Shown one piece after another: positions 1-64,000 of a stretch of 64,000 nt of DNA. The stretch spans positions 637,805-701,804 of the forward strand of contig NC_022444.1 of the NCBI RefSeq assembly GCF_000468495.1. The letters are read 5' to 3'. The notes below the pieces were generated by a model, which had not been told where the DNA came from, searched no databases, and was given only the letters and a program-made list of their open reading frames with translations. Made by a program: the position numbers and the translations under genes. Each line of letters opens with the position of its first letter. The stretch's first letter is position 1. This DNA comes from Megalodesulfovibrio gigas DSM 1382 = ATCC 19364 (GTDB taxonomy: Bacteria; Desulfobacterota; Desulfovibrionia; Desulfovibrionales; Desulfovibrionaceae).

Positions 1-122
1 ATTCAAGGCCACTATGAAAGTTTTGGAAGGGGAGCGCGCGAGAGGGGAGAACCTTTTTTCCGGTTGCACAGCAAAAAGGTTTCCCCTCTCGCACAAATCC
101 TTTTCAACAATACGTTGCTCTA
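1..122 (-). repeat. Dispersed two-hairpin intergenic repeat, copy 1 (partial)
   Basis: Read on the minus strand, this stretch begins TAGAGCA and runs through a hairpin (arms GCGAGAGGGG and CCCCTCTCGC) to CCCTTCCAAAACTTT and ATAGTGGCCTTGAAT. The same order of blocks is found at 29545 and 54333. The copy is cut by the window edge, so its second hairpin is not visible. Its TAG (122-120) is the stop codon of the membrane protein gene ending here. It probably acts as a transcription terminator. Confidence 0.8.
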
Positions 123-2315
123 CCGCAGCACCCCCAGCACGTGGCTGAAGCGGTCTGTCCAGGGGCGGATCGACTCTGCCGCACGCAGCGGCATGCTGCG
201 CAGATCCCGCCAGCCGAAGCGCGCCACCAGCCGCGCGGCGGTGGCCGGATCCCGTGTCAGCGCCATCCACACGCAGGCTTCGGCGTCGGGATGCACAGTG
301 TGCACCGAGGCGTTTTCCAGCACCAGCCAGCCCGCGGCCTGCCCCGTGGCCTGCACCACCGGCGGCAGTTCCAGGTATTTGTTGGAGACGTGCAGCAGCA
401 GCACGCCATCCTTGCGCAGCACGCGGCCATACTCGCCCAGGGCCTCCAGGGTGAGCAGGTGCACGGGAATGGAGTCGCTGTTGAAGGCGTCCACCACCAG
501 GATGCCATAGCGCCAGGCCGGTGCGCGACGCAAGGTCAGCCGGGCGTCGCCGAAGGTCATGGTCAGCTCGCCGCGACTTCGGTCCAGAAAGGAAAACCAG
601 GTGCGGGCCACGTGCCCGTTGTGGGGATCCAGCTCGAAGATGTCCACGGCCTGACCCGGCCGGGCATACACGGCCAGGCTGCCCGTGCCCAGGCCCACCA
701 GGGCCAGGGGATGCACGCCGTCCAGGGCCTCTTCCTGCCGGGACAACAGGGCCCCGGAGGGCGTGGAGACGTGGTAGTACGTCAGGGCTTCGCCGGCGCG
801 GGCCGGGTCCAGATACTGGGAGCCATGCAGGGTGGTGCCGTGCTTGAGATGCCGCCGGGGGCCGCTGTCGTACACACTGGTGATGCCGTAGAAATTGCGG
901 TGGATGCTCTGCAGGGTGCGGCCGGGGACCAGACCGGGCAGCCATTGCGTGGCCGCCAGCAGCATGACCAGTACATAGGCGGCGGTGCGCGGCTGCGTCT
1001 CCAGTCGGAAGAACAGCACGGCCATGCCCAGGCCCGCCAGTCCGGCCAGCAGATTGGTGGGCAGCCCGGGCCACAGGGTCAGCGTCACCGGCCAGCCCAG
1101 CACCAGGGCCAGCATGCCCAGCATGCGCAACGGGCGCTCCCACCACGTTCGGCGGCGCGTCTCCCGTCTGCCCATGGACATCGCCGCCGCGGCCAGGCAC
1201 AGGGCCGCCGGGTACTCGGCCAGACTGGTGGCCACCAGAGGCGCAAGAAAACTCGCCAGCAGACTGCCCGACGCGCCGCCCAGGGACATGAGCAGATAAT
1301 ACCGCCCCAGCCGGCGCGGATCCTTCGGTGCGGTGCGGGCCAGCTCCCCATGGCACACCAGGCAGACGGCCAGCAGTGTCAGCCAATAGGCCGGCAAGGC
1401 CGCCTGCACCGGCAGATGATAGGACAACGAGGCCAGCAGAAACAGCAGGCTGCCCACGGCCAGCGCCAGGGCGAAACGCGAGCGCACCCAGTCCGGCTGC
1501 CAGGGCGGATGCTTGAACACCAGCACGAAACTGAGCAGATACAGCGACAGCGGCACGATCCACAGCAGGGGGATGGAGGCCAGATCCATGGTCACCACAT
1601 TGGTGGTGGCAATGAACATGGCCGACCCCGCCGCGGCCAGCAGCACCCAGCGTCCCTGCTCCACCCGCGGCAGGGGGGCAGGATCGGGCAGCGCCGCCGC
1701 CGTCTCCCGCGGCACGGGCCTGAGTCGCCACAGCACCAGAATCTGCAGCGCCGCCACCAGCAGATACCCTGCCTGCCAGGCCTCAAGCTGGACATCCAGA
1801 TCCAAAAATGGTTCCACGGCCACTGGATAGCTGAGCAGCCCTGCAAAGGATCCGAGATTCGACGTCGCATACAAGGCATACGGCCGTCCGGCCTGCGGCA
1901 GGCTGGACATGGCGAGCAATCGTTGACAGACCACTGAAACCGTGGCCAGCATGGCGAAGGCCGGTCCCACGGTGAGGGCGAGCATGCAGGCGATGTCCGC
2001 CCAGGCCGCCTCCGCCCAGGCAGTGAACACCTGCCCCGGGGTGGACAGGGCCTCCAGGTGCAGGGGAAACATCCCGGCCATGGCCAGCAGCAGCGCCCCG
2101 TGCAGCAGCCGGCCCGAGGGACGCGCCAGCCGCCCGCCAATCCAGGCGGCCCAGGCATAGCCGCCCAGCAGGAGCACCTGAAACACAAGCATGGCCGCCG
2201 CCCAAACCAGCGAACTGCCGCCGAATCCCGGCAGCATGGCCTTGGCGGCGATGAGTTCCACCTGAAACAGCAGCGCCGCAGCAAGGAAGACGAGACCGTG
2301 GCAGACGAGATGCAT
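120..2315 (-). CDS. Polytopic membrane protein with C-terminal spermidine synthase-like domain
   Basis: 731 residues. The N-terminal half is a run of hydrophobic helices opening with FQVELIAAKAMLPGFGGSS, the signature of membrane-bound spermidine-synthase-like proteins. The C-terminal ~220 residues look like a Rossmann methyltransferase/aminopropyltransferase fold, with LVGLGTGSLAVYARPGQ as the cofactor loop, then IFELDPHNGHVA and YGILVVDAFNSDSIPVHLLT. These proteins are widespread, but their substrate is generally unknown, so polyamine synthesis is not proven. I chose the ATG at 2315 because it sits at the family's conserved N-terminus; the reading frame stays open far upstream only as an antisense shadow. 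The ATG is embedded in ATGCAT, which is also the start of the divergent gene. The TAG stop comes from the adjacent repeat. Confidence 0.75.
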   Translation of the reverse strand: MHLVCHGLVFLAAALLFQVELIAAKAMLPGFGGSSLVWAAAMLVFQVLLLGGYAWAAWIGGRLARPSGRLLHGALLLAMAGMFPLHLEALSTPGQVFTAWAEAAWADIACMLALTVGPAFAMLATVSVVCQRLLAMSSLPQAGRPYALYATSNLGSFAGLLSYPVAVEPFLDLDVQLEAWQAGYLLVAALQILVLWRLRPVPRETAAALPDPAPLPRVEQGRWVLLAAAGSAMFIATTNVVTMDLASIPLLWIVPLSLYLLSFVLVFKHPPWQPDWVRSRFALALAVGSLLFLLASLSYHLPVQAALPAYWLTLLAVCLVCHGELARTAPKDPRRLGRYYLLMSLGGASGSLLASFLAPLVATSLAEYPAALCLAAAAMSMGRRETRRRTWWERPLRMLGMLALVLGWPVTLTLWPGLPTNLLAGLAGLGMAVLFFRLETQPRTAAYVLVMLLAATQWLPGLVPGRTLQSIHRNFYGITSVYDSGPRRHLKHGTTLHGSQYLDPARAGEALTYYHVSTPSGALLSRQEEALDGVHPLALVGLGTGSLAVYARPGQAVDIFELDPHNGHVARTWFSFLDRSRGELTMTFGDARLTLRRAPAWRYGILVVDAFNSDSIPVHLLTLEALGEYGRVLRKDGVLLLHVSNKYLELPPVVQATGQAAGWLVLENASVHTVHPDAEACVWMALTRDPATAARLVARFGWRDLRSMPLRAAESIRPWTDRFSHVLGVLR

Positions 2316-3287
2316 GCCCCCGTGACTACCCCATATCCCGACGATTTGCCATCCTCCGCGCAGGACATTCCGCACCCTGCCGCCTGCCTGGCACCCGAAG
2401 GCTTCGAGCAGGCCCTGCAGGGCGAACTGACCCGCCGCGGCCTGGCCTTCCAGGCCCTGGGCCGGCTGCATCTGCTGGAGGAGGTCCCCGTCCCGCCCCC
2501 GGCCTGGGCCCAGCACCTGTGGTTCGCCCCCGTGCGCATCCAGGCGGCGTCCATCTCCCAGGCGGCCAAGGCCCTCAAGGCCATCCAGCGCAACTGGGTC
2601 TGCTACAGCCATGCCCACCACCGCCGGGCAGCCCTCATCCAGGAGCAGCTGCCGCCGGTCTCGGCCCGACCGCACCGCTTCGGCGATCCCCTGCCCACGG
2701 CCTCCCTGGGTGCCTGGACCCTGCTGGACGAGCACACCCTGCTGGCCGCCCCGCGCTGCAGCTCGCCGTTTCCTCTGGGGGAACTGCGGTTTGTGGAAGA
2801 CAAGACCGGCCCGCCCAGCCGGGCCTATCTCAAGCTCTGGGAAGTCTTCACCCGCATGGGCATCCGCCCAGCCCCGGACGCCCTGTGCCTGGACCTGGGG
2901 GCCTCCCCCGGCGGCTGGAGCTGGGTGCTGGCCCGGCTGGGCTGCCGGGTGCTGGCCGTGGATCGCGCCCCCCTGGATCCGCGGGTGACCGGCCTTCCCG
3001 GCGTGACGGAACGCCGCGGCAGCGCCTTTGGCATTGATCCCCGCTCCTCCAAAAACGACGTGCATCCAGACTGGATTTTTTCCGATGTCATTTGCTATCC
3101 GGCAAGATTGCTTGAATATGTCCGCCGGTGGATCGCCTATGGCCGCTGCCGCAACTTCGTCTGCACCCTCAAGTTCCAGGGAGAGACGGACTACGCGGCC
3201 ATGGAAGGATTCCAGGCCCTTGGCGGAACGCTGCTGCATCTGTCCCACAACAAGCACGAGCTGACCTGGGTGCTGGCGCAGGCATAG
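2310..3287 (+). CDS. RlmM/FtsJ-like SAM-dependent methyltransferase
   Basis: 325 residues. The C-terminal domain carries the SAM-binding motif LDLGASPGGWSWVL (~residues 195-208), an acidic LAVDRAPLD strand end, a DWIFSDVICYP catalytic-loop region and a late Lys in CTLKFQGETDY. This K-D-K-E type layout is that of 2'-O-ribose methyltransferases of the RrmJ/RlmM group (RlmM modifies C2498 of 23S rRNA). The N-terminal ~180 residues would be the RNA-recognition part. The ATG overlaps the start codon of the divergent membrane-protein gene in the palindrome ATGCAT. No strong ribosome-binding site precedes it, so a start somewhat downstream is possible. Target assignment is by family only. Confidence 0.7.
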   Translation: MHAPVTTPYPDDLPSSAQDIPHPAACLAPEGFEQALQGELTRRGLAFQALGRLHLLEEVPVPPPAWAQHLWFAPVRIQAASISQAAKALKAIQRNWVCYSHAHHRRAALIQEQLPPVSARPHRFGDPLPTASLGAWTLLDEHTLLAAPRCSSPFPLGELRFVEDKTGPPSRAYLKLWEVFTRMGIRPAPDALCLDLGASPGGWSWVLARLGCRVLAVDRAPLDPRVTGLPGVTERRGSAFGIDPRSSKNDVHPDWIFSDVICYPARLLEYVRRWIAYGRCRNFVCTLKFQGETDYAAMEGFQALGGTLLHLSHNKHELTWVLAQA

Positions 3288-3388
3288 GCCGGTGGCGGTC
3301 GGCATGGAATCATGGTAAAAGCCCGGGGCCTCCAGGCGTTGTCGCCCGGCCCGGTTTTGTTCACACAGGCAAGCCCAGGGATAGACGC

Positions 3389-6300
3389 ATGCAGACGTTC
3401 ATTGCCGACTTGCACATCCATTCCCGTTTTTCCAGGGCCACCAGCAAGGCCCTCACCCCCCGGCTGCTGGCCGCCTGGGCCCGGGCCAAAGGCGTGGACG
3501 TGCTGGGCACCGGGGACTTCACGCATCCCGTCTGGCTGGACGAGCTGGAAGCCACCCTCACCCCGCACCAGGACAGCGGCCTGTACCGCCTGAAGGATGA
3601 TCGCGGACTGGCCCGGGAACTCCCCGAGCTGGACGGCGCGCCCCTGCCCGGCCGCACCCTGTTCATGCTGCAGGCGGAAATCAGCTCCATCTACAAACGC
3701 GGCGGCAAGGTGCGCAAGGTGCACAATCTGGTGTTCGTGCCGGACTTCGAGACCGCCCGCGCTCTGAACCGCAAGCTGGCCGCCATCGGCAATCTGGCCT
3801 CGGACGGCCGGCCCATCCTGGGGCTGGACTCGCGCAACCTGCTGGAAATCGTCCTGGAGCTGCACCCCCAGGCCTTTCTGGTGCCGGCGCATATCTGGAC
3901 GCCGTGGTTCTCCCTCTTCGGATCCAAATCCGGCTTTGATTCGGTGGAGGAATGCTTCGGGGATCTCGCCCCCCACATCTTCGCCCTGGAAACGGGCCTG
4001 TCCTCTGATCCGGAAATGAACTGGCGCATCTCCGCCCTGGACCGCTACGCCCTCATCTCCAATTCGGACGCCCACTCCGGCGAAAAGCTGGCCCGGGAAT
4101 GCAATCTCTTCCAGGGCGAGCCGGACTATGCCGGCATCTTCCAGGCCCTGCAGCGCGAATCCCTCTCCCACACCTTTCTGGGCACGGTGGAGTTCTTTCC
4201 CGAGGAAGGCAAGTACCACCTGGACGGGCACCGCGCCTGCGGCGTGAAGTTCGATCCCACGGTGCAGACCTTTCCCGAGGACCGCTGCCCCATCTGCGGC
4301 AAACCCCTCACCGTGGGCGTGCTGCACCGGGTGATGGAACTCGCCGACCGTCAGGCACCGGCGCAGCCGGCCTTCCAGCCGGGGTTCACCTCCCTGTTCC
4401 CGCTGTCGGAATGCATCGCCGACGTGCTGGGCGCCGGCCCCTCCACCAAAAAGGTCAAACAGCTCTACGCCACCACCCTGCAGCGGCTGGGACCGGAACT
4501 GCACGTGCTGCGCGACGCCCCCCTGGAAGACGTGCGCCGGGTCAACACCGTGTTGGCCGAGGCCCTGGACCGCATGCGGCGCGGGCAGGTCATCCGTCAG
4601 GCCGGCTATGACGGGGAATTCGGCGTCATCCGCGTGTTTTCCGAAGAAGAACGCGCCGCACGCAAGCAGGGCGGCCGGCTCTCGCCCGCTCCCCGGCGGA
4701 AGCGGGACGCCAGCGCCAGTCGTACCGATCCGGTAGACCCGGCCGACCCGGACCCCGGCGAAGCGGCAGTCATCCCGCCGCCTGCTTCCCCGGCCGGCCT
4801 CAATCCCTCCCAGCAGGCGGCCGTCCAGGCTGGTCCCGGTCCGGTGCTGGTGGTGGCCGGTCCTGGCGCGGGCAAGACCCGCACCCTGCTGGCCCGCTGT
4901 CTGGCCCTGCTGGAAGCCGGACGCCCCGCCCGGCATCTGCTGCTGGTGACGTTCACCCGCAAGGCGGCGGCAGAGATTGAAGAACGCCTCCTGAACACCC
5001 TGGGGGACAGCCAGGCCCTGCCCCGGACGGACACCCTCCATGCCCTGGCCTACGATGCCTGGAGCACAAGCCACGCCGGGAATCCGCCCACCATCATGGA
5101 CGAACCCGCCGCCCGCCGCCTGTTCCGCGAATCCGCCCAGGCCGCGCGGCCCAGCCTGCCTGCCAGGGAAGCCGACCCCCTGTACAACGCCTGCCAGCTG
5201 GCCCGCGAACGCCTGGAACGCCTGGACCAGTGGGAAGACATCCTCCTGCAATACGACCATCGCAAGAAACACCTGAATCTGGCGGACTACACCGATCTGC
5301 TGGAATTCTGGCTGCAGTCCATGGAGCATGGCCTCTGGCAGCGGCCCTGGACCCACGTGTTGGTGGACGAGGTGCAGGATCTCACCCCCCTGCAACTCCA
5401 CTGCCTGGCCCGGCTCATGCCCGCCGAGGGCGACGGGCTGTTTCTCATCGGCGATCCGGATCAAAGCATCTACGGCTTCCGCGGCGCAGCCCCCGAGGTG
5501 CAGGAAACCCTCACCCACCACTGGCCTTTGTTGCAGACCCTCTTGCTGGAAGAAAACTACCGCGCCCTGCCGGCCATCCTGGAGGTGGCCATGGCCGTGT
5601 TCCCGCCGGAAGACTTCCTCATGCGGCCGATCATCCGCCCGGTGCGGCAGGGCGATGCCTGCATCCGCCTGTTCGAAGCCCCCACCGCCGCGGCCGAAGT
5701 CCAGTGGATGGCCCAGCAGATGCGCCAGTTGCTGGGCGCCACCAGCCACACCTTGCAGGACGCTGCGGGCGGCTCCCTGGCCGGCACGGGTCTGGCCGGC
5801 AGTCTGGCCCCGGGCGACATGGCCGTGCTGGTGCGCCTCTCCACCCTGGCGGCCCCCCTGCGCGCTGCCCTGGCCGAGGCCGGCCTGCCCGTGGATGCGG
5901 CCGAGGCGGAACGATTCTGGGAGGAATCCCGCACGGCGTGCATCCTGCGGTCGGTGCGGGCCATGCTCGGCCTGGAAAATGAGGACATCGAGGGTGACGA
6001 TTCGACACACACGCCCTCGCTGATCCCCGAAACACTTCTCACCCGCGGCCCGGCGGCCCTGCCCAAAACCTTGGCCGCCACAGCCCCCTTTGACGCCGCC
6101 TACTGGACCTCTCCGCAATTCCGGGAACTTGCGGCGGTGTTCGCAGCCCAGGGGTCCTGGCAGGCCGTCTGCAACTGGCTGGCCCTGCAGACCGAGGCCG
6201 AGCAGGTCCGCGCCCGCAGCGAGGCCGTCCGCATCATGACCATGCATGCTGCCAAGGGCCTGGAATTTCGCGCCGTGTTCCTGCCGGCCCTGGAAGACGG

Positions 6301-6607
6301 GCTCGTGCCCTTTGCCGGGCCCGGGCTGCTCTCGGGGGCGCTGCCGCCGGGCAATCTGCGACAGGCGCGACAGGGACGACAGGGGCCGGATCTGGAAGAA
6401 GAGCGTCGCCTGTTCTACGTCGCCTGCACCCGGGCCCGGGATGCGCTGTTCCTGTCCCGTGCCGGCCGACGTCGCCTGTATGGCCGGGAACTGCGGCTGC
6501 CGCCCTCGCGGTTCCTGAGTGCGGCCACCTCGCACCCGGCCTGCCGGCGTTCCGCGCTGCTGGAGAAGGTCCGGCACAAGGAAACGACGTTGTCGTTACT
6601 GGGATGA
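3389..6607 (+). CDS. EndoQ-like PHP nuclease fused to UvrD/Rep superfamily I helicase
   Basis: 1072 residues in two parts. Residues 1 to ~420 match the PHP-fold endonuclease Q family: DLHIHSRFS metal ligands, GTGDFTHPVW, AEISSIYKRGGKVRKVHN, ETGLSSDP, ISNSDAHSG, and a zinc finger around residues 299-304 (RCPICGKPLTVGVLHR). After a Pro/Asp-rich linker (~440-470), a full SF1A helicase follows: Walker A GPGAGKT (~492), TFTRKAAAEIEER, VDEVQD (~656), GDPDQSIYGFRGA, ENYR, TMHAAKGLEFRAVFLPALEDG and FYVACTRARD (~1007). EndoQ cuts 5' of deaminated or abasic sites, so the fusion suggests nicking coupled to unwinding in base-lesion repair. The start has AGGGA 9 nt upstream. All motifs on both halves look intact. 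Confidence 0.85.
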   Translation: MQTFIADLHIHSRFSRATSKALTPRLLAAWARAKGVDVLGTGDFTHPVWLDELEATLTPHQDSGLYRLKDDRGLARELPELDGAPLPGRTLFMLQAEISSIYKRGGKVRKVHNLVFVPDFETARALNRKLAAIGNLASDGRPILGLDSRNLLEIVLELHPQAFLVPAHIWTPWFSLFGSKSGFDSVEECFGDLAPHIFALETGLSSDPEMNWRISALDRYALISNSDAHSGEKLARECNLFQGEPDYAGIFQALQRESLSHTFLGTVEFFPEEGKYHLDGHRACGVKFDPTVQTFPEDRCPICGKPLTVGVLHRVMELADRQAPAQPAFQPGFTSLFPLSECIADVLGAGPSTKKVKQLYATTLQRLGPELHVLRDAPLEDVRRVNTVLAEALDRMRRGQVIRQAGYDGEFGVIRVFSEEERAARKQGGRLSPAPRRKRDASASRTDPVDPADPDPGEAAVIPPPASPAGLNPSQQAAVQAGPGPVLVVAGPGAGKTRTLLARCLALLEAGRPARHLLLVTFTRKAAAEIEERLLNTLGDSQALPRTDTLHALAYDAWSTSHAGNPPTIMDEPAARRLFRESAQAARPSLPAREADPLYNACQLARERLERLDQWEDILLQYDHRKKHLNLADYTDLLEFWLQSMEHGLWQRPWTHVLVDEVQDLTPLQLHCLARLMPAEGDGLFLIGDPDQSIYGFRGAAPEVQETLTHHWPLLQTLLLEENYRALPAILEVAMAVFPPEDFLMRPIIRPVRQGDACIRLFEAPTAAAEVQWMAQQMRQLLGATSHTLQDAAGGSLAGTGLAGSLAPGDMAVLVRLSTLAAPLRAALAEAGLPVDAAEAERFWEESRTACILRSVRAMLGLENEDIEGDDSTHTPSLIPETLLTRGPAALPKTLAATAPFDAAYWTSPQFRELAAVFAAQGSWQAVCNWLALQTEAEQVRARSEAVRIMTMHAAKGLEFRAVFLPALEDGLVPFAGPGLLSGALPPGNLRQARQGRQGPDLEEERRLFYVACTRARDALFLSRAGRRRLYGRELRLPPSRFLSAATSHPACRRSALLEKVRHKETTLSLLG

Positions 6608-7422
6608 TGCACGCCCCCGAACCCATCGCCGCCCCGGCCAGTTCCGTTGCGGTCCCGTCGTGGGTCCTGCCCGGGGACATGCTGGAGAACTGCCGCTTCC
6701 TGGCCAGGGACGACGCCCCGCGCGCCTGGGGCGTGACCGAGGTCGGGCTGTGCCTGTTCGAGTCCGCCGCCTGCCTGGAGTATCCCGCCGCCGTCTGGGA
6801 GGAACTGGCCGCCCTGCCCCTCGGCTACCACCTGCATCTCCCCCTGGACCTGGATCACCAGCCCGATCCCACCGGCGTCTGCCTGCAGCTCATGGATCGC
6901 GCCCGCCCCCTGCGGCCCTGGGCCTGCGTGGTGCATCCCTTCGAGGAGCCGGCACGACTGCGCGACCTTGTCGCCGCCTGGAGCGCTGCCGGCTGGCCAA
7001 CGGCGGCCCTGCTGCTGGAAAATATCCCCGCCGTGCGGCTTGAATCCGTCGTCTCCCTGGCGTACGAACTGGGCATGGGTCTGTGCCTGGACCTGGGGCA
7101 TCTGCTGCTGACCGGCGAACAGCCGGACGCCGCGGCCCTGGCCCGGTGCCGGATGCTGCACCTGAGCTGCCCGGAACAACGGGGACGCGGGCACCGGCAT
7201 CTGCCCCTGGATCGGCTGGATCAGCTGGATCGGCTGGATCGGCTGGATCAGCTGGATCGGCTGGATCGGCTGGGCCGGCTGGACCCGGCAGGAACCCGCC
7301 TGGCCAGGGCGCTGCTTGACGGCGCGCCGCAGGCACGGCGCATGGTGGAGGTGTTCGACTGGGACGGCGTGGTGTCGTCCATCCGCTGGCTGCAGGCAGC
7401 CGAAGCACGCAAGGCGGGATGA
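6604..7422 (+). CDS. cbiR: CbiR-like cobamide remodelling phosphodiesterase (xylose-isomerase-like TIM barrel)
   Basis: 272 residues, starting inside the stop codon of the helicase fusion (ATGATG at 6604; either ATG is usable). Features are those of AP-endonuclease-2/xylose-isomerase-like barrels: HLHLPLDL, a VVHPF strand, LLLENIP (metal-binding Glu), LCLDLGHLLLTG (Asp/His), MLHLSCP and VEVFDW. The immediate partner is a CobU-like gene overlapping by 4 nt, which fits CbiR, the enzyme that opens the nucleotide loop of scavenged cobamides so a different lower ligand can be installed. Unusual feature: an in-frame LDR/LDQ repeat (residues ~202-228) between the HLS strand and the last helix. Function is inferred from fold plus neighbour. 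Confidence 0.65.
   Translation: MMHAPEPIAAPASSVAVPSWVLPGDMLENCRFLARDDAPRAWGVTEVGLCLFESAACLEYPAAVWEELAALPLGYHLHLPLDLDHQPDPTGVCLQLMDRARPLRPWACVVHPFEEPARLRDLVAAWSAAGWPTAALLLENIPAVRLESVVSLAYELGMGLCLDLGHLLLTGEQPDAAALARCRMLHLSCPEQRGRGHRHLPLDRLDQLDRLDRLDQLDRLDRLGRLDPAGTRLARALLDGAPQARRMVEVFDWDGVVSSIRWLQAAEARKAG
7207..7287 (+). repeat. 9-bp coding tandem repeat (ctggatcgg/ctggatcag)
   Basis: Seven consecutive 9-bp units (ctggatcgg or ctggatcag) at 7207-7269 are followed by two degenerate units up to 7287. They encode Leu-Asp-Arg/Gln triplets inside the CbiR-like gene. The unit length is a multiple of three, so copy-number changes keep the frame. Confidence 0.95.
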
Positions 7423-7976
7423 TGCACAGGTTGGTGTTGGGCGGAGAAAAAAGCGGCAAGTCGGCCTGGGCCATGGCCCGGTTTCTGGATGATTCCGGAC
7501 CGCATCGGCTGCTTGTCACCGGCAAGGCCCGGGACCTGGCCTTCCGCCAGCAGATTGAGCGGCACCGCCAGGAGCGCGCGCCGTCGCTCTTTGTGGAGGA
7601 AGTGGCCGCCGCGCCCCAGGCCCTGCCCCTGGCCCTGGAACGCGCCGCCGAGGCCGGCATGGCCGCCGTGCTGGTGGACAGCGTGGATTTCTGGCTCTTC
7701 GCCGCGGCTCAGTCCCAGGACACCCCGGATCCGGACAGAATCGCAGACAGAATCGCAACCGCGATCCTGCGATTGGCCGATACCCTGGACACGCTGCAGG
7801 ACTACCTGGCCGTGACCCTGGTTTCCTGCGAAACAGGCCTTGGCCCCATCGCCGCGGACGCCGTCACCCGGCGGTTCGTGCGCAGCCTGGGCGCCTGCAA
7901 TCAGGCCCTGGCCCGATGCTGCGAGGAAGTGGTGCTGGTGGCGGCCGGATTGCCGTTGTTCCTCAAACAACGCTGA
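7419..7976 (+). CDS. cobU: CobU/CobP-like adenosylcobinamide kinase/guanylyltransferase
   Basis: 185 residues. The P-loop GGEKSGKSAWA (residues 8-18) opens the protein. HRQERAPSLFVEE corresponds to the CobU guanylate-accepting His region, VLVDSVDFWL to the Walker B strand, and CETGLGPIAADAVTRRFVRSLGACNQALA to the family's C-terminal signature. CobU phosphorylates cobinamide and transfers GMP to it, a step needed after lower-ligand removal by CbiR-type enzymes. The ATG overlaps the upstream stop (ATGA), so the two are translationally coupled. Several CobU positions are not canonical (SVDFW instead of the usual D-x-L-T-x-W), so activity should not be taken for granted. Confidence 0.7.
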   Translation: MMHRLVLGGEKSGKSAWAMARFLDDSGPHRLLVTGKARDLAFRQQIERHRQERAPSLFVEEVAAAPQALPLALERAAEAGMAAVLVDSVDFWLFAAAQSQDTPDPDRIADRIATAILRLADTLDTLQDYLAVTLVSCETGLGPIAADAVTRRFVRSLGACNQALARCCEEVVLVAAGLPLFLKQR

Positions 7977-8008
7977 CTGCGCAGGCAGACCTGAAGGGGG
8001 GTGATTCC

Positions 8009-9031
8009 ATGGGCTACTTCCGCACCTTGACCGCCCAATGTGCCCAGCTGGAAAAACTCTTCCAGCGCGAGGACCGCTGGCTGATCCTCATCAATGCCGA
8101 CCCCGACGCCCTGGCCTCGGCCCTGGCCCTGCAGCGCATCATGCAGCGCAAGGTCAAGGCCGTGGGCATCATGCATGTGAATGAGGTCCGCCGGCCGGAC
8201 AACCTGTCCATGATCCGCTATCTGCGCATCCCCACCGAGTTTTACGACCCCGAAAAGGCCAGGGAGTACAACAAATTCGCCCTGGTGGACTCCCAGCCTC
8301 ACCACCACCCCCTCTTCGAGGGCGTGCGCTTTTCCATCGTCATCGATCATCACCCCCTGGTGCCGGAAAAGCCCGTGCGCGCGGATTTTGTGGAAATAAA
8401 GACCGAGTACGGCGCCAACGCCACCATCCTCGTGGAATACCTGCACGCCCTGCGCATCAAGCCTGGCAAGCGGCTGGCCACAGCCTTGCAATACGCCATC
8501 AAGGCCGACACCAACAGCTTCGGCCGGGCCTTCGCAGACGTGGACGTGCGCGCCTTCCGCATGCTCACCCCCCTGGCGGACCAGGGCCTGCTGCGCAAGG
8601 TGGCCCGCAGCGAATTCCGCCTGGACTGGCTGCACTACTTCTCCCGGGCCATTGAGCAGATCCGCTTCGACAAAAACGGCCTGCACGTGTTCATGGGCCC
8701 GGTGGAGAATCCCGACGTGCTGGTGATCCTGGCGGATTTCTTCATGGGTGTGCAGGAAATTTCCTGGACCACCGTGGCCGGGCTGTTCGATCAGCGCATC
8801 GTCTGCATCTTCCGGGGCGACGGGCAGAGCCGCGGCGTGCGCAACCTGGGCCAGCTGGCCGCCGACACCTTCGGCGATGTGGGCTCGGCCGGCGGGCACG
8901 CCACCATGGCCCGGGCTGAAATTCCATTGGCCGCCATCGGCGACGAGGATCCGGAGCACTTCGTCTGGAGCCGGCTGTGCCGCAAGCGCAGCCACGGTCA
9001 GCGCACCACTGCGCCGGCCGTGACTGGCTGA
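8009..9031 (+). CDS. DHH/DHHA1 family phosphoesterase
   Basis: 340 residues. An N-terminal NADPDALASALAL motif, an ALVDSQPHHHP block and the VIDHHP motif give the DHH metal-binding set. The C-terminal DHHA1 part ends in the glycine-rich GSAGGHATMARAEI loop. The family includes nanoRNases, pAp phosphatases and cyclic-dinucleotide phosphodiesterases. The order DHH-DHHA1 without extra domains leaves the substrate open. A strong AAGGGGGG ribosome-binding site lies 8 nt before the ATG. It follows the cobU-like gene by 32 nt and probably shares its transcript. Confidence 0.75.
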   Translation: MGYFRTLTAQCAQLEKLFQREDRWLILINADPDALASALALQRIMQRKVKAVGIMHVNEVRRPDNLSMIRYLRIPTEFYDPEKAREYNKFALVDSQPHHHPLFEGVRFSIVIDHHPLVPEKPVRADFVEIKTEYGANATILVEYLHALRIKPGKRLATALQYAIKADTNSFGRAFADVDVRAFRMLTPLADQGLLRKVARSEFRLDWLHYFSRAIEQIRFDKNGLHVFMGPVENPDVLVILADFFMGVQEISWTTVAGLFDQRIVCIFRGDGQSRGVRNLGQLAADTFGDVGSAGGHATMARAEIPLAAIGDEDPEHFVWSRLCRKRSHGQRTTAPAVTG

Positions 9032-9078
9032 TGAACACCGTGCCGCCTTTTACAAACTTGTAAACATCGCCAAATGCA

Positions 9079-9108
9079 ACACGCCAGCCCCCGGAAGGAC
9101 TGGCGTGT
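9079..9108. terminator. Hairpin between convergent genes
   Basis: Perfect 9-bp stem ACACGCCAG/CTGGCGTGT with a 12-nt loop lies between the convergent DHH and glnB genes. A weak T-rich tail (TTGCATTT) is present only in the minus direction, so it would mainly end the amtB-glnB transcript. Confidence 0.55.
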
Positions 9109-9152
9109 CTGTGCTGGTGCAGGATGGTCTGCAGGCCTGCGTTGTGGACGAC

Positions 9153-9482
9153 CTACAACCCTTCTTCGCCAGTGCGGACGCGGATGGCGCGGCCGAGATC
9201 CTGGACGAAGATGATGCCGTCGCCTTCCTTGCCCGTGCGTGCCGCCAAGGTGATGGCCTCGATGACTGCATCCACCTTCTCATCGGCCACGCCGAGTTCG
9301 ATGCGCACCTTTTTGAGCAGGTTCACTTCGATCTGCACGCCGCGGTACATTTCGGTGAAGCCCCTCTGCCGACCCGCACCAAGGATGTTGGTGACGGACA
9401 TGGAGTAGATGTTCTTGGAAAAGAGCGCCTGCTTGACGGCAGTGAGGCTCTCGGGCCGAACGTATGCGATGACGAGTTTCAT
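9153..9482 (-). CDS. glnK: PII signal-transduction protein (GlnB/GlnK type)
   Basis: 109 residues, normal PII length. It starts MKLVIAYVRPESLTAVKQAL and has the T-loop GAGRQRGFTEMYRG, the B-loop AARTGKEGDGIIFV and the C-terminal VRTGEEG. PII trimers sense ATP/ADP and 2-oxoglutarate and plug AmtB when nitrogen is plentiful; the amtB gene lies 36 nt upstream in the same transcript. At the position of the uridylylated Tyr51 (normally R-G-A-E-Y) the sequence reads R-G-V-Q-I, so the modifiable tyrosine is missing. The protein is therefore probably regulated by effectors only. Confidence 0.92.
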   Translation of the reverse strand: MKLVIAYVRPESLTAVKQALFSKNIYSMSVTNILGAGRQRGFTEMYRGVQIEVNLLKKVRIELGVADEKVDAVIEAITLAARTGKEGDGIIFVQDLGRAIRVRTGEEGL

Positions 9483-9518
9483 GTGCGCGTCCTCCTGATC
9501 TGGCTGATCGCTGGATCG

Positions 9519-10937
9519 TTATTCCACGGTGAAGATCTGGAAGCCGCTGTACGCTTCGCTGCCGTGTTCGGTGATGTCCAGGCCCTTGAGTTCTTCCTCA
9601 GGGCTGACGCGGATGCCGAAGATAAGGTCCGCCAGCTTGAAGACCACAAAGCCGCCGCCGAAAGCCCACACTGCAATGGAGCATGCGCCCAGCAACTGCG
9701 ACAGCAGCAGGCCGGTGCCGCCGCCGTACAGCAAGCCTTCCACGTCGCCGCCAAAGCCGGGAGCCGCAAAGAAGCCCACCATCACCGTGCCGAAGAAGCC
9801 GCACACGCCATGCACGGAGACCGCGCCCACGGGATCGTCAATCTTGAGCACCTTGTCGATGAATTCCACGGAGAGCACCACAAGAATGCCAGCCATGAAG
9901 CCGATGAGGCAGGCACCAATGGGAGCCACGTCGTTGCAGCCGGCGGTGATGGCCACCAGGCCTGCCAAGGCGCCGTTGAGGGTCATGGACGGATCTGGCT
10001 TGCCGAAACGCAGCCATGCCGTGATGAGGGAGCCCACCACACCAAGGCAGGCGGCCAGGTTGGTATTCATGGCAATGTAGCCCACGGTGCCGTTGGCCGC
10101 GGTGGTGGAGCCGGGGTTGAAGCCGAACCAGCCGAACCACAGAATGAACACGCCCAGGGCAGCCAGCGGGATGTTGTGGCCGGGAATGGCGCGGGCCTGA
10201 CCGTCCTTGGTGTATTTGCCGATGCGGGGCCCAAGCAGCATGGCCCCGGCCAGGGCAATCCAGCCGCCGCAGGAGTGCACCACGGACGAACCGGCGAAGT
10301 CCACAAAGGGCACTTCCAGCGCCTGCAGCCAGCCCATGGATTCCTCGCCCAGCCAGAAGCTACCCCAGGCCCAGTGGCCGGAAATGGGGTAGATGATGGC
10401 GGAGACAAACATGGTCATCATCAAATACGCCTTGAAATTCGTGCGCTCGGCGATGGCCCCGGAAACAATGGTGGCCGCCGTGGCGCAGAACACGCACTGG
10501 AAGAACCAGAACGTCAGAGTCCACTGCCCCTCCAGCGCAGAGCCGTCCACCCCGGACAAGGCAAAGCCGGAAAGGCCCATGAAGCCGCCGCCCGCGTTGG
10601 TGCCGAACATCAGGGCAAACCCGATGAAGAAGAACAGCGGCGCGCCCAGGGCGAAGTCCATGACGTTCTTCAGGATGATGTTGTTGGCGTTCTTGGCGCG
10701 GGTGAAGCCCGTTTCCACCAGGGCAAACCCTGCCTGCATGAACATGACCAGCATGGCCGCAATCAGCGTCCAGATGATGTCCCCGTGCTTCTGCAGCAGC
10801 ATGGCCGGGGCCTCTTCTGCGGGAGCGTCCTGCGCCAGAGCCAGGGCCGGCAACAGTGCCACCAGGGCGGTTGCGCCCAGCAAGCCTGCCCGGAGCATCC
10901 CGGGCCGCCGCATGCGGAATGAAGTCCAGAAACTCAT
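9519..10937 (-). CDS. amtB: Ammonium transporter AmtB
   Basis: 472 residues. A cleavable signal peptide (ALLPALALAQDAPA, cut around residue 35) precedes eleven predicted membrane helices. Family marks include ALVETGFTRAKNANNI, WNYHFGFAL-type conduction-lining segments, a GFMAGILVVLSVEFIDK helix, VGAVSVHGVCGFFGT (pore histidine) and a cytoplasmic tail with EEELKGLDITEHG-type residues. It conducts ammonium inward and is blocked by the PII protein encoded next door. The start at 10937 has AGGAGG 8 nt upstream. The frame is open further upstream, but without a ribosome-binding site. Confidence 0.95.
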   Translation of the reverse strand: MSFWTSFRMRRPGMLRAGLLGATALVALLPALALAQDAPAEEAPAMLLQKHGDIIWTLIAAMLVMFMQAGFALVETGFTRAKNANNIILKNVMDFALGAPLFFFIGFALMFGTNAGGGFMGLSGFALSGVDGSALEGQWTLTFWFFQCVFCATAATIVSGAIAERTNFKAYLMMTMFVSAIIYPISGHWAWGSFWLGEESMGWLQALEVPFVDFAGSSVVHSCGGWIALAGAMLLGPRIGKYTKDGQARAIPGHNIPLAALGVFILWFGWFGFNPGSTTAANGTVGYIAMNTNLAACLGVVGSLITAWLRFGKPDPSMTLNGALAGLVAITAGCNDVAPIGACLIGFMAGILVVLSVEFIDKVLKIDDPVGAVSVHGVCGFFGTVMVGFFAAPGFGGDVEGLLYGGGTGLLLSQLLGACSIAVWAFGGGFVVFKLADLIFGIRVSPEEELKGLDITEHGSEAYSGFQIFTVE

Positions 10938-11070
10938 GATCGTGCCTCCTTTAAAATGGGTTGAATCATTCCCTGTTGAAGCGAACCGGGGTGGACATCG
11001 CATGCGGCCCGGGGCAGCAGGGTGATTCATTTGCAACGCAGCCAGTGAAAACCTGATTTCCAGCCCTGCT

Positions 11071-11090
11071 AAAGCAAAAACTTCGCCAAA
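11071..11090 (-). promoter_or_regulatory. Candidate sigma-54 (RpoN) promoter of amtB-glnK
   Basis: Minus-strand sequence TTTGGCGAAGTTTTTGCTTT contains the invariant GG and GC doublets 10 nt apart (TTGGC at -24, TTGCT at -12). It would start transcription near 11062, leaving a leader of ~125 nt before amtB. amtB-PII operons are classical RpoN/NtrC targets. Confidence 0.6.
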
Positions 11091-11154
11091 CTAAAAAACC
11101 ACGCAATTTCAGTAAGTAAGAAAAATGCCGCTGCCATTCCCCCTGTGCGACTGG

Positions 11155-11174
11155 TCCAAATTTAACAATTTGGA
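11155..11174. promoter_or_regulatory. Perfect inverted repeat, candidate operator or enhancer site
   Basis: TCCAAATT-taac-AATTTGGA: 8-bp arms around a 4-nt centre, followed by AAAACTTTTTT. It lies ~70-85 bp upstream of the -24 element of the amtB promoter, a usual distance for an enhancer-binding protein. It does not match the NtrC consensus I know, and could equally serve the divergent aromatic promoter. Confidence 0.45.
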
Positions 11175-11354
11175 AAACTTTTTTGCGCCGCACCTGACAA
11201 ATATGAACATCCATCCACGCTGGACGTCTTGCTCCAGATACACAAAAATGTCAAACACCACCGGCCGGCGCGAGCAGCAGCACACCGCAATTGACAATCA
11301 AGGCTACGTGACACGCCATCCCGGGATTTTTTCCCGACCCACTGCGGCTCCCGC

Positions 11355-11382
11355 TTGACATTGCGCCCTGCCCTGGGATATT
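11355..11382 (+). promoter_or_regulatory. Sigma-70-type promoter of the aromatic operon
   Basis: A perfect TTGACA (11355-11360) is followed by a 16-nt spacer and GATATT (11377-11382; 4 of 6 to TATAAT). Transcription would begin near 11389, only a few bases before the leader-peptide ATG at 11391, so the leader mRNA would be almost leaderless. Confidence 0.65.
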
Positions 11383-11390
11383 CGCCCCAC

Positions 11391-11477
11391 ATGCACACCT
11401 GTCAGACCCCTCAGTACTTTTGGTTTTATTTCTGGTTTACCAGGGCCCGGGGTCCGGCAGGGGGGGTGCAGCCTTAA
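11391..11477 (+). CDS. Aromatic leader peptide of the aro-trp operon (attenuator)
   Basis: 28 codons from ATG to TAA, found by reading the leader directly. Codons 9-16 are TAC TTT TGG TTT TAT TTC TGG TTT, giving YFWFYFWF: eight aromatic residues in a row, with Tyr, Phe and Trp all represented. Such a run is the hallmark of ribosome-mediated attenuation. The segment lies between the operon promoter and a strong intrinsic terminator, ahead of genes making all three aromatic amino acids. Starvation for any one of them would stall the ribosome in the run. The rest of the peptide (TRARGPAGGVQP) is unremarkable. Confidence 0.88.
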   Translation: MHTCQTPQYFWFYFWFTRARGPAGGVQP

Positions 11478-11541
11478 CCAGATAACCAGCGCACCACCAC
11501 CACACGGGCCGCGGGCGACACGCCAGCGGCCCGTTTTTTTT
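11405..11541 (+). promoter_or_regulatory. Attenuator with alternative RNA pairings
   Basis: Three mutually exclusive pairings can be drawn. GACCCC (11405-11410), just before the aromatic codons, pairs with GGGGTC (11449-11454). GGCCCG (11444-11449) pairs with CGGGCC (11505-11510). CGGGCCGC (11505-11512) pairs with GCGGCCCG (11526-11533), forming the terminator. A ribosome stalled on the aromatic codons would hide the first segment and favour the antiterminator. This is the classical trp-leader logic, inferred by hand folding. Confidence 0.7.
11505..11541 (+). terminator. Intrinsic terminator of the aromatic attenuator
   Basis: Perfect 8-bp GC stem CGGGCCGC/GCGGCCCG with a 13-nt loop, immediately followed by eight T (11534-11541). 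It lies 70 nt before the first structural gene and 28 nt after the leader-peptide stop. Confidence 0.9.
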
Positions 11542-11610
11542 GGCCCTGGCGAACGCAGCAGGCGCACCATGCGTCTGCACCAGCGACCCAAACGCTGCAG
11601 GAGGCGATCC

Positions 11611-12414
11611 ATGTTGCTCGGAAAAAGCGTCCGTCTGGAACGTATCTTCAACCGGAACACCGGCCGTACCATTGTGGTGCCCCTGGACCACGGCGTTTCC
11701 GTGGGCCCCATTTACGGGCTTGTGGACTTCAAGGGTACGGTCAATAAAGTGGCAGACGGCGGTGCCAACGCCGTGCTCATGCACAAGGGTCTGCCCCGCT
11801 GCACCCACCGCGGCTACGGGCGCGACATCGGCCTCATCGTCCATCTTTCCGCCTCCACCTCCCTGTGTCCCTTTCCCAACGCCAAGACCCTGGTGGGCAC
11901 GGTGGAGGACGCCATCCGCCTGGGCGCGGACGCCGTGTCTGTGCATGTGAATCTGGGTGACGAATCCGAACCCAAGATGCTCGAAGACCTGGGCCGCATC
12001 TGCTCGGACGCCGCCGGCTGGGGCATGCCCGTGCTGGCCATGATGTACGCCCGTGGCAAGGGCATCAAAAACCCCTATGATGCCGACGTGGTGGCCCATT
12101 GCGCCCGCGTGGCCCAGGAGCTTGGCGCAGACATCATCAAGGTGGTGTACACGGGCGACGTCGCCTCCTTCAACAAGGTGGTGGAAGCCTGCTGCGTGCC
12201 GGTGGTCATTGCCGGTGGGGAGAAGATGGAGTCCACCCGGGATCTGCTCCAGATGGTGCACGACAGCGTGCAGGCCGGCGGCGCAGGCCTTTCCGTGGGC
12301 AGAAACATCTTCCAGCATGCCGATCCCGTGCGCCTGTGCCAGGCCCTGCACGGCATCGTCCATGAAGACTGGGACGTGGACCAGGCGCTTGAGCTCGTGG
12401 GAGCCGAGGGCTGA
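11611..12414 (+). CDS. aroA': 2-amino-3,7-dideoxy-D-threo-hept-6-ulosonate (ADH) synthase, copy 1
   Basis: 267 residues of the DeoC/FbaB class I aldolase family. Conserved features are [12 protein letters not shown] near the N-terminus, [55 protein letters not shown] (with the Schiff-base Lys), VVIAGGEKM and [13 protein letters not shown]. In the archaeal-type shikimate entry this enzyme condenses a 6-deoxy-5-ketofructose phosphate with aspartate semialdehyde. The next genes (dehydroquinate synthase II, aroA, pheA) support this over glycolytic fructose-bisphosphate aldolase. A strong CAGGAGG sits 8 nt before the ATG. It is the first structural gene after the attenuator and is followed by a close paralogue. 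Confidence 0.88.
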
Positions 12415-12446
12415 TTACCAATTTTGCACATTGCGAGGACACGACC

Positions 12447-13250
12447 ATGCGCATCGGCAAATCCGTCCGGCTTGAACGCTTCGTCAACAGGAACACCAAC
12501 CGCACCATCATCGTCCCCGTGGATCACGGCATCTCCATCGGGCCTGTGGAAGGGCTCATCGACATGAAGGAGACCGTGAACCAGATTGCCGAGGGCGGCG
12601 CCAGCGCCGTGCTCATGCACAAAGGCCTGGTGCGGTGCGGGCATCGCACCCGCGGGCAGGATATCGGGCTCATCATCCATTTGTCTGCCTCCACGGATCT
12701 CTCCCCCACCCCCAACGCCAAGACCCTGGTGACCAGCGTGGAAGAAGCCCTCAAGCACGGGGCGGACGCCGTGTCCGTGCACATCAACCTGGGCGACGAG
12801 CTGGAGCGCCACATGCTCAAGGAAGCCGGCGAGGCTGCGGAAAAAGCCGCAGACTGGGGCGTGCCCTTCCTGGCCATGGTCTACGGCCGCGGCCCCAAAA
12901 TCAAAAATTCCTTCGATCCCCACATAGTGGCCCACTGCGCCCGGGTGGGCATGGAGCTGGGCGCGGATATCGTCAAGGTGCCTTACACCGGCGACCCCGA
13001 CTCCTTCGTCAAGGTGGTGGAAGGCTGCTGCATTCCTGTGGTCATTGCCGGCGGTCCCAAGCTGGACTCCGAGCGCGCCTTCATCCAGATGGCGTACGAC
13101 AGCGTGCAGGCGGGCGGCGCGGGGCTTTCCGTGGGCCGCAACATCTTCCAGCATCGCGCCATCCGGGAACTGGTGTCTGCCCTGCATGCCGTGGTGCATG
13201 ATGACGCCACCGTGGATGAAGCCCTGGCCATGATCCCCAGACCCCAATAA
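12447..13250 (+). CDS. ADH synthase, copy 2 (tandem paralogue)
   Basis: 267 residues, collinear with the preceding gene without gaps that I can see, and identical at well over half of positions. It keeps [46 protein letters not shown] (Schiff-base Lys) and [13 protein letters not shown]. Differences cluster around residues 120-145 and at the C-terminus. Both copies retain the catalytic residues, so both are probably active aldolases; one could be tuned to different feedback or to the fructose-bisphosphate reaction. It lies 32 nt after copy 1 and 9 nt before the dehydroquinate synthase gene. Confidence 0.85.
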
Positions 13251-13259
13251 GGACTGTTC

Positions 13260-14237
13260 ATGAAAACCGTGTACTTCAAGGCACTGCCGTACGAGAAGTC
13301 CCTGGTCACCCTGGCGCTGGAATCCGGCGTGGATGGCGTGATTGTGGATCCCGAGCACGTGGAGGACGTCAAGGCGCTGAGCCGCGTGGAAGCGCTCACC
13401 CCTGCGGATTTCACGGCCATCTGTCTCACGGCCAAGGCGGACGAGGAACAGGCCGTCACCTGTCTGATGGCCGGGGACAAGGTGATCCTGACCAAGGGCT
13501 GGGAGATCATCCCCGTGGAAAACATCCTGGCCCAGAGCACCGGCCTGGGCGTGGAGGTGGACAATCTGGATCAGGCACGTCTGGCTGCCGGCATTCTGGA
13601 ACGCGGCGTGGACTTTCTGGTGGTGAACCCCGAGGCTGCGCCGGAGCTCAAGACCATCGTGCAGGAAATCAAGCTCTCCCAGGGCCGCATCGAGCTGGCC
13701 ACGGCCACCATCACGGCCATCGCCTCGGCCGGGCTGGGGCATCGCGTGTGTGTGGATACCATGAGCGTCTTCAAGTCCGGCCAGGGCATGCTGGTGGGCA
13801 ACTCCTCGGCCTTCACCTTTCTGGTGAATGCTGAAACCGAGTCCAACCCCTATGTGGCCGCCCGGCCCTTCCGCATCAACGCCGGCGCCGTGCACGCCTA
13901 TGCCCTCATGCCCGGGGACAAAACCTGCTACCTGGAAGAAGTGACCTCCGGCCGCGAAGTGCTCATTGTGGGACACGACGGCGCCACCACCGTGGCCACC
14001 GTGGGCCGGGCCAAGGTGGAAGTGCGGCCCATGCTGCGCATCGACGCCGAAATCAAGGCCACAGGGCAGAAGGGAGCCATCTTCCTGCAGAACGCGGAGA
14101 CCATCCGTCTGGTGCATCCCGGCGGTCAGCCCGTGAGCGTGGTGACCCTCAAGGTGGGCGATGACGTGTTGGTGAACGCCGACGCGCCCGGCCGCCACTT
14201 CGGCATGCGCATCCAGGAACAGATCAAGGAGCACTAG
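13260..14237 (+). CDS. aroB': 3-dehydroquinate synthase II
   Basis: 325 residues, the usual length. The start MKTVYFKALPYEKSLVTLALESGVDG, the central IIPVENILAQ block, VCVDTMSVFKSGQGMLVGNSS, PFRINAGAVHAY and RAKVEVRPMLRIDAE are characteristic of the archaeal-type enzyme, which oxidatively deaminates and cyclises the ADH product to dehydroquinate using NAD. It is unrelated to the classical AroB. The neighbouring ADH synthases complete the two-step alternative entry to the shikimate pathway. Confidence 0.92.
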   Translation: MKTVYFKALPYEKSLVTLALESGVDGVIVDPEHVEDVKALSRVEALTPADFTAICLTAKADEEQAVTCLMAGDKVILTKGWEIIPVENILAQSTGLGVEVDNLDQARLAAGILERGVDFLVVNPEAAPELKTIVQEIKLSQGRIELATATITAIASAGLGHRVCVDTMSVFKSGQGMLVGNSSAFTFLVNAETESNPYVAARPFRINAGAVHAYALMPGDKTCYLEEVTSGREVLIVGHDGATTVATVGRAKVEVRPMLRIDAEIKATGQKGAIFLQNAETIRLVHPGGQPVSVVTLKVGDDVLVNADAPGRHFGMRIQEQIKEH

Positions 14238-14238
14238 G

Positions 14239-15390
14239 ATGCCAGTCGAGGACAAACACACAGCATGCGCGCCCACCTCGACTGCCGAGGAACGCATGCG
14301 CGCCCTGCGCGAGCAGATCGACGGGCTGGACAAGGAACTGCTGGCCCTGCTGAACAGGCGCGCCGCCTGCAGCAAGGAGGTGGGCGCGGTCAAGGCCGGG
14401 GCCAAGGACCTCATCTTCAAACCCTTCCGCGAAAAGGACGTGCTGGAAAAGCTCGTCCAGACCAACCAAGCCCTTGACGGCCCCTTGCCGGAATCGCACC
14501 TGCAGGCCATTTACCGGGAGATCTTCTCCTCCTCCCGCAGCCTGCAGCGGCCCCAGCAGGTGGCGTATCTGGGTCCGGAAGGCACCTTCTCCTACTTTGC
14601 CGGGCAGCAGTATCTGGGCCACAGCGTGGATCTGACGCCCATGCACGACCTGCAGGCCGTGTTCCACGCCGTGCACAGCCGGGAATGCGAGCTGGGCATC
14701 ATCCCCCTGGAAAATTCCCTGCAGGGCACCGTAGGCCAGAGCCTGGATCTCTTCCTGCGGTACGAGGTCTTCATCCAGGCGGAACTCTCCAGCCGCATCT
14801 CCCATTGCCTGCTGGGCACCACGGACGACATCGCCGAGGTGGAGGCCGTGTACTCGCATCCCCAGCCCCTGGCCCAGTGCGGGGACTGGCTGCGGGCCCG
14901 CCTGCCCAAGGCAAAGTACATCCCCACGGAATCCACCGCCGCCGCCGCGCGTCTGGTGGCGGAACTGGGCGCAACCGGCCAAAAGGTCGCGGCCATCGGC
15001 CATGCCGCCCTGGCCGAGAAGCACCGACTGCAGATCCTGGCCCGGTCCATCGAGGACCTGCCAGACAACTGGACGCGCTTCGTCATCATCGGCGCGTCCC
15101 CGGTCAGGCAGGAAACGCGGGACAAGACCTCCATGCTCTTCACCCTGCCGGACAAGGCCGGGTCCCTGGTGCGGGTGCTCATGGTCCTTTCCGGCCTGGG
15201 CATCAACATGAAGAAGCTGGAATCCCGCCCCCTGCGCGGGGAGCGCTGGCAGTACGTGTTCTTCGTGGATGTGGAGGCCGACCTGCAAGAGGCCAGCTAC
15301 CGCGGCGCGCTGGAAACCATGCGCGAACACTGCCACACCCTGCGCATCCTGGGCAGCTATCCCCAGGGACCATACCTGGAAGCGATGTGA
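14239..15390 (+). CDS. pheA: Bifunctional chorismate mutase/prephenate dehydratase (P-protein)
   Basis: 383 residues in three parts: AroQ-type chorismate mutase (~17-95, RMRALREQIDGLDKELLALLNRRA), prephenate dehydratase (~105-285, YLGPEGTFS, GIIPLENSLQGTV, NWTRFVIIG with the catalytic T-R-F) and a C-terminal ACT domain (~295-375) with the phenylalanine-binding ESRP motif. It converts chorismate via prephenate to phenylpyruvate and is expected to be inhibited by Phe. The ATG follows the preceding stop by 1 nt, indicating coupled translation. Confidence 0.95.
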   Translation: MPVEDKHTACAPTSTAEERMRALREQIDGLDKELLALLNRRAACSKEVGAVKAGAKDLIFKPFREKDVLEKLVQTNQALDGPLPESHLQAIYREIFSSSRSLQRPQQVAYLGPEGTFSYFAGQQYLGHSVDLTPMHDLQAVFHAVHSRECELGIIPLENSLQGTVGQSLDLFLRYEVFIQAELSSRISHCLLGTTDDIAEVEAVYSHPQPLAQCGDWLRARLPKAKYIPTESTAAAARLVAELGATGQKVAAIGHAALAEKHRLQILARSIEDLPDNWTRFVIIGASPVRQETRDKTSMLFTLPDKAGSLVRVLMVLSGLGINMKKLESRPLRGERWQYVFFVDVEADLQEASYRGALETMREHCHTLRILGSYPQGPYLEAM

Positions 15391-15400
15391 GGAGCCCGTC

Positions 15401-16765
15401 ATGACTGCATCACCTACTCCGGCTGTTGTCACAGCCCCGGCGTCCAAATCGGTTTCGCATCGCGCCTGTCTGTGCGCCGCCCTGGCCGGGGGCGTCTCCA
15501 CCATCCGCAATGTCCTGGAAAGCGAGGACCTGGCCCGTACCGCCGCCGTGCTGGCGGCCATGGGCGCACGCATCACCCGCCAGGGTCCCGGCGCCTACGC
15601 CGTGACCGGGCTGGACGGGCACCCGACAGGCGGGGACGACACGCCCGCCGATCTCGACGTGGGCGAATCCGGCACCACCTGCCGCCTGGTCACGGCCATC
15701 GCCGCCGCCGGGCAGGGCCGGTTCCGCCTGCACGGCCGCGGCCGCATGCACGACCGGCCCATCGCGCCCCTGGCCCGGGCGCTGGAATCCCAGGGGACGG
15801 TGTTCCAATGGGAAGGGACTCCCGGCAACCCGCCCTGCATCATCGAGGCGCAGGGCCTGGCCGGCGGGGATGTGGAAATCGACCTGGAAGAAAGCTCCCA
15901 GTACCTCTCGGGCCTGCTCCTGGCTGCGCCCATGGCCCGGGAGGCGAGCCGCATCCATGTCAGCGGCAAGAAGGCCGTCTCCTGGCCGTATGTCTCCCTG
16001 ACCCTGCAGGCCATGCAGGATTTTGGCGTGGACGTGACCGTGCAGGAGCTGCAGGACGACGTCTGGAGCACGGTGGAGTGGCAGACGCTGACGCAGATCA
16101 CCCCCGGCAGGTTCCGCTTCCTCGTCGCGCCGGGGGCCTATCAGTCCTGCGACTATGTGGTGGAGGGCGACTGGTCCAACGCCTCCTACTTCCTGGCCGC
16201 CGGGGTGCTTGGCGCGGCGTCCATGGGTCCCGTGACCGTGCAGGGACTGCGCCGGGATTCCCTCCAGGGCGACCGCGCCATCCTGACGTGCCTGGAAGCC
16301 ATGGGCGCATCCCCCCGCTGGGAGGGCCGCACCCTGACCATGGAACCCACTGCCCTGCACGGGGCCGAGCTGGACATGGGCACCTGCCCGGACATTGTCC
16401 CCACCGTGGCCGTGGCGGCGGCGTTCGCGTCCTCGCCCACGGTCATCCGCAACGTGGCCCATCTGCGCATCAAGGAGTGCGACCGCCTGGACGCCGTGGC
16501 CACGGAGCTGCGGCGCATCGGCACGCAGGTGGAGATCCTGGACGACGGCCTGCGCATCCTCCCGCAGCCGGTGCCGGAAGCCGTGCTGCGCACCGGGGTG
16601 GACTGCCTGACCTACAACGATCACCGCCTGGCCATGTGCCTGTCCCTCTTCGAGCGCAGGGGCATTGCCGTGCGGCTGGATACGCCCCATGTGGTTTCCA
16701 AGAGCTTCCCCGGTTTCTGGGACGCCTGGAAAATCGTCCGCACCCAGCATGGAGCGTCCGCGTGA
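15401..16765 (+). CDS. aroA: 3-phosphoshikimate 1-carboxyvinyltransferase (EPSP synthase)
   Basis: 454 residues. Family motifs: PASKSVSHRACLCAALAGG near the N-terminus, LDVGESGTTCRLVTAIAA, GRGRMHDRPI, EESSQYLSGLLLAAP, HLRIKECDRLDAVATEL, YNDHRLAM and VSKSFPGFWDAW at the end. It joins shikimate 3-phosphate and phosphoenolpyruvate. The ATG at 15401 lies 10 nt after the pheA stop, preceded by TGAGGAG; the frame continues upstream only as a shadow within pheA. Its last bases overlap the GTG start of tyrA. Confidence 0.95.
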   Translation: MTASPTPAVVTAPASKSVSHRACLCAALAGGVSTIRNVLESEDLARTAAVLAAMGARITRQGPGAYAVTGLDGHPTGGDDTPADLDVGESGTTCRLVTAIAAAGQGRFRLHGRGRMHDRPIAPLARALESQGTVFQWEGTPGNPPCIIEAQGLAGGDVEIDLEESSQYLSGLLLAAPMAREASRIHVSGKKAVSWPYVSLTLQAMQDFGVDVTVQELQDDVWSTVEWQTLTQITPGRFRFLVAPGAYQSCDYVVEGDWSNASYFLAAGVLGAASMGPVTVQGLRRDSLQGDRAILTCLEAMGASPRWEGRTLTMEPTALHGAELDMGTCPDIVPTVAVAAAFASSPTVIRNVAHLRIKECDRLDAVATELRRIGTQVEILDDGLRILPQPVPEAVLRTGVDCLTYNDHRLAMCLSLFERRGIAVRLDTPHVVSKSFPGFWDAWKIVRTQHGASA

Positions 16766-17547
16766 ACCTGCCGTTTAGACACCTGGCCGTCCTGGGCGGC
16801 CACGGGCAGATGGGCGGCTTGTTCGTCCGGCGGGCCGAAGCTCTGGGGCTGGCCGTGCAGGTGTACGACCAGCCCCTGGAGGCGGCGGCCCTGGCCGACC
16901 GGGACGCAGGCCTGCCGCAGGCGGATCTGGTGCTGCTGGCCGTGCCGGTAACGGCCATGGATGCCGTGCTGGAGGCCATCCTCCCGCACCTGCACCCGCA
17001 GACGACGCTGGCCGACGTCTGTTCGGTGAAGCTCGGCCCCATGCAGGCCATGCTGCGCGCCTGGAACGGGCCGGTGGTGGGCACGCATCCCCTCTTCGGA
17101 CCGGAACCGCCCGAGGACGCCCGCGTGGCCCTGGTGCAGGGCGACCGGCCGCAGGATGCTGAGGCCCTGGCCCGCGTGACGGCGCTCTTCGAGGCCATGG
17201 GCTTTGCCTGCTTCCGGACCACGGCCGAGGAGCACGACCGGGCCATGGCTGCCATCCAGAACCTGAACTTCGTCACCACCGTGGCGTATCTGGCGGCGCT
17301 TTCGGGAGATGCGTCCCTGCGGCCGTTCCTCACGCCGTCGTTCCAGCGCCGGCTGGATGCCTCCCGCAAAATGCTCACCCAGGACGCGACGCTTTTTTCC
17401 ACATTGTTCGACGCCAATCCATATTCCATGGATTTGGTGCGGCAATACCGCAACTTCCTCCACGTGGCGGCAGGCGGAGACATGGATCTGCTGATCCAGC
17501 ACGCCCAACGCTGGTGGGAGGACGCATCCGCACGGAGCGAATCATGA
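16762..17547 (+). CDS. tyrA: Prephenate dehydrogenase (TyrA)
   Basis: 261 residues. Dinucleotide-binding motif LAVLGGHGQMGGLFV at the N-terminus, LVLLAVPVTAM, THPLFGPEPP and an all-helical C-terminal dimer domain with MAAIQNLNFVTTVAYL. It makes 4-hydroxyphenylpyruvate from prephenate. The GTG start (16762) overlaps the aroA stop as GTGA and has GGAG 7 nt upstream; no in-frame ATG is suitably placed. There is no fused chorismate mutase or ACT domain. It is short for the family but has both expected domains. Confidence 0.88.
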   Translation: MNLPFRHLAVLGGHGQMGGLFVRRAEALGLAVQVYDQPLEAAALADRDAGLPQADLVLLAVPVTAMDAVLEAILPHLHPQTTLADVCSVKLGPMQAMLRAWNGPVVGTHPLFGPEPPEDARVALVQGDRPQDAEALARVTALFEAMGFACFRTTAEEHDRAMAAIQNLNFVTTVAYLAALSGDASLRPFLTPSFQRRLDASRKMLTQDATLFSTLFDANPYSMDLVRQYRNFLHVAAGGDMDLLIQHAQRWWEDASARSES

Positions 17548-17660
17548 GAACGGACTACGGCTGAAGGGCCGCCCGGACGTTCCGCCCCGCTGCGGAAGGT
17601 CCATCAAGCCCGACGAGACAGGGGATCTGAACGCTGAACCCGCATCAACGGAGCACGACA

Positions 17661-19079
17661 ATGGAACCTGTGGTATTGAGACAAACCGGGTCCTGGACGG
17701 CCGCGGACATTCATACTCCCATCAGCCTGTTCCTGGGCCTGGTGGGATCCAAGCAGGGCCTGCTGCTGGAAAGCGCCGAGGTGGACGGCCGCCTGGGCCG
17801 CTATTCGGTCATCGCCTGGAACTACCGGCTGCGCCTTACCTGCAAAAACGGCCTGCTGGAAGTGGCCTGCCGCGACAATCGCCTGGAAGGCCTGAAAAAA
17901 TTCGAAGGCATGCCCTATCTGGAGGGCCTGCGCACGGTGATGCAGCACATCCGCATCGAGCCTGACGCCGAGTTCGCAGACCTGCCGCCCATCTGCCGCG
18001 GCCTGTACGGCTACTTCGGGTATGCCACGGCCCGGTTGTTTGAACCCAAGCTGGAATCCCTCATCCCTGTGGAGGCGGCGGAATCCACTCTGGTGCTGCC
18101 CGGGCATGTGGCGCTCTTCGACCACCTCTTCGGCAAGCTGTGCATCCTCAGCGTGGTGGAAGGCGTGAAGGTGGAACTGGATTCCCAGTACGTCAACCGC
18201 CGTCAGGATATTCCCGTCCACGGCCCCATCATGAACATGCCCGAGGAAGTGGCCTACAAAAAAGGCGTGCTGCGGGCCAAGGAACTCATCACCCAGGGCG
18301 AATGCATCCAGGTGGTGCTCTCCACACGCTTTCAGGCCTCCTTCTCCGGGGAACCTTTTGTGCTGTACCGGCGGCTGCGGCAGATCAACCCCTCGCCGTA
18401 CATGTTCTTCCTGCGGCTGCCCAAGGTGGCGGTGTTCGGCTCCTCCCCGGAAATGCTGGTGCGCTGCGACAACGGCCGCCTGACCACCTGCCCCATCGCC
18501 GGCACGCGCCCCCGCGGCGCCACCGAGGCCGAAGACAAGCGCCTGGCCGAAGAACTGCTGGCAGACCCCAAGGAACGCGCCGAACACGTAATGCTGGTGG
18601 ACCTGGGCCGCAACGACCTGGGCCGCATCGCCACGCCCGGCAGCGTGCAGGTGGATCGCAGCATGGAAGTGGAACGCTTCTCCCACGTGATGCACATGAC
18701 CTCCTACGTCTCCGCGCAACTGGCCCAGGGCAAGGACAGCCTGGACGTGCTGGCCAGCTGCTTCCCGGCCGGCACCGTCTCCGGTGCGCCCAAGGTGCGG
18801 GCCATGGAGATCATCGCCGAGCTGGAAGGCATTGCCCGCGGGCCATACGCCGGGGCCATCGGCTGGTTCGGGCTGGACAAGGATCGTGTGGACATGGATA
18901 CAGGCATCCTCATCCGCTCCTTCTGGGTACGCGACGGCCTCGTCCAATGGCAGACCGGCGCCGGCCTGGTCTACGATTCCGATCCGGACAAGGAATGGCA
19001 GGAGTGCCACAACAAGGCCCGCGCCCAGCAAGCCGCCCTGGCCGGCGAAGGAGTGCAGCATGTTCTTGCTCATCGATAA
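17661..19079 (+). CDS. trpE: Anthranilate synthase component I
   Basis: 472 residues. The LLLESAE stretch (~residues 33-39) is the tryptophan-feedback site. The catalytic chorismate-binding domain carries QVVLSTRF, SPEMLVRC, PIAGTRPRG, DLGRNDLGRI and FPAGTVSGAPKVRAMEII. It aminates chorismate with ammonia supplied by TrpG. It is separated from tyrA by 113 nt, the largest gap inside the operon, in which I see a short hairpin (TTCCGC/GCGGAA) but no T-run or clear promoter. Its 3' end overlaps trpG by 20 nt. Confidence 0.96.
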   Translation: MEPVVLRQTGSWTAADIHTPISLFLGLVGSKQGLLLESAEVDGRLGRYSVIAWNYRLRLTCKNGLLEVACRDNRLEGLKKFEGMPYLEGLRTVMQHIRIEPDAEFADLPPICRGLYGYFGYATARLFEPKLESLIPVEAAESTLVLPGHVALFDHLFGKLCILSVVEGVKVELDSQYVNRRQDIPVHGPIMNMPEEVAYKKGVLRAKELITQGECIQVVLSTRFQASFSGEPFVLYRRLRQINPSPYMFFLRLPKVAVFGSSPEMLVRCDNGRLTTCPIAGTRPRGATEAEDKRLAEELLADPKERAEHVMLVDLGRNDLGRIATPGSVQVDRSMEVERFSHVMHMTSYVSAQLAQGKDSLDVLASCFPAGTVSGAPKVRAMEIIAELEGIARGPYAGAIGWFGLDKDRVDMDTGILIRSFWVRDGLVQWQTGAGLVYDSDPDKEWQECHNKARAQQAALAGEGVQHVLAHR

Positions 19080-19638
19080 TTTCGATTCGTTTACCTACAA
19101 TCTCGTCCAGGCGTTTCAGAAGATCGGCCTGGAGCCCACGGTGGTGCGCAACGACCGTCCCGAGCTGCTGGATCTGGCCACCTCGCCCGAGGTGGAGATG
19201 GTCTGCATCTCTCCCGGCCCCAGCCACCCGATAAACGCCGGGCTGTGCCTGCAATTCCTGGAGCGTCTGCCCAGGACCACGCCCGTGCTCGGGGTCTGCC
19301 TGGGACACCAGATCCTCGGGCACTTCGCCGGGGCCACGGTGAACGTGGGACACCGCATCATGCATGGCAAGACGTCGCCCATCCGGCACAACGACAAGGG
19401 CCTCTTCGCCGGGCTGCCCAACCCCTTCGAGGTGGGCCGCTACCACTCCCTGCTGGTGCGGGCCGAGGAAGCGCCGGCGCTGCTGGAAGTGACGGCCACC
19501 ACGGACGAGGGCGAGGTCATGGGCCTCAGATACAAGGATCGTCCCTGGGCCGGGGTGCAGTTTCACCCGGAATCCATCCTCACCCCGGATGGCCCGCAAC
19601 TGCTGGCCAACTTCCCCAAACAGCTTCTGGCGGAGTAG
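19060..19638 (+). CDS. trpG: Anthranilate synthase component II (glutamine amidotransferase)
   Basis: 192 residues. Class I amidotransferase: LLIDNFDSFTYNL start, SPGPSHPINAG, nucleophile in GVCLGHQILG, and the His-Glu pair in GVQFHPESILTP. It releases ammonia from glutamine for TrpE. The ATG at 19060 is preceded by GAAGGAG and lies inside the end of trpE. There is no fusion to trpD. Confidence 0.95.
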   Translation: MFLLIDNFDSFTYNLVQAFQKIGLEPTVVRNDRPELLDLATSPEVEMVCISPGPSHPINAGLCLQFLERLPRTTPVLGVCLGHQILGHFAGATVNVGHRIMHGKTSPIRHNDKGLFAGLPNPFEVGRYHSLLVRAEEAPALLEVTATTDEGEVMGLRYKDRPWAGVQFHPESILTPDGPQLLANFPKQLLAE

Positions 19639-19643
19639 TGCAG

Positions 19644-20678
19644 ATGTCCATCACTATTGCAGAAATCCTGGATGCCCTGGCCGGGGGGGCGACGCTTTCC
19701 CGCCACGAGGCCGATGCCGCCTTCGGCATGCTCATGGCCGGCCAGCTCACCCCCACCCAGACCGGGGCCCTGCTCATGGGCCTGCGGGCCAAGGGCGAGA
19801 CGGCGGAAGAAGTGGCCGCCGCCGTGGACGCCGCCCTGGCCCAGGCCAACATGGTGGCCAAACGCGCCGACTATCCCGTGCTGGTGGATACCTGCGGCAC
19901 CGGCGGCGACCACAGCTGCTCCTTCAACTGCTCCACGGCCGTGGCTCTCTGTATGGCCGCCCTGGGGTATCCCGTGGCCAAGCACGGCAACCGCTCCATG
20001 ACCGGCAACTGCGGCTCGGCCGACGTGCTGGAGGGCATGGGCATGGAGTTGCTGGCCGATGCGGAGCTGGCTGCCGCCCAGCTGGACGAACGCGGCTTCG
20101 TATTCCTCTTTGCCCCCAACTTCCACCCCGCCTTCAGGCACGTCATGCCGGCGCGCCGGGAGATGGGCATCCGCACCGTGTTCAATTTGATGGGTCCCCT
20201 GCTCAACCCGGCCCGACCCAGCCACCAGCTGGTGGGCGTGGCCCGGCCCGAGCTCATGGAGCTGATGGCCGAAACCCTGGCCCTGTCCGGCGTGGCCCGC
20301 GCCGCCGTGGTCTGCGGCAGCGGCGGGGAGGCGGGCAAACGCTGGGATGAGCTGACCACCTTCGGCCCGGCCCTGGTCACCTGGGTGGTGGAAGGCGATC
20401 TGGCCCACACCGAGCTGGACCCGCAGGACTTCGACTTCCCGGCCTACACCCCGGCCGAGGTGGCCATCAAAAACCGCGAAGAAGGCGTGGCCCGCATGCG
20501 CGAGGTGCTGGCCGGCAAGGGCCCCAAGGCCATGCAGGACATGTGCGCCCTGAATCTGGGCGTCACCCTGCACCTGGCCGACGAGGAATCCACCCTGGGC
20601 GATTGCATGGACAAGGCCCGCGGCGTCATCGCCTCGGGCGTGGCCGCCCAGTACCTGCGGGAGCGGTTCGGATGCTAG
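19644..20678 (+). CDS. trpD: Anthranilate phosphoribosyltransferase
   Basis: 344 residues. DTCGTGGDHSCSFNCSTA is the PRPP-binding glycine loop, followed by KHGNRSMTGNCGSADVLE, FAPNFHPAF, MGIRTVFNLMGPLLNP and the C-terminal DELT motif (WDELTTFGP). It attaches phosphoribose to anthranilate. It starts 5 nt after trpG. Confidence 0.95.
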   Translation: MSITIAEILDALAGGATLSRHEADAAFGMLMAGQLTPTQTGALLMGLRAKGETAEEVAAAVDAALAQANMVAKRADYPVLVDTCGTGGDHSCSFNCSTAVALCMAALGYPVAKHGNRSMTGNCGSADVLEGMGMELLADAELAAAQLDERGFVFLFAPNFHPAFRHVMPARREMGIRTVFNLMGPLLNPARPSHQLVGVARPELMELMAETLALSGVARAAVVCGSGGEAGKRWDELTTFGPALVTWVVEGDLAHTELDPQDFDFPAYTPAEVAIKNREEGVARMREVLAGKGPKAMQDMCALNLGVTLHLADEESTLGDCMDKARGVIASGVAAQYLRERFGC

Positions 20679-21478
20679 CGCGCTTCCGCCAAGCCCAGGA
20701 GCCGGGCATTGCCCGACTCAGGACCCTGGCTGCGGCCGGCGCATTGCCACCGGCCCGGCCCGGCCCGCGATTGTCCCTGGCTGCGGTGCTGGCTGCGCCG
20801 CCCCTGGCCGTCATTGCCGAATACAAACGGGCCTCGCCGTCCAAGGGGCCCATCAACCTTGCCCTGTCCCCCGAGGACGTGGCGGAGCAGTACGCCCGCG
20901 GCGGGGCCTCGGCCATCTCCGTACTCACGGAGGAGCAGCACTTCCAGGGCTCCCTGCAGTTCCTGGAGCGCATGGCCAACGCCACCGGCCTCGGCCTGCC
21001 GCTTCTGCGCAAGGACTTCCTGCTCGATCCCCTGCAACTGGTGGAGACCGCGGCCACCCCGGCGGCGGCAGCGCTGGTCATCGTGCGCATGTTCGAGACC
21101 GATGACGCCCTGGCCGGCATGCTGCGCACGGCCGAGTCCCTGGGGGTGGAGGCGGTGGTGGAGATCTTCGACGAGACGGATCTGCGCCGCGCCAGAACCG
21201 CCATGGGCACCCTGGAGCAGGCGGCCACGCCGCGCATCATCCAGGTGAACAACCGGGATCTGGACACCTTGCGCATGGATATGGACACCTCCGCCCGTCT
21301 GGCGGCCTTCCGGCAGCCGGGCGAGTTGTGGATCAGCGCCTCCGGCATGTCCCGCCCCGGGGACCTTGCCCAGATGCGAGCACTTCGGTACGACGGCGTT
21401 CTGGTCGGTTCGTCCCTCATGGCCGCGCCGGATCCAGGATCCGCCCTGCATGAACTGCTCTCGGAGGTCCGCCCGTGA
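20672..21478 (+). CDS. trpC: Indole-3-glycerol-phosphate synthase
   Basis: 268 residues, TIM barrel. AEYKRASPSKGPIN contains the catalytic Lys; ISVLTEEQHFQGSL, LRKDFLLDPLQLVE, VEIFDETDL and VNNRDLDT follow the family order. It cyclises CdRP to indoleglycerol phosphate. The ATG overlaps the trpD stop by 7 nt. The protein is separate from TrpF, unlike in enteric bacteria. Confidence 0.94.
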   Translation: MLARFRQAQEPGIARLRTLAAAGALPPARPGPRLSLAAVLAAPPLAVIAEYKRASPSKGPINLALSPEDVAEQYARGGASAISVLTEEQHFQGSLQFLERMANATGLGLPLLRKDFLLDPLQLVETAATPAAAALVIVRMFETDDALAGMLRTAESLGVEAVVEIFDETDLRRARTAMGTLEQAATPRIIQVNNRDLDTLRMDMDTSARLAAFRQPGELWISASGMSRPGDLAQMRALRYDGVLVGSSLMAAPDPGSALHELLSEVRP

Positions 21479-22149
21479 TGTACGAAAGCTCCCCCTGCGC
21501 CTGTGCTTGTGGCGACGTGCTGGTCAAGGTCTGCGGCATCACCCGTCAGGAAGATGCCGACGCGGCCATCGCCATCAACGCGTCCCTGCTGGGATTCATC
21601 TTCCACCCCGCCAGCCCCAGGGCGATGACGCCGGCCAAGGCCAGGGCCATCTGCACCGGGGAGCGCATGCGTGTGGGAGTCTTCGTCAATCAAACCCCCG
21701 GCGAAATCCTGGACATCATGGACGACGCCCGCCTGCACCTGGCCCAGCTGCACGGCGACCAGGACGAAGCCTGTTGCCTGGCCCTGGGCCGGCAGCGGGT
21801 GATGCGCGCCTTCTGGCCCGAACGCCACGCCAACCTGGCGGACTTTGAGGCCGAGCTGGCCCGCTTTGCCCCGTTCTGCCGCTTCTTCCTGTTCGACGCC
21901 GGCGCGTCTGGCGGCGGGCACGGGAAGTCCCTGGACTGGGCGGCCCTGGGCCGGCTCAAATCGCCCCGGAGCTGGTTTCTGGCCGGGGGGCTTTCGCCGG
22001 ACAACGTGCGGCAGGCCGTGGACGCCTGCAACCCCGACGGCGTGGACCTCAATTCCGGGGTGGAAGCTGCCCCCGGGATCAAGGACCCCGCCAAACTTGC
22101 CGCCGCGCGCGAGGCCCTCTGCGCGCCGGCTTCCAACAAAACAACCTGA
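21478..22149 (+). CDS. trpF: Phosphoribosylanthranilate isomerase
   Basis: 223 residues from the ATG at 21478, which overlaps the trpC stop (TGATG); an adjacent GTG at 21475 is an alternative. [17 protein letters not shown] carries the catalytic Cys, [13 protein letters not shown] the phosphate region, [18 protein letters not shown] and [18 protein letters not shown] (catalytic Asp) follow, and ending [17 protein letters not shown] Cys-rich run (SPCACACGD) sits before the first strand and is not part of the usual fold. Confidence 0.93.
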
Positions 22150-22174
22150 TTCGTCATCAGATAAAGGCATTGTC

Positions 22175-23377
22175 ATGACCACTTCCGCCCCCCTGCGCGC
22201 CGGCTGGTTCGGCGACTTCGGCGGCCAGTTCGTGCCCGAACTGCTCATGCCGCCCCTGCACGAGCTTGAGGAGGCCTACGCCACCATCGCCGCCTCTCCC
22301 GCCTTCAAGGAGGAGCTGGCCGGGTTGATGACCGATTATGTCGGCCGGCCCACGTCCCTGTATCGGTGCAGGACCCTGTCCAAGGAACTCGGCATCAATC
22401 TGTGGCTCAAGCGCGAGGATCTCGCCCATACGGGCGCCCATAAAATCAACAACACCCTGGGGCAGGCCCTGCTGACCAAGCACATGGGCAAGACCGTGCT
22501 CATGGCCGAAACCGGCGCCGGGCAGCACGGCGTGGCCACCGCCACGGCCGCGGCCATGCTGGGCCTGGAATGCCTGGTGTTCATGGGCGCCACGGACGTG
22601 GTGCGTCAGGCCCACAACGTGCGCCGCATGGAACTGCTGGGCGCCACGGTGCATCCCGTGCAGTCCGGCACCCAGACCCTCAAGGACGCCATCAACGCCG
22701 CCCTGCGGTACTGGATTGCCGAACAGGCCACCACGCACTACTGCATCGGCTCCGTCGTGGGGCCGCATCCGTTCCCCATCATCGTGCGGGATTTCCAACG
22801 CTGCATCGGCGACGAGATGCGCGCCCAGTTCCGCGCCAAGATCGGCCGCCTGCCGGATTACGTCGTGGCCTGCTGCGGCGGCGGCTCCAACGCCATGGGC
22901 ACCTTCTATCCCTACATCGAGGACGAGGGCGTGCAGCTGGTGGGCGTGGAAGCCGCCGGCACCGGTGACCCCGGCTGCTACCACTCCGCCACCCTGACCC
23001 AGGGCACGAACGGCGTGCTCCACGGCACCCGCACCAAGCTACTGCAGACCGAGGACGGGCAGATCCTGCCCTCGCACTCCGTGGCCCCCGGGCTGGACTA
23101 TCCCGGCGTGGGTCCCGAGCATGCCTGGCTGCAGGCCAGCGGCCGCGCCCGCTACGAATGCGTGAACGATGTGCAGGCCCTGGCGGCCTTCCATACCCTG
23201 TGCCGCGCCGAGGGCATCATCCCGGCCCTGGAAAGCTCCCACGCCCTGGCCTGGGTGCTGGAAAACAGCGCCTCCCTGCCAAAGGGCTGCCACGTGGCCG
23301 TGACGCTTTCCGGTCGTGGCGACAAGGACTTGGGCATCATCCAGGAAATCCAGGAAACGCAAAGGAAGCAGGCATGA
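22175..23377 (+). CDS. trpB: Tryptophan synthase beta chain
   Basis: 400 residues. [20 protein letters not shown] holds the PLP lysine, followed by [37 protein letters not shown] (PLP phosphate loop), EAAGTGDPG and [10 protein letters not shown]. It condenses indole with serine. This is the TrpB1 type that pairs with TrpA encoded next, with a 4-nt overlap. Confidence 0.97.
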
Positions 23378-24147
23378 GCGCCCCCTCCAGACTCGAAGCG
23401 GCCATCCGTGCCGCCACCGCCACCGGTCGTCCCGCGTTGATTCCCTTCCTCCCCGCCGGCTATCCAGACAAGGACCGCTTCTGGACCGAGCTGGCCGCCC
23501 TGGACGCACACGGGGCAGACGTCATCGAAATCGGCGTGCCCTTCTCCGATCCCGTGGCCGACGGCCCCGTGGTGGAGGCCGCCTCCCTGGAATGCCTGGA
23601 GGCCGGCGTCACCCTGGCCTGGATCCTGGCGGAGCTCAAGGCCCGCGCCGCCGCCGGCACGGCTCCCAAGGCCCCCCTGGTGCTCATGGGCTACGCCAAC
23701 CCGTTCCTGCAATACGGCCTGGCGGCCCTGGCCGCGGACGCCGCCGCCGGTGGCGTGGCCGGGATGATCATCCCTGATCTGCCCTATGAAGAACGCGGCC
23801 CGTTCCAGGACGCCCTGGCCGCGGCCGGCGTGGACCTCATCCCCCTCATCGGCCTGAACACCAGCCCCGAGCGCATGCGGCTCTATGCAGACAACGCCCG
23901 CGGCTTCGCCTATCTGGTGAGTGTCATGGGAGTGACGGGCGAGCGCGACACCCTGCCGGAGCCGGTCAAGGCCCAACTGGCCGTGGCCCGGGAGATCTTC
24001 CCCGTGCCCGTGGCCCTGGGCTTCGGCATCAGCCGGCCGGAGCAGCTGCAGGATTTGCCGGCGGACGCAGCCATCTTCGGCAGCGCCCTGATCCGCCACA
24101 TCAAAGCCGGTGGCGACGCCGCCGGCTTCATGGCCAGATGGCAGTAA
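23374..24147 (+). CDS. trpA: Tryptophan synthase alpha chain
   Basis: 257 residues, TIM barrel. [11 protein letters not shown] start, the catalytic Glu and Asp in [53 protein letters not shown] and ALGFGIS for the phosphate. It cleaves indoleglycerol phosphate and channels indole to TrpB. It is the last gene of the operon; a long hairpin follows 15 nt later. Confidence 0.96.
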
Positions 24148-24162
24148 CCGCTTGAAATAAAA

Positions 24163-24194
24163 GGGGCGGCGCATCGTGCATGATGCGCCGCCCC
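24163..24194. terminator. Bidirectional terminator after trpA
   Basis: Perfect 13-bp stem GGGGCGGCGCATC/GATGCGCCGCCCC with a 6-nt loop. The T-rich tail (CTTTTATTTC) is on the minus-strand side, so it serves the converging EF-hand gene best and the trp operon at least in part. Confidence 0.85.
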
Positions 24195-24239
24195 TGAATG
24201 CCTTGCCCAACCCGCAGCCGATTGCAACTGGAGTGTGGG

Positions 24240-24584
24240 TCACACCTTCTTCAGCATGGACGAAAGCTGGCTGATCTTGGCCCAGCGGGCATCGGTCTTG
24301 GCCAGATAATTGTAGATCTCGCCTTCATAGCCGGACAGGCCGACCTTGAGTTCGTCCACGGACAGCACGCCGCTTTTGTCGGTATCCAGCTTGCTGAACG
24401 CTTCTTCGGAAAAGGTCACTTCATCCTGCGACAACGTACCGTCCTTGTTGGTGTCGCGCTCCTTGAGGTATTTCTGGGCAGCGACCTTGGAGGCCAGGTT
24501 GTCAAACTGGGTGGACCCGGAGGACTCCTTGCCCATGTAGCAGGACAAGGAATATTCAAGCATGCTGTGGCTGACTCGACGCAT
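24240..24584 (-). CDS. Small EF-hand protein
   Basis: 114 residues with two canonical EF-hand loops: DTNKDGTLSQDE (~44-55) and DTDKSGVLSVDE (~67-78). Both have Asp/Asn ligands at positions 1, 3, 5 and the bidentate Glu at 12, so calcium binding is likely. No signal peptide is evident at the N-terminus (MRRVSHSMLEYSLSCYMGK), so the protein is probably cytoplasmic. GGAG lies 8 nt before the ATG. Its partner is unknown. Confidence 0.82.
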   Translation of the reverse strand: MRRVSHSMLEYSLSCYMGKESSGSTQFDNLASKVAAQKYLKERDTNKDGTLSQDEVTFSEEAFSKLDTDKSGVLSVDELKVGLSGYEGEIYNYLAKTDARWAKISQLSSMLKKV

Positions 24585-24705
24585 GGCGGACTCCTGCTGC
24601 GGTATCGTGCGGGTGAAAAAACTGCCCTCGCACGAGCTACATGCAGCAATCGTTCCAGCAGTCCGTGCGCACCGGCCTCACCGATACGCACGGACCCGGC
24701 AAGCG

Positions 24706-25884
24706 TCAGCGTGTCGCCAGCAACTCCTTGAGGCATTCGGCCAGGCGGTGGATGCCTTCCTCAATGCGCTCCGGCGTGGAATTGGAGAAATTGAGCCGCA
24801 GGGAATTGGCCGTGCCGTCCACGTAGAACGGATGTCCGGGCACAAAGGCCACCTTGCGCGCAATGGCCTTCTGGAACAGCCGTTCCGATGAGAGCCCTTC
24901 CGGCAGCTGCACCCAGAGGAACATGCCGCCCTCGGGCTCGGTGTAGCGCACTTCCTCGGGGAAGCTGGCCCGGATGGCCTGCAGCATGCACTGGCAGCGC
25001 TCGCCGTAGGCCTTGCGGATGACGGCGATGTGTGCGTCCAGATCGTTGTCCGTCAAAAATCTGTGCAGCACGCGCTGGGTGAAGATGGAGGTGTGCAGGT
25101 CCGAGGCCTGCTTGGCCGTGACCAGCTTGTGCATGAGATCCGGATCGGCCACCAGCCAGCCCACGCGCATGCCCGGGCTGGCAATCTTGGAGAAGGATCC
25201 CAGCAGCACGGTGCATGCACCCTGCGCGAAGGCCCGCAGGGGCGGCAGGGGCGTGCCGGAAAACCGCAGCTCGCCGTACGGGTTGTCCTCCACCAGCACG
25301 GTGTCGCTGCCGGCCAGCAGCCGGGCAACCTCGCGGCGGGTGGGTTCATCGTAGGTGCAGCCGGACGGGTTCTGAAAATTGGGCACGGCATAGAACAGCT
25401 TGGGCTTCTTGGCCAGGCCGGCTTCCAGCTGGGCCAGATCCACCCCTGTGGGCCCCAGGTCCACGGTGTCGAAGGCTGCGCCGAACAAGGAAAAGGCCTG
25501 GATGGCCCCCAGATAGCCGGGGCGCTCCATGAGCACGCCGTCGCCGGGGTCCAGAAACACCTTGGCCATGAGGTCCAGCCCCTGCTGCGAGCCGGTGGTG
25601 ATGAGAATCTGCTCCATGGGAACGTCCAGTCCCAGGGTGTCGGCGTAGCGGCGGGCAATATATTCCCGCAAGGGCGGGTAGCCCTCGGTGATGGAATACT
25701 GCAGCACGGCGGCGCCGTTCTCGGTCAGTACGGCATGGGCGGCCTCCGCAAAGGCCTGGGAGGGGAAATGATCCGGGCTGGGCAGCCCGCCGGCAAAGGA
25801 GATGATGGCGGGATCCTGCGTGGCTTTGAGAATTTCCCGGATATAGGAGCGTTTGACGGTGGCGAGTCTGGGGGAATAGCGCAC
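24706..25884 (-). CDS. PLP-dependent aminotransferase, LysN/MocR-like class I
   Basis: 392 residues. ISFAGGLPSPDHFP near the start, LQYSITEGYPPLREYIA, TTGSQQGLDLMAKVF, YAVPNFQNPSG, EDNPYGELRF and the PLP lysine in GSFSKIASPGMRVGW are typical of 2-aminoadipate/aromatic or branched-chain transaminases of the LysN group. Proximity to the trp operon makes an aromatic transaminase attractive, but this is an inference. GTG start with AAGGACC upstream. It is not fused to a GntR domain. Confidence 0.85.
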   Translation of the reverse strand: MRYSPRLATVKRSYIREILKATQDPAIISFAGGLPSPDHFPSQAFAEAAHAVLTENGAAVLQYSITEGYPPLREYIARRYADTLGLDVPMEQILITTGSQQGLDLMAKVFLDPGDGVLMERPGYLGAIQAFSLFGAAFDTVDLGPTGVDLAQLEAGLAKKPKLFYAVPNFQNPSGCTYDEPTRREVARLLAGSDTVLVEDNPYGELRFSGTPLPPLRAFAQGACTVLLGSFSKIASPGMRVGWLVADPDLMHKLVTAKQASDLHTSIFTQRVLHRFLTDNDLDAHIAVIRKAYGERCQCMLQAIRASFPEEVRYTEPEGGMFLWVQLPEGLSSERLFQKAIARKVAFVPGHPFYVDGTANSLRLNFSNSTPERIEEGIHRLAECLKELLATR

Positions 25885-25939
25885 GGGGTGGCGGTCCTTG
25901 GCCGCGAACAGCAGGATGAGGGGTGAACGCCTTCCGGCA

Positions 25940-26380
25940 TCAATAGACGGTCAGCGTGTTGCGTGGCGATGCCGTGGTGGGCGCGGCAGGCGCGCCGGGT
26001 ACGGCGGGCGGCGCAGCCGGGGGCAGCCCGATTTCCATGAGTTTTGCCAGAATGGCCTCGCGCCCCATAATCCCGACATGCCGGTAGCGCACTTCGCCGG
26101 CAGCGTCATGAAACACCAGGGTGGGGATGGAGGCGACCTTGTAGGCTCTGGCGCGGGTGTCCTTGTCGATGTCCACGATGACCACCGCCGCGCGATTGCC
26201 CAGCTCCTTGGCCAGGGCCTGGACGATGGGCTTCTGCGCCTTACATGGCCCGCACCAGACAGCAGTGAAGTCCACCAACGTCACCTTGCCCCGCACCGCA
26301 CAGGGCAGGGTCTGGGACCAGACGGGCTGCACCGTGCACAGCAGCAGCATTCCTGCTGCAATCAACAGACGAAACGACAT
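25940..26380 (-). CDS. Secreted thioredoxin-like protein
   Basis: 146 residues. A signal peptide (LLIAAGMLLLCTVQPVWSQ) precedes a thioredoxin fold with VDFTAVWCGPCKAQKP (CGPC active site), VDIDKDTRARAYKV and the cis-proline motif SIPTLVFHDAAGE. The last ~30 residues are Ala/Pro-rich. It probably acts as a periplasmic thiol-disulfide reductant. I start at 26380, where GAGG is well placed, rather than 24 nt upstream. It follows the UPF0173 gene on the same strand. Confidence 0.85.
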   Translation of the reverse strand: MSFRLLIAAGMLLLCTVQPVWSQTLPCAVRGKVTLVDFTAVWCGPCKAQKPIVQALAKELGNRAAVVIVDIDKDTRARAYKVASIPTLVFHDAAGEVRYRHVGIMGREAILAKLMEIGLPPAAPPAVPGAPAAPTTASPRNTLTVY

Positions 26381-26488
26381 GAGCAAACCTCGCAGGCACT
26401 GCAATAAACAGCAGGGGTAAGGCGCAACGGTTCGTATGTATTCCTTTCCCGCGGCGGACGCAATCCTGACGTCATGGCCGCCGATGCA

Positions 26489-27217
26489 TCAGCCGTCGTG
26501 GCAGCCGCAGGTGTCGGGATTTTTCTCCAGCACCACGGTTTCGCCGGGAGCCATTTCCATGAGGGCGGTGTCCGGGGCGATTTCCGCCAGATGCCGGGCA
26601 AAGGCGCGGGTGTTCTTTTCCAGCACGGGGAACGTGCCCCAATGCATGGGCACCACGCGGTCGCACTGCAGCAGCTTGCAGGCATGGGCCGCCTGACGGG
26701 GATCCATGGTGAACACGCCGCCGATGGGCAGACAGGCCACGTCGATGGCGTACAGCTGGCCCCAGAGCGCCATTTCGGCAAAGATGGCCGTGTCGCCGGC
26801 GTGGTACAGGGTAAAGCCGTCCGGCAGGGTGATGATGTAGCCCACGGGCACGCCGGATTCCGAGGTGTGACAGGCCTGCACCATGGTGATGGCTGCGCCC
26901 TTGACCACCATCGTGCCGCCCAGGTTGAAGCCGATGCCGTTGACGATCTGCGCCTGCGGCACCCCCAGGTGCATGAGCTTGCCGGCCGTCTCCACCACGG
27001 CTGCCACCATGCAGCCCGAGGCCCTGGCCAGTTCCACGGTCTGGCCGATATGGTCCCCGTGATCGTGGGTGACGCAGATCAGATCCGGCGCGGCAATGCT
27101 CTCAATGGTGCTGCCGGCGCTGGGATTGCCCTCGAAGAACGGGTCGATGCAGATGTTGATGGCGGGATCGACAATCTGAAAATTGGAGTGGCCGTGCCAA
27201 GTGAGCGTGGTACGCAT
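26489..27217 (-). CDS. UPF0173 metallo-beta-lactamase-fold hydrolase
   Basis: 242 residues. It has the strand HGHSNFQI, the zinc motif [27 protein letters not shown] and [12 protein letters not shown], in the order of the UPF0173 (YtkL/UlaG-like) branch of the metallo-beta-lactamase superfamily. The substrate is unknown. GGAGG lies 5 nt before the ATG. The C-terminus ends in a short Cys/His tail (CGCHDG), which could bind an extra metal. Confidence 0.85.
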
Positions 27218-27254
27218 GGGGTCCTCCGCGCTGTGGTGTGCATGGGAATCTATG

Positions 27255-27327
27255 GTTGAAAAGAGCCTCTGGGGGAACCTCTTTCTGTAGAAAGGGGAAC
27301 GCGGGGGAGATCCCCCTGAAAAAGCCG
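27255..27327. repeat. Degenerate relative of the two-hairpin repeat
   Basis: Between the UPF0173 and PilB-like genes, GGGGGAACCTCTTTCTGTAG is followed by AAAGGGGAACGCGGGGGAG and ATCCCCC. This recalls the second hairpin of the repeats at 29683 and 54472 (GGGGGAA..CCTTTCTTCAGAAAGG..TTCCCCC). The match is partial and lacks the TAGAGCA end. It may terminate transcription. Confidence 0.4.
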
Positions 27328-27340
27328 GCGGGCGCGTGTG

Positions 27341-29092
27341 TCATGTGTCAAAGCTCACGCCCAGGAACTCCTCGAAGGTGGTTTGTCCGGCCAGCACGCG
27401 TTCGGCAGCATCGCGGGTAAGGGTGCGCAAGAGGCCGCCGGCCACGGCCTTGTCGCGGATTTCCTGGGAGGACGCCCGCTGCAGCACCAGATCCCGCACG
27501 GTGTTCTCCATGGGCAGCATCTCGAACACGGCCAGCCGGCCGCGGTACCCCGTCCTGTTGCAGGCAAAGCAGCCGGCCCCGCGGAAGAACTGGATGCCGC
27601 TGTCGTAGCGGACGCCCAGCTGGGCCAGCTCCTCCCGGGTGGGGGTATACGCCGCGGCGCAGTCCGGGCAGATGCGCCGCACCAGCCGCTGCGCCATGAC
27701 CAGCACCACGGTGGAGGCCACCAGAAACGGTTCGATGCCCATTTCCACAAAGCGGGTCACGGCGCCGGGGGCGTCGTTGGTGTGCAGGGTGGACAGGACC
27801 TTGTGACCGGTAAGGGCGGCCTTGATGGCGATATCCGCGGTTTCCTGGTCCCGAATCTCCCCCACCATGATGGTGTCCGGGTCCTGGCGCAGGATGGACC
27901 GCAGGCCCGAGGCAAAGGTCATCCCCGCCCTGGTGTTCAACTGCATCTGGCAGATGCCCTTGATGCGGTATTCCACGGGATCTTCCAGGGTGACGATGGA
28001 ATGCTCCGGCTTGTTCATCTTTTTCAGCAGCGCATAGAGCATGGTGGACTTGCCGCTGCCCGTGGGGCCGGTGGCCAGGAGCATGCCGTGGGGCCTGCGC
28101 AGGGCAGCGTCAATTTTCCGGCGATCCGAGGACACGATATCCATGTCCTCCAGGGTCAGGGAGTGCGCGCCCTGGTCCAGCAGACGCATGACCACCTTTT
28201 CCCCGTAGATGCTCGGGGCGGTGGCGGTGCGCACGCTCACCTCGCGGTTCTGGGCGCGGTACGTGAAGCGGCCGTCCTGGGGCATGCGGGAGACGGAAAT
28301 ATCGATGTTCGACAGCAACTTGATGCGGGAGACCAGGGGCAGCAGCACAGACTTGGGCGGCGAGGGCACGTTCTCCAGCTTGCCATCCACCCGGAAACGG
28401 ATGCCAATGCTGTCTTGCTCCGGCTGGATGTGGATGTCCGAGGCGCGCCTGTTGAGGGCCTGAACAAGGATGGAGTTCACCAGCCGCACCACCGGGGCCT
28501 CTTCGGCCATGTTCTGCAACGAGTCTACGGAGAACGTGGCCGTTTCCGCATCGCTGCGGCGCTCCTGCTCCACGGCGATGTCTTCCACATCCAGCAGCAT
28601 GTCCGACTGGGCGCTGTACTTGCTGCCATACGTGGCGAAGAAGAGTTCCTCGAACTCCTGCTCCGTGCACATGACCGGTTCAATGTCATGGTTGGTGGCC
28701 TGCATCAGATCGTTGATGCTGTTGAAGTCCGTGGGATCTGTCATCCCCACCCACAACAACGATCCTTCCCGGTGCACCGGAATGGCCGAGCATTTGTGCG
28801 CCAGCTTTTCGCTGACCACGCTCGCCAGGGACGGCTCGGCGGCGAACTTGCTCTGGCGCAAGGTCTCGATGCGCAACTGCTTCGAGACGACGGCGATGAT
28901 GTCTTCTTCGGTGACGATGCGATTGAAGATCAGGCACTGCCCAAGGCGCATCTTGCGGGCTTTCTGTTCCGCAAGCTGCTCCTTGAGGACGGCTTCGGTG
29001 ATGAAGCCGGCCTCGATGAGCATCTCGCCCAATCGCTTCCGGCCCCCTGCATATCGGCCGGCAGGCGCGGATGTGGCGGAGGTGTTGGTCAT
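27341..29092 (-). CDS. GspE/PilB-type secretion or pilus assembly ATPase
   Basis: 583 residues. An N-terminal MshEN/T2SSE_N domain (LGEMLIEAGFITEAVLKEQLAEQ, ~20-160) precedes the hexameric ATPase core: ASDIHIQPEQD, Walker A GPTGSGKST (~342), Asp box TLEDPVEYR, Walker B SILRQDPDTIMVGEIRD, His box TGHKVLSTLHTN, and the zinc-binding CPDC...CFACNRTGYRG pair. It powers type IV pilus extension or type II secretion. No other pilus gene is in the window, so this is an orphan. The N-terminal domain may bind c-di-GMP, as in MshE, but I did not verify the nucleotide-binding motif. Confidence 0.88.
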   Translation of the reverse strand: MTNTSATSAPAGRYAGGRKRLGEMLIEAGFITEAVLKEQLAEQKARKMRLGQCLIFNRIVTEEDIIAVVSKQLRIETLRQSKFAAEPSLASVVSEKLAHKCSAIPVHREGSLLWVGMTDPTDFNSINDLMQATNHDIEPVMCTEQEFEELFFATYGSKYSAQSDMLLDVEDIAVEQERRSDAETATFSVDSLQNMAEEAPVVRLVNSILVQALNRRASDIHIQPEQDSIGIRFRVDGKLENVPSPPKSVLLPLVSRIKLLSNIDISVSRMPQDGRFTYRAQNREVSVRTATAPSIYGEKVVMRLLDQGAHSLTLEDMDIVSSDRRKIDAALRRPHGMLLATGPTGSGKSTMLYALLKKMNKPEHSIVTLEDPVEYRIKGICQMQLNTRAGMTFASGLRSILRQDPDTIMVGEIRDQETADIAIKAALTGHKVLSTLHTNDAPGAVTRFVEMGIEPFLVASTVVLVMAQRLVRRICPDCAAAYTPTREELAQLGVRYDSGIQFFRGAGCFACNRTGYRGRLAVFEMLPMENTVRDLVLQRASSQEIRDKAVAGGLLRTLTRDAAERVLAGQTTFEEFLGVSFDT

Positions 29093-29254
29093 GCACGCTT
29101 CTCGTTACAAGCAATGCCCGCTCCCGGGAACATCTGCCCCGGGCGCTGCATCCATTGAAGGGTCATGGCACCAGGTGCCGCATCCCTGCCGACATACACG
29201 GCTTCGCCGCGAAAGGCCAGCGCACCCGGCCCCCCTTATGGCGGCAGGCAACGC

Positions 29255-29306
29255 GGCGGAAAAACGGCTGGCGTTTTTCCGCCCGCAATGGCATCGTACG
29301 TATAAT
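29255..29306 (+). promoter_or_regulatory. Dyad plus TATAAT promoter of the metallochaperone gene
   Basis: A perfect 12-bp inverted repeat, GGCGGAAAAACG/CGTTTTTCCGCC (29255-29283, 5-nt centre), abuts a perfect TATAAT at 29301-29306. The dyad's right arm occupies the -35 position, where no good hexamer is present. This fits a regulator-controlled promoter, with repressor or activator binding over -35. The dyad could also be a terminator, but nothing is transcribed into it from the left. Confidence 0.5.
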
Positions 29307-29349
29307 CACGCCCAACGCATCACTATTTTGCGGCAAGGAGGATGCATCC

Positions 29350-29547
29350 ATGGAAACAATCAAAGTGGTCGGCATGTCCTGCATGCACTGCGTCAAATCC
29401 GTCACCGACACCCTGTCCAAGCTGGACGGCGTGCAGCAGGTCCAGGTGAATCTGGAAACAGGCACGGCCACCTTCGAGAACACCAAGGGCCTGCCCGCCG
29501 AGCAGATCAAGCTGGCCATCAAGATGATCGGCTTCGAGGTGGCGTAG
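29350..29547 (+). CDS. Heavy-metal-associated (CopZ-like) metallochaperone
   Basis: 65 residues, a single HMA domain: METIKVVGMSCMHCVKSVTD with the GMxCxHC metal site, then LDGVQQVQVNLETGTATFE and IKMIGFEV. Such proteins carry Cu(I) to P-type ATPases. AAGGAGG lies 8 nt before the ATG. Its TAG stop is the first codon of the downstream repeat (TAGAGCA). No copper ATPase is adjacent. Confidence 0.88.
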   Translation: METIKVVGMSCMHCVKSVTDTLSKLDGVQQVQVNLETGTATFENTKGLPAEQIKLAIKMIGFEVA

Positions 29548-29748
29548 AGCATTTTACTCTTGAAAAAGGACATTGCGAGATGGGAAACCTTTTTGCAACA
29601 GGTTCTCCCCTCTCACGCTCTCCCCTTCCAAAACTTTGATAGTGACCTTGAATCACAATAAAAAGTCTTTGGAAAGGGGGTTCGGGGGAAGAACCTTTCT
29701 TCAGAAAGGTTTTCCCCCGAGAACTCCTTTCAAAGATACCTTGCCCTA
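29545..29748 (+). repeat. Dispersed two-hairpin intergenic repeat, copy 2
   Basis: 204 bp from TAGAGCATTTTA to the CCCTA end. Hairpin A (about 29575-29615) and hairpin B (29683-29719; CGGGGGAA...TTCCCCCG) are separated by an AT-rich spacer. It lies between the convergent metallochaperone and ftsH genes and supplies TAG stop codons to both. The block order is the same as copy 3 at 54333 with few differences. Confidence 0.93.
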
Positions 29749-31689
29749 TGGGAAAATGGAACCCGTGGGGGTGGATTCGGCCAGGCGCATGAACTCCTCC
29801 TGACCCATGACTTCGGTTTCCAGCAGCCGCGCCGCGATGGTGTGCAGCTGGGCGGTTCTGGCGGTCAGCAGCGCCCGGACGTGGGCTTCGCGCCCGGTCA
29901 GGATGCCCTTGACTTCCTGGTCCAGCCGGGCGGCCGTGGCCTCGGAGTATTCCCGCGGGTTCACGCCCATGCCTTCCTGGGCCAGAAACATGGATTGCCC
30001 CCGTTGCGGGAAGCTGGCCAGGCCCAGCGTCTCGCCCATGCCGTATTCCGTGACCATGGCCCGGGCAATGTCCGAGGCGCGTTGCAGGTCGTTGTGGGCG
30101 CCGGTGGTCACGTCGCCGAAGACCAGCTCCTCGGCCACCCGACCGCCCAGCAGCACATCAATGCGTGCCAACAGCTCGGTTTTGCTCAGGAGGTAGCGGT
30201 CGTCGGTGGGGCGCTGCTCGGTGTAGCCCAGGGCAGCCATCCCCCTGGGGATGATGGAAATCTTGTGGACCGGATCCGCCCCCGGCGTGGCCGCGGCCAC
30301 CAGGGCGTGGCCGGTTTCGTGGTAGGCCACGATGCGCTTTTCCTTGGGATTGATGACCCGGTTCTTCTTCTCCAGGCCGCCGATGACGCGATCCACGGCC
30401 TCTTCGAAGTCGGCCATCTCCACGGCGTCTTTCTTGCGCCGCGCAGCCAGCAGGGCGGCTTCGTTGGTCACGTTGGCCAGATCAGCCCCGGAAAAACCGG
30501 GGGTGCGCTGGGCGATCTGGAGCAGGTCCACGTCCGGCGCAGTGATCACCGTGCGGGCATGCACCTTGAGGATGGCCTCGCGGCCGTGCACGTCGGGCTT
30601 GTCCACCAGCACCTGCCGGTCAAAACGGCCGGCGCGCAGCAGGGCGGGGTCCAGAATCTCCGGGCGGTTGGTGGCAGCCATGATGATGACGCCCACCCGG
30701 GCATCAAAGCCGTCCATCTCCACCAACAACTGATTCAAGGTCTGCTCGCGCTCGTCGTTGCCGGAAAAACCGCCCGGCCCACGGGACTTGCCGATGGCGT
30801 CCAGCTCGTCGATGAAGATGATGCACGGGGCCTTGTCCCGCGCCTCCTGAAAGAGATCGCGCACCCGGGCCGCGCCCACGCCCACCAGCATTTCCATGAA
30901 GTCCGAACCGGACAGGGAAAAAAACGGCGTGCGGGCCTCGCCAGCCACGGCCTTGGCCAGAAGCGTCTTGCCCGTGCCGGGGGGCCCCACCAGCAGCACG
31001 CCCTTGGGCAGGCGGCCGCCCAGACGGGTGAACACCTTGGGATTCTTGAGGAACTCGATGATCTCCTGCAGCTCTTCCTTGGCCTCGTCCGCGCCGGCCA
31101 CGTCGGCAAAGCGCGTGGGGATGCTCTTTTCCATGTAGACCTTGGCCTTGCTGCGGCCCATGGAGAGCATGCCTGCGCCCGGCGTCATGCGCCGGATGAT
31201 GAAGAACCAGCCCACCCCGAACACCACAATGGGGATGAGCCAGGAAACGACGTCGCGCCAGAGGGTGGATTCGATCTCCCCGCGAAACTTCACGCCGAAT
31301 TTGGCCAGCTGCTGGGAAAGATCCGTCTCCACCCGCACGGTGCTGAAGATGATGGTCTCCGGCTTGGCCGGCTCGGTGGCGTTTTCCGCCGGCGGCTGAC
31401 CGGAATGCCGGGGATGCATGCGGCCCTCAATGGCATCCTGGGTGATGGCCACTTCCAGGACACGATTTTCGTTGAGCGCCTGCAGAAACTCGCTGTAGGG
31501 GATGCGCTTGGGGCCGTAATAGTGCGAAATGCCGTACTGCAGCAGGTATACGCCCCAAATGGCCAGCAGCACATACCAGATGCTGAACGTGACCTTGGTG
31601 TTAAGGGGCGATTTTTTTTCCCGCGGACGCTCCTTGCCTGCCGGGGCTTTCTTGGAGGTCGGCGCGGAAGGGGTGCTGCGTGGTGGCAT
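29746..31689 (-). CDS. ftsH: ATP-dependent zinc metalloprotease FtsH
   Basis: 647 residues. A basic N-terminus, TM1 ([18 protein letters not shown]), a periplasmic segment, TM2 ([19 protein letters not shown]), an AAA domain with Walker A GPPGTGKT (~233), Walker [34 protein letters not shown], and the protease site HETGH (~457). It degrades misassembled membrane proteins and short-lived regulators. The pore motif reads F-M-E ([19 protein letters not shown]), as expected. Its TAG stop lies in the end of the repeat. Confidence 0.96.
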
Positions 31690-31782
31690 GCGCTGGCCCT
31701 GTGGGGTTCCTCGTGAGGGTGGCCGTATTCATGCCTGGAAATCCGATGTCCGGCAAGAAAAAAGGCGGAATGCCGAACGGTT

Positions 31783-32697
31783 TCAGCCCCTGCTGCGGGC
31801 CGTCAGCAGGACGATGCCCGCCAGCACCAGCAGACAGCCGGCCGCCACGGGCCAGGTCAGCGGCTCATGCAGTATCAGCACGGCGCACAACACCGCGCTG
31901 GCCGGCATAAGGCCCGTAAACACGCCCGCCGTGGCCGCATCCACCCGCACCACCCCGGCAAACCAGCACCAGTACGCCAGAATGGTCACCACCAGACCAT
32001 AATAGACCACCGCCCCCCAGGCCCCGGGACCTGCCACCGCGAAGTCGAAGCGGACCGCCTCCACCACCCCCATGGGCAGGAACCACAACAGCCCGAACGC
32101 AGAGACGGCCGTGGCCGCTCCCAGGGGCGATAGCGGCTGATCCACGCCCTTGCGCATGAGCAGAAACAGGGACTCGCACAGCACCGCCGCCAGCACCAGG
32201 GCCAGACCCAGCCAGGCATCGGCCGCGCCGGCCTGCCCAGCATCCGACGCTGCCGCCGCGTCTGGCGTCATCACATTCAGGCAGGCCACCCCGGCCATGG
32301 CACACAGGATGCCGACCATACCGCGCCGGCCGGGGCGCTCGCCCAGGAACAGCCACGCCAACCCGGCCATCCAGGCAGAGGTGGACCCGGCCACCACCCC
32401 GGCCGCCGCCGGCGAGGCCCAGCGGAGCCCGTACAGCAGGAAGGTGGTGAACAGAAAGGAGCCAAAAAGCGACTGCAGACCCAGGATGCGCCAGTTGCGG
32501 CCCCGCAGCCGCGGCAGCAGCCGGCCTTCCCGCCACCACATAAGGGGCAGCAGCACGGCCAGGGCCACCACAAACCGCAGGGCCGAGGCCAGAAACACCG
32601 GCAGTTCCGCCACCATCAGCTTGCCCGCCACCACCGAGCTGCCGACGATGACCATGGCCGCCGTCAGATTGCCGTATGCCGTCCAGGGTCGTTGCAT
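31783..32697 (-). CDS. EamA/DMT-family exporter
   Basis: 304 residues with ten predicted membrane helices in two EamA repeats. Each repeat holds the typical P-x-x-x-A/R-F segment (FLASALRFVVALAVLLPL in the first). It would export amino acids or other small metabolites; the substrate is unknown. A strong AAGGAGG precedes the ATG. It lies downstream of an AraC-type regulator and a sensor kinase on the same strand, which probably control it. Confidence 0.82.
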   Translation of the reverse strand: MQRPWTAYGNLTAAMVIVGSSVVAGKLMVAELPVFLASALRFVVALAVLLPLMWWREGRLLPRLRGRNWRILGLQSLFGSFLFTTFLLYGLRWASPAAAGVVAGSTSAWMAGLAWLFLGERPGRRGMVGILCAMAGVACLNVMTPDAAAASDAGQAGAADAWLGLALVLAAVLCESLFLLMRKGVDQPLSPLGAATAVSAFGLLWFLPMGVVEAVRFDFAVAGPGAWGAVVYYGLVVTILAYWCWFAGVVRVDAATAGVFTGLMPASAVLCAVLILHEPLTWPVAAGCLLVLAGIVLLTARSRG

Positions 32698-32748
32698 GCG
32701 CGCCTCCTTGCTTTCGGGGATCGATCCCGACAGATGATTGCGCGCACC

Positions 32749-33609
32749 CTACCCTTTCCCGGTCTCCCGGTTTTGAAGAAAATTGCGGCAGGCACCCGGT
32801 GTGAGGCCATGGCGCCGTTTGAACAGTCTGGTGAAATGGCTTTGATCCGCAAACCCGACCGCCGCGGCGATGTCTGCCAGCCGATCCGGCCCGGTCAGCA
32901 GCGTTCGGGCCCGGGCCAGCCGCACCTGCACCAGATAGGCATGGGGGGCCAGGCCGTAGCAGGCCTTGAAGACGCGCACCAGATGATAGGGGCTCAACCC
33001 CGCATGCCCGGCCAGCACATCCAGCGAAAGATCCTCGGCGTAGCGCTCCTGAAGCAACGCCCGGGTCCTGGCTGCCGCGCCGCGTTCGTTCCCCAGGCGG
33101 GGCAGGACGGCCGGGCGCTCGGCGTGGCGGGCAATCCACCATGTCACGGCCCCCAGCAAGGCCGTCTGGCGGGCCAGACTGCTCGCGCCGGGCAGCTCCC
33201 ACAGCAGATGCGCCTGCCGCACCCGCGCGGCCAGGGTCGGATCATCCAGCACCCCGGCGGCAAAATGCGGCGCGGCCCGCCGGGGAGCCAGCTCGGCGCA
33301 GGCGGCGTCCACCACCTGGGGCGCAAGGTAGAACATGCGGTAGGTCCAGCCCTCGGGCAGGGCGGCATGGCCATCGTGGGGTTCGCCGGGGACGACCAGA
33401 TTGACCTGTCCGGCGGCGGCGGTCATGGTCCGGCCCAGATACCGAAACCGCAAGGCTCCCCGCTCGACCACGCCCAGGGCGTATTCTTCGTGAAAGTGCC
33501 GGTCAAAGCGCTGGGTGCGGAAGGAGGCCCTGAGCAGCTCCACGCCGGGCGCTTCCGGCCGGACGAGCAGGCGTGCCTCCTCACCCCCCTGGCGCATGCC
33601 GGCGGCCAT
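32749..33609 (-). CDS. AraC-family transcriptional regulator
   Basis: 286 residues. An N-terminal cupin-like sensing domain (HFHEEYALGVVERGALRFRY, GQVNLVVPGEPHDGHA) and a C-terminal double helix-turn-helix (LDVLAGHAGLSPYHLVRVFKACYGLAPHAYL and DIAAAVGFADQSHFTRLFKRRHGLTPGACR). This architecture often regulates an adjacent DMT exporter, which follows 51 nt downstream. The start overlaps the region just after the sensor-kinase stop (4-nt gap), suggesting a three-gene unit. Confidence 0.88.
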   Translation of the reverse strand: MAAGMRQGGEEARLLVRPEAPGVELLRASFRTQRFDRHFHEEYALGVVERGALRFRYLGRTMTAAAGQVNLVVPGEPHDGHAALPEGWTYRMFYLAPQVVDAACAELAPRRAAPHFAAGVLDDPTLAARVRQAHLLWELPGASSLARQTALLGAVTWWIARHAERPAVLPRLGNERGAAARTRALLQERYAEDLSLDVLAGHAGLSPYHLVRVFKACYGLAPHAYLVQVRLARARTLLTGPDRLADIAAAVGFADQSHFTRLFKRRHGLTPGACRNFLQNRETGKG

Positions 33610-33613
33610 GCGC

Positions 33614-36600
33614 TCACCGCCCGGTCGGCGAGAACCGGGCCAGCACGGCGCGCATGTGGTCCATTTCCACCGGCTTGGCCAGGTGCTCGTTCATGCCGGC
33701 ATCCAGACACGCCTGCCGGTCCCTGGGCATGGCATAGGCCGTGAGGGCGATGACGGGAATGTCGGCCTGGTGCGCGCCGGCTTCGCCGTTGCGGATGGCT
33801 CTGGTTGCCTCCAGGCCGTTCATCACGGGCATCTGCACATCCATGAAGACCATATCGTAGCGCGCCTGCCGCAGCATTTCCAGGGCAATCAACCCATTAG
33901 GGGCCGCATCCACCCGCGCGCCCGCGATTTCCAGCATGCGCTGCATGGTCAGGCGGTTGGTGTCGTCGTCCTCGGCCAGCAGCACCGTTGGCAGACGCAA
34001 GGCATCGTCCTGCGGCGCTTTGGCGGCCTGGGCCGGCGACGGCTCCGGGGCTGCACCGTCCATGGGCAGGGACACATGCACCCGTGTCCCCTGGCCATCG
34101 CCACTTTCCAGACACAAGGTACCGTCCATGAGTCCCACCAGCCTTCGGACGATGGCCAGTCCCAGACCGGCGCCCTGATGCTTGCGGGCCAGACCCTGAT
34201 CGCCCTGGCCGAAGGCCTCGAACACCACGTCCAGCATCTCATCGGGGATGCCGGGGCCGGTGTCGCTGACCATGAACAGGGTATGCGGACGGCGCAGATG
34301 CGGGCCATCCAGGCGGAACACGTCCACCCGGACCTGGCCATAGTCCGTGAACTTGATGGCGTTGCCCACCAGATTGAAGAGGATCTGCCGCAGCCGCTGT
34401 TCGTCCCCCTGCAGCAGTTCCGGGACCTCCGGGGCGATGTGCACCTGCAGCTGCAGGCCCTTTTCCGCCGCCACGATGCCCAGCAGGTTTTCCACGGATA
34501 CCAGCACCTCGTTCACCCGGAACGGCTTGTAGTGCAGCCGCAACTTGCCGGATTCCACGGCAGAGATGTCCAGGATGTCCGAAAGCAGGCTCGTCAACCG
34601 ACGGCTGGCCATGAGCGCCGTATCCACATGCAGCTGCTGCTCCTGCGACAACAGCGAATACTTGAGCAGCTGCAGCATGCCGACAACGCCGTTGAGCGGC
34701 GTGCGGATTTCGTGGCTCATGTTGGCCAGGAACTCAGTTTTGGCCCGGCTGGCCGCCTCGGCCGCCTCCTTGGACGCCAGCAGGTCCTGCTCCGCCCGCT
34801 TTCTGGCAGTGATGTCCTCGAACACCGTGGCGAAATGACCCGGCGAAGGCGACACCACAGACACGGCGTACTGCTTGCCGAGGGGCTCGAAGTAGGCTTC
34901 AAAGTAGGCGCTGTTGCCGCTGCGGGCCACCTGGGCGTACACGTCCAAAAACGGCGGCTCCGGCGTGCCGTAGGCCTCCCGGCTCAGCCGGCCCAGCACC
35001 TGTTCCCGGTGCAGCCCCACCAGACGCTCATAGGAGGGATTCACGTCCAGGATGCGATATTCCTCGGCTTGGCCGGCGGCGTCGTACAGCACCTCATGCA
35101 GGGCCATGCCCTCCTGCATGGACTCAAAGAGCAGGCGGAACCGCTCCTCGCTGGCTTGCAGGGCCCGTTCCGCGCGCTTGCGGTCTGTCACATCCACCAC
35201 ACAGGAGTACAGCAGCTCCGCATCCCCCAGCTTGACGGGCCGGCTGTAAACCTCCACATCGCGCACATCGCCCCTCTTGCGGCGGTGCTGGAACAGAAAC
35301 ACGCGCTTGCCCCGCGTGCGTGCGGTCTGCATTTCCTGCCGCAGCGTTTCGGGAGGCAGGACGTTGATGTCGAAGATGTGCATGCTGCGCAGCTCGTCCA
35401 GGGTCCAGCCGTAATAGGTGCTGGCGGAAATGTTGGCATCCTGGATGCGGCCGGAGACAGGATCCAGCAGCAGCATGACCATGGGGCTGTCCTCGAACAG
35501 CGTGCGATGGCGGAATTCGCTTTCCTGGAGCACCGCTTCGAAACGCTTGCGGTCAGTGATGTCTTCGGCAACGGTCATCACCGTGTCGTCCGGGACGTAC
35601 ACGAAAAAGTATTCCAGGTGCCGCGTCTGGCCCGTGGAGCGGAACGTATAGGCCAAATCGCCGTGCATGACGGTCCGCTGGGTGAAGCAGCGCTCCACAT
35701 CGTCACGTATCGATGGCATATCCTTGTAGAATTCCCGCATCCGCGCCCCAAGGTGCACAAGGACATTGCCTTCGGTAAGGCGCACCAGGGCCGGGTTCAC
35801 GTCGGTCAGCACAAAGTCGTCCCCCCGCCACTTCCACAGGGCCAGGGACAGGGGCAGGGCGTCGAACACGGCCCGGAACTGGGCCTCGCTCTGGCGCAGG
35901 CGTGCTGTTTTGATTCGGATGCCGCGCCGCAAAAAAAACACCCAGACGTACATCAGCAGCAGCAGCCCGCACGCCGCCGCCGCCATGGTGAGCCACCATT
36001 GGGCAAGGCGGTGCTGGCTCTTGTGGTGCTCGTCCTCCGGATCATGCACGAAGCCAGTCAGGATGTTGGTGTTTGCCATGCCCAGGGCAAAGAAAACATC
36101 GGCCATGCGCTGCCAGCGGCCGGTGTTCATGTGGCCGATCTCCACCAGCTCCGGCAGGATGTTGGCATGGACCTCCGTGGCCTCGAACTCCAGATGCTCC
36201 CGGGTGTTGGGGCACTGGTACTTCTCGATGAGCAGATCGATGATCTCGCCAGGATGCGCCAGGGCGTACTGCCAGCCTCGCAGGCTGGCATCCCTGAAGC
36301 GGCGGGTGCGGTCGGGGTGGCGGCGGGCAATCTCTTCCGTGGTGAACAAACTGTCTTCGTAAAAATCCACCCCATACGACCGGGGGTGGATGACACGCAC
36401 GGGAATGCCGGCCTTCCGGTAAAAAAACGGCTCGTTGGAGGTATAGACGACCATGGCGTCGCACTCGCCCTTGTACAGCGCCTCCGGGTGGTTGGGGCCG
36501 GACAAAGGAATGATGCGCGCCATGGGAATGCCCTCGTGCTGCAGCATGGCCCGGATGGTGGGCGCAGGGCCGTGCCCCAGCAGCAGCCGCTTGCCCGCCA

Positions 36601-37039
36601 GATCGTGCGGAGTCACGAGGCCTGCACTTTCGAGTGTGAGCAGGGCCACGGGGGAATGCTGAAATATGGCCGCCAGCACCACCAGGGGCGCGCCGTTGAG
36701 CCGCTCCAGCAGCACCTCGCCGGAGCCGACGCCATACTCTGCCTTGCCGGCCAGCACCAGGGCGGCGGCATCCTCACCGGGCTCGCGCTCGCGGATGGTC
36801 ACGTCCAGGCCGGCTTCGCGGTAGAATCCCTTGTCCAGGGCCGCGTAATAGCCGGCAAACTGAAACTGGCGCTTCCATTTGAGCTGCAGCGTCACCGATT
36901 CCAGGGGCTGATCGAAATTGGCGTCGGTGGCAACGGAATGCGCCGGCGCAGCCCCTGCCCACACCAGCAACATGGCCAGGCAAACTGCCTGGACCAGCCG
37001 TTGCCAGTGCTGCGGACCCGTTTTCCCATACGCCTGCAT
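33614..37039 (-). CDS. Hybrid sensor histidine kinase with NMT1/THI5-like binding domain
   Basis: 1141 residues. A signal/TM segment (QAVCLAMLLVWAGAAPAHS) precedes a periplasmic NMT1/SsuA-type binding domain (~40-310, VTLQLKWKRQFQFAGYYAALDKGFY). A TM helix (~330-350) and three PAS domains follow (each ended by D-I/V-T-D/A-R-K-R). The kinase core has the phospho-His in NMSHEIRTPLNG (~775), N-box, and SDTGPGIPDE/GAGLGLAIVRRLV ATP motifs. A C-terminal receiver has Asp in MVFMDVQMPVMNG (~1064) and Lys in HLAKPVEMD. The binding domain resembles those for thiamine-precursor pyrimidines or sulfonates, suggesting direct ligand sensing. An AGGGGGGG site precedes the ATG. Confidence 0.88.
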   Translation of the reverse strand: MQAYGKTGPQHWQRLVQAVCLAMLLVWAGAAPAHSVATDANFDQPLESVTLQLKWKRQFQFAGYYAALDKGFYREAGLDVTIREREPGEDAAALVLAGKAEYGVGSGEVLLERLNGAPLVVLAAIFQHSPVALLTLESAGLVTPHDLAGKRLLLGHGPAPTIRAMLQHEGIPMARIIPLSGPNHPEALYKGECDAMVVYTSNEPFFYRKAGIPVRVIHPRSYGVDFYEDSLFTTEEIARRHPDRTRRFRDASLRGWQYALAHPGEIIDLLIEKYQCPNTREHLEFEATEVHANILPELVEIGHMNTGRWQRMADVFFALGMANTNILTGFVHDPEDEHHKSQHRLAQWWLTMAAAACGLLLLMYVWVFFLRRGIRIKTARLRQSEAQFRAVFDALPLSLALWKWRGDDFVLTDVNPALVRLTEGNVLVHLGARMREFYKDMPSIRDDVERCFTQRTVMHGDLAYTFRSTGQTRHLEYFFVYVPDDTVMTVAEDITDRKRFEAVLQESEFRHRTLFEDSPMVMLLLDPVSGRIQDANISASTYYGWTLDELRSMHIFDINVLPPETLRQEMQTARTRGKRVFLFQHRRKRGDVRDVEVYSRPVKLGDAELLYSCVVDVTDRKRAERALQASEERFRLLFESMQEGMALHEVLYDAAGQAEEYRILDVNPSYERLVGLHREQVLGRLSREAYGTPEPPFLDVYAQVARSGNSAYFEAYFEPLGKQYAVSVVSPSPGHFATVFEDITARKRAEQDLLASKEAAEAASRAKTEFLANMSHEIRTPLNGVVGMLQLLKYSLLSQEQQLHVDTALMASRRLTSLLSDILDISAVESGKLRLHYKPFRVNEVLVSVENLLGIVAAEKGLQLQVHIAPEVPELLQGDEQRLRQILFNLVGNAIKFTDYGQVRVDVFRLDGPHLRRPHTLFMVSDTGPGIPDEMLDVVFEAFGQGDQGLARKHQGAGLGLAIVRRLVGLMDGTLCLESGDGQGTRVHVSLPMDGAAPEPSPAQAAKAPQDDALRLPTVLLAEDDDTNRLTMQRMLEIAGARVDAAPNGLIALEMLRQARYDMVFMDVQMPVMNGLEATRAIRNGEAGAHQADIPVIALTAYAMPRDRQACLDAGMNEHLAKPVEMDHMRAVLARFSPTGR

Positions 37040-37178
37040 CGCCCCCCCTGCCGGTCCGGGCCAGGACTTCGTGCGCGCATTGCGCCGCGGTCCTGGTGGA
37101 TCAGACGGCCTCGCAGAGCGATAGCATCCGGCTGGCGGAAGCTCAAGGCCCGGTATGGTGCAGGCGCGGCGGCACATC

Positions 37179-37206
37179 TTGACAAATCCTATTAGCATGC
37201 TAACCT
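37179..37206 (+). promoter_or_regulatory. Promoter with palindromic operator for the CMD-MarR operon
   Basis: TTGACA (37179-37184) and TAACCT (37201-37206) are 16 nt apart. The perfect 12-bp palindrome TTAGCATGCTAA (37192-37203) lies in the spacer and enters the -10. Such a position and symmetry fit autorepression by the MarR-type protein encoded in the operon. Confidence 0.65.
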
Positions 37207-37229
37207 CTTTGTCAGCCAAGGAGGCGAGC

Positions 37230-37613
37230 ATGAGCAGATATGAAACCGGCCTGCGCAACCTGCAGGCCATCGACGGCCGTGCCGGTCAGGAGGTTCTGGC
37301 CAGTCTGGAAGCCATTTCCCCGGATCTGGCGCGCTATGTGGTGGAGTATCCCTTTGGGGACATTTACAACCGGCCCGGCCTGGGCCTGCGGGAACGCGAA
37401 CTCGTCACCGTGGCGGCGCTGGGCGCACTGGGTAACGCCGCGCCGCAGCTCAGGGTGCATCTGCGCGCCGCCCTGCACGTGGGGCTGACGATTGAGGAGC
37501 TCAAGGAGGTGGCCATCCAGCTTTCGGTGTATGCCGGATTCCCGGCGGCCCTGAACATGATGTTTGCCATCGGCGAGCTGGAGCGCGAGCACGCCTCACC
37601 GTCGGGGGCCTGA
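37230..37613 (+). CDS. Carboxymuconolactone decarboxylase-family protein
   Basis: 127 residues, one CMD/AhpD-like all-helical domain: EYPFGDIYNRPGLGLRERELVTVAALGALGNAAPQLRVH and LTIEELKEVAIQLSVYAGFPAALN. The Cys-x-x-Cys pair of AhpD peroxidases is absent, and no cysteine occurs, so a redox role is unlikely. A strong AAGGAGG lies 8 nt before the ATG. It shares a promoter with the MarR gene that begins directly after its stop. Confidence 0.83.
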   Translation: MSRYETGLRNLQAIDGRAGQEVLASLEAISPDLARYVVEYPFGDIYNRPGLGLRERELVTVAALGALGNAAPQLRVHLRAALHVGLTIEELKEVAIQLSVYAGFPAALNMMFAIGELEREHASPSGA

Positions 37614-38210
37614 GTGTTTTTCCTCAAGGAGCTTCCCGCCCGGGACATCCTGGACGCCTACGGCCGCCGCTTTCCGCAGATGGATGTTCCCTGCGTGGCG
37701 GCGGCCCTGGAGTTGCTGCGGTCGGCCAGCGTGCTGCTGCGCCGGCTGGAGGCCTATTTTGCGACGCATGGCCTCTCCCAGACGCGGTTTCTCATTCTCA
37801 TCCTCATCGACCGCGAGCCCGAAGCCGGCGGCCTGACCGCCACGGACCTGGCGGCCCGGCTGGATGTCTCCAAGCCGGTGGTTTCCAACACGGTGCAGGC
37901 CCTGCTGCATGAAGGCCTGCTGGAGGCTGCGCCCCATGAACGGGATCTGCGTTCCCGACGCTTCCGCCTGGCCCCGGCCGGCAAGGCCCGGCTGGACGCC
38001 CTGCTCCCGGGCTATTACGAGCTGCTTCAACAGCACATGCATGGGCAGCAGGCCGCGGTTCAGCACACCAGCTGCGGCCCGGAGACTTCCGCCAGCACGG
38101 CCTCTACATCCAGCACGAAGCCGATGCCCCCGCCCGTGAGCAGCACGCAGCCGCCCAGGGAAGGATGCCAGTCGCAACACGGAGCCAGGGGCGAGACCGC
38201 CCCGCGATAA
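37614..38210 (+). CDS. MarR-family transcriptional regulator with read-through tail
   Basis: 198 residues from a GTG immediately after the preceding stop. Residues ~25-145 form a winged helix-turn-helix of the MarR type (LEAYFATHGLSQTRFLILILI, LTATDLAARLDVSKPVVSNTVQALLHEGLLEAAPHERDLRSRRFRL). A normal MarR protein would end near residue 145-150. The last ~50 residues (STASTSSTKPMPPPV...) are low-complexity, and their DNA is the antisense of the final 151 nt of the CheA-like gene. A lost stop codon is likely. It probably represses its own operon through the TTAGCATGCTAA site. Confidence 0.78.
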   Translation: MFFLKELPARDILDAYGRRFPQMDVPCVAAALELLRSASVLLRRLEAYFATHGLSQTRFLILILIDREPEAGGLTATDLAARLDVSKPVVSNTVQALLHEGLLEAAPHERDLRSRRFRLAPAGKARLDALLPGYYELLQQHMHGQQAAVQHTSCGPETSASTASTSSTKPMPPPVSSTQPPREGCQSQHGARGETAPR

Positions 38211-39145
38211 CGGCCACGCACGGCGGCCACGCCCAGGGCCAGCCGCTCGCCCGAGGCCGCCTGCAGGATCACCGCCTGCCGCGGAAACTCGGTCCGGAAA
38301 CGCCCGTCCAGCAGCCCGGCCAGATCCAGAAAGGGCACGGTCTCCCGCCCGCAGGACAACACCTCGTGCTGCTGCAGCATGGTGAGGGCCGTGGCCTGCA
38401 GGGGCTGAATGGCCGCGATGGTCTCCATGGGGATGACGATGCGGTGCGTCCCGGCCTGGAACACCACGCCATCCAGAAACTGAAAGGCCAACGGGATGCT
38501 GCACACGGCCACGGCCCCGCCTTCCGGGCCGGGCTTGAGGCAGAAGGAGCCGTGCAGGGCGGCCATGGTCTGCTCGATGCGTCGCATGCCGGAGCGGCCG
38601 GAAAGCGCCGCGCCACTGCAGGCGCTCGGACCGCGGCCGTCGTCGCGCACTTCCACGCGCACGGCGCCGTTCTGGCAGGCGGCGCAGATCTCCAGCCTGC
38701 CTTTGGCCGGCTTGCCGGCGGCCAGGCGCTCGGCCGGGAATTCCAGCCCGTGTTCCACGGCATTGCGCACCAGATGCGCCAGGGGATCCTCCAGGGCTTC
38801 CAGGATGGCCACATCCACGGCCAGATCCGCACCATCCATGTGCAGTTCCAGCTCCTTGTCGCAGCGGCGGGCCATATCCATGGAAAGGGCTTTCATCTGC
38901 CGAAAGAGCTTGCTGAAATTGGCGGCGCGGATGCCGATGGTGATGTCTTTGAGTCGCTCCAGCAGGGCATCCTGCTCGTCGAGGGGCCGGGCCAGACCGG
39001 CGCGTTCCTGGCCGGCAAGCCGCAACTGCTGCTGATTGGAAAGCAGGTCCTGCAGCACCTGCAGCAGGGCGTCGCCCAGTTCGCGGGGGACCTTGAGATC
39101 GGCCTGCTCGCGCACGGCAACGCCTTGTTGGGTATCATAGAGCAT
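38060..39145 (-). CDS. CheA-like protein lacking the HPt domain
   Basis: 361 residues. A short N-terminal helical region is followed by a kinase-like ATPase domain with the N-box DPLAHLVRNAVEHGLE, VEVRDDGRGP (G1-like) and a weakly conserved G2 region (SGRSGMRRIEQTMAALHG). The last ~130 residues are a CheW-like domain (QFLDGVVFQAGTHRIVIPMETIAAIQPL). The N-terminal phosphotransfer (P1) domain of CheA is missing, so it cannot autophosphorylate in the usual way. It is the last gene of the Sia/FeoB run, 3 nt after the diguanylate cyclase gene. It may act as a scaffold, as a kinase for SiaC-type partners, or be degenerating. Confidence 0.7.
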   Translation of the reverse strand: MLYDTQQGVAVREQADLKVPRELGDALLQVLQDLLSNQQQLRLAGQERAGLARPLDEQDALLERLKDITIGIRAANFSKLFRQMKALSMDMARRCDKELELHMDGADLAVDVAILEALEDPLAHLVRNAVEHGLEFPAERLAAGKPAKGRLEICAACQNGAVRVEVRDDGRGPSACSGAALSGRSGMRRIEQTMAALHGSFCLKPGPEGGAVAVCSIPLAFQFLDGVVFQAGTHRIVIPMETIAAIQPLQATALTMLQQHEVLSCGRETVPFLDLAGLLDGRFRTEFPRQAVILQAASGERLALGVAAVRGRYRGAVSPLAPCCDWHPSLGGCVLLTGGGIGFVLDVEAVLAEVSGPQLVC

Positions 39146-39148
39146 GGA

Positions 39149-39940
39149 TCAACCTCCCGGAGGTGTCGCACCGCAAGGCGCAGGGGTGCAGGAATGCAAC
39201 GGCGCATGCGCCGCCACCTGATTGCGGCCGGCGGCCTTGGCTGCATAGAGGGCCTCGTCCGCGGCCTTGATGAGCCGGTCCACGGTATCCACGCGGCCGC
39301 CGATGGTGGCAACACCGATGCTCACCGTGTATCCGATGCGATGTCCCTGCACCGGCACCGCACACTGGGCCATGTTGCTGCGCAGGCGGTCCGCCACCTG
39401 CAGGGATTCGGCGAGATCCGCATCCGGGAGCAGCGCGGCGAATTCCTCCCCACCCAGGCGGGCAAAGAGGTCTTCCGCCCGCAAGGAGGCCTTGCCGATC
39501 ACGGCGATGTTTCTGAGAACGAGATCCCCTGCATCGTGGCCGTAGGTGTCGTTGATGCGTTTGAAGTGGTCGGCATCCACCAGAAACAACGACAAGGGCA
39601 AGGCATGCCGTGTTGCCCGGGACAGCGCCTGGTGCGCGGTCTCCATGAATGCCCTGCGATTGGCCAGCCCGGTGAGCATGTCCGTGGCTGCCAATCGCAG
39701 CAACTCTTCCTGCTTGCGCTCCAGGGCCTCGTTCAAGGTGGCGAGCTTTTGCTGCATGCGGTCGCCCATTTTCACCAACCGCATGCTTTGCCGGAAGAGT
39801 TTCTCGTACTCCCCCAGAAGAAAGGTGAATTCCTCGCGCATGCAGCAGTCGTCGTGCTCGGCCTGCTCCAGGCAGGTGCGGCATCGCGCGATGACCCGTT
39901 CTTCTTCGTGGAAGCCGAGGGCAAAGGCATTCATGGTCAT
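39149..39940 (-). CDS. siaD: SiaD-type diguanylate cyclase (GGDEF)
   Basis: 263 residues. An N-terminal helical region (~1-85) with a Cys-containing segment (RCRTCLEQAEHDDCCMREEF) precedes a GGDEF domain: DMLTGLANRRAF, FLVDADHFKRINDTYGHDAGD and the active-site RLGGEEFA. No RxxD inhibitory site directly upstream is obvious. It makes c-di-GMP. In the Sia system, unphosphorylated SiaC binds SiaD through its helical part and activates it, and the siaC gene overlaps this one by 4 nt. The C-terminal ~20 residues are Pro/Cys-rich. Confidence 0.85.
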   Translation of the reverse strand: MTMNAFALGFHEEERVIARCRTCLEQAEHDDCCMREEFTFLLGEYEKLFRQSMRLVKMGDRMQQKLATLNEALERKQEELLRLAATDMLTGLANRRAFMETAHQALSRATRHALPLSLFLVDADHFKRINDTYGHDAGDLVLRNIAVIGKASLRAEDLFARLGGEEFAALLPDADLAESLQVADRLRSNMAQCAVPVQGHRIGYTVSIGVATIGGRVDTVDRLIKAADEALYAAKAAGRNQVAAHAPLHSCTPAPCGATPPGG

Positions 39941-40323
39941 GCGTCTCCGTATGATTGCAACTCGAAGCGCAGGAACTGGGTTTCTTCCTTGAACTCCTCA
40001 CCGCACTCCTGTGCGATTTCATTTTCCTCGTGGTGACGCCACACCACCTGCACCTGCCGGCCGCCGGCGGCGGCTTCTTCCAGCATGTCGAACAGATTCA
40101 TGAGAATCTTGGAGCTGGAGCTGTTGAAGTAGACGATATCCACGGTCAGGTGCAGGGGCGTGGATTCTGTTTCCAGAAAGTCCCGGATCCACTGCAGCAC
40201 CGGTTCGTAGAACTTGACGGCGTGCTCGGGATACGATTCGCCGCGGATGGACAGATTGCCGTCCGCCGCACAAAAGGCGATGGAAGGGCTGGATTTGGTT
40301 CCCTTGATGAGCAGATCCTGCAT
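39937..40323 (-). CDS. siaC: SiaC-family regulatory phosphoprotein (DUF1987)
   Basis: 128 residues. SPSIAFCAADGNLSIRGESYPEHAVKFYEPVLQWIRDFL and VDIVYFNSSSSKILMNLFDMLEEAA are the family hallmarks; the TxSS-type phospho-acceptor appears as NSSSSK. SiaC is phosphorylated by SiaB and dephosphorylated by SiaA, and in its unphosphorylated form stimulates the cyclase SiaD. The start is 3 nt after siaB's stop. Assignment rests on motif recognition plus the perfect SiaA-B-C-D neighbourhood. Confidence 0.85.
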   Translation of the reverse strand: MQDLLIKGTKSSPSIAFCAADGNLSIRGESYPEHAVKFYEPVLQWIRDFLETESTPLHLTVDIVYFNSSSSKILMNLFDMLEEAAAGGRQVQVVWRHHEENEIAQECGEEFKEETQFLRFELQSYGDA

Positions 40324-40326
40324 GAT

Positions 40327-40923
40327 TCACCCCACCGCCTTGACGGAAAAGAACGACAGGCCTTCGGCGATGTCTGCAATGCAATAATCCAACGGCCGGC
40401 TGGCCTTGCGAGCCATTTCCAGGAACCCCAGGCCGGCGCCCTTGCTGTCTTCGGTGGTGGGTTCCTGGCGGCGCATTTCCTTGTACAGGGTCTTGAGCTC
40501 GTCCTTGGTCATGCTGCGCATGGCATCCAGCCGGTCGGCCAGCATGCGGCCTTTTTCCTGCTGGATGTAATTGCCGCAGAGCACGAAGAACCGCCGGTCG
40601 GCCTCGGCCTCCCGGCCCACCACCACCACGCCGTGGCGCATCTCCTCCACGCCGCCCTGCTCTCGCTGGGGCATGGTCTCTGCCGAGTAGTGCAGGATGT
40701 TCTGCATCTGCTCAATGAAGATGGCAAAGATGTTATGCGTCACGGCCATGCCGGCCTCTTCCACAGCCATGCGCTGCCGGAGCAGATCCCCAATGCCTTC
40801 CACCAGGGATTGGCTGGTGGGCCCGCTGTAGCAGAAGAGGATGCCTTCGCGTTTGAGGGATTCGTAAAACTCGTGCAGGTCTTGCAGCACGGCGGGAAAC
40901 GTTGCGATGCACGTCTGATTCAT
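40327..40923 (-). CDS. siaB: SiaB-family protein kinase
   Basis: 198 residues from the ATG at 40923, with GGAGAT 8 nt upstream. It has GILFCYSGPTSQSLVEGIGDLLRQRM, the helix VTHNIFAIFIEQMQNILHYS that corresponds to the GHKL N-box, a VVVGREAEADRRFFVLCGN strand and SKGAGLGFLEMARKASRPLDY that corresponds to the ATP lid. SiaB phosphorylates SiaC to switch off the cyclase. It sits 14 nt downstream of feoB and 3 nt upstream of siaC. Confidence 0.82.
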   Translation of the reverse strand: MNQTCIATFPAVLQDLHEFYESLKREGILFCYSGPTSQSLVEGIGDLLRQRMAVEEAGMAVTHNIFAIFIEQMQNILHYSAETMPQREQGGVEEMRHGVVVVGREAEADRRFFVLCGNYIQQEKGRMLADRLDAMRSMTKDELKTLYKEMRRQEPTTEDSKGAGLGFLEMARKASRPLDYCIADIAEGLSFFSVKAVG

Positions 40924-40937
40924 TCCGATCTCCAATA

Positions 40938-43505
40938 TCAACGGGATTGCGGGACAATGCGCTGATGGCGCAGGGAATCACCAATGGCTTCCACCGGAGA
41001 ACGCCCGGCGAACAGCCCCAGCCCCAACGCGATGCAGAACATGAGCACATAAAAAGCCTGCATCATCACAAAACCTGTAACCCCCAACACCGTCCCCAGG
41101 CTGAAGATGGCGCTGGCCACCAGAATGCCCACGGCCGAGGGGAAGAGGATGGCAAAAAGCATCCACTTGTACGAGCCGGTCTGCACCTTGACCATGATGG
41201 TGGCCGCAAAGCACGGCGGATACAGGGCAAAGAACACGATGAGCGCCAGGGCATGCAGGGGGGTCATGCCGGATTCGGTGCTCTCGGCGCCCATGCGGGC
41301 CTCCAGGGTGCCGCCTTCGTCCGCGCCCTGCTGAAAGAGCACGCCCAGGGTGGCCACGCTGGATTCCCGCGCCGCAAACGAGCTGACGAGGGCGATGTTG
41401 ATTTTCCAGTCAAACCCGGCGAACTGCGTCACCGGCTCCAGCGCCCGACCCAGGCGGCCAAAGAAGGAGTTCTCGATGCGCCGGTCCTTGATGGCCCGCT
41501 GCAGTTCCTTGCGGGTGGTCATCAACTGGCCCACGGCCGTGCCCACGGTGCGCTCGTCCTTCTCTTTCTTGCCGGGCTTGAGGAAGTTGAAGAACACCTG
41601 ATGCTGCTGCGCATAATCCGCCAGCACCTTGTCCATGCCGCTGCCGGCGTTGAGCCGGGCCGCAGTAAACCGGCTGGAATAGTGCATCAGTTCCAGCACG
41701 GTCTGCCTGTCTGCCAGCATCCCGGCAAACTGCGTCTCCTGTACGGCCTGCTGGAAGCTCTCGTAGGCCTGCTCCATGTCCTGCTCGTAGGTGGCCATCA
41801 CCGCCTGCGGCAGGTTGGGGAATTGCAACAGGGCAAACACGCAGACGCTCACCGCCAGTACGATGGTGCCCACCTTCTGGATGTATTCCCAGGTCCGTTG
41901 CAGGGTGCGGGTGGCCACACCGCGCACCGTGGGCAGGTGGTACGTGGGCATTTCCATCACAAAGGGCGCGCTTTCCCTGGATCTGAGCACCGTATGCGTG
42001 AGGATCCAGGCGATGATGAGGGCCATGAGGATGGTGACCGTGGAGATGAAGAACAGGGCAAAGCTCTTCTCGCCAGGAAAGAAGATGTTCACCAGCAGCG
42101 TGTACAAGGGCACCTTGGCCAGGCAGTTCATGTACGGCACGGTGAGGATGGTGGCCATGCGCGAGCGTTCGTCCGGAATGCCCTTGGTGGCCATGATGCC
42201 CGGCACGGCGCAGCCGCCGGCAAAGACGCCGCCCAAAATGAACGGCAGGGTGCTCTGCCCGTGCAGGCCGAACCGCTGGAAAATACGGTCCAGAATGAAG
42301 GCGATGCGCGCCATGTAGCCCGAGTCTTCCAGCATGGCGATGAGGGCGAACAGGATGAAGAAAATGGGCAGGTAGTTCAGCAGGGTGTTGGCGCTGTCCA
42401 CGCACCAGAGCACCAGGGCGCGCAACAGGCCGTCCTCCAGCAGGCCGGGGATGGGCAACAGATCCCCCACGATGCCCCGGAGCGATGCCAGGTACGGCCA
42501 GGTGTATTTGGTCAGCTCATAGCCCTGGACGATGGAGACCTGATAGATGCAGTACACCGTGAGCACCAGGAACATCGGGGCCAGGATGCGATGCAGCAAC
42601 ACGCGGTCAATGCGTTCGGAGAACGTGGCCTTGTGCCCGTCCGGCCGGTTGATGCACTGCTGGACAATCTCCTGCGCCCGGGCGTGGCGGCAGGCGAGGA
42701 TGTGGTCCGCAACCGAGAGGTGCGCGGCCTGCTCGAACATGGCGGCCGCCTTGTCCACCTGCTCCAGGATGGCGTCGGCGTCGGGATGGTTCTCCCGCAC
42801 CAGGCCACGGACCATCTCGTCCTGTTCCAGGAGCTTCACCGCCATCCAGCGCAGGGGATAGGCCGCGCCCAGGCGGGAATTCTGATGCAGGGCCTGCTCC
42901 AGGGCCACCACGGTTTCTTCCAGCGGGCCGTATTCCAGGGGACGCTTTGTCCGCTGCTGGCCGCGCACTCCGGCGATGGCCACCTGCTCCACCAGTTCCT
43001 TGCGCCCCATGTTCTTGCGACCCACCAGCGGCACCGCAGGCACCTCCAGAATACTGGAGAGGCGGTCTGCATCGATGTGTATGCCGTGGGCCTGGGCCAC
43101 ATCCATCATGTTCAGGCCCAGCACCACGGGCCGGTTGAGTTCCAGCAGCTGCAGGGTGAGCATGAGGCTGCGGGAAAGGTTGGAGGCGTCCATGATGTTG
43201 GCGATGCAGTCCGGCTTGTCCTGCAGCAGAAAGTCCCGGGCCACCCGTTCTTCCAGCGAGAACGAGGTGAGGCTGTACGTGCCGGGCAGGTCCACCACCT
43301 CCACGCGCATCTCGCCGTCCTTGTAGCGACCGGACTTTTTCTCCACGGTCACGCCGGGGTAGTTGGCTACATACTGGCTGGCGCCGGTGAGCATGTTGAA
43401 CACCGTGGACTTGCCGGCGTTCTGCTGCCCGGCCAGGGCCACCAGCAGATAACTCTTCACGGCGTGCGCGGCGGTTGCCGACTCGTCATCGATTCTGGAA
43501 TTCAT
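40938..43505 (-). CDS. feoB: Ferrous iron transporter FeoB
   Basis: 855 residues. The N-terminal G domain has GQQNAGKST (G1), NYPGVTVEKKSG (G2), DLPGTYSLT (G3) and NMMD (G4). The membrane part shows both Gate motifs, with IFFILFALIAMLEDSGYMARIAF, GGCAVPGIMATKGI and the conserved Cys/Tyr positions. A soluble insert of ~130 residues rich in Gln/Lys lies between the membrane halves (~575-710). It imports Fe(II). Its ATG overlaps the SiaA stop by 4 nt and its stop is 14 nt before siaB, so it is locked into the Sia operon. The companion feoA is 10 kb away. Confidence 0.95.
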   Translation of the reverse strand: MNSRIDDESATAAHAVKSYLLVALAGQQNAGKSTVFNMLTGASQYVANYPGVTVEKKSGRYKDGEMRVEVVDLPGTYSLTSFSLEERVARDFLLQDKPDCIANIMDASNLSRSLMLTLQLLELNRPVVLGLNMMDVAQAHGIHIDADRLSSILEVPAVPLVGRKNMGRKELVEQVAIAGVRGQQRTKRPLEYGPLEETVVALEQALHQNSRLGAAYPLRWMAVKLLEQDEMVRGLVRENHPDADAILEQVDKAAAMFEQAAHLSVADHILACRHARAQEIVQQCINRPDGHKATFSERIDRVLLHRILAPMFLVLTVYCIYQVSIVQGYELTKYTWPYLASLRGIVGDLLPIPGLLEDGLLRALVLWCVDSANTLLNYLPIFFILFALIAMLEDSGYMARIAFILDRIFQRFGLHGQSTLPFILGGVFAGGCAVPGIMATKGIPDERSRMATILTVPYMNCLAKVPLYTLLVNIFFPGEKSFALFFISTVTILMALIIAWILTHTVLRSRESAPFVMEMPTYHLPTVRGVATRTLQRTWEYIQKVGTIVLAVSVCVFALLQFPNLPQAVMATYEQDMEQAYESFQQAVQETQFAGMLADRQTVLELMHYSSRFTAARLNAGSGMDKVLADYAQQHQVFFNFLKPGKKEKDERTVGTAVGQLMTTRKELQRAIKDRRIENSFFGRLGRALEPVTQFAGFDWKINIALVSSFAARESSVATLGVLFQQGADEGGTLEARMGAESTESGMTPLHALALIVFFALYPPCFAATIMVKVQTGSYKWMLFAILFPSAVGILVASAIFSLGTVLGVTGFVMMQAFYVLMFCIALGLGLFAGRSPVEAIGDSLRHQRIVPQSR

Positions 43506-44749
43506 GCCCTCTCCCTTGCAACGCGCCCCGGGGCAAAGCCCAGGACAGTGACATCGTCGCGCCGAGCATGCGCGCCCCGATGTGTTTCAAAAAGTTCCCA
43601 AATGCCTGCCTGCTGCGTCTGGAACGGGTGCCCGCCATGCTCGCCCTGCTCACGGAGTTCGGCATGCGCCGAAAACTCTGCAATCAACTTGAGGAACCGC
43701 TTCTTGCCGAAGGGCAACTGTTTCTCGCCGCCCACCTGATCGAAGAGCCCGTCCGTGGACAGATGCACGCCCTTGATGCCGACCAGGGAGACGCGCTGTT
43801 CGGCATAGGCATGGTCCAGGGGCGCTTCGCGATAGCCGATGCCGATGCGCTCCGCCTTGAGCTCCTGCGTGGCGCCGTCCGCCACCATGAACGCGCTGAT
43901 GCCCGCCCCGGCGTAGCACAGCGAATCGGCGTCATTCGGCATCCAGCACAGGCCCATTTCCAGGCCATCGTTGGACCGCTTGGCCAGGGGTCCCTCGCTG
44001 CCATCCTGACCCAGAAAGGCCTTGAGGCGGCGATTGAGGGATTCCAGCACCAGCCCGGGCCGACCCTCCACGGCGGCGGCGTCCATGTTGTCCAGCATGC
44101 TGTGGACGATGAGGGTGATGAACGCGCCGGGCACGCCGTGGCCGGTGCAGTCGAACACGCCCACGAACACGCCGCCCGGCGTCCGGCGCAGCCAGTAGGA
44201 ATCCCCGCCCACCACATCGCGCGGCTTCCAGAGGATGTAGCCGTCGGCCACATAGTCCTTGAGCCGCGTCACCGGCACCTGCATCTGATGCTGGATGGCG
44301 CTGGCGCACTCGATGCTGTCCATCACCTGACGCTGGACCTCCTCCAACTCGGAGAGCATGCCGGCAATGCGGTGTTCGCGGTCCAGCAGGGACCGGCCCA
44401 TCCAGTACATGTTGCGCTTGAGGCGGATGAAGTCGTTCTCCCCGCCCTTCTCCGGCGGCAGATGCAGCTCCTGCAGCCCCTTGCCTTCCTGCAGGCTGCG
44501 GCAGAAGTTGTTGCACAGGGTGATGTTGCGCAGGGCCAGGATCTCTTCGAGCAGCTTGCTCACCGGGATGCACAGCAGCACCCAGATGGCAAGGTACATG
44601 ACGATACTGGATGTCACCGTCTCCCTGGGGGCAGTCTCGATCATCACCAGCGCAGCGATGGCAGGAATGAATACGCTTATCATCACCAAGGTGCGGACCT
44701 GCATGCGGATGCCCAGGTCAGCCAACCAGTCCAAGATGCGACGCCACAT
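43502..44749 (-). CDS. siaA: SiaA-like PP2C/SpoIIE-type membrane phosphatase
   Basis: 415 residues. Two N-terminal TM helices (LVMISVFIPAIAALVMI and SSIVMYLAIWVLLCIPVSKLL) are followed by a HAMP-like linker and a PP2C/SpoIIE phosphatase domain: VGGDSYWLRRT, GVFVGVFDCTGHGVPGAFITLI, ISAFMVADG, HLSTDGLFDQVGG and RRDDVTVLGFAPG. Metal-binding Asp residues are present. It would dephosphorylate SiaC. The periplasmic part is only ~20 residues, far shorter than in Pseudomonas SiaA, so the input signal differs. GGAGGG precedes the ATG; the gene starts 20 nt after the P1B ATPase stop. Confidence 0.85.
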   Translation of the reverse strand: MWRRILDWLADLGIRMQVRTLVMISVFIPAIAALVMIETAPRETVTSSIVMYLAIWVLLCIPVSKLLEEILALRNITLCNNFCRSLQEGKGLQELHLPPEKGGENDFIRLKRNMYWMGRSLLDREHRIAGMLSELEEVQRQVMDSIECASAIQHQMQVPVTRLKDYVADGYILWKPRDVVGGDSYWLRRTPGGVFVGVFDCTGHGVPGAFITLIVHSMLDNMDAAAVEGRPGLVLESLNRRLKAFLGQDGSEGPLAKRSNDGLEMGLCWMPNDADSLCYAGAGISAFMVADGATQELKAERIGIGYREAPLDHAYAEQRVSLVGIKGVHLSTDGLFDQVGGEKQLPFGKKRFLKLIAEFSAHAELREQGEHGGHPFQTQQAGIWELFETHRGAHARRDDVTVLGFAPGRVARERA

Positions 44750-44769
44750 GAATACCGGCCCTCCGAAGT

Positions 44770-46896
44770 CTAGTTTGCCGCGCTCAGGGCCGGCAGTTTG
44801 GGAGCACGAAGGTTGCGCGCTGCGGCCCAGCCGAGCACGCCGAGGGTGAAGCCGTTGTGCAGCGTGGCCCACAGGGCAGGCGCACCGCGGCCGGCTGCAG
44901 CCAGGGCCAGGATGGCGCCATTGACGCCCACCGCGCCCCAGAAGGATTGCTGCACCGACCGATCCAGCCGCAGGGCAATGGCCCGCGCCGCGGCCAGGCT
45001 GTGGATGTCCTCGTGCAGCAGCAGCACCTGGGCCGTTTCCCGCGCCAGATCCGCGCCCTTGGGCATGCACACGCCCACCTTGGCCAGCATCATGGCCGGG
45101 GTATCATTGAGGCCGTCGCCCACGTAGGCGATGATCCGGCCGGCGTCCACCAGCTCCTGAACCATGGCGGCCTTTTCCTCGGGCTTGAGCTCGGCATGGG
45201 CCGCGTCCAGCTCGGGCAGCTCGCGCAGCAGGTTGTTGGCGGTCTGCAGATGGTCCCCGGTGAGCACCACCATGCGCTCAATGCCCATGCTGCGCAGCTG
45301 ACGCAGGGTCTCCCGCGCTTCGGGGCGGATGGCGTCGGCCAGGCCCACCACGCCGGCCAACTGGCCATCCAGGGCCACGTACAGCACGGTGTTGCCCTTG
45401 GCCCGCAGGGATTCCGCCTTGTGTTCCAGCAGGGAGGCATCCACGTGCTCGTCTTCCACGATGAAGTGCCGGCTGCCCACCAGCACGCGCCGGCCTTCCA
45501 CCAGTGCAGAGACGCCATGGGCCACGATAAATTCCACCTGCGGCGTGGCGGGAATCTCCACGTCGCGGCGATGGGCCTCGGCCACCACGGCCCGGGCCAC
45601 GGGATGCCCGTAATGCGCCTCTGCCGCCGCAGCCAGGGCCAGCAGGCCGTTCTCGTCCAGCCCGCATTGCGGGGAGGCCACAATGCCGGTCACGGCCAGT
45701 TCGCCGCTGGTGAGGGTGCCGGTCTTGTCGAAGACCAGCGTGTCCACGGCGGCGAAGTCTTCCAGCGCCTGCGCGCCCTTGAAGATCACCCCGGCATGCC
45801 CGGCCGCATACATGCTGCTGCGCACGGCCACGGGGGTGGCCAGCTTGATGGTGCAGGAAAAGTCCACGGTGAGCACCGAGGCGGCGCGGCGGATGTCCCG
45901 CGTCACCAGCCACATGAGCACGCCGAGGCCAAAGGTGATGGGCACCAGCCTGTCGGCCAGTTGGGCCCGGTTCTCCTGCGTGGCGGACTTGGCCCGCAAG
46001 GACTGTTGCAAAAACCGGTTGATGCGGGCCAGGCGGGTGCCGTCGCCCACTTCTTCCGCAGCGATGACCAGCTTGCCCTCCTCCACCACCGCCCCGGAAA
46101 GGGCCATGGTGCCGGGCTTGTAGTGCGCCGGGGCAGCCTCGCCGCTGATGGAGCTGGTGTTCACCGACGCCTCGCCCTCCACCACTTCCCCATCCACGGG
46201 GATGAGTTCTCCGGGACCGCAGACCACGCGGTCGCCCTTTTCGATGGCTCCCACGGGGAGTTGCACTTCTGCGCCGTCGCGCAGCACCCAGGCGAATTCC
46301 GCCTGCGGCCGCATGAGGGTTGCCAGCAGGTCGGTGGAGGAATTCTCGAGCCGGCCTTCCAGATATTCCACCAGGGAAAGCACGGTGACCACGAGGGAAC
46401 TGGTCAGGTAGTCCCCGCGCAGGAGCGAGGCGGCCACCACGACGCCGTCCAGCACCTTCACGCGCACGCCGTCCGTAAGCAGGGTGTATGCGCCCTCGAA
46501 GATCACCGGCGCGCCCAGCACCCAGGCGACCATGGCCCGCAGATGGCGCGGCAGCACAAGATTCAGGGCCAGGGCCGCGCCGCGCACGGCCACAGGGTAG
46601 AAGGATGGTGCGGCCGGAGCCGCAAACCCGGAGCGGAACGCCTCCGCAGGGAGGCGTTCCAGAAGCTCCAGGGCCTTGATGCGGGCATCGTCCCCGTCAT
46701 GTTCCAGCACCACGCTTTGGGCCTTGCGATTGATGCGACAGCGCCGCACCCCGGGCACGGCCTGCAGGCGGGCCTGCAGGTATTCCGTATCCAGCTCGGG
46801 ATCGAGGAACATCGGCCCTTGCCAACGGATCCGGCCGGGGATTTCGTGGGCCACCTGCAGGCGGCGCTGCTGGCTGGAGGGCGTGGCGATGGACAT
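44770..46896 (-). CDS. fezB: P1B-type ATPase with SCT motif, FezB-like
   Basis: 708 residues. An N-terminal HMA-like region contains HEIPGRIRW. Core ATPase motifs: SGEAAPAH (A domain), the membrane metal motif SCTIKLATP (~345) in place of CPC, FDKTGTLT (~387), HYGHPVARA (HP motif) and GDGLNDTPAMM (~593). Ser-Cys-Thr is the mark of the P1B-6 subgroup, which includes FezB of ferrosome clusters, where it is thought to pump iron into the organelle. Only six clear TM helices are visible after an N-terminal membrane pair. It sits at the centre of a run of small membrane proteins and next to siaA. Metal identity is inferred. Confidence 0.82.
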   Translation of the reverse strand: MSIATPSSQQRRLQVAHEIPGRIRWQGPMFLDPELDTEYLQARLQAVPGVRRCRINRKAQSVVLEHDGDDARIKALELLERLPAEAFRSGFAAPAAPSFYPVAVRGAALALNLVLPRHLRAMVAWVLGAPVIFEGAYTLLTDGVRVKVLDGVVVAASLLRGDYLTSSLVVTVLSLVEYLEGRLENSSTDLLATLMRPQAEFAWVLRDGAEVQLPVGAIEKGDRVVCGPGELIPVDGEVVEGEASVNTSSISGEAAPAHYKPGTMALSGAVVEEGKLVIAAEEVGDGTRLARINRFLQQSLRAKSATQENRAQLADRLVPITFGLGVLMWLVTRDIRRAASVLTVDFSCTIKLATPVAVRSSMYAAGHAGVIFKGAQALEDFAAVDTLVFDKTGTLTSGELAVTGIVASPQCGLDENGLLALAAAAEAHYGHPVARAVVAEAHRRDVEIPATPQVEFIVAHGVSALVEGRRVLVGSRHFIVEDEHVDASLLEHKAESLRAKGNTVLYVALDGQLAGVVGLADAIRPEARETLRQLRSMGIERMVVLTGDHLQTANNLLRELPELDAAHAELKPEEKAAMVQELVDAGRIIAYVGDGLNDTPAMMLAKVGVCMPKGADLARETAQVLLLHEDIHSLAAARAIALRLDRSVQQSFWGAVGVNGAILALAAAGRGAPALWATLHNGFTLGVLGWAAARNLRAPKLPALSAAN

Positions 46897-46903
46897 GACA
46901 GAG

Positions 46904-47137
46904 TTATCCTTTACGGTTGGATGAAGGGTACAGGGTATGATGCCAGAGGGAGAACCCCACCAGCGCCACCCCGGCTGCCAGATGCAGACGCCTGGACGTC
47001 TTGCCGCCCACAAAGCCGGTGGCCACCAGGGCGGCCAGCGAAAGGGTCATGCCGTGTTTGGCAAGGGTCTTCGCGTCCAGCCCTTTGTCGGTACGGCCGC
47101 AGCGGCCAGCCATGGGCAGAGTGCCATCGTTACCCAT
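46904..47137 (-). CDS. Small two-helix membrane protein of the ferrosome-like run
   Basis: 77 residues. Hydrophobic stretches KHGMTLSLAALVATGFVGG and HLAAGVALVGFSLWHHTLYP predict two membrane helices with a basic loop (KTSRRL). No family recognised. The ATG overlaps the stop of the preceding low-complexity protein gene (ATGGGTAA) and the stop is 7 nt before the P1B ATPase, so it is translated with both. A pair of histidines at the end of helix 2 could bind metal. Confidence 0.65.
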   Translation of the reverse strand: MGNDGTLPMAGRCGRTDKGLDAKTLAKHGMTLSLAALVATGFVGGKTSRRLHLAAGVALVGFSLWHHTLYPSSNRKG

Positions 47138-47525
47138 TGCGCTGGCTCATCTCGGCTTTGACGTCTTCCACTTTTTCCTTGATCTCTTCGATGGAGCCCT
47201 GCACGGAGGTCCAGAGCTTCACCGCACCTTTCACCAGGGCCTGCTGCACCGTGGGATTGGTCAACACCAGGGCCACGGCAGCACCCACGGCCAGACCGCC
47301 CAGGTAGTGCTTGTCCGTGACGTTGAACCAGCTCTTCAGCCCGTCCGGCGAGGTGCACAGGTTGGACGTGGACGCATCGACGGCAGGCGCCTGATACTGG
47401 GCCTGGGCGTAGTGCGGGGCATATTGCGGCGCGTACTGCTGCTGCGCATACTGCGGCTGCGCGTACTGCTGTTGCGCGTACTGCTGTTGCGGCGCATACG
47501 GATAATACTGCGGATACTGACTCAT
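47130..47525 (-). CDS. Tyr/Gln-rich low-complexity protein with glycine-zipper tail (short)
   Basis: 131 residues. The first ~45 residues are built of YAQQQ/YAPQ-type repeats, prion-like in composition. A short soluble segment (SPDGLKSWFNVTDKHYLGG) leads to a hydrophobic glycine/alanine helix (GLAVGAAVALVLTNPTVQQAL) and an amphipathic C-terminal coiled coil (VQGSIEEIKEKVEDVKAEM). The helix resembles one in the 333-residue protein upstream (VGAALAVLLTNNAVKDAL), so the two are paralogous at their C-terminal ends. GGGGGA precedes the ATG. I infer a structural role on a membrane compartment. Confidence 0.7.
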   Translation of the reverse strand: MSQYPQYYPYAPQQQYAQQQYAQPQYAQQQYAPQYAPHYAQAQYQAPAVDASTSNLCTSPDGLKSWFNVTDKHYLGGLAVGAAVALVLTNPTVQQALVKGAVKLWTSVQGSIEEIKEKVEDVKAEMSQRNG

Positions 47526-47538
47526 TGGATTCCCCCGC

Positions 47539-47949
47539 CTACTGTTTGACGACCTTGCCGCCCTTGGAATCGGCAGCGGCGATGGCCGGTTCCGCCGGAG
47601 CCGCGGCCACCGCAGCCTTGCAGGCCCCGGACATGGCATTATTCCAGACGTACTTCACGGCCGTGCCCACGGCGAACATCCCCAGCAATCCCACCACGCC
47701 GCCCATGCCCACGGTGGTGGCCACGGCTGCGCCGGCAGCAGCGGCCAGACCGGAGCCGCTGGCTTCCTTGATGGTGTGCATAGCCGCCTGCTGCTTGTCC
47801 ATGGTGCCGGCGCGGTAGCCGGCGATGCCTTCGGCCAGACCGGCGGACGCGCCCAGCACGGCCCCGAACACACCCGCGCCCAGCGCCACGCGGGAAACCG
47901 GGGCCACGGTGGCCACGGAAGAAGACATGGCGTAATTCTGCTTGGTCAT
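47539..47949 (-). CDS. MamC/Mms13-like two-helix membrane protein
   Basis: 136 residues. After a short N-terminus, GAGVFGAVLGASAGLAEGI forms the first glycine-rich helix, a ~20-residue polar loop with a TIKEASGSGLAAA turn follows, and VGMGGVVGLLGMFAVGTAV plus KYVWNNAM form the second. This pattern, including GKE/KEA-G-GLA and AKY-W-(D/N), matches my memory of magnetosome protein MamC (Mms13) along its whole core. In magnetotactic bacteria MamC coats magnetosomes and binds magnetite through the loop. The C-terminus has an Ala/Pro/Glu tail. No mamAB core genes are in the window, so an iron-organelle role outside magnetosomes is inferred. Confidence 0.68.
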   Translation of the reverse strand: MTKQNYAMSSSVATVAPVSRVALGAGVFGAVLGASAGLAEGIAGYRAGTMDKQQAAMHTIKEASGSGLAAAAGAAVATTVGMGGVVGLLGMFAVGTAVKYVWNNAMSGACKAAVAAAPAEPAIAAADSKGGKVVKQ

Positions 47950-47953
47950 GACC

Positions 47954-48955
47954 TTATTCTCCTTGAGGGGCGGATGATTGCCCGGAACCGATGAGCCCGC
48001 CGACCATGCCGGTCAGCGCGTCCTTGACGGCGTTGTTGGTGAGCAGGACGGCCAGGGCTGCGCCCACGGCCGCGCCCTTCCAGAACTGGGCCGAGCAGCT
48101 TTCCAGCATGCCCACCATGGCAGAGGGGTTGGGCGTGCGGCCGCTCATGAGATCGTTCACAAAGCCCATCATGTGGCCAAGGCCCTGCGCGCCTGCGCCG
48201 GCCGGATCGTCATGCTTGCCGCACCCGCAGCCACTGCCGCCGTCGTGCGAAGCCGGCTGGCCATAAGCCCCCGGTGCGGCCCCCGGTGCAGCCCCCGGCG
48301 CGGCCTGATACGCCGCCCCGTAGGCAGCCTGAAACTGCGGCTGACCGGGCATGAACGCCGGCTGCATGGCCGGGCCGCCGTACATGGGCTGCGCCTGAGG
48401 TGCCGGACCGGCCTGGGGCATGCCCTGCGGCTGCTGCGGCTGGCCATACATGTATTGCGCGGCGGCGGGCTGGGGAGCCTGCGCGGGGGGCGCCTGGTAC
48501 ATGTACTGCTCGTGCTGGGGCACGTGCTGTGGCGCAGGCCCCTGGGACATGTACCGGCCCTGCTGGGGCGCGGCAGCCTGGGGAGCCATGGCCGGACCCT
48601 GCTGCGGCGCCTGATACATATACTGCCCCTGGGGCGCGGCAGCCTGGGGAGCCTGATACATGTATTGCGCCTGGGCAGCGGCCTGGCCTTCGTCGTCATC
48701 GCAAGACTTGGCGGCGTCCGCACTGCCGCCATTCTGCTTGCCGTGCTGCCAGCCGCCTTCGGCCTCGGGTTGCGCAGCCTGCGGCACAGCGGCCGGGGCC
48801 TGGGGAGCCGGGGCCTGGTAGCCCTGCCCGTACTGCAGCATCACCAGACCTGCCTGGTCGCCGTACTGGGCGGCCTGCGGCTCCTGCGCATACTTTGGTC
48901 CCGCAGGAGCCTGTTCCGGCGGCGGGGCATACTGGGGAAAGCCCATTTCGTTCAT
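47954..48955 (-). CDS. QYMYQAP-repeat low-complexity protein with glycine-zipper tail
   Basis: 333 residues from ATG 48955 (AAGGAG 8 nt upstream). The N-terminal ~230 residues are Gln, Pro, Ala, Tyr and Met-rich, with recurring Q-Y-M-Y-Q-A-P units and an ESAD-type acidic spot (SADAAKSCDDDEG). A GCGCGKHDDP Cys/His cluster follows (~245-255). The end carries a helix WKGAAVGAALAVLLTNNAVKDAL and the GMVGGLIGSG tail, shared with the short low-complexity protein downstream. The composition predicts disorder and possible self-association. Located between the HMA-like and MamC-like genes, it could sheath or nucleate an iron compartment. No database family recognised. Confidence 0.72.
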   Translation of the reverse strand: MNEMGFPQYAPPPEQAPAGPKYAQEPQAAQYGDQAGLVMLQYGQGYQAPAPQAPAAVPQAAQPEAEGGWQHGKQNGGSADAAKSCDDDEGQAAAQAQYMYQAPQAAAPQGQYMYQAPQQGPAMAPQAAAPQQGRYMSQGPAPQHVPQHEQYMYQAPPAQAPQPAAAQYMYGQPQQPQGMPQAGPAPQAQPMYGGPAMQPAFMPGQPQFQAAYGAAYQAAPGAAPGAAPGAYGQPASHDGGSGCGCGKHDDPAGAGAQGLGHMMGFVNDLMSGRTPNPSAMVGMLESCSAQFWKGAAVGAALAVLLTNNAVKDALTGMVGGLIGSGQSSAPQGE

Positions 48956-48994
48956 GCGTTCTGCTCCTTGTGCATGCTGGGGGTGAAACAACTG

Positions 48995-49315
48995 TTACTG
49001 CACGCAACGCTGCGCTGCTGGTGAAACAAGCTGCAGCGCGCAATGCAACACGTGCTCGTCCGAAGACTGATGTGCAAAAATGTCCTGCAACACAGCGAAC
49101 GGGATGATTTCCGGATGGTATTCAAGCACCATGGTCTTGGCCATGATGTTGACCCGCGTCGCCTTGACGCCAGCCAGCATGCCCACGGATTCCCGCAACG
49201 AGGAAAACGAGGGATGCTTCTGGATGGCCGGATTGAACACCAACCGCAACCGCCCCGGAATGTGATGCGCCACCGTGGCGTATTGGCGCAGCACCAGCAA
49301 ATCTTTCGGATTCAT
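48995..49315 (-). CDS. HMA-like (HMAD) protein, FezC-like candidate
   Basis: 106 residues from ATG 49315 (AAGGA upstream; an adjacent TTG is an alternative). It carries HHIPGRLRLVFNP, the same H-x-x-P-G-R-x-R signature seen at the N-termini of both P1B ATPases, then VKATRVNIMAKTMVLEYHPEIIP, a ferredoxin-like HMA-type fold without the CxxC. It is the first gene after the double Fur-like site and thus heads the long run. I infer a role in iron delivery to the ATPase or organelle; FezC proteins share this kind of domain. Confidence 0.65.
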   Translation of the reverse strand: MNPKDLLVLRQYATVAHHIPGRLRLVFNPAIQKHPSFSSLRESVGMLAGVKATRVNIMAKTMVLEYHPEIIPFAVLQDIFAHQSSDEHVLHCALQLVSPAAQRCVQ

Positions 49316-49424
49316 CAATCTGTCCTTCCGCTGTACGGCGTTCCCACCGCGAGCGTATTCGATAATGCCGGATCCCTGTACATGTCTTCCTGATCCGGCA
49401 AGTCCACTGACACGCTAGTTCAAA

Positions 49425-49472
49425 TTGATAATCATTGACAACCATCGATAAGTACAATGATTATTCTCATCA
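49425..49472 (-). promoter_or_regulatory. Double Fur-like operator for the ferrosome/Sia/FeoB run
   Basis: A perfect inverted repeat, ATAATCATTG (49428-49437) and CAATGATTAT (49455-49464), lies in the only large gap of the run. TGATAATCATTGACA (49426-49440) matches the Fur 7-1-7 consensus at 12 of 14 positions, and TGATTATTCTCATCA (49458-49472) at 11 of 14. The gene behind it is read leftwards. A weak promoter can be drawn across the site, but I cannot fix the start point. Confidence 0.68.
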
Positions 49473-49514
49473 CCGAATTCATGGCACCATCTGGCGGGTT
49501 TTACATTTCCTTAC

Positions 49515-51647
49515 TCAATAAACTTTTTTCTGCATCAACCGTGCGGAGTTGAGCAACACGGCAGACGTGTGCCCGATGTGCAACAGGCCTGCGGCCACCG
49601 GTCCCAGCACGCCGAGCGCCCCGGCCAGGCCGCCCAGGATGTTGCTGCCCGTGGCGATCCAGAAATTTTCATGGATGATGCGGATGGTGCGGCGCGAAAG
49701 CTGGTGCGCCTTCATCACGCCTTCCAGATCCTCGCCCAGCAGCGCGATATCCGCCGCTTCCAGGGCCGCCTCGTTGCCGTGGGATCCCAGGGCCACGCCC
49801 ACTTCCGCCTCCACCATGGCCAGGGCGTCGTTCACGCCGTCGCCCACCATGGCCGGCCGTTTGCCCTGGCCGCGCAAATCCACCATCAGCCGGGCCTTGT
49901 CCTCGGGCAGGGCCGAAACCAGCACGTTGGGGATGCGCAGATCCCGCGCCAGGGCCTGGGCAGTCAGGGCCTCGTCCCCGGTGACCAGATGCACGTCCAC
50001 ACCGCTGCCCCGGAAGTACTCCACCACTGCGCCGGCATCCGCGCGCACGGGGTTGGCCACGCCGAACAGCCCCCGCACCTCGCCCTGGCTGGCCAGGAAC
50101 AGCACGGTCAGGCCGTCCGCCTGCATGGCGCTCACTCGCAAATCGCCCTGCGGGAAGGGGACCTCGAAGCGCTGCAGCAGTTTGTAGTTGCCCACCAGCA
50201 CGTCCCGGCCGTCCACCACGGCATGCACGCCCTGCCCCAGAAAGTATTCGCAGCGTTCGTGCCCCTGCGGGGTCAGCCCCAGGGCCGCGCCGTGATCCTT
50301 GATGGCCTCGGCCAGGGGATGATGATTGTGCGCCTCGGCGGAAAGCGCCAACTGCAGCACCTCGGCTTCACCCAGGCCGTTCATGGTGTGGATGGCGGCC
50401 AGATGCGGCAGGGCGCCGGTGAGGGTGCCGGTCTTGTCCAGACACACGGTGTCCACCCCGGCAAAGCGTTCCAGGGGACGGCCGCCCTTGAAGATGATCC
50501 GCTCCCGCGCCCCGCCGGCAATGGCGGCATTGATGGCCGAGGACGCCGCCAGGGACGTGGCGCACGGGCAGGCCATCACCAGCAGCACGGTGAACGCCCG
50601 CCACAGGCTCTGCGTGAAGACCAGCGTGCCCACGGTGACCAGAAAACCAATGTTGATGGTCCGCCGGGCCAGGGTGTCGGCCATATGTTCGATGTCCGAG
50701 CGGTGGGAAAGGCCGGCCTCCACCTTGTCGAAAATGCGCGCCAGATACGTCTCTTCCCCCACGCAGCGGGCTTCCACGTGAATCACCCCGCGCCGCACCA
50801 CGCTGCCGGCGTACACCGACGCGCCCACGCCGCAGGCCTCCAGCTCGGAACGACCGGTCATGGAGGAGCTGTCCACCAGCGCCTCGCCGGAAATCACCAC
50901 GCCATCCGCCGGAATGCGTTCCCCGGCGTGCAGGGCCAGCACGTCACCGGGCTGCAGGTCTGCTGTGGGCGTCTCCACTTCCACCCCGTCACGCAACACG
51001 AAGGTGTGGTGGGCGGTTTCCTTGAGCATGGCCTTGATGCTGCGCCGGGAGCGCCGGGCCATGTGGGCCGTGAGCAGGTCCGAGCCGGTGTTGATCCACA
51101 ACACTTCCAGCGCCGTGGAGACCTCCCCTGCCCCGGCTGCCGCCAGAATGGCCCCGCCCAGAAAGGATTCCAGGCTGACCTTGCCCCGCCGGACATCCTT
51201 CGCCATGCTTTTAAGGAGCGGCAGTACCCCGAAGAGCACTGCCGCCCCCACTGGAGACACCAGCCCCGGCGCCGCCGCCGAGAGCAACACCTTGCGACCC
51301 AGCATCCACAAGCCGGCGGCGGTCAGCACCCCGAAGCGCACCGCATGGGGCCGGAGCGACGGCTCCTCGATGCGTCGTGCGGGGCAGGCGCAGTGTCCCA
51401 GAGTCTGTGGCTCCCGGCATTGCGCCGGGTCCATGGCGAGCAGTGCGGCAAGAATGGCGGCGGTGGTCAGCTGGCTGGCGTCGAACACCACCACCAGACT
51501 TCGGCAGGCGGGGTTGCTGCGCGCATACGTCACCCCGGCCAGCCCTTCCACCAGCGTCTGCGCGGTCCGCAGGCGCTCGCCGCCATGCACGCATCTGATC
51601 CGCACCCGGCCGGGCACGGTGTGCACCATGGAGAACAATCGGCTCAT
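49515..51647 (-). CDS. P1B-type heavy-metal ATPase with CPC motif
   Basis: 710 residues. HTVPGRVRIRC begins a short HMA-like N-terminus, without CxxC. Hydrophobic helices from ~100 are followed by SSMTGRSELEAC (A domain), the metal site ACPCATSLAA (~360), LDKTGTLTGALP (~401), HHPLAEAI (HP motif), GDGVNDALAMVEA and three C-terminal helices. A CPC motif points to a different subgroup from the SCT ATPase 5 kb downstream, so the pair may move different ions or act in series. The ATG overlaps the stop of the HD-GYP gene; GAGGAGG lies 5-11 nt upstream. A Fur-like operator lies just after its 3' end. Confidence 0.85.
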   Translation of the reverse strand: MSRLFSMVHTVPGRVRIRCVHGGERLRTAQTLVEGLAGVTYARSNPACRSLVVVFDASQLTTAAILAALLAMDPAQCREPQTLGHCACPARRIEEPSLRPHAVRFGVLTAAGLWMLGRKVLLSAAAPGLVSPVGAAVLFGVLPLLKSMAKDVRRGKVSLESFLGGAILAAAGAGEVSTALEVLWINTGSDLLTAHMARRSRRSIKAMLKETAHHTFVLRDGVEVETPTADLQPGDVLALHAGERIPADGVVISGEALVDSSSMTGRSELEACGVGASVYAGSVVRRGVIHVEARCVGEETYLARIFDKVEAGLSHRSDIEHMADTLARRTINIGFLVTVGTLVFTQSLWRAFTVLLVMACPCATSLAASSAINAAIAGGARERIIFKGGRPLERFAGVDTVCLDKTGTLTGALPHLAAIHTMNGLGEAEVLQLALSAEAHNHHPLAEAIKDHGAALGLTPQGHERCEYFLGQGVHAVVDGRDVLVGNYKLLQRFEVPFPQGDLRVSAMQADGLTVLFLASQGEVRGLFGVANPVRADAGAVVEYFRGSGVDVHLVTGDEALTAQALARDLRIPNVLVSALPEDKARLMVDLRGQGKRPAMVGDGVNDALAMVEAEVGVALGSHGNEAALEAADIALLGEDLEGVMKAHQLSRRTIRIIHENFWIATGSNILGGLAGALGVLGPVAAGLLHIGHTSAVLLNSARLMQKKVY

Positions 51648-52384
51648 GCTGCCTCCTCGGCATGTCCATTCCGCTCATCGCGGCAGGAGTGCCGGTGAGC
51701 AAGATGACGAAAGAAATCCGCATCGTCCCGGCGCGGCATCTGCCGCTTGAACACGCTGACGATGTTGTGAAAACTCAAGGCAATGTCTGGGTCGAACTGC
51801 CTGCCGGACTGCCGGTGCACCTCCTGGGCAGCCTCCAGCAGCGAGACGCCGCGGCGGTACGGCCGGTCCTGCATCATGGCCGAGACGCAATCCGCCACGG
51901 CCAGCACGCGCGCGCCGCAGGGAATCTCGTCCCCGGCCAGCCCGCAAGGATACCCGTGGCCGTCGAAGCGTTCGTGATGATGCAGAATCATGGCCGCAAT
52001 CCCCTGCTCGTCGTTCAAGGCCTTGACCGGCGCCACGATGTGCGCCCCCACTTCGGGATGACGCTTCATCACCTCCCATTCCTCCGGGGAGAGTGGCCCT
52101 TCTTTCAGCAAAATATGGTCGGGCACGGCAATTTTTCCCAAATCGTGCAGGTGCCCGGCAATGTGGATGGCGCTGGCGGCCTCGCGGGACACGCCGTGAT
52201 CCAGCGCCAGGGCGTAGGCCAGCGCGGCCACCTGCTCCGAATGACACCGGGTGTGATGATCCTTGGCGTCAATGGCGCAGCCCAGCGCCTCGGCAAACTG
52301 GTGGATGGAGGAGCAGGTGCATTTGCAGGGCGGGGAGGCCGTGTCTCCCACATCCAGCAAGTACCAGGACTTATCATATAGCAT
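51644..52384 (-). CDS. HD-GYP-domain c-di-GMP phosphodiesterase-like protein
   Basis: 246 residues from ATG 52384 (AAGGAATT upstream). HD-GYP signature: HSEQVAALAYALALD, the HD in GHLHDLGKIAVPDHIL, HHHERFDGHGYPCGLAGDEIP (with the GYP triad) and ADCVSAMMQDRPYR. It likely degrades c-di-GMP. A CKCTC cluster and CAIDAKDHHTRCH lie just before the HD domain and could bind metal. Its stop overlaps the CPC ATPase start by 4 nt, coupling a c-di-GMP hydrolase to metal transport, opposite to the GGDEF gene at the far end of the cluster. Confidence 0.85.
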   Translation of the reverse strand: MLYDKSWYLLDVGDTASPPCKCTCSSIHQFAEALGCAIDAKDHHTRCHSEQVAALAYALALDHGVSREAASAIHIAGHLHDLGKIAVPDHILLKEGPLSPEEWEVMKRHPEVGAHIVAPVKALNDEQGIAAMILHHHERFDGHGYPCGLAGDEIPCGARVLAVADCVSAMMQDRPYRRGVSLLEAAQEVHRQSGRQFDPDIALSFHNIVSVFKRQMPRRDDADFFRHLAHRHSCRDERNGHAEEAA

Positions 52385-52443
52385 GCAAATTCCTTGGGCT
52401 GCGGACACCTGCTCGGACCATGCATATTCCACTGCAGGATGGC

Positions 52444-52487
52444 TGGAACGCCCCTCCCGAAAATACCGCGAAGGGCGCTCCAGCAGG
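52444..52487 (-). terminator. Imperfect hairpin after the DUF4198 gene
   Basis: Read on the minus strand, GGAGCGCCCT can pair with GGGGCGTTCC across a 20-nt loop with two mismatches or G-U pairs. No T-run follows. It may attenuate read-through from the upstream DUF4198 gene into the HD-GYP unit. Confidence 0.3.
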
Positions 52488-52496
52488 CTCGACAAC

Positions 52497-53321
52497 TTAT
52501 TTCATTTCAAACGCTTTGACCCAGATCACGGCGTCCTGGGACAATTCCTTGCCCTGGTATTCCTTCTCAGGACCAGCCCCAAGGGCGCACACGCCCCACC
52601 AACCGGCCTTGGCCAGCCCGATGGTGAACTCGCCCTGGGCATTGGCGTTGGCGCCCATGGTCGTCATGCAGTCGTTGGGGGCCTTCACGGCAGCCTTTTC
52701 CTTGAAGGCATTGGCCTTCATGTCCGGCTCGTGGTTCAGATATTCCACTTCCAGCTCGGCGTTTTCCACGGGCTTGCCGCCGGAAAGCACCTGGCCGCGA
52801 AACACGCCGCCAGCCCAGTTGGCATACGGCTTGTCAAAGGGGACGATTTCCACCGGCAACCCCGCGGGAGCCGCCCAGTTGCCGGGCACGCCGCCCACGT
52901 TGACCACCAGCTTGGTGATCTGCTGGATGTAGGCGTCTTCTTCCTTCTCCAGGTACGGGGACGGCACGAGCACGAACACGTAGTCGCCCATGGAGCGAAC
53001 CACCGTCTTGGGCAGCACGGCTTCATACGCCACCGCGGCGTTGCTGTGGCCCTTCCACTTGATTTCCTTGAGGTACTGCTTCAGGTCCACCTTCTTGGGC
53101 TCGCCTTCGGAACCGCGCTGCTGCAGCACGTAGAATTCCTGCACCGGACCCATGTCCATGGTGTGGCCGGCATCGAAGGGGTGCGTGAAAACGATCTTCA
53201 GCACCATCTCGCCGCCCTCGCTCAGGGCGATTTCAGGGGTGTACATCATCTGGAAATGGGCCTGAGCCGTGGCAGGAATGGCAAGGGCCATCACGAGAGC
53301 CAGCATCATTCGACGCAACAT
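52497..53321 (-). CDS. Periplasmic DUF4198-family protein
   Basis: 274 residues. A signal peptide (LALVMALAIPATAQAHF) is followed by the family core: MMYTPEIALSEGGEMVLKIVFTHPFDAGHTMDMG, PSPYLEKEEDAYIQQITKLVVNVG, an Ig-like GQVLSGGKPVENAELEVEYLN segment and IGLAKAGWWGVCALG. DUF4198 proteins are found next to transition-metal (Ni, Co, Fe) uptake genes. The location beside Fur-like sites and feoA suggests an iron-related periplasmic role. The protein precedes the HD-GYP/ATPase unit on the same strand. Confidence 0.8.
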   Translation of the reverse strand: MLRRMMLALVMALAIPATAQAHFQMMYTPEIALSEGGEMVLKIVFTHPFDAGHTMDMGPVQEFYVLQQRGSEGEPKKVDLKQYLKEIKWKGHSNAAVAYEAVLPKTVVRSMGDYVFVLVPSPYLEKEEDAYIQQITKLVVNVGGVPGNWAAPAGLPVEIVPFDKPYANWAGGVFRGQVLSGGKPVENAELEVEYLNHEPDMKANAFKEKAAVKAPNDCMTTMGANANAQGEFTIGLAKAGWWGVCALGAGPEKEYQGKELSQDAVIWVKAFEMK

Positions 53322-53375
53322 GCATCCTCCTCGATTTTGACTGTGAATTTCTTTCTCAATAACTTCGCAAAAAAA

Positions 53376-53690
53376 TTATTTGATGTCCGAGCTCTTGATG
53401 ACGATGGCATGGCCTTCGCCCGCCTCAAAGGCCACGGTGAAGTCGCCCGCGGGCTTCTTGAAGGTGAACTCGCTCACTTCGCTCATCTTACCTTCTTCCA
53501 GCACCGCGCCGGAGGCGTCCTTCACCACCATTTTCACGCCCGAGGCCGAGGAGCCGTCGGAGAAGCCGCCCTCGCACATGACCGTACCGTCGCCATTGTC
53601 AAAGCACGAGCACAGCGGGGTGTGGGCAAAGGCCAGGGACGCCGAACACAACAACGCAACACAGAACAGCATGGACAACATGACCCGCAT
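53376..53690 (-). CDS. Small exported beta-sheet protein, Fur-linked
   Basis: 104 residues. Signal peptide LFCVALLCSASLAFAH, then a mature part with CSCFDNGDGTVMCEGGF (three Cys), SASGVKMVVKDASGAVLEEG and FTVAFEAGEGHAIVI, which looks like a small transthyretin- or Ig-like fold. I recognise no named family. A strong GGAGG lies before ATG 53690, and a good promoter with a Fur-like box lies at 53822-53850. It is upstream of the DUF4198 gene (54-nt gap) and likely co-transcribed. Confidence 0.72.
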   Translation of the reverse strand: MRVMLSMLFCVALLCSASLAFAHTPLCSCFDNGDGTVMCEGGFSDGSSASGVKMVVKDASGAVLEEGKMSEVSEFTFKKPAGDFTVAFEAGEGHAIVIKSSDIK

Positions 53691-53821
53691 GGGTTCCCTC
53701 CTTGAGGTCTCAATGCGCTGCGCCCCGAAGCTCCCCGGGACGCGGCCGCGACGATGGATCGATTGGACGGCGCAACACCGCCGCCCTGCTCCGCACGCTG
53801 CCACCACGACGGCGTGAGGGG

Positions 53822-53850
53822 TTTCTACCGATATTGAATTTCATTGTCAA
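53822..53850 (-). promoter_or_regulatory. Promoter with Fur-like box for the exported-protein unit
   Basis: On the minus strand TTGACA (53850-53845), a 17-nt spacer and TAGAAA (53827-53822). TGACAATGAAATTCA overlaps the -35 and spacer and matches the Fur 7-1-7 consensus at about 10 of 14 positions. Confidence 0.6.
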
Positions 53851-53915
53851 ACAAAAGTCACACCGCAGCTCTCCGACAACACGACAGGGGCGGCAATCAA
53901 CATTGCCCGCCCCCG

Positions 53916-53944
53916 TTGACTGCGATAATTAATTTCAATATCAT
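53916..53944 (+). promoter_or_regulatory. Promoter with Fur-like box for feoA
   Basis: TTGACT (53916-53921), a 17-nt spacer and TATCAT (53939-53944) direct transcription to feoA. CGATAATTAATTTCA (53923-53937) fills the spacer and matches the Fur consensus at about 11 of 14 positions, so an iron-loaded repressor would block the polymerase. Confidence 0.68.
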
Positions 53945-53986
53945 TGTTTCGTCAACCATATCTTTCTGACTTTTTTGGAGGCCATC

Positions 53987-54316
53987 ATGTTTGGGAAGCG
54001 ATTTGGAAGACGGCGGCACGGACACGAGCACGCCGCAGGACAGCCCTGCGACTGCGCCGATGCCGCCGCGCCCGGCCTCACCCTGCGCCACGCGCCCCAC
54101 GGCTGCTGCTGCCGGGTGCGCCGGCATCGCGCCTGCGGCGCTGTGCGGCAACGGCTGCTGGACCTGGGCTTTTTGCCCGGTGCGGAAGTGGAGGTGGTGC
54201 GGGTGGCCACGCTGGGGGATCCCATCGAGGTCCGCATCGGCGGGTATTTTGTGGCGCTTCGCAAAGAGGAAGCCGACCGCATCGACGTGGAACTGCCCCT
54301 GCCGGCCATGGGCTGA
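53987..54316 (+). CDS. feoA: FeoA-family protein with His/Cys-rich N-terminus
   Basis: 109 residues from ATG 53987 (TTGGAGG 6 nt upstream). The C-terminal ~75 residues are the SH3-like FeoA fold: [46 protein letters not shown]. The N-terminal ~40 residues are unusual, with [18 protein letters not shown] and [14 protein letters not shown], rich in His and Cys and absent from typical ~75-residue FeoA. They may bind iron. The gene is separated from feoB by 10 kb, yet both are behind Fur-like sites. Confidence 0.88.
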
Positions 54317-54332
54317 GGCAGCATGCCGGAGC

Positions 54333-54537
54333 TAGAGCATTTTAATTTTGAAAAAGGACATTGCGAGAGGGGGAACCTTTTGCAAAAGGTTCTCCCCTCT
54401 CGCGCTCTCCCCTTCCAAAACCTTGATAGTTCTTTGTAATTATACCAAAAAAAGTCTTTGGACAGGGGGTTCGGGGGAAGCACCTTTCTTCAGAAAGGTT
54501 TTCCCCCGAGAGCTCCTTTCAAAGATACCTTGCCCTA
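54333..54537 (+). repeat. Dispersed two-hairpin intergenic repeat, copy 3
   Basis: 205 bp from TAGAGCATTTTA to the CCCTA end. Hairpin A (54363-54403) has arms GCGAGAGGGGGAACCTTTTG and CAAAAGGTTC...CCCCTCTCGC with one bulge. Hairpin B (54472-54508) has CGGGGGAA and TTCCCCCG arms around CCTTTC/GAAAGG. It lies between convergent feoA and the FmdE-like gene, whose TAG stop it supplies (54537-54535). Confidence 0.93.
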
Positions 54538-55146
54538 TATCTTCTGCTCCCGCGCGTTGAAGCAGGGGATGCACAGCGTCTGCCCGCCAAAGCGCCGGGT
54601 GCGCGATTCCATGGTCTGTTCCCCGCAGGCGGCGCAGACCAAGCTCGCCAGGATGGCGGCCGGCCGCGGCAGCCCGTCTTCCAAAGACTGGACCGCGAAC
54701 AGTTCTTCCAGCGGCAGGGTCATGAGACGATCCTGGAGCTGTGCGCGCAGGGCGGCCGCCGCGGCCTCGTCCTCGGCCGTGGCCTGGCCGGCGCGGATGG
54801 CCCGCTGGCGCGGGGCCAGGGCTGCGTCGATATCCTGCCGGGCCTCGGGCCGCAACAGCAGCCGCACGCCTGCGCCGGTGCGGCGGTCGAAGAACGAAAA
54901 CGCCATCTTGCCGTAATCGCGATGGATCATGTTCCCCTTGCCCACGGTGCAGTCGGTGAGGAACTGGATGGCATCCACCCCGCACATGTCTGTTTCCGTC
55001 ACGCAGACCAACACTGCGTCCCCGTCCTGATTCAGGCGCGCCTGGGCATATTCCGCGGCGCGGATGCCGATGCTCAGCCCCGGGCAGCTGTGCCCGTGAA
55101 ACGCGATGCATTGCTCAATGAGTTCCTGAGGAATGGAACACGACAT
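54535..55146 (-). CDS. FmdE-like protein with C-terminal zinc finger
   Basis: 203 residues. An FmdE domain (CIAFHGHSCPGLSIGIRAAEYA, ETDMCGVDAIQFLTDCTVGKGNMIHRDYGKMAFSFFDR) carries the conserved Cys residues. A linker and a four-Cys finger (CAACGEQT...CIPCFN, residues ~170-195) follow. FmdE was named from its link to molybdenum formylmethanofuran dehydrogenase; the exact role is unclear. It is the end gene of a minus-strand run with a FecBCD-type importer, so metal or cofactor supply is plausible. A strong GGAGG precedes the ATG; the stop is in the repeat. Confidence 0.8.
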   Translation of the reverse strand: MSCSIPQELIEQCIAFHGHSCPGLSIGIRAAEYAQARLNQDGDAVLVCVTETDMCGVDAIQFLTDCTVGKGNMIHRDYGKMAFSFFDRRTGAGVRLLLRPEARQDIDAALAPRQRAIRAGQATAEDEAAAAALRAQLQDRLMTLPLEELFAVQSLEDGLPRPAAILASLVCAACGEQTMESRTRRFGGQTLCIPCFNAREQKI

Positions 55147-55173
55147 ACCGACCTCCTGACAGCTTGCTGCATG

Positions 55174-55929
55174 TCACAGGCAGGGCGCCACCATTGGCAC
55201 CCCGCCCACTTGTTGAATGATCACAGGCACGCCGTACACGGCCTCCACCACGTCCGCGGTGATGTCCCGGACGCCGAGCACGGCCAGCACCCGGCCGCCT
55301 TTGAGGAATACGGCCTTGTCCGCAAAACGCAGGGCGGCGTTGAGATCGTGCATGGTCAGCACGGCCGCCACCTGGTGTTCGTCCACCACGCCGCGCACCA
55401 GGCGCATGATTTCCAACTGATTCTTGAGGTCCAGGGAGCTGGTGGGCTCGTCCAGCAGCAGCAGCCGCGGCTCCTGCACCAGGGCCCGGGCCACGCAGAC
55501 CTGCTGCAGCTCCCCGCCGCTCAGGGTGTCGATGTGCCGCAGGGCCATGCCGCCCAGACGCAGGCGGGTCAGCACCTCCTCCACCAACTGCACGTCCCGC
55601 GGTCCGGCCTTCCAGCGCAGATGCGGCAGCCGGCCCAGAAGCACGGCGTCGAACACCGTCAGCCGCGCCGCATCCGAGCGCTGGGCCACATAGCCCACGC
55701 GGCGGGCCACCTCTGCGGCCGACATGCGCAGCACGTTGCCATCCTCCACCAGCACGGCCCCGGCATCGGGCCTGTGCATGGCGTTGATGCACTTGAGCAA
55801 CGTGGTCTTGCCCGCGCCGTTGGGGCCAAGGATGGCCACCAGTTCCCCCGGATCTGCATGGAAGGAGACCTCCTGCAGCACGGGACGTTTTGCATAGGAA
55901 AACGAGACGGCATCCGCCTGTACGATCAT
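55174..55929 (-). CDS. FecE-type ABC transporter ATPase
   Basis: 251 residues. Walker A GPNGAGKTT (~34-42), Q-loop VGYVAQRSD, signature LSGGELQQVCVARAL, Walker B LLLLDEPTSSLD and switch His in TMHDLN. It drives uptake of iron chelates, cobalamin or a similar ligand with the permease and binding protein encoded upstream. The ATG overlaps the permease stop by 4 nt. Confidence 0.93.
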   Translation of the reverse strand: MIVQADAVSFSYAKRPVLQEVSFHADPGELVAILGPNGAGKTTLLKCINAMHRPDAGAVLVEDGNVLRMSAAEVARRVGYVAQRSDAARLTVFDAVLLGRLPHLRWKAGPRDVQLVEEVLTRLRLGGMALRHIDTLSGGELQQVCVARALVQEPRLLLLDEPTSSLDLKNQLEIMRLVRGVVDEHQVAAVLTMHDLNAALRFADKAVFLKGGRVLAVLGVRDITADVVEAVYGVPVIIQQVGGVPMVAPCL

Positions 55930-56993
55930 CGCATTCGCCTCCCGAGGATGAGCAGCAAAAAGGCCGGCGCGCCCAGAAACGCCGTGAGCACGGACACGGG
56001 CAGCACATGCGGCGCGAAGAGCAGCCGGGCGGCGGTGTCCGAGGCCAGGAGCAGCAGCCCCCCGGCCAGGGCCGCCGCCGGCAGCAGGAACCGGTGATCC
56101 GCCCCGATGCAACGCCGCACCATGTGCGGCGCCACCAGCCCCACAAAGCCGATGACTCCCAACAACGAGATGATCACTGCCGTGGCCAGGGAGGCCGCCA
56201 GCATCCCGACCATGCGCACGCGCTCCACGCGGACACCCAGGCCCCGGGCCGTCTCGTCACCGGCATCGATGGCGTTGTACTGCCAGCTGTGGGCCAGGAA
56301 AAAGAGACAGGCCGCGCCGGTCACGCCGGCCATCACGGCGCAATCCCGCCAGGAGGCGCGGGCGGCGTCGCCAAAGGTCCAGAAGACCATGGCCGCCAGT
56401 TGCACATCGTCCGCAAAATACTGCAGCAGCATGGTGCCGGCGGTGAACAGCGCCCCCAGGGCCACCCCGGTAAGGACCATCACCTCCGGCGAGGCCCCCC
56501 GTAACCGCGAAATACCCACGATGACGCCGGCCGCAGCCAGACTGCAGGCAAAGGCCGCGGCGGTGGTCAGCCAGGGATTGGTGACGGTCACCGCGCCCTT
56601 GGAGGTCATCACCCCGCCGCCCAGGAACATCACGGCCAACGCCGCCCCAAAGGCCGCCGCGTGGGAGATGCCCAGGGTGAAGGGCGAGCCCAGGGGATTG
56701 CGCAGGATGGACTGCATGGCCGCGCCAGCCAGGGCCAGCCCGCAGCCGGCAATCAGACACGCCAGGGCCTGGGGCAGACGGATGTTCCAGACGATGACCT
56801 CCACCTGCCGCGGCACTTCCAGCCCCAGCAGGCTGCGCACCACCTGCGACACCGGCACAGACGCCGCCCCCACCGCCACGGACACGGCCAGCAACGCCAG
56901 CACCGCCAGCAACAGCGCCAGCAAAAAAAACAGCTTCCTGCCGAGATGCCGGCGATACGCCGCGGCCGCTCCGGTCTGTGCGTCTTCCCTCAT
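55926..56993 (-). CDS. FecCD-type ABC transporter permease
   Basis: 355 residues with the N-terminal helix LFFLLALLLAVLALLAVSVAVGAASV, the RLPQALACLIAGCGLALAGAAMQ coupling region, NPLGSPFTLGISHAAAFGAAL and GVIGFVGLVAPHMVRRCIGADHRFLLP. This is the BtuC/FhuB/FecCD family, with ~9-10 membrane helices. No clear ribosome-binding site precedes ATG 56993, which lies 4 nt after the binding-protein stop, so coupled translation is likely. The substrate is not set by sequence. Confidence 0.92.
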   Translation of the reverse strand: MREDAQTGAAAAYRRHLGRKLFFLLALLLAVLALLAVSVAVGAASVPVSQVVRSLLGLEVPRQVEVIVWNIRLPQALACLIAGCGLALAGAAMQSILRNPLGSPFTLGISHAAAFGAALAVMFLGGGVMTSKGAVTVTNPWLTTAAAFACSLAAAGVIVGISRLRGASPEVMVLTGVALGALFTAGTMLLQYFADDVQLAAMVFWTFGDAARASWRDCAVMAGVTGAACLFFLAHSWQYNAIDAGDETARGLGVRVERVRMVGMLAASLATAVIISLLGVIGFVGLVAPHMVRRCIGADHRFLLPAAALAGGLLLLASDTAARLLFAPHVLPVSVLTAFLGAPAFLLLILGRRMR

Positions 56994-56997
56994 CTGG

Positions 56998-58140
56998 TTA
57001 GTGCAGCGGGATCCTGGTGAACGCCAGCTTGCCGAACAGGGCATTCATCTCCCCGAACACCGGCTTGCCCACCAGAAATGTATAGATGCCCTCCGCTTCC
57101 TGCACCGGGTCCACGCCGGCAAAGCGGTCCGGATACAACAGCGCGCCGATGAAGTAGGCGTTCGCCAGGATGGAGCCGAAATTCTGGCTGTACCAGTTGT
57201 ACGGCAGCACGCCGTACACCCTGCCCTGCTGCACGGCGGTCAGGGTCTGATAGGCGGGATCGGCCTTGAGTTCGTGCAGCCCGCCGGCAGACTCGCCCAG
57301 CTGCAGGGTGGCCAGATCCAGGAACAGCACGTCGGGATTCCAGGTCACGATCTGCTCCTTGGCCATCTCCACCACGCCCTGTGCCTTGCCCGACTCCGCA
57401 CCGCCGCCGGCCAGATTGCGGGCGTTGACAAAGGCGAAGGGCGGGTAGCCCGGCTCCGTGGACTGGAACCCGTGCGGCCCCCGGGAGGCGAGGCCCCCCA
57501 CGAACACCGACGGCCGCGCCGTCTCGGGAATGTCCCTGACGCGGGACTGCAGGTCGGCAATGCGAGTCTCGAAGAATGTCGCCACGGCCTCGGCCCGGGC
57601 CTGCACGGCCGGGTCGGCCAGCACCTCGGCCATGAGCCGCAGGGCGGCATAGAACTGCGGACGCTTCCCGCCAAGGTTGCCGTATTCCAGCACCACCACG
57701 GGAATGCCCGTCTTGGCCTGCAATTCCTCAGGATCCGTGCCCAGGCCGGCGTTGTGGACCTTGAAGATCACCTGCGGCAGGGGATCAAGGGTCAGGATCT
57801 GTTCCGGCCGGTCAAAGCCCCGGAACTCCCCGAACACAGGCATGTCCTTGAACTGCGGATTGGCCAGGGCGTAAGGCCGGGCATCGAACTCCCGGCGGCG
57901 GACCTCGATGTCATCCACACCCACGATGCGATCCTGGGCCTGCAGATACGTCAACAGCCGCAGGCAGCCGGACCCCGAGGCAATGACGTGGCGGACCGTC
58001 TCGGGGACGTCCACGGTCCGGCCCAGGGCATCGGTGATGCGGCGGCCGCCGGCTTCGGCAACGCCGGCCGGCAGCAGGACTGCCGCGACCAACAGCAGGA
58101 TCCATGCGCGATGAAGAGATACGAAATTCAAGGGGCACAC
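56998..58140 (-). CDS. ABC transporter periplasmic binding protein (TroA/FepB-like)
   Basis: 380 residues. A signal peptide (WILLLVAAVLLPAGVAEAGG), RRITDALGRTVDVPETVRHVIASGSG and two Rossmann-like lobes joined by a long helix (AEAVATFFETRIADLQSRV) are typical of class III binding proteins. The second lobe shows WNPDVLFLDLATL and VYGVLPYNWYSQNFGSILANAYFIG. Iron(III) chelates, heme, corrinoid or oxyanions (with FmdE nearby) are all possible. The start is GTG 58140 or TTG 58131, both near GGAG. Confidence 0.85.
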   Translation of the reverse strand: MCPLNFVSLHRAWILLLVAAVLLPAGVAEAGGRRITDALGRTVDVPETVRHVIASGSGCLRLLTYLQAQDRIVGVDDIEVRRREFDARPYALANPQFKDMPVFGEFRGFDRPEQILTLDPLPQVIFKVHNAGLGTDPEELQAKTGIPVVVLEYGNLGGKRPQFYAALRLMAEVLADPAVQARAEAVATFFETRIADLQSRVRDIPETARPSVFVGGLASRGPHGFQSTEPGYPPFAFVNARNLAGGGAESGKAQGVVEMAKEQIVTWNPDVLFLDLATLQLGESAGGLHELKADPAYQTLTAVQQGRVYGVLPYNWYSQNFGSILANAYFIGALLYPDRFAGVDPVQEAEGIYTFLVGKPVFGEMNALFGKLAFTRIPLH

Positions 58141-58228
58141 TCCGTCGTGCTATTGTTTGTGTATCAATAACACCATCCGTGTATGAAGTGCCCCTCCTCA
58201 AGTCAAGGGAAATCGACTGCGCAAGGCC

Positions 58229-59278
58229 TCAGAGCCGGCCCCACATGGCCGGATAGGCCCTGCCCAGATTGAAAAAGGTCTGCTGCATCTTCTGGAATTG
58301 CGGCTGGGTGAGTTCCGCGGCGATGAAGCCGCAGGCCGTGGCCAGGCCCTGACGCACCCGGGCCTGATGCTGCTGCCGCCAGCCCGGCACGCCGGCCAGA
58401 CGCAGGCGGCGGGCTTCCTCCAGGATCATCCGCGCCCGGGCCTGGAGGGAATGCCCGGCCAGCACCAGGGCCTTGCCCTGCTCCGCAATGCGCCGCAGGG
58501 CCTCGGGGCGGGTCAGCCAGTCCCGGGCAACGGCGGCGGCCGCCGCGGCATCTCCCGCGGGATACGGCGGCAGGATGCTCTCCCCGGGGACAAACAGCTC
58601 ATCCAGGCCGTTGGCTGTGGCTTCGGTGAGCACGGCTGCGCCGCAGGCCGCAGCCTCGAACAGCCGGAAATTAAGCTCCCCGGCGGCAGTCTGGTTCAGC
58701 ACGATCTGCGAACGCTGGAACACCGGCGCATAGCGGCCCTGCAGCATGACCAGGGGTGCATAGCCCTTGAAGCGCTTGAGAAAGGGCAGTCTGTTCGGGA
58801 TGTTCGCCGGTTGCAGGGTGCCCACGAAGCTCACGGGGATGTCCCGCGCCAAGCCGGGGTCGCCGTCCACGTCCGTATCGCAAAACAGCGGGGACCAGCG
58901 CGCCTGACGAGGCAGATTATCCTGCTCGAACAAGGACACATAATCCCGCTGGGCCACCAGGACGAGATCAAAGGCAATGGACATGGGAATGTGCCAGGGA
59001 TTGCAATAGTCATCGATGGTCAGGCCGATGACGGGGCACTCCAGGGCCTCAAAGCCCAGCACCGTGGGCAGGTAGCCGTGGTCGCACCACAACGCCGCAT
59101 CGGGCACGAAGCCGCGATCCCGGAGGATGGCCGTCAGCTCCCGGTGGTGGCACATGCGGGTCAGGTGCACGCTGGTTCGGGGGTCCGGGCTCGGATGCGG
59201 CCCCAGGTACAGCACATTGCAGCCCAGGGCCTGGAACACACGGATAAAACGCGGGCTTTCCAGCAGGAGAATATTCAC
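58229..59278 (-). CDS. CgeB-like glycosyltransferase
   Basis: 349 residues from GTG 59278, which overlaps the upstream radical-SAM stop as GTGA (GGAG upstream). Two Rossmann domains: ILLLESPRFIRVFQALGCNVLYLGPHP, PVIGLTIDDYCNPW, DLVLVAQRDYVSLFEQ, VSFVGTLQP and the donor-site region LNFRLFEAAACGAAVLTEATANGLDELFVPG. This matches the glycosyltransferase family 1 subgroup used in spore-coat (CgeB) and surface polysaccharide synthesis. The acceptor is unknown. Confidence 0.8.
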   Translation of the reverse strand: MNILLLESPRFIRVFQALGCNVLYLGPHPSPDPRTSVHLTRMCHHRELTAILRDRGFVPDAALWCDHGYLPTVLGFEALECPVIGLTIDDYCNPWHIPMSIAFDLVLVAQRDYVSLFEQDNLPRQARWSPLFCDTDVDGDPGLARDIPVSFVGTLQPANIPNRLPFLKRFKGYAPLVMLQGRYAPVFQRSQIVLNQTAAGELNFRLFEAAACGAAVLTEATANGLDELFVPGESILPPYPAGDAAAAAAVARDWLTRPEALRRIAEQGKALVLAGHSLQARARMILEEARRLRLAGVPGWRQQHQARVRQGLATACGFIAAELTQPQFQKMQQTFFNLGRAYPAMWGRL

Positions 59279-60315
59279 GCCGTCAACTCCATGATCTGCA
59301 CGATATCTTCCTCGTGCCACGACATATTCTGATGGTGCACGCCCAGCCGCGCATAGTGCGGCCGCAATTCCCCGGCCACGCCCCAGATCTCGCCGGACAC
59401 GCGCCGCGGCAGGATCAGGCGAATCGCCCCTCGCCCCCGCTGGATGTGGCGGCGCATCCACAAAAAAATGGCCCGGCTGCGGGCCATGGTGCCCAGGGCA
59501 GGATGCCGGGGGCCGGCCAGGATGTGCTGCGCCAGCCCGGGCTGTTCCAGCATGCCGATGCGCCAGACCGGCACGCCGGCTTCCCAGCAGCGCAACACGG
59601 CGCGGCCCAGGGTCCAGGCCATGGCCTCCAGGGATCGCGGCTGGTGCAGCCCCTGCCGCCACCGGACCGCCAGGCCCGTGCCCTCCAGCACCAGGCATGG
59701 ATACAGCCGGATGCCCTCCGGGTGCAAGGCGAGGGCCTGGGCCACATCCTGGCCGGCCTCTCCGGGCCGCTGCCCTGGCAGTCCGGGCATGAGCTGCACC
59801 CCCAGCCCCAGGCCGGCCGCGCGCACCAGCCCGCATGCCCGGCGGGCAACCTCCCCCGTATAGCTTCGCCCGGACGCCGCCAGGGCATCATCCTGAAAGG
59901 ACTGCACCCCCAACTCCACCACGTCCAGCCCCAGGGCCTTCCATCTGGCCAGCCCCGCCGCGTCCACGGCGTCCGGCCGGGTGGAACAGCGCACCTGACG
60001 GATGCGGCCCTGCGCCTTCCAGATGGCGGCGGCCTCCAGAAACCGCCGGATCCAGACCTCGGGCAACGCGGTGAAGCTGCCGCCGTACAACGCCAGCGAA
60101 TCCCAGACCGCAGCCGGCGGCGCGGCACGCATGGCCTGCTGCATGGCCACGAAAATGGCATCCAGGTCACGCACGGGGGTACCCGTTTGGCTTTCTTGAT
60201 TGCAATACAGACAACGCCGCACACAACCGGCATAAGGCAGGAACACCGGCCACACCTTGCCGCCGCGGCCACCGCGGACGGACGGCCCCTCAGGCCAGGG
60301 GAGTCGGCGGCTCAT
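59275..60315 (-). CDS. Elp3-like radical SAM protein
   Basis: 346 residues. The cluster motif CVRRCLYCN (residues ~31-39, CxxxCxxC), a LYGGSFTALP strand, STRPDAVDAAGLARWKALGLDVVELGVQSF and LGVQLMPGLPGQRPGE are typical of the Elp3/MiaB-like radical SAM group without a GNAT domain. The ~80 C-terminal residues (IWGVAGELRPHYARLGVHHQ) are not recognised. Similar proteins in Desulfovibrio are annotated only as radical SAM. It is coupled to the glycosyltransferase gene by a 4-nt overlap. Confidence 0.82.
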   Translation of the reverse strand: MSRRLPWPEGPSVRGGRGGKVWPVFLPYAGCVRRCLYCNQESQTGTPVRDLDAIFVAMQQAMRAAPPAAVWDSLALYGGSFTALPEVWIRRFLEAAAIWKAQGRIRQVRCSTRPDAVDAAGLARWKALGLDVVELGVQSFQDDALAASGRSYTGEVARRACGLVRAAGLGLGVQLMPGLPGQRPGEAGQDVAQALALHPEGIRLYPCLVLEGTGLAVRWRQGLHQPRSLEAMAWTLGRAVLRCWEAGVPVWRIGMLEQPGLAQHILAGPRHPALGTMARSRAIFLWMRRHIQRGRGAIRLILPRRVSGEIWGVAGELRPHYARLGVHHQNMSWHEEDIVQIMELTA

Positions 60316-60604
60316 CGGCGGACATGCCCGTCGCGCAACACAAACGCTTCGGAAAAAGTGAATGGAGCCGGGAAAATGCCTTGAACAACAGGATACATTC
60401 AGTTATACCAGTGAGTAAGATTCTAATCCCAGTTTTTTCCAGGTCTTGATATTACCGCTAACATCTTGACAATTCAAGGGAAGCTGTTACAAGCATCGCT
60501 GCATCGTCACACAAGGGGTTCCGCCTTCAGCAGGCTTGCACGGGACACGCGCACCAGCACCCCGCGCAGCAATGTGCACCAGAGCAGTGAGGAACGGGTT
60601 GACC
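60316..60604. promoter_or_regulatory. Divergent intergenic region with HIT promoter
   Basis: About 290 bases between the radical SAM gene and the HIT gene. TTGACA at 60466-60471 with TACAAG (60488-60493) 16 nt downstream is the best promoter towards the HIT/HU genes. I see no further ORF or RNA in the rest. Confidence 0.5.
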
Positions 60605-61030
60605 ATGTTCGACGCCAATTGCATCTTCTGCAAGATCATTCAGGGAGTCATTCCCTGTCAAGCCGTGTTGCGCACAGACAGCGTGCTGGCGTTTCTGGAC
60701 ATGAATCCCGTGCATCCCGGCCACACGCTGGTGGTGCCCACGGCGCATCATGTCACGCTCATGGATCTGCCTGCCGCCCTGGGCGGCGATCTGCTGGACG
60801 CCCTTTCCCGCGTGGCCCGGGGAATTGTGGCGGCCACGGGCGCGCATGGGATCAACCTGATGCAAAACAACCACCCCGCTGCCGGCCAGGTGGTGATGCA
60901 CGCCCATTTTCACCTGATTCCACGGTTTGACGATGATGGCCTGACTCTTTGGCCCCAACGTCCGTACGACAGCCCCGACGCCATGGCCGCCATGGCAGCA
61001 CGTATCAACACAGCCATCGCGGCGGCCTAG
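60605..61030 (+). CDS. HIT-family nucleotide hydrolase
   Basis: 141 residues. CIFCKIIQGVIPCQAV (two Cys), FLDMNPVHPGHTLVVPTAHH and the triad VMHAHFHLIPR (H-x-H-x-H) mark an HIT/Hint-type hydrolase, which cleaves nucleotide phosphoramidates or dinucleotides. GAGG lies ~10 nt before ATG 60605. It is followed by the HU/IHF gene. Confidence 0.92.
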   Translation: MFDANCIFCKIIQGVIPCQAVLRTDSVLAFLDMNPVHPGHTLVVPTAHHVTLMDLPAALGGDLLDALSRVARGIVAATGAHGINLMQNNHPAAGQVVMHAHFHLIPRFDDDGLTLWPQRPYDSPDAMAAMAARINTAIAAA

Positions 61031-61072
61031 GTTCCCACACAGACAGCGACCAGCGATTTGAAAGGATTCCGT

Positions 61073-61366
61073 ATGAGCGACAAGACATTGACCAAGGCAG
61101 AGATCGTTGACGCCATCTATGAAAAAACAAACCGCAACCGTGCGGAAGTAAAGAATATTGTTGAGTCGCTGCTCAAGATCATGAAGCAGGCCATCAAGAA
61201 GGATCATGCCCTGCTCATCAGCGGCTTCGGCAAGTTCGAGGCGTACGACAAGCAGGCGCGCAAGGGCCGCAACCCGCAGACCGACGAGACCATCACCCTG
61301 CCCCCGCGCAAGGTGGTCGTCTTCCGGCTCTCGCGCAAGTTCCGCGCCGAGCTCAATCAGCAATAA
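61073..61366 (+). CDS. HU/IHF-family DNA-binding protein
   Basis: 97 residues, full-length family protein: LTKAEIVDAIYEKTNRNRAEVKNIVESLL helices, ISGFGKFEAYDKQARKGRNPQTDETITLPPRKVVVFRLSRKF with the DNA-wrapping arm and Pro in NPQT. It bends DNA. IHF-alpha-like features (GRNP-T) are present, but the subclass is not certain. It converges with rlpA, and their 3' ends overlap by 14 nt. Confidence 0.95.
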   Translation: MSDKTLTKAEIVDAIYEKTNRNRAEVKNIVESLLKIMKQAIKKDHALLISGFGKFEAYDKQARKGRNPQTDETITLPPRKVVVFRLSRKFRAELNQQ

Positions 61367-62069
61367 CGAAGGCCCCAGGAAACCGGGCGGTCAGTGCCCG
61401 GCGAGCGTCTTCCGCCGCCGAGAGGCTCTGCCACGTGCCCATCTGCACCCGCCAGAACAGCCGGCCGCCGATATCCGACTCCACGATCCGGGAGCCTGTG
61501 CGGCCTTCTGTTTTGAGCGCCCCCAGCAGACGGGCCGCGTTTTCCTGCACGGTGAATGCCCCCACCTGTACATAGAACGTCCCCGTAAAGTCGCCATTGC
61601 GGTAGTTGGGCACATCCCCCAGCGCCGCAATGCGCACCCGGGCCGTGCCCGTGCCGGTGATGCCCAACTCCTTGGCCGCAGCGTGCGACAGGTCGATGAT
61701 GCGCTGGGAGACGAAGGGACCGCGGTCGTTGATGCGCACCACCGTCTTGCGGCCGTTGTCCAGGTTCTCCACCTCCACCATGGTCTGCATGGGCAGAATC
61801 TTGTGCGCGGCGGTCATCTCGTGCTGGTTGTAGACCTCGCCGCACGCCGTGCGCCGGCCATGGAAGCCCGGCCCGTACCAGGACGCCAAGCCCTGCTCGG
61901 AGAAGCCATCGGCCGAGAGCAGGGGCCGGTAGGTCTTGCCGCGGACGGTGTACGGCTTGTACGTGCCGCGAAGGTGCTTGTCCGTGGCCGCGCCCCCGCC
62001 GCAGCCCGCGGTCAGGGCTGCAGCCAGGCAGGCAAGGGCAAGCGTCAGGGCAAGGCAGAACCGGGGCAT
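61353..62069 (-). CDS. rlpA: RlpA-type septal lipoprotein (DPBB + SPOR)
   Basis: 238 residues. A lipoprotein signal ends in LTAGCGGG (lipidated Cys ~22). The double-psi beta-barrel has GLASWYGPGFHGRRTACGEVYNQHEMTAAHKILPMQTMVEV and VVRINDRGPF, with the catalytic Asp/His region of lytic transglycosylases. A C-terminal SPOR domain (FYVQVGAFTVQENAARLLGAL) targets denuded glycan at the septum. It trims peptidoglycan during division. ATG 62069 has GGAGG upstream and overlaps the preceding gene by 25 nt. Confidence 0.92.
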   Translation of the reverse strand: MPRFCLALTLALACLAAALTAGCGGGAATDKHLRGTYKPYTVRGKTYRPLLSADGFSEQGLASWYGPGFHGRRTACGEVYNQHEMTAAHKILPMQTMVEVENLDNGRKTVVRINDRGPFVSQRIIDLSHAAAKELGITGTGTARVRIAALGDVPNYRNGDFTGTFYVQVGAFTVQENAARLLGALKTEGRTGSRIVESDIGGRLFWRVQMGTWQSLSAAEDARRALTARFPGAFVIAD

Positions 62070-63694
62070 GGTTCCTCCCGCGGCCAGAAGGTCATCAGAT
62101 CCCACACAGCCGCCAGCCGGCCGCCGTCGGGCAGGGTCAGGGCATAGGCCCATCCCAGCCGGCCCTGCTCCAGGCAGGGCAACGCCACTCCCGGCGCACC
62201 GGCGGGCAGTCGGGCCAGCAGCGCGGCATCCGCAGCGCACTGTCCCCAGCGGCTGCTGCCCCATGTGCCATGGCTGTCTGTGCAATGCAACAGGTGCAGC
62301 CCATGGAACACGGGCCGGTCCTGCTGGAACGGCGCGCGCAACAATGGTTCCCGACACGCCTGCACCAGCGCCATGGCCTGCTCCATGGAGCGGATGGCTG
62401 CTTCATACAGCTGCCACGCCGATGCCTGCGGCGATGGCGGACGCTGCACCAGGGCCAGGGCCGTCAGCTCGCCATCCGAAAACGGCGCCGCCCTCCCCTG
62501 CTCGTAGGCCTGGGCAATGACGTCCAGCAACGCCGTCACCTGCGGGTCATCCTTGTCTATCTCGGGCCTGCCGCATTGCCGTTCCAGCCAAGCCGCCACG
62601 CCGGCCCGGCCGGACTTGTCCGTGATGATGATGCGCGACTGCCGGCCCAGCACCAGCCCGGGATCGAAGGCTTCATAGGTTTCCGGAGACTTGCGCAGCC
62701 CGTCCAGGTGCAGGCCGGCCACATGGGCGAAGGCCCGGCCGCCCAGCAGCGGCTGCTGTTCCGGAATGGAGACACCCATATGTTCCAGCGCGGCAGCCAG
62801 TTCCCCCAGCACGTGCAGATCCACGCGGGCATGGGCCGGATCCAGCAGACGATACTCCGCCGCAAGCCCTTCCACACTGGCCGTGCCGGCCCGTTCGCCC
62901 AGGCCCATGAGGCTGGCGCTGGCCCCGGCGCAGCCGGCCAGCCAGGCCGCCACGGTGTTGGCATGAGCGCGATGGAAATCGTTGTGCCCGTGAAACTCCA
63001 GACAGGCTCCGGGCACGCCGGCCTGCTCCACAAAGGCGCGCACCAGGGCCGCCACGCCCAGGGGCAGTGCGGCGCCGGCATAGGGCATGGCCAGCCCCAG
63101 GGTGTCGCACAGCCGGATGATGATGTCCCGGCCACTCTCGCGAGCCCGATCCATGATGCGCCGGGCCAGGGGGACGCAGAAGCCGGGCACGTCGGCCCGG
63201 GTCACGTCCTCAAAGTGGCAGCGCGGGGTCAGGCCCAGGGCGAGGGCCTCGTCCAGCACGGCCAGGTACTGCGCCATGGCCTCGGCATCGGTCCAGCCGA
63301 ATTTGTGGCGCATGTGCTGGGGGGAGACGCTCATGAGCAGGCTGACTTCCTGCATCTCCAGCTCCCTGGCGGCCAGCAGATCCTGGCGCGTGGCCCGGGC
63401 CCAGGCGGTGATGCGCGGGAAGGCATGGCCCAGGGCGCGGCAGGCATCCACCGCGCGACGGTCCTTGGCGGTGTAGCAGAAAAATTCGCTGGAGCGGACC
63501 ACGCCATCCGGCCCGCCCAGGCGGTGCAACAGATCGTACAGCCGCACCATCTGCGCCACGGTAAAGCTGCGGCCGGCCTGCTGGCCTTCGCGGAAGGTGG
63601 CGTCGCAGATGTAGACGGGCAATCCGACGGGCAGCAGGGACACATCCTCCCCTGCCGGCTGCTGCGTCTCCGGCAGGGAGGGGGGACGGCTCAT
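62045..63694 (-). CDS. HMGL-like aldolase; isopropylmalate/homocitrate or Re-citrate synthase-like
   Basis: 549 residues. DRE-TIM motifs: CDATFREGQQAG (catalytic Arg), SSEFFCYTAKDRRAV, HFEDVTRADVPGF, LEFHGHNDFHRAHANTVAAW (metal HxH) and GLGERAGTASVEGL. The substitution pattern at GQQ and SEFF-Y recalls anaerobic Re-citrate synthase, which sulfate reducers use in place of the Si-type enzyme; isopropylmalate or homocitrate synthase remain possible. The ~130 C-terminal residues (from LQRPPSPQASAWQLYEA) are not part of the catalytic barrel and may be an unrecognised regulatory domain. It overlaps rlpA by 25 nt. Confidence 0.72.
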   Translation of the reverse strand: MSRPPSLPETQQPAGEDVSLLPVGLPVYICDATFREGQQAGRSFTVAQMVRLYDLLHRLGGPDGVVRSSEFFCYTAKDRRAVDACRALGHAFPRITAWARATRQDLLAARELEMQEVSLLMSVSPQHMRHKFGWTDAEAMAQYLAVLDEALALGLTPRCHFEDVTRADVPGFCVPLARRIMDRARESGRDIIIRLCDTLGLAMPYAGAALPLGVAALVRAFVEQAGVPGACLEFHGHNDFHRAHANTVAAWLAGCAGASASLMGLGERAGTASVEGLAAEYRLLDPAHARVDLHVLGELAAALEHMGVSIPEQQPLLGGRAFAHVAGLHLDGLRKSPETYEAFDPGLVLGRQSRIIITDKSGRAGVAAWLERQCGRPEIDKDDPQVTALLDVIAQAYEQGRAAPFSDGELTALALVQRPPSPQASAWQLYEAAIRSMEQAMALVQACREPLLRAPFQQDRPVFHGLHLLHCTDSHGTWGSSRWGQCAADAALLARLPAGAPGVALPCLEQGRLGWAYALTLPDGGRLAAVWDLMTFWPREEPCPGSALP

Positions 63695-64000
63695 GCGATG
63701 GCGCCTCGGCGGGCGGCTGGATGCTTGGCGCACATGCGGGCCATGCGGGAGGCCTCCTCCTGCACCAGTGGGCATTCCGGCCGCAGGGCCTGCGCCCGGG
63801 CCAGGGCCTGACGGGCCGGATCCCACCAGCCGCCCTGCCGCAGGCTCTGGGCAGCCAGCAGATAGAGCAGTTGGGGCTCGTCCTCGTACAGAATTTCCAC
63901 CAGGACGGCGTGCTGCTCGCCAAAGACCTCCTGCACCAGATCTTCCTGACTGAACAGGAAGCGCGCCAGCAGCTGGCTGTCGTGGTACTTGCGCAGCACA
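63691..64000 (-). CDS. Partial TPR-like protein at window edge
   Basis: 102 visible residues; the frame runs off the window edge, since the first triplet (GTG at 63999) is not a convincing start. The visible part (LLYLLAAQSLRQGGWWDPARQALARAQALRPECPLVQEEASRMARM) has the helix-turn-helix spacing of tetratricopeptide repeats. The stop overlaps the start of the HMGL-like gene by 4 nt. Function not recognised. Confidence 0.6.
   Translation of the reverse strand, partial: VLRKYHDSQLLARFLFSQEDLVQEVFGEQHAVLVEILYEDEPQLLYLLAAQSLRQGGWWDPARQALARAQALRPECPLVQEEASRMARMCAKHPAARRGAIA

Follow-up and report, generated by a model that had tools for sequence, protein, structure and literature searches.

In Pseudomonas aeruginosa, the SiaABCD switch is encoded by one operon, and comprises a PP2C phosphatase, the SiaB kinase, SiaC with its phosphosite, and SiaD with a stalk and an I-site (PMC7647112, PMC8457831), all of which have counterparts in the locus described here. 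The fezABC genes of Desulfovibrio magneticus, as far as Grant et al. (2022) are represented in PMC10979944, share with this locus an SC(A/T) P1B-ATPase, small hydrophobic proteins, and an HMA-like domain. In 2004, Fur boxes were predicted in Desulfovibrio before gdp (GGDEF), hdd (HD domain), and P-type ATPase genes (PMC545781), and the locus resembles this predicted regulon in that genes of the c-di-GMP type and ATPase genes are preceded by overlapping pairs of sites with a 6-bp shift. Judging from its sequence and that of its relatives, the locus is quite probably a Fur-repressed iron-starvation unit with its own c-di-GMP control arm.

The locus lies in a stretch of 64,000 nucleotides (the window) from Megalodesulfovibrio (Desulfovibrio) gigas, in which a run of 12 genes occupies positions 38060–49315, all on the minus strand. 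Annotation was based on Pfam and NCBIfam profiles for the HMA_2 (weak), MamC-like, P1B-ATPase (two genes), SiaA phosphatase, FeoB, SiaB, SiaC, GGDEF, and HATPase_c plus CheW proteins. The features are:

38060–39145, minus: CheA-like protein, HATPase_c and CheW (profile matches)
39149–39940, minus: SiaD diguanylate cyclase (predicted), GGEEF and RxxD I-site (PF00990, E=6e-47; 7e6g, E=8e-33)
39937–40323, minus: SiaC, Ser68 at the Thr68 phosphosite position (PF09345, E=1e-42; 6kko)
40327–40923, minus: SiaB kinase (NF038262, 191 bits, cut-off 85; 6kko_A, E=1e-28)
40938–43505, minus: FeoB (TIGR00437, 458 bits, cut-off 316)
43502–44749, minus: SiaA-type PP2C phosphatase without a periplasmic sensor (6k4e, E=4e-38; structure model)
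44366–44749, minus: SiaA N-terminal two-helix membrane input domain, common to 2TM-GGDEF proteins (domain-family comparison)
44770–46896, minus: P1B-ATPase, SCT motif, FezB-like (TIGR01525, 437 bits; motif; family search)
46904–47137, minus: two-helix membrane protein (gene call, homologues)
47130–47525, minus: Q-Y-A-P repeat protein with a hydrophobic tail (gene call, homologues)
47539–47949, minus: MamC-like membrane protein (NF038051, E=5e-14, below the equivalog cut-off; alignment)
47954–48955, minus: Q/Y/M-rich low-complexity protein (gene call, positional homologues)
48995–49315, minus: HMA_2-like protein (PF19991, E=8e-5, below cut-off; conserved in the cluster)
49419–49441: two overlapping Fur boxes ahead of the 12-gene run, 17-mers with a 6-bp shift (16.7 and 12.3 bits)
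49515–51647, minus: P1B-ATPase, CPC motif, gene 1 of the fez-like cluster (TIGR01525, 436 bits; motif)
51644–52384, minus: predicted HD-GYP c-di-GMP phosphodiesterase, its start possibly as far upstream as 52495 (PF13487, E=7e-37)
52497–53321, minus: DUF4198 protein (PF10670, E=8e-54)
53337–53359: overlapping Fur-box pair before DUF4198 (13.4 and 13.3 bits)
53376–53690, minus: small secreted protein (sec), a FeoB neighbour conserved in relatives (gene call, conserved linkage)
53828–53850: two overlapping Fur boxes ahead of the gene for the small secreted protein, 6-bp shift (20.6 and 16.6 bits)
53922–53944: overlapping Fur-box pair before the divergent feoA (15.9 and 13.8 bits)
53987–54316, plus: FeoA, separate from FeoB (PF04023, E=6e-21)

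The first-pass annotation had described 12 tightly spaced genes with FeoB inside the Sia genes, and both points hold, given that all 12 are in place, with successive gaps of 39, 4, 13, -8, 7, 20, -4, 14, 3, -4, and 3 nt (range -8 to +39 nt), and feoB lies between siaA and siaB, overlapping siaA by 4 nt. No sigma70-like promoter was found on the minus strand between 49315 and 38060, and terminator-like matches inside the run are at chance level only, so that the uncoupling of the Sia part by internal promoters or terminators, which the annotation had itself named as a possible refutation, was rejected. Its inventory of the 12 genes was right; the HD-GYP gene went unnoticed, as did the Fur boxes further upstream and the membrane input domain that SiaA shares with 2TM-GGDEF proteins. 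Likewise, its run from the Fur site leftwards is sound, except for the upstream limit. The HD-GYP and CPC ATPase genes overlap by 4 nt, and further upstream lie the DUF4198 gene and that of the small secreted protein, both preceded by a Fur pair of their own. The pairs before DUF4198, sec, and feoA thus place the beginning of the locus upstream of the 12-gene run, and the HD-GYP, CPC-type ATPase, and DUF4198 genes also belong to it.

The Fur sites were scored with a position weight matrix derived from predicted sites, which recovered eight sites above 12 bits in the 64-kb window, all within 49.4–53.95 kb, where a Markov null predicts 0.1 per window, with a highest score of 15.7 bits in 50 windows. 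The overlapping pairs with a 6-bp shift, the form that Fur boxes take in Desulfovibrio, occur four times at the locus. The double Fur-like site noted previously corresponds to the pair at 49419–49441, while a second element placed near 49455–49470 falls below scoring. The iron-dependent co-expression of uptake, putative storage, and c-di-GMP control that had been proposed is supported by these predicted boxes, and more strongly by the relatives.

In the Desulfovibrionaceae, the Sia operon carries a Fur box at 21 of the 24 loci with a sensorless SiaA, compared with none of the nine with a sensor-bearing SiaA and 10 of 154 background units. FeoB lies within 15 kb of the sensorless Sia genes in 17 of 24 genomes and 9 of 10 genera (chance about 1.6%), the loci counted being non-independent, given their shared ancestry within genera, and the linkage spanning several gene orders and genera. 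The sensorless modules of the family form one group (SH-aLRT 81; subgroups 96 and 99). A search for the adjacency of siaB and feoB across genomes, as the first-pass annotation had suggested, recovered the siaA-feoB-siaB order, with an identical 4-nt siaA-feoB overlap, in four species, all cases of this arrangement belonging to a single small subclade. Only the genus shows the exact 12-gene order, and the absence of that order from every relative, which would have spoken against the annotation, is contradicted by the congener L049, which has the same order as far as its short contig extends. In other genera, the Fur-boxed Sia module adjoins feoAB or a fez-like cluster, in different orders.

The Sia proteins retain the residues expected of a working switch. 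Ser68 of SiaC aligns with Thr68 of 6kko, and N67, S68, and S69 are invariant at 13 loci, while the FAIFIEQMQN segment of SiaB matches FAVYIEMTQN of 6kko_A, including the catalytic Glu. In SiaD, which has the GGEEF and RxxD motifs and is predicted to be an active cyclase, the 7e6g match covers the stalk. The metal-binding Asp set of the SiaA PP2C domain (D183, D200, D333, and D398) is invariant, and the NF038263 equivalog matches the C-terminal part only (169 bits, cut-off 700), which indicates that the full-length architecture is not shared. The N-terminus was modelled as a hairpin of two helices. A mere loss of the sensor was rejected, since a conserved membrane domain of another kind is present in SiaA. 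This 2TM domain is a separate family, with no Pfam identity beyond a meaningless weak match, and is present in 53 of the 149 genomes of the Desulfovibrionaceae, mostly in one copy, joined to PP2C or fused directly to GGDEF, with a single PP2C/GGDEF swap in the domain tree (98/95). Among the 2TM-GGDEF loci, the operon promoter has a Fur box in 24 of 32 (background 3 of 58), FeoB lies within 6 kb in 18 of 32, and either a promoter Fur box or a nearby FeoB is present in 30 of 32. In L263, a single run reads fezA-fezB-fezC-HD-GYP-2TM-GGDEF-feoB. No phosphotransfer domain was found in the CheA-like protein by profile search.

When iron is scarce, Fur would leave its predicted sites at the promoters, and FeoB and FeoA, the fez-like cluster, the HD-GYP phosphodiesterase, and the SiaABCD switch would be made through derepression. 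Based on the conserved residues and the known Sia mechanism, SiaB would add a phosphate to Ser68 of SiaC and SiaA would remove it, with the unphosphorylated SiaC activating SiaD, and hence the production of c-di-GMP. The input to the sensorless SiaA would be its two-helix membrane domain, and given that the same domain is fused to GGDEF in other Desulfovibrionaceae, in the same Fur/Feo setting, the Sia relay appears to replace a one-protein cyclase. This domain is possibly gated by FeoB or by iron, the leading guess for the signal being FeoB itself or membrane or cytoplasmic Fe(II), while attachment or motility, or else the control of the iron machinery itself, is the probable output. A more specific and rather doubtful version casts FeoB as both receptor and transporter, in contact with the 2TM domain, be it that of SiaA or that in the 2TM-GGDEF protein. 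The Fe(II) flux or the GTPase state of FeoB would thereby set c-di-GMP, which the HD-GYP protein at the ferrosome genes would reset; if true, c-di-GMP would report the uptake and storage of ferrous iron.

There is an even chance that co-regulation is all that the neighbourhood reflects, with sia as one among many Fur targets, found near feoB and fez since Fur regulons tend to cluster, and with no signal passing from FeoB or the ferrosome to Sia. Motility and attachment genes are often Fur targets, and shared regulation alone could account for the clustering. Some Sia operons with a Fur box have no iron genes in their neighbourhood (L039, L043, L053, L054, L056), and the occurrence of such operons in a Halodesulfovibrio-like group implies that FeoB adjacency is dispensable; scattered GGDEF and HD genes, too, are already predicted Fur targets (PMC545781). 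What co-regulation alone explains less readily is that the siaA-feoB overlap is kept in four species, when Sia operons elsewhere do not include feoB, and that the same membrane domain repeatedly lies beside FeoB in a different protein, 2TM-GGDEF.

The fez-like cluster of the window consists of two P1B-ATPases (CPC and SCT), together with MamC-like and low-complexity proteins and further small membrane proteins. P1B-6-type ATPases are recognised by an SC(A/T) motif, with which the FSCTIK of the SCT ATPase agrees, most homologues having SCA. The MamC-like protein scores 52 bits against NF038051, short of the equivalog cut-off of 100, and is a distant homologue, while profile searches found no DUF4405 (FezC cytochrome) or FezA-like match among the cluster proteins of the window, both being found in L216 and L263. 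The label “ferrosome-like” is thus one of homology only, and ferrosome formation is putative. It is unlikely, on balance, that the relay governs iron storage rather than attachment or motility, with c-di-GMP, or SiaC as a partner-switch protein, regulating the assembly or ATPase of the fez-like organelle, or FeoB. The HD-GYP protein of the window has its HD, HHHER, and GYP motifs intact. In favour of such a role, an HD-GYP gene comes immediately after fezABC (19 nt) in a probable D. magneticus genome, and both HD-GYP and SiaD-SiaC lie within D. magneticus-type fez operons that lack siaA and siaB (L058, L065); the absence of a recognised c-di-GMP-binding domain from the cluster proteins in the profile searches tells against it, as does the lack of any c-di-GMP gene within 20 kb of most eight-gene fez-like clusters. 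A chance or hitch-hiking neighbourhood special to D. gigas, to which the restriction of the exact 12-gene order to the genus might point, has almost no probability and was rejected, being contradicted by the comparative data, in which the linkage recurs in about ten genera, in varied orders, far above chance.

These results suggest, on comparative grounds, that iron supply is coupled to a cell-wide signalling decision in D. gigas and its relatives, a type of iron-linked signalling not described previously, as far as the literature was searched. This would bring together ferrous-iron uptake, ferrosome-type storage, and c-di-GMP signalling, three fields with no stated link, place the Sia switch outside Pseudomonas and under a new input domain, and suggest why GGDEF and HD genes belong to the Fur regulon of Desulfovibrio, an older puzzle. 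When these bacteria corrode metal, both iron and attachment are of central importance. The D. magneticus strain RS-1, with established ferrosomes and few relevant genes, is well suited to testing, and gene editing exists for it (PMC6210102).

The first-pass annotation knew of no description linking Sia with FeoB or ferrosomes, and none was found, in that searches on SiaC with FeoB, or on FeoB with c-di-GMP and GGDEF, returned no link, those on ferrosome with c-di-GMP no mention of ferrosomes among the matches listed, and those on DVU0763 no literature; even so, the part concerning Fur boxes, GGDEF, HD, and ATPases had been predicted in 2004 (PMC545781). The gdp of that study is likely to be the 2TM-GGDEF protein, although the exact double Fur box of D. 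vulgaris gdp occurs in none of 288 genomes, and local matching to the published gdp and hdd sites gave no exact match. The 2004 regulon included neither the Sia system nor the FeoB adjacency, the ferrosome link, or the input domain. The FeoB of the window resembles FeoB in general in its GTPase, gate, and C-terminal domains, all above cut-off, and differs in the embedding of its gene in a second-messenger switch, with feoA elsewhere in the locus. An HD-GYP neighbour is common to the window and the fezABC of the probable D. magneticus genome, whereas the cluster of the window, known here from its genes, departs from fezABC, as represented in PMC10979944, in its two ATPases (CPC and SCT), its MamC-like and low-complexity proteins, and its lack of a recognised FezC/DUF4405 cytochrome. 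Unlike the P. aeruginosa SiaABCD, finally, the system in D. gigas has a SiaA with no periplasmic region and another two-helix input domain, a Ser phosphosite, Fur boxes, and feoB between siaA and siaB, and it is linked to fez-like genes, an HD-GYP gene, and a CheA-like gene.

The locus in the window exemplifies a widespread, probably Fur-controlled module for iron and c-di-GMP in the Desulfovibrionaceae. The central proposal of the first-pass annotation, a Fur-controlled run uniting a ferrosome-like cluster, FeoB and SiaABCD, is real, and was understated. All 12 named genes are encoded on the minus strand (49315 to 38060), spaced by -8 to 39 nt, with feoB embedded between siaA, which it overlaps by 4 nt, and siaB. 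The main gene calls are each backed by profile matches, as follows.

Gene calls in and beside the run
Run, minus strand: HMA_2, weak profile match
Run, minus strand: MamC-like, profile match under the equivalog cut-off
CPC motif and SCT motif, minus strand: two P1B-ATPases, profile matches and motifs
Run, minus strand: SiaA, FeoB, SiaB, SiaC and SiaD, profile matches
38060-39145, minus strand: CheA-like protein, HATPase_c and CheW domains

No phosphotransfer domain was recognised in the CheA-like protein, which has an ortholog at the two nearest loci only, while other loci carry an MCP-like protein 3' of siaC. Many Sia operons end in CheA-like or MCP-like genes, which hints at a link with motility. 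Another minus-strand gene, at 33614-37039, encodes a hybrid histidine kinase in which several PAS domains and a receiver accompany a fused substrate-binding domain of the NMT1 type. Upstream of the run, an HD-GYP gene with intact motifs overlaps the CPC ATPase gene by 4 nt and, together with the upstream Fur pairs, extends the functional block from approximately 53.95 to 38.06 kb.

A 17-bp Fur matrix, built from the 42 Desulfovibrio sites in Table 3 of PMC545781, recovered eight sites above 12 bits in the window, all within 49.4-53.95 kb; a Markov null predicts 0.1 per window. These sites make up four pairs, each of two overlapping boxes offset by 6 bp, the distinctive Desulfovibrio arrangement (PMC545781), and stand before the HMA gene, DUF4198, a small secreted protein gene (sec) and the divergent feoA. 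The last is solitary (53987-54316, plus strand), has a double Fur box to itself and is separated from feoB by approximately 10 kb. An FmdE-domain protein and an iron-chelate-type ABC transporter (ATPase, permease and binding protein) occupy 54535-58131 on the minus strand; in Solidesulfovibrio aerotolerans (L126, L062), these four genes lie next to the sia-feo operon and point away from it. Within the run, no sigma70-like promoter was found on the minus strand, and terminator-like matches are at chance level, so the Sia part is probably not uncoupled. Transcription of the locus is predicted to be Fur-dependent, and siaA and feoB, which overlap by 4 nt in four species, may be translationally coupled.

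SiaC is present in 36 of 149 family genomes, and its 20-kb neighbourhoods were annotated with an in-house gene caller and labels assigned by homology. A congener (L049) has the gene order of the window over the length of its short contig, two loci (L050, L057) read sec-DUF4198-siaA-feoB-siaBCD, and three (L045, L052, L060) have siaDABC followed by the fez-like cluster. In nine others (L041, L042, L046-L048, L055, L059, L061, L062), siaDABC precedes feoA-feoB-sec-DUF4198, and Fur and MoxR-CoxE genes are often present too. In a second set of 80 named loci from many phyla, the iron link is almost exclusive to the Desulfovibrionaceae (e.g., Salidesulfovibrio brasiliensis, Pseudodesulfovibrio pelocollis and S. 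aerotolerans); in the Firmicutes, Nitrospirae, Gallionella and most Desulfobacterota of this set, SiaA is mostly sensor-bearing, and no iron genes were seen beside it, apart from one FeoB-labelled fragment adjoining siaC (L084).

The linkage follows the form of SiaA. A Fur box above 13.5 bits was found in the Sia operon promoter of 21 of 24 loci with a sensorless SiaA (<500 aa, a PP2C phosphatase without a periplasmic sensor) versus 0/9 with a long one (Fisher 6e-6), and in 10/154 unrelated transcription units of the same loci; FeoB or FezB lay within the same 20 kb in 17/24 versus 0/9. Given 62 FeoB genes in the 32 genomes checked, FeoB would be expected within 15 kb of SiaC in approximately 1.6% of genomes, and was observed in 17 of 24, representing nine of ten genera. 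P values from these counts disregard shared ancestry and the threshold was picked by eye, so weight is placed on recurrence across genera and on the differing gene orders.

Every sensorless SiaA begins with a homologous domain (2TM) in which a pair of membrane helices leads into a helical linker; the domain is absent from Pfam. The structure of SiaA modelled with AlphaFold from 12 sequences (mean pLDDT 78.5) consists of a hairpin without a periplasmic domain, a long helix and a PP2C fold, with the SiaA PP2C 6k4e as its best structural match. The domain occurs in 53/149 family genomes, mostly as a single copy, and is fused straight to GGDEF in genomes that lack a sensorless SiaA. Among 32 such 2TM-GGDEF loci (a few from other families), 24 have a Fur box in the operon promoter (background units, 3/58), 18 have FeoB within 6 kb, 10 have HD-GYP within two genes, and 30 have a Fur box or FeoB. 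A single branch of the domain tree (98/95) parts the PP2C-fused from the GGDEF-fused forms, and one domain swap therefore coupled the Sia relay to the 2TM input. One genome (G096) has both forms, each adjoining its own feoAB, and the sensorless modules of the Desulfovibrionaceae group together in the SiaB+SiaC tree (support 81; subgroups 96 and 99).

The catalytic residues are intact, and SiaC would probably be phosphorylated and dephosphorylated in turn, as described for Pseudomonas (PMC7647112, PMC8457831). A membrane iron signal, or a putative signal from FeoB to SiaA, may enter through the 2TM domain, and the relay would probably act on attachment or motility, or on the iron machinery.

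The cluster of the window (CPC ATPase-HMA-QYM-MamC-QYAP-two-helix-SCT ATPase) is kept in approximately 27 genomes of the family and in a few families besides, usually with a protein of repeated FeoA domains ("c49"; L045:11439-12191 and homologues) at its end; this protein is not in the window cluster, where siaA takes the next place. Unlike the D. magneticus-type fezABC operon, the window-type cluster has no recognised FezA or FezC/DUF4405, and can be called a ferrosome cluster only putatively. True fezABC-type operons have a c-di-GMP link as well: an HD-GYP gene lies 19 nt 3' of fezC in a probable D. magneticus genome, and one locus (L263) forms the run fezA-fezB-fezC-HD-GYP-2TM-GGDEF-feoB. 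Most eight-gene clusters have no c-di-GMP gene within 20 kb. Two D. magneticus-type fez operons with Fur boxes (L058:4459-11420 and L065:4638-11290) are headed by siaD-siaC-HD-GYP; siaA and siaB are missing, and SiaC may either work there in the absence of its customary kinase and phosphatase or depend on copies encoded in trans.

A literature search, thin in subscription journals, found no paper linking Sia, FeoB and ferrosomes. In 2004, Fur boxes were predicted in two Desulfovibrio species ahead of the GGDEF gene gdp, the HD gene hdd, a P-type ATPase gene and also a MoxR/CoxE operon (PMC545781). In Pseudodesulfovibrio (L041:6994-9787 and relatives), a MoxR AAA ATPase, a DUF2201/CoxE-like metallopeptidase-VWA protein and a 153-aa protein lie 3' of siaDABC, an arrangement that resembles that operon.
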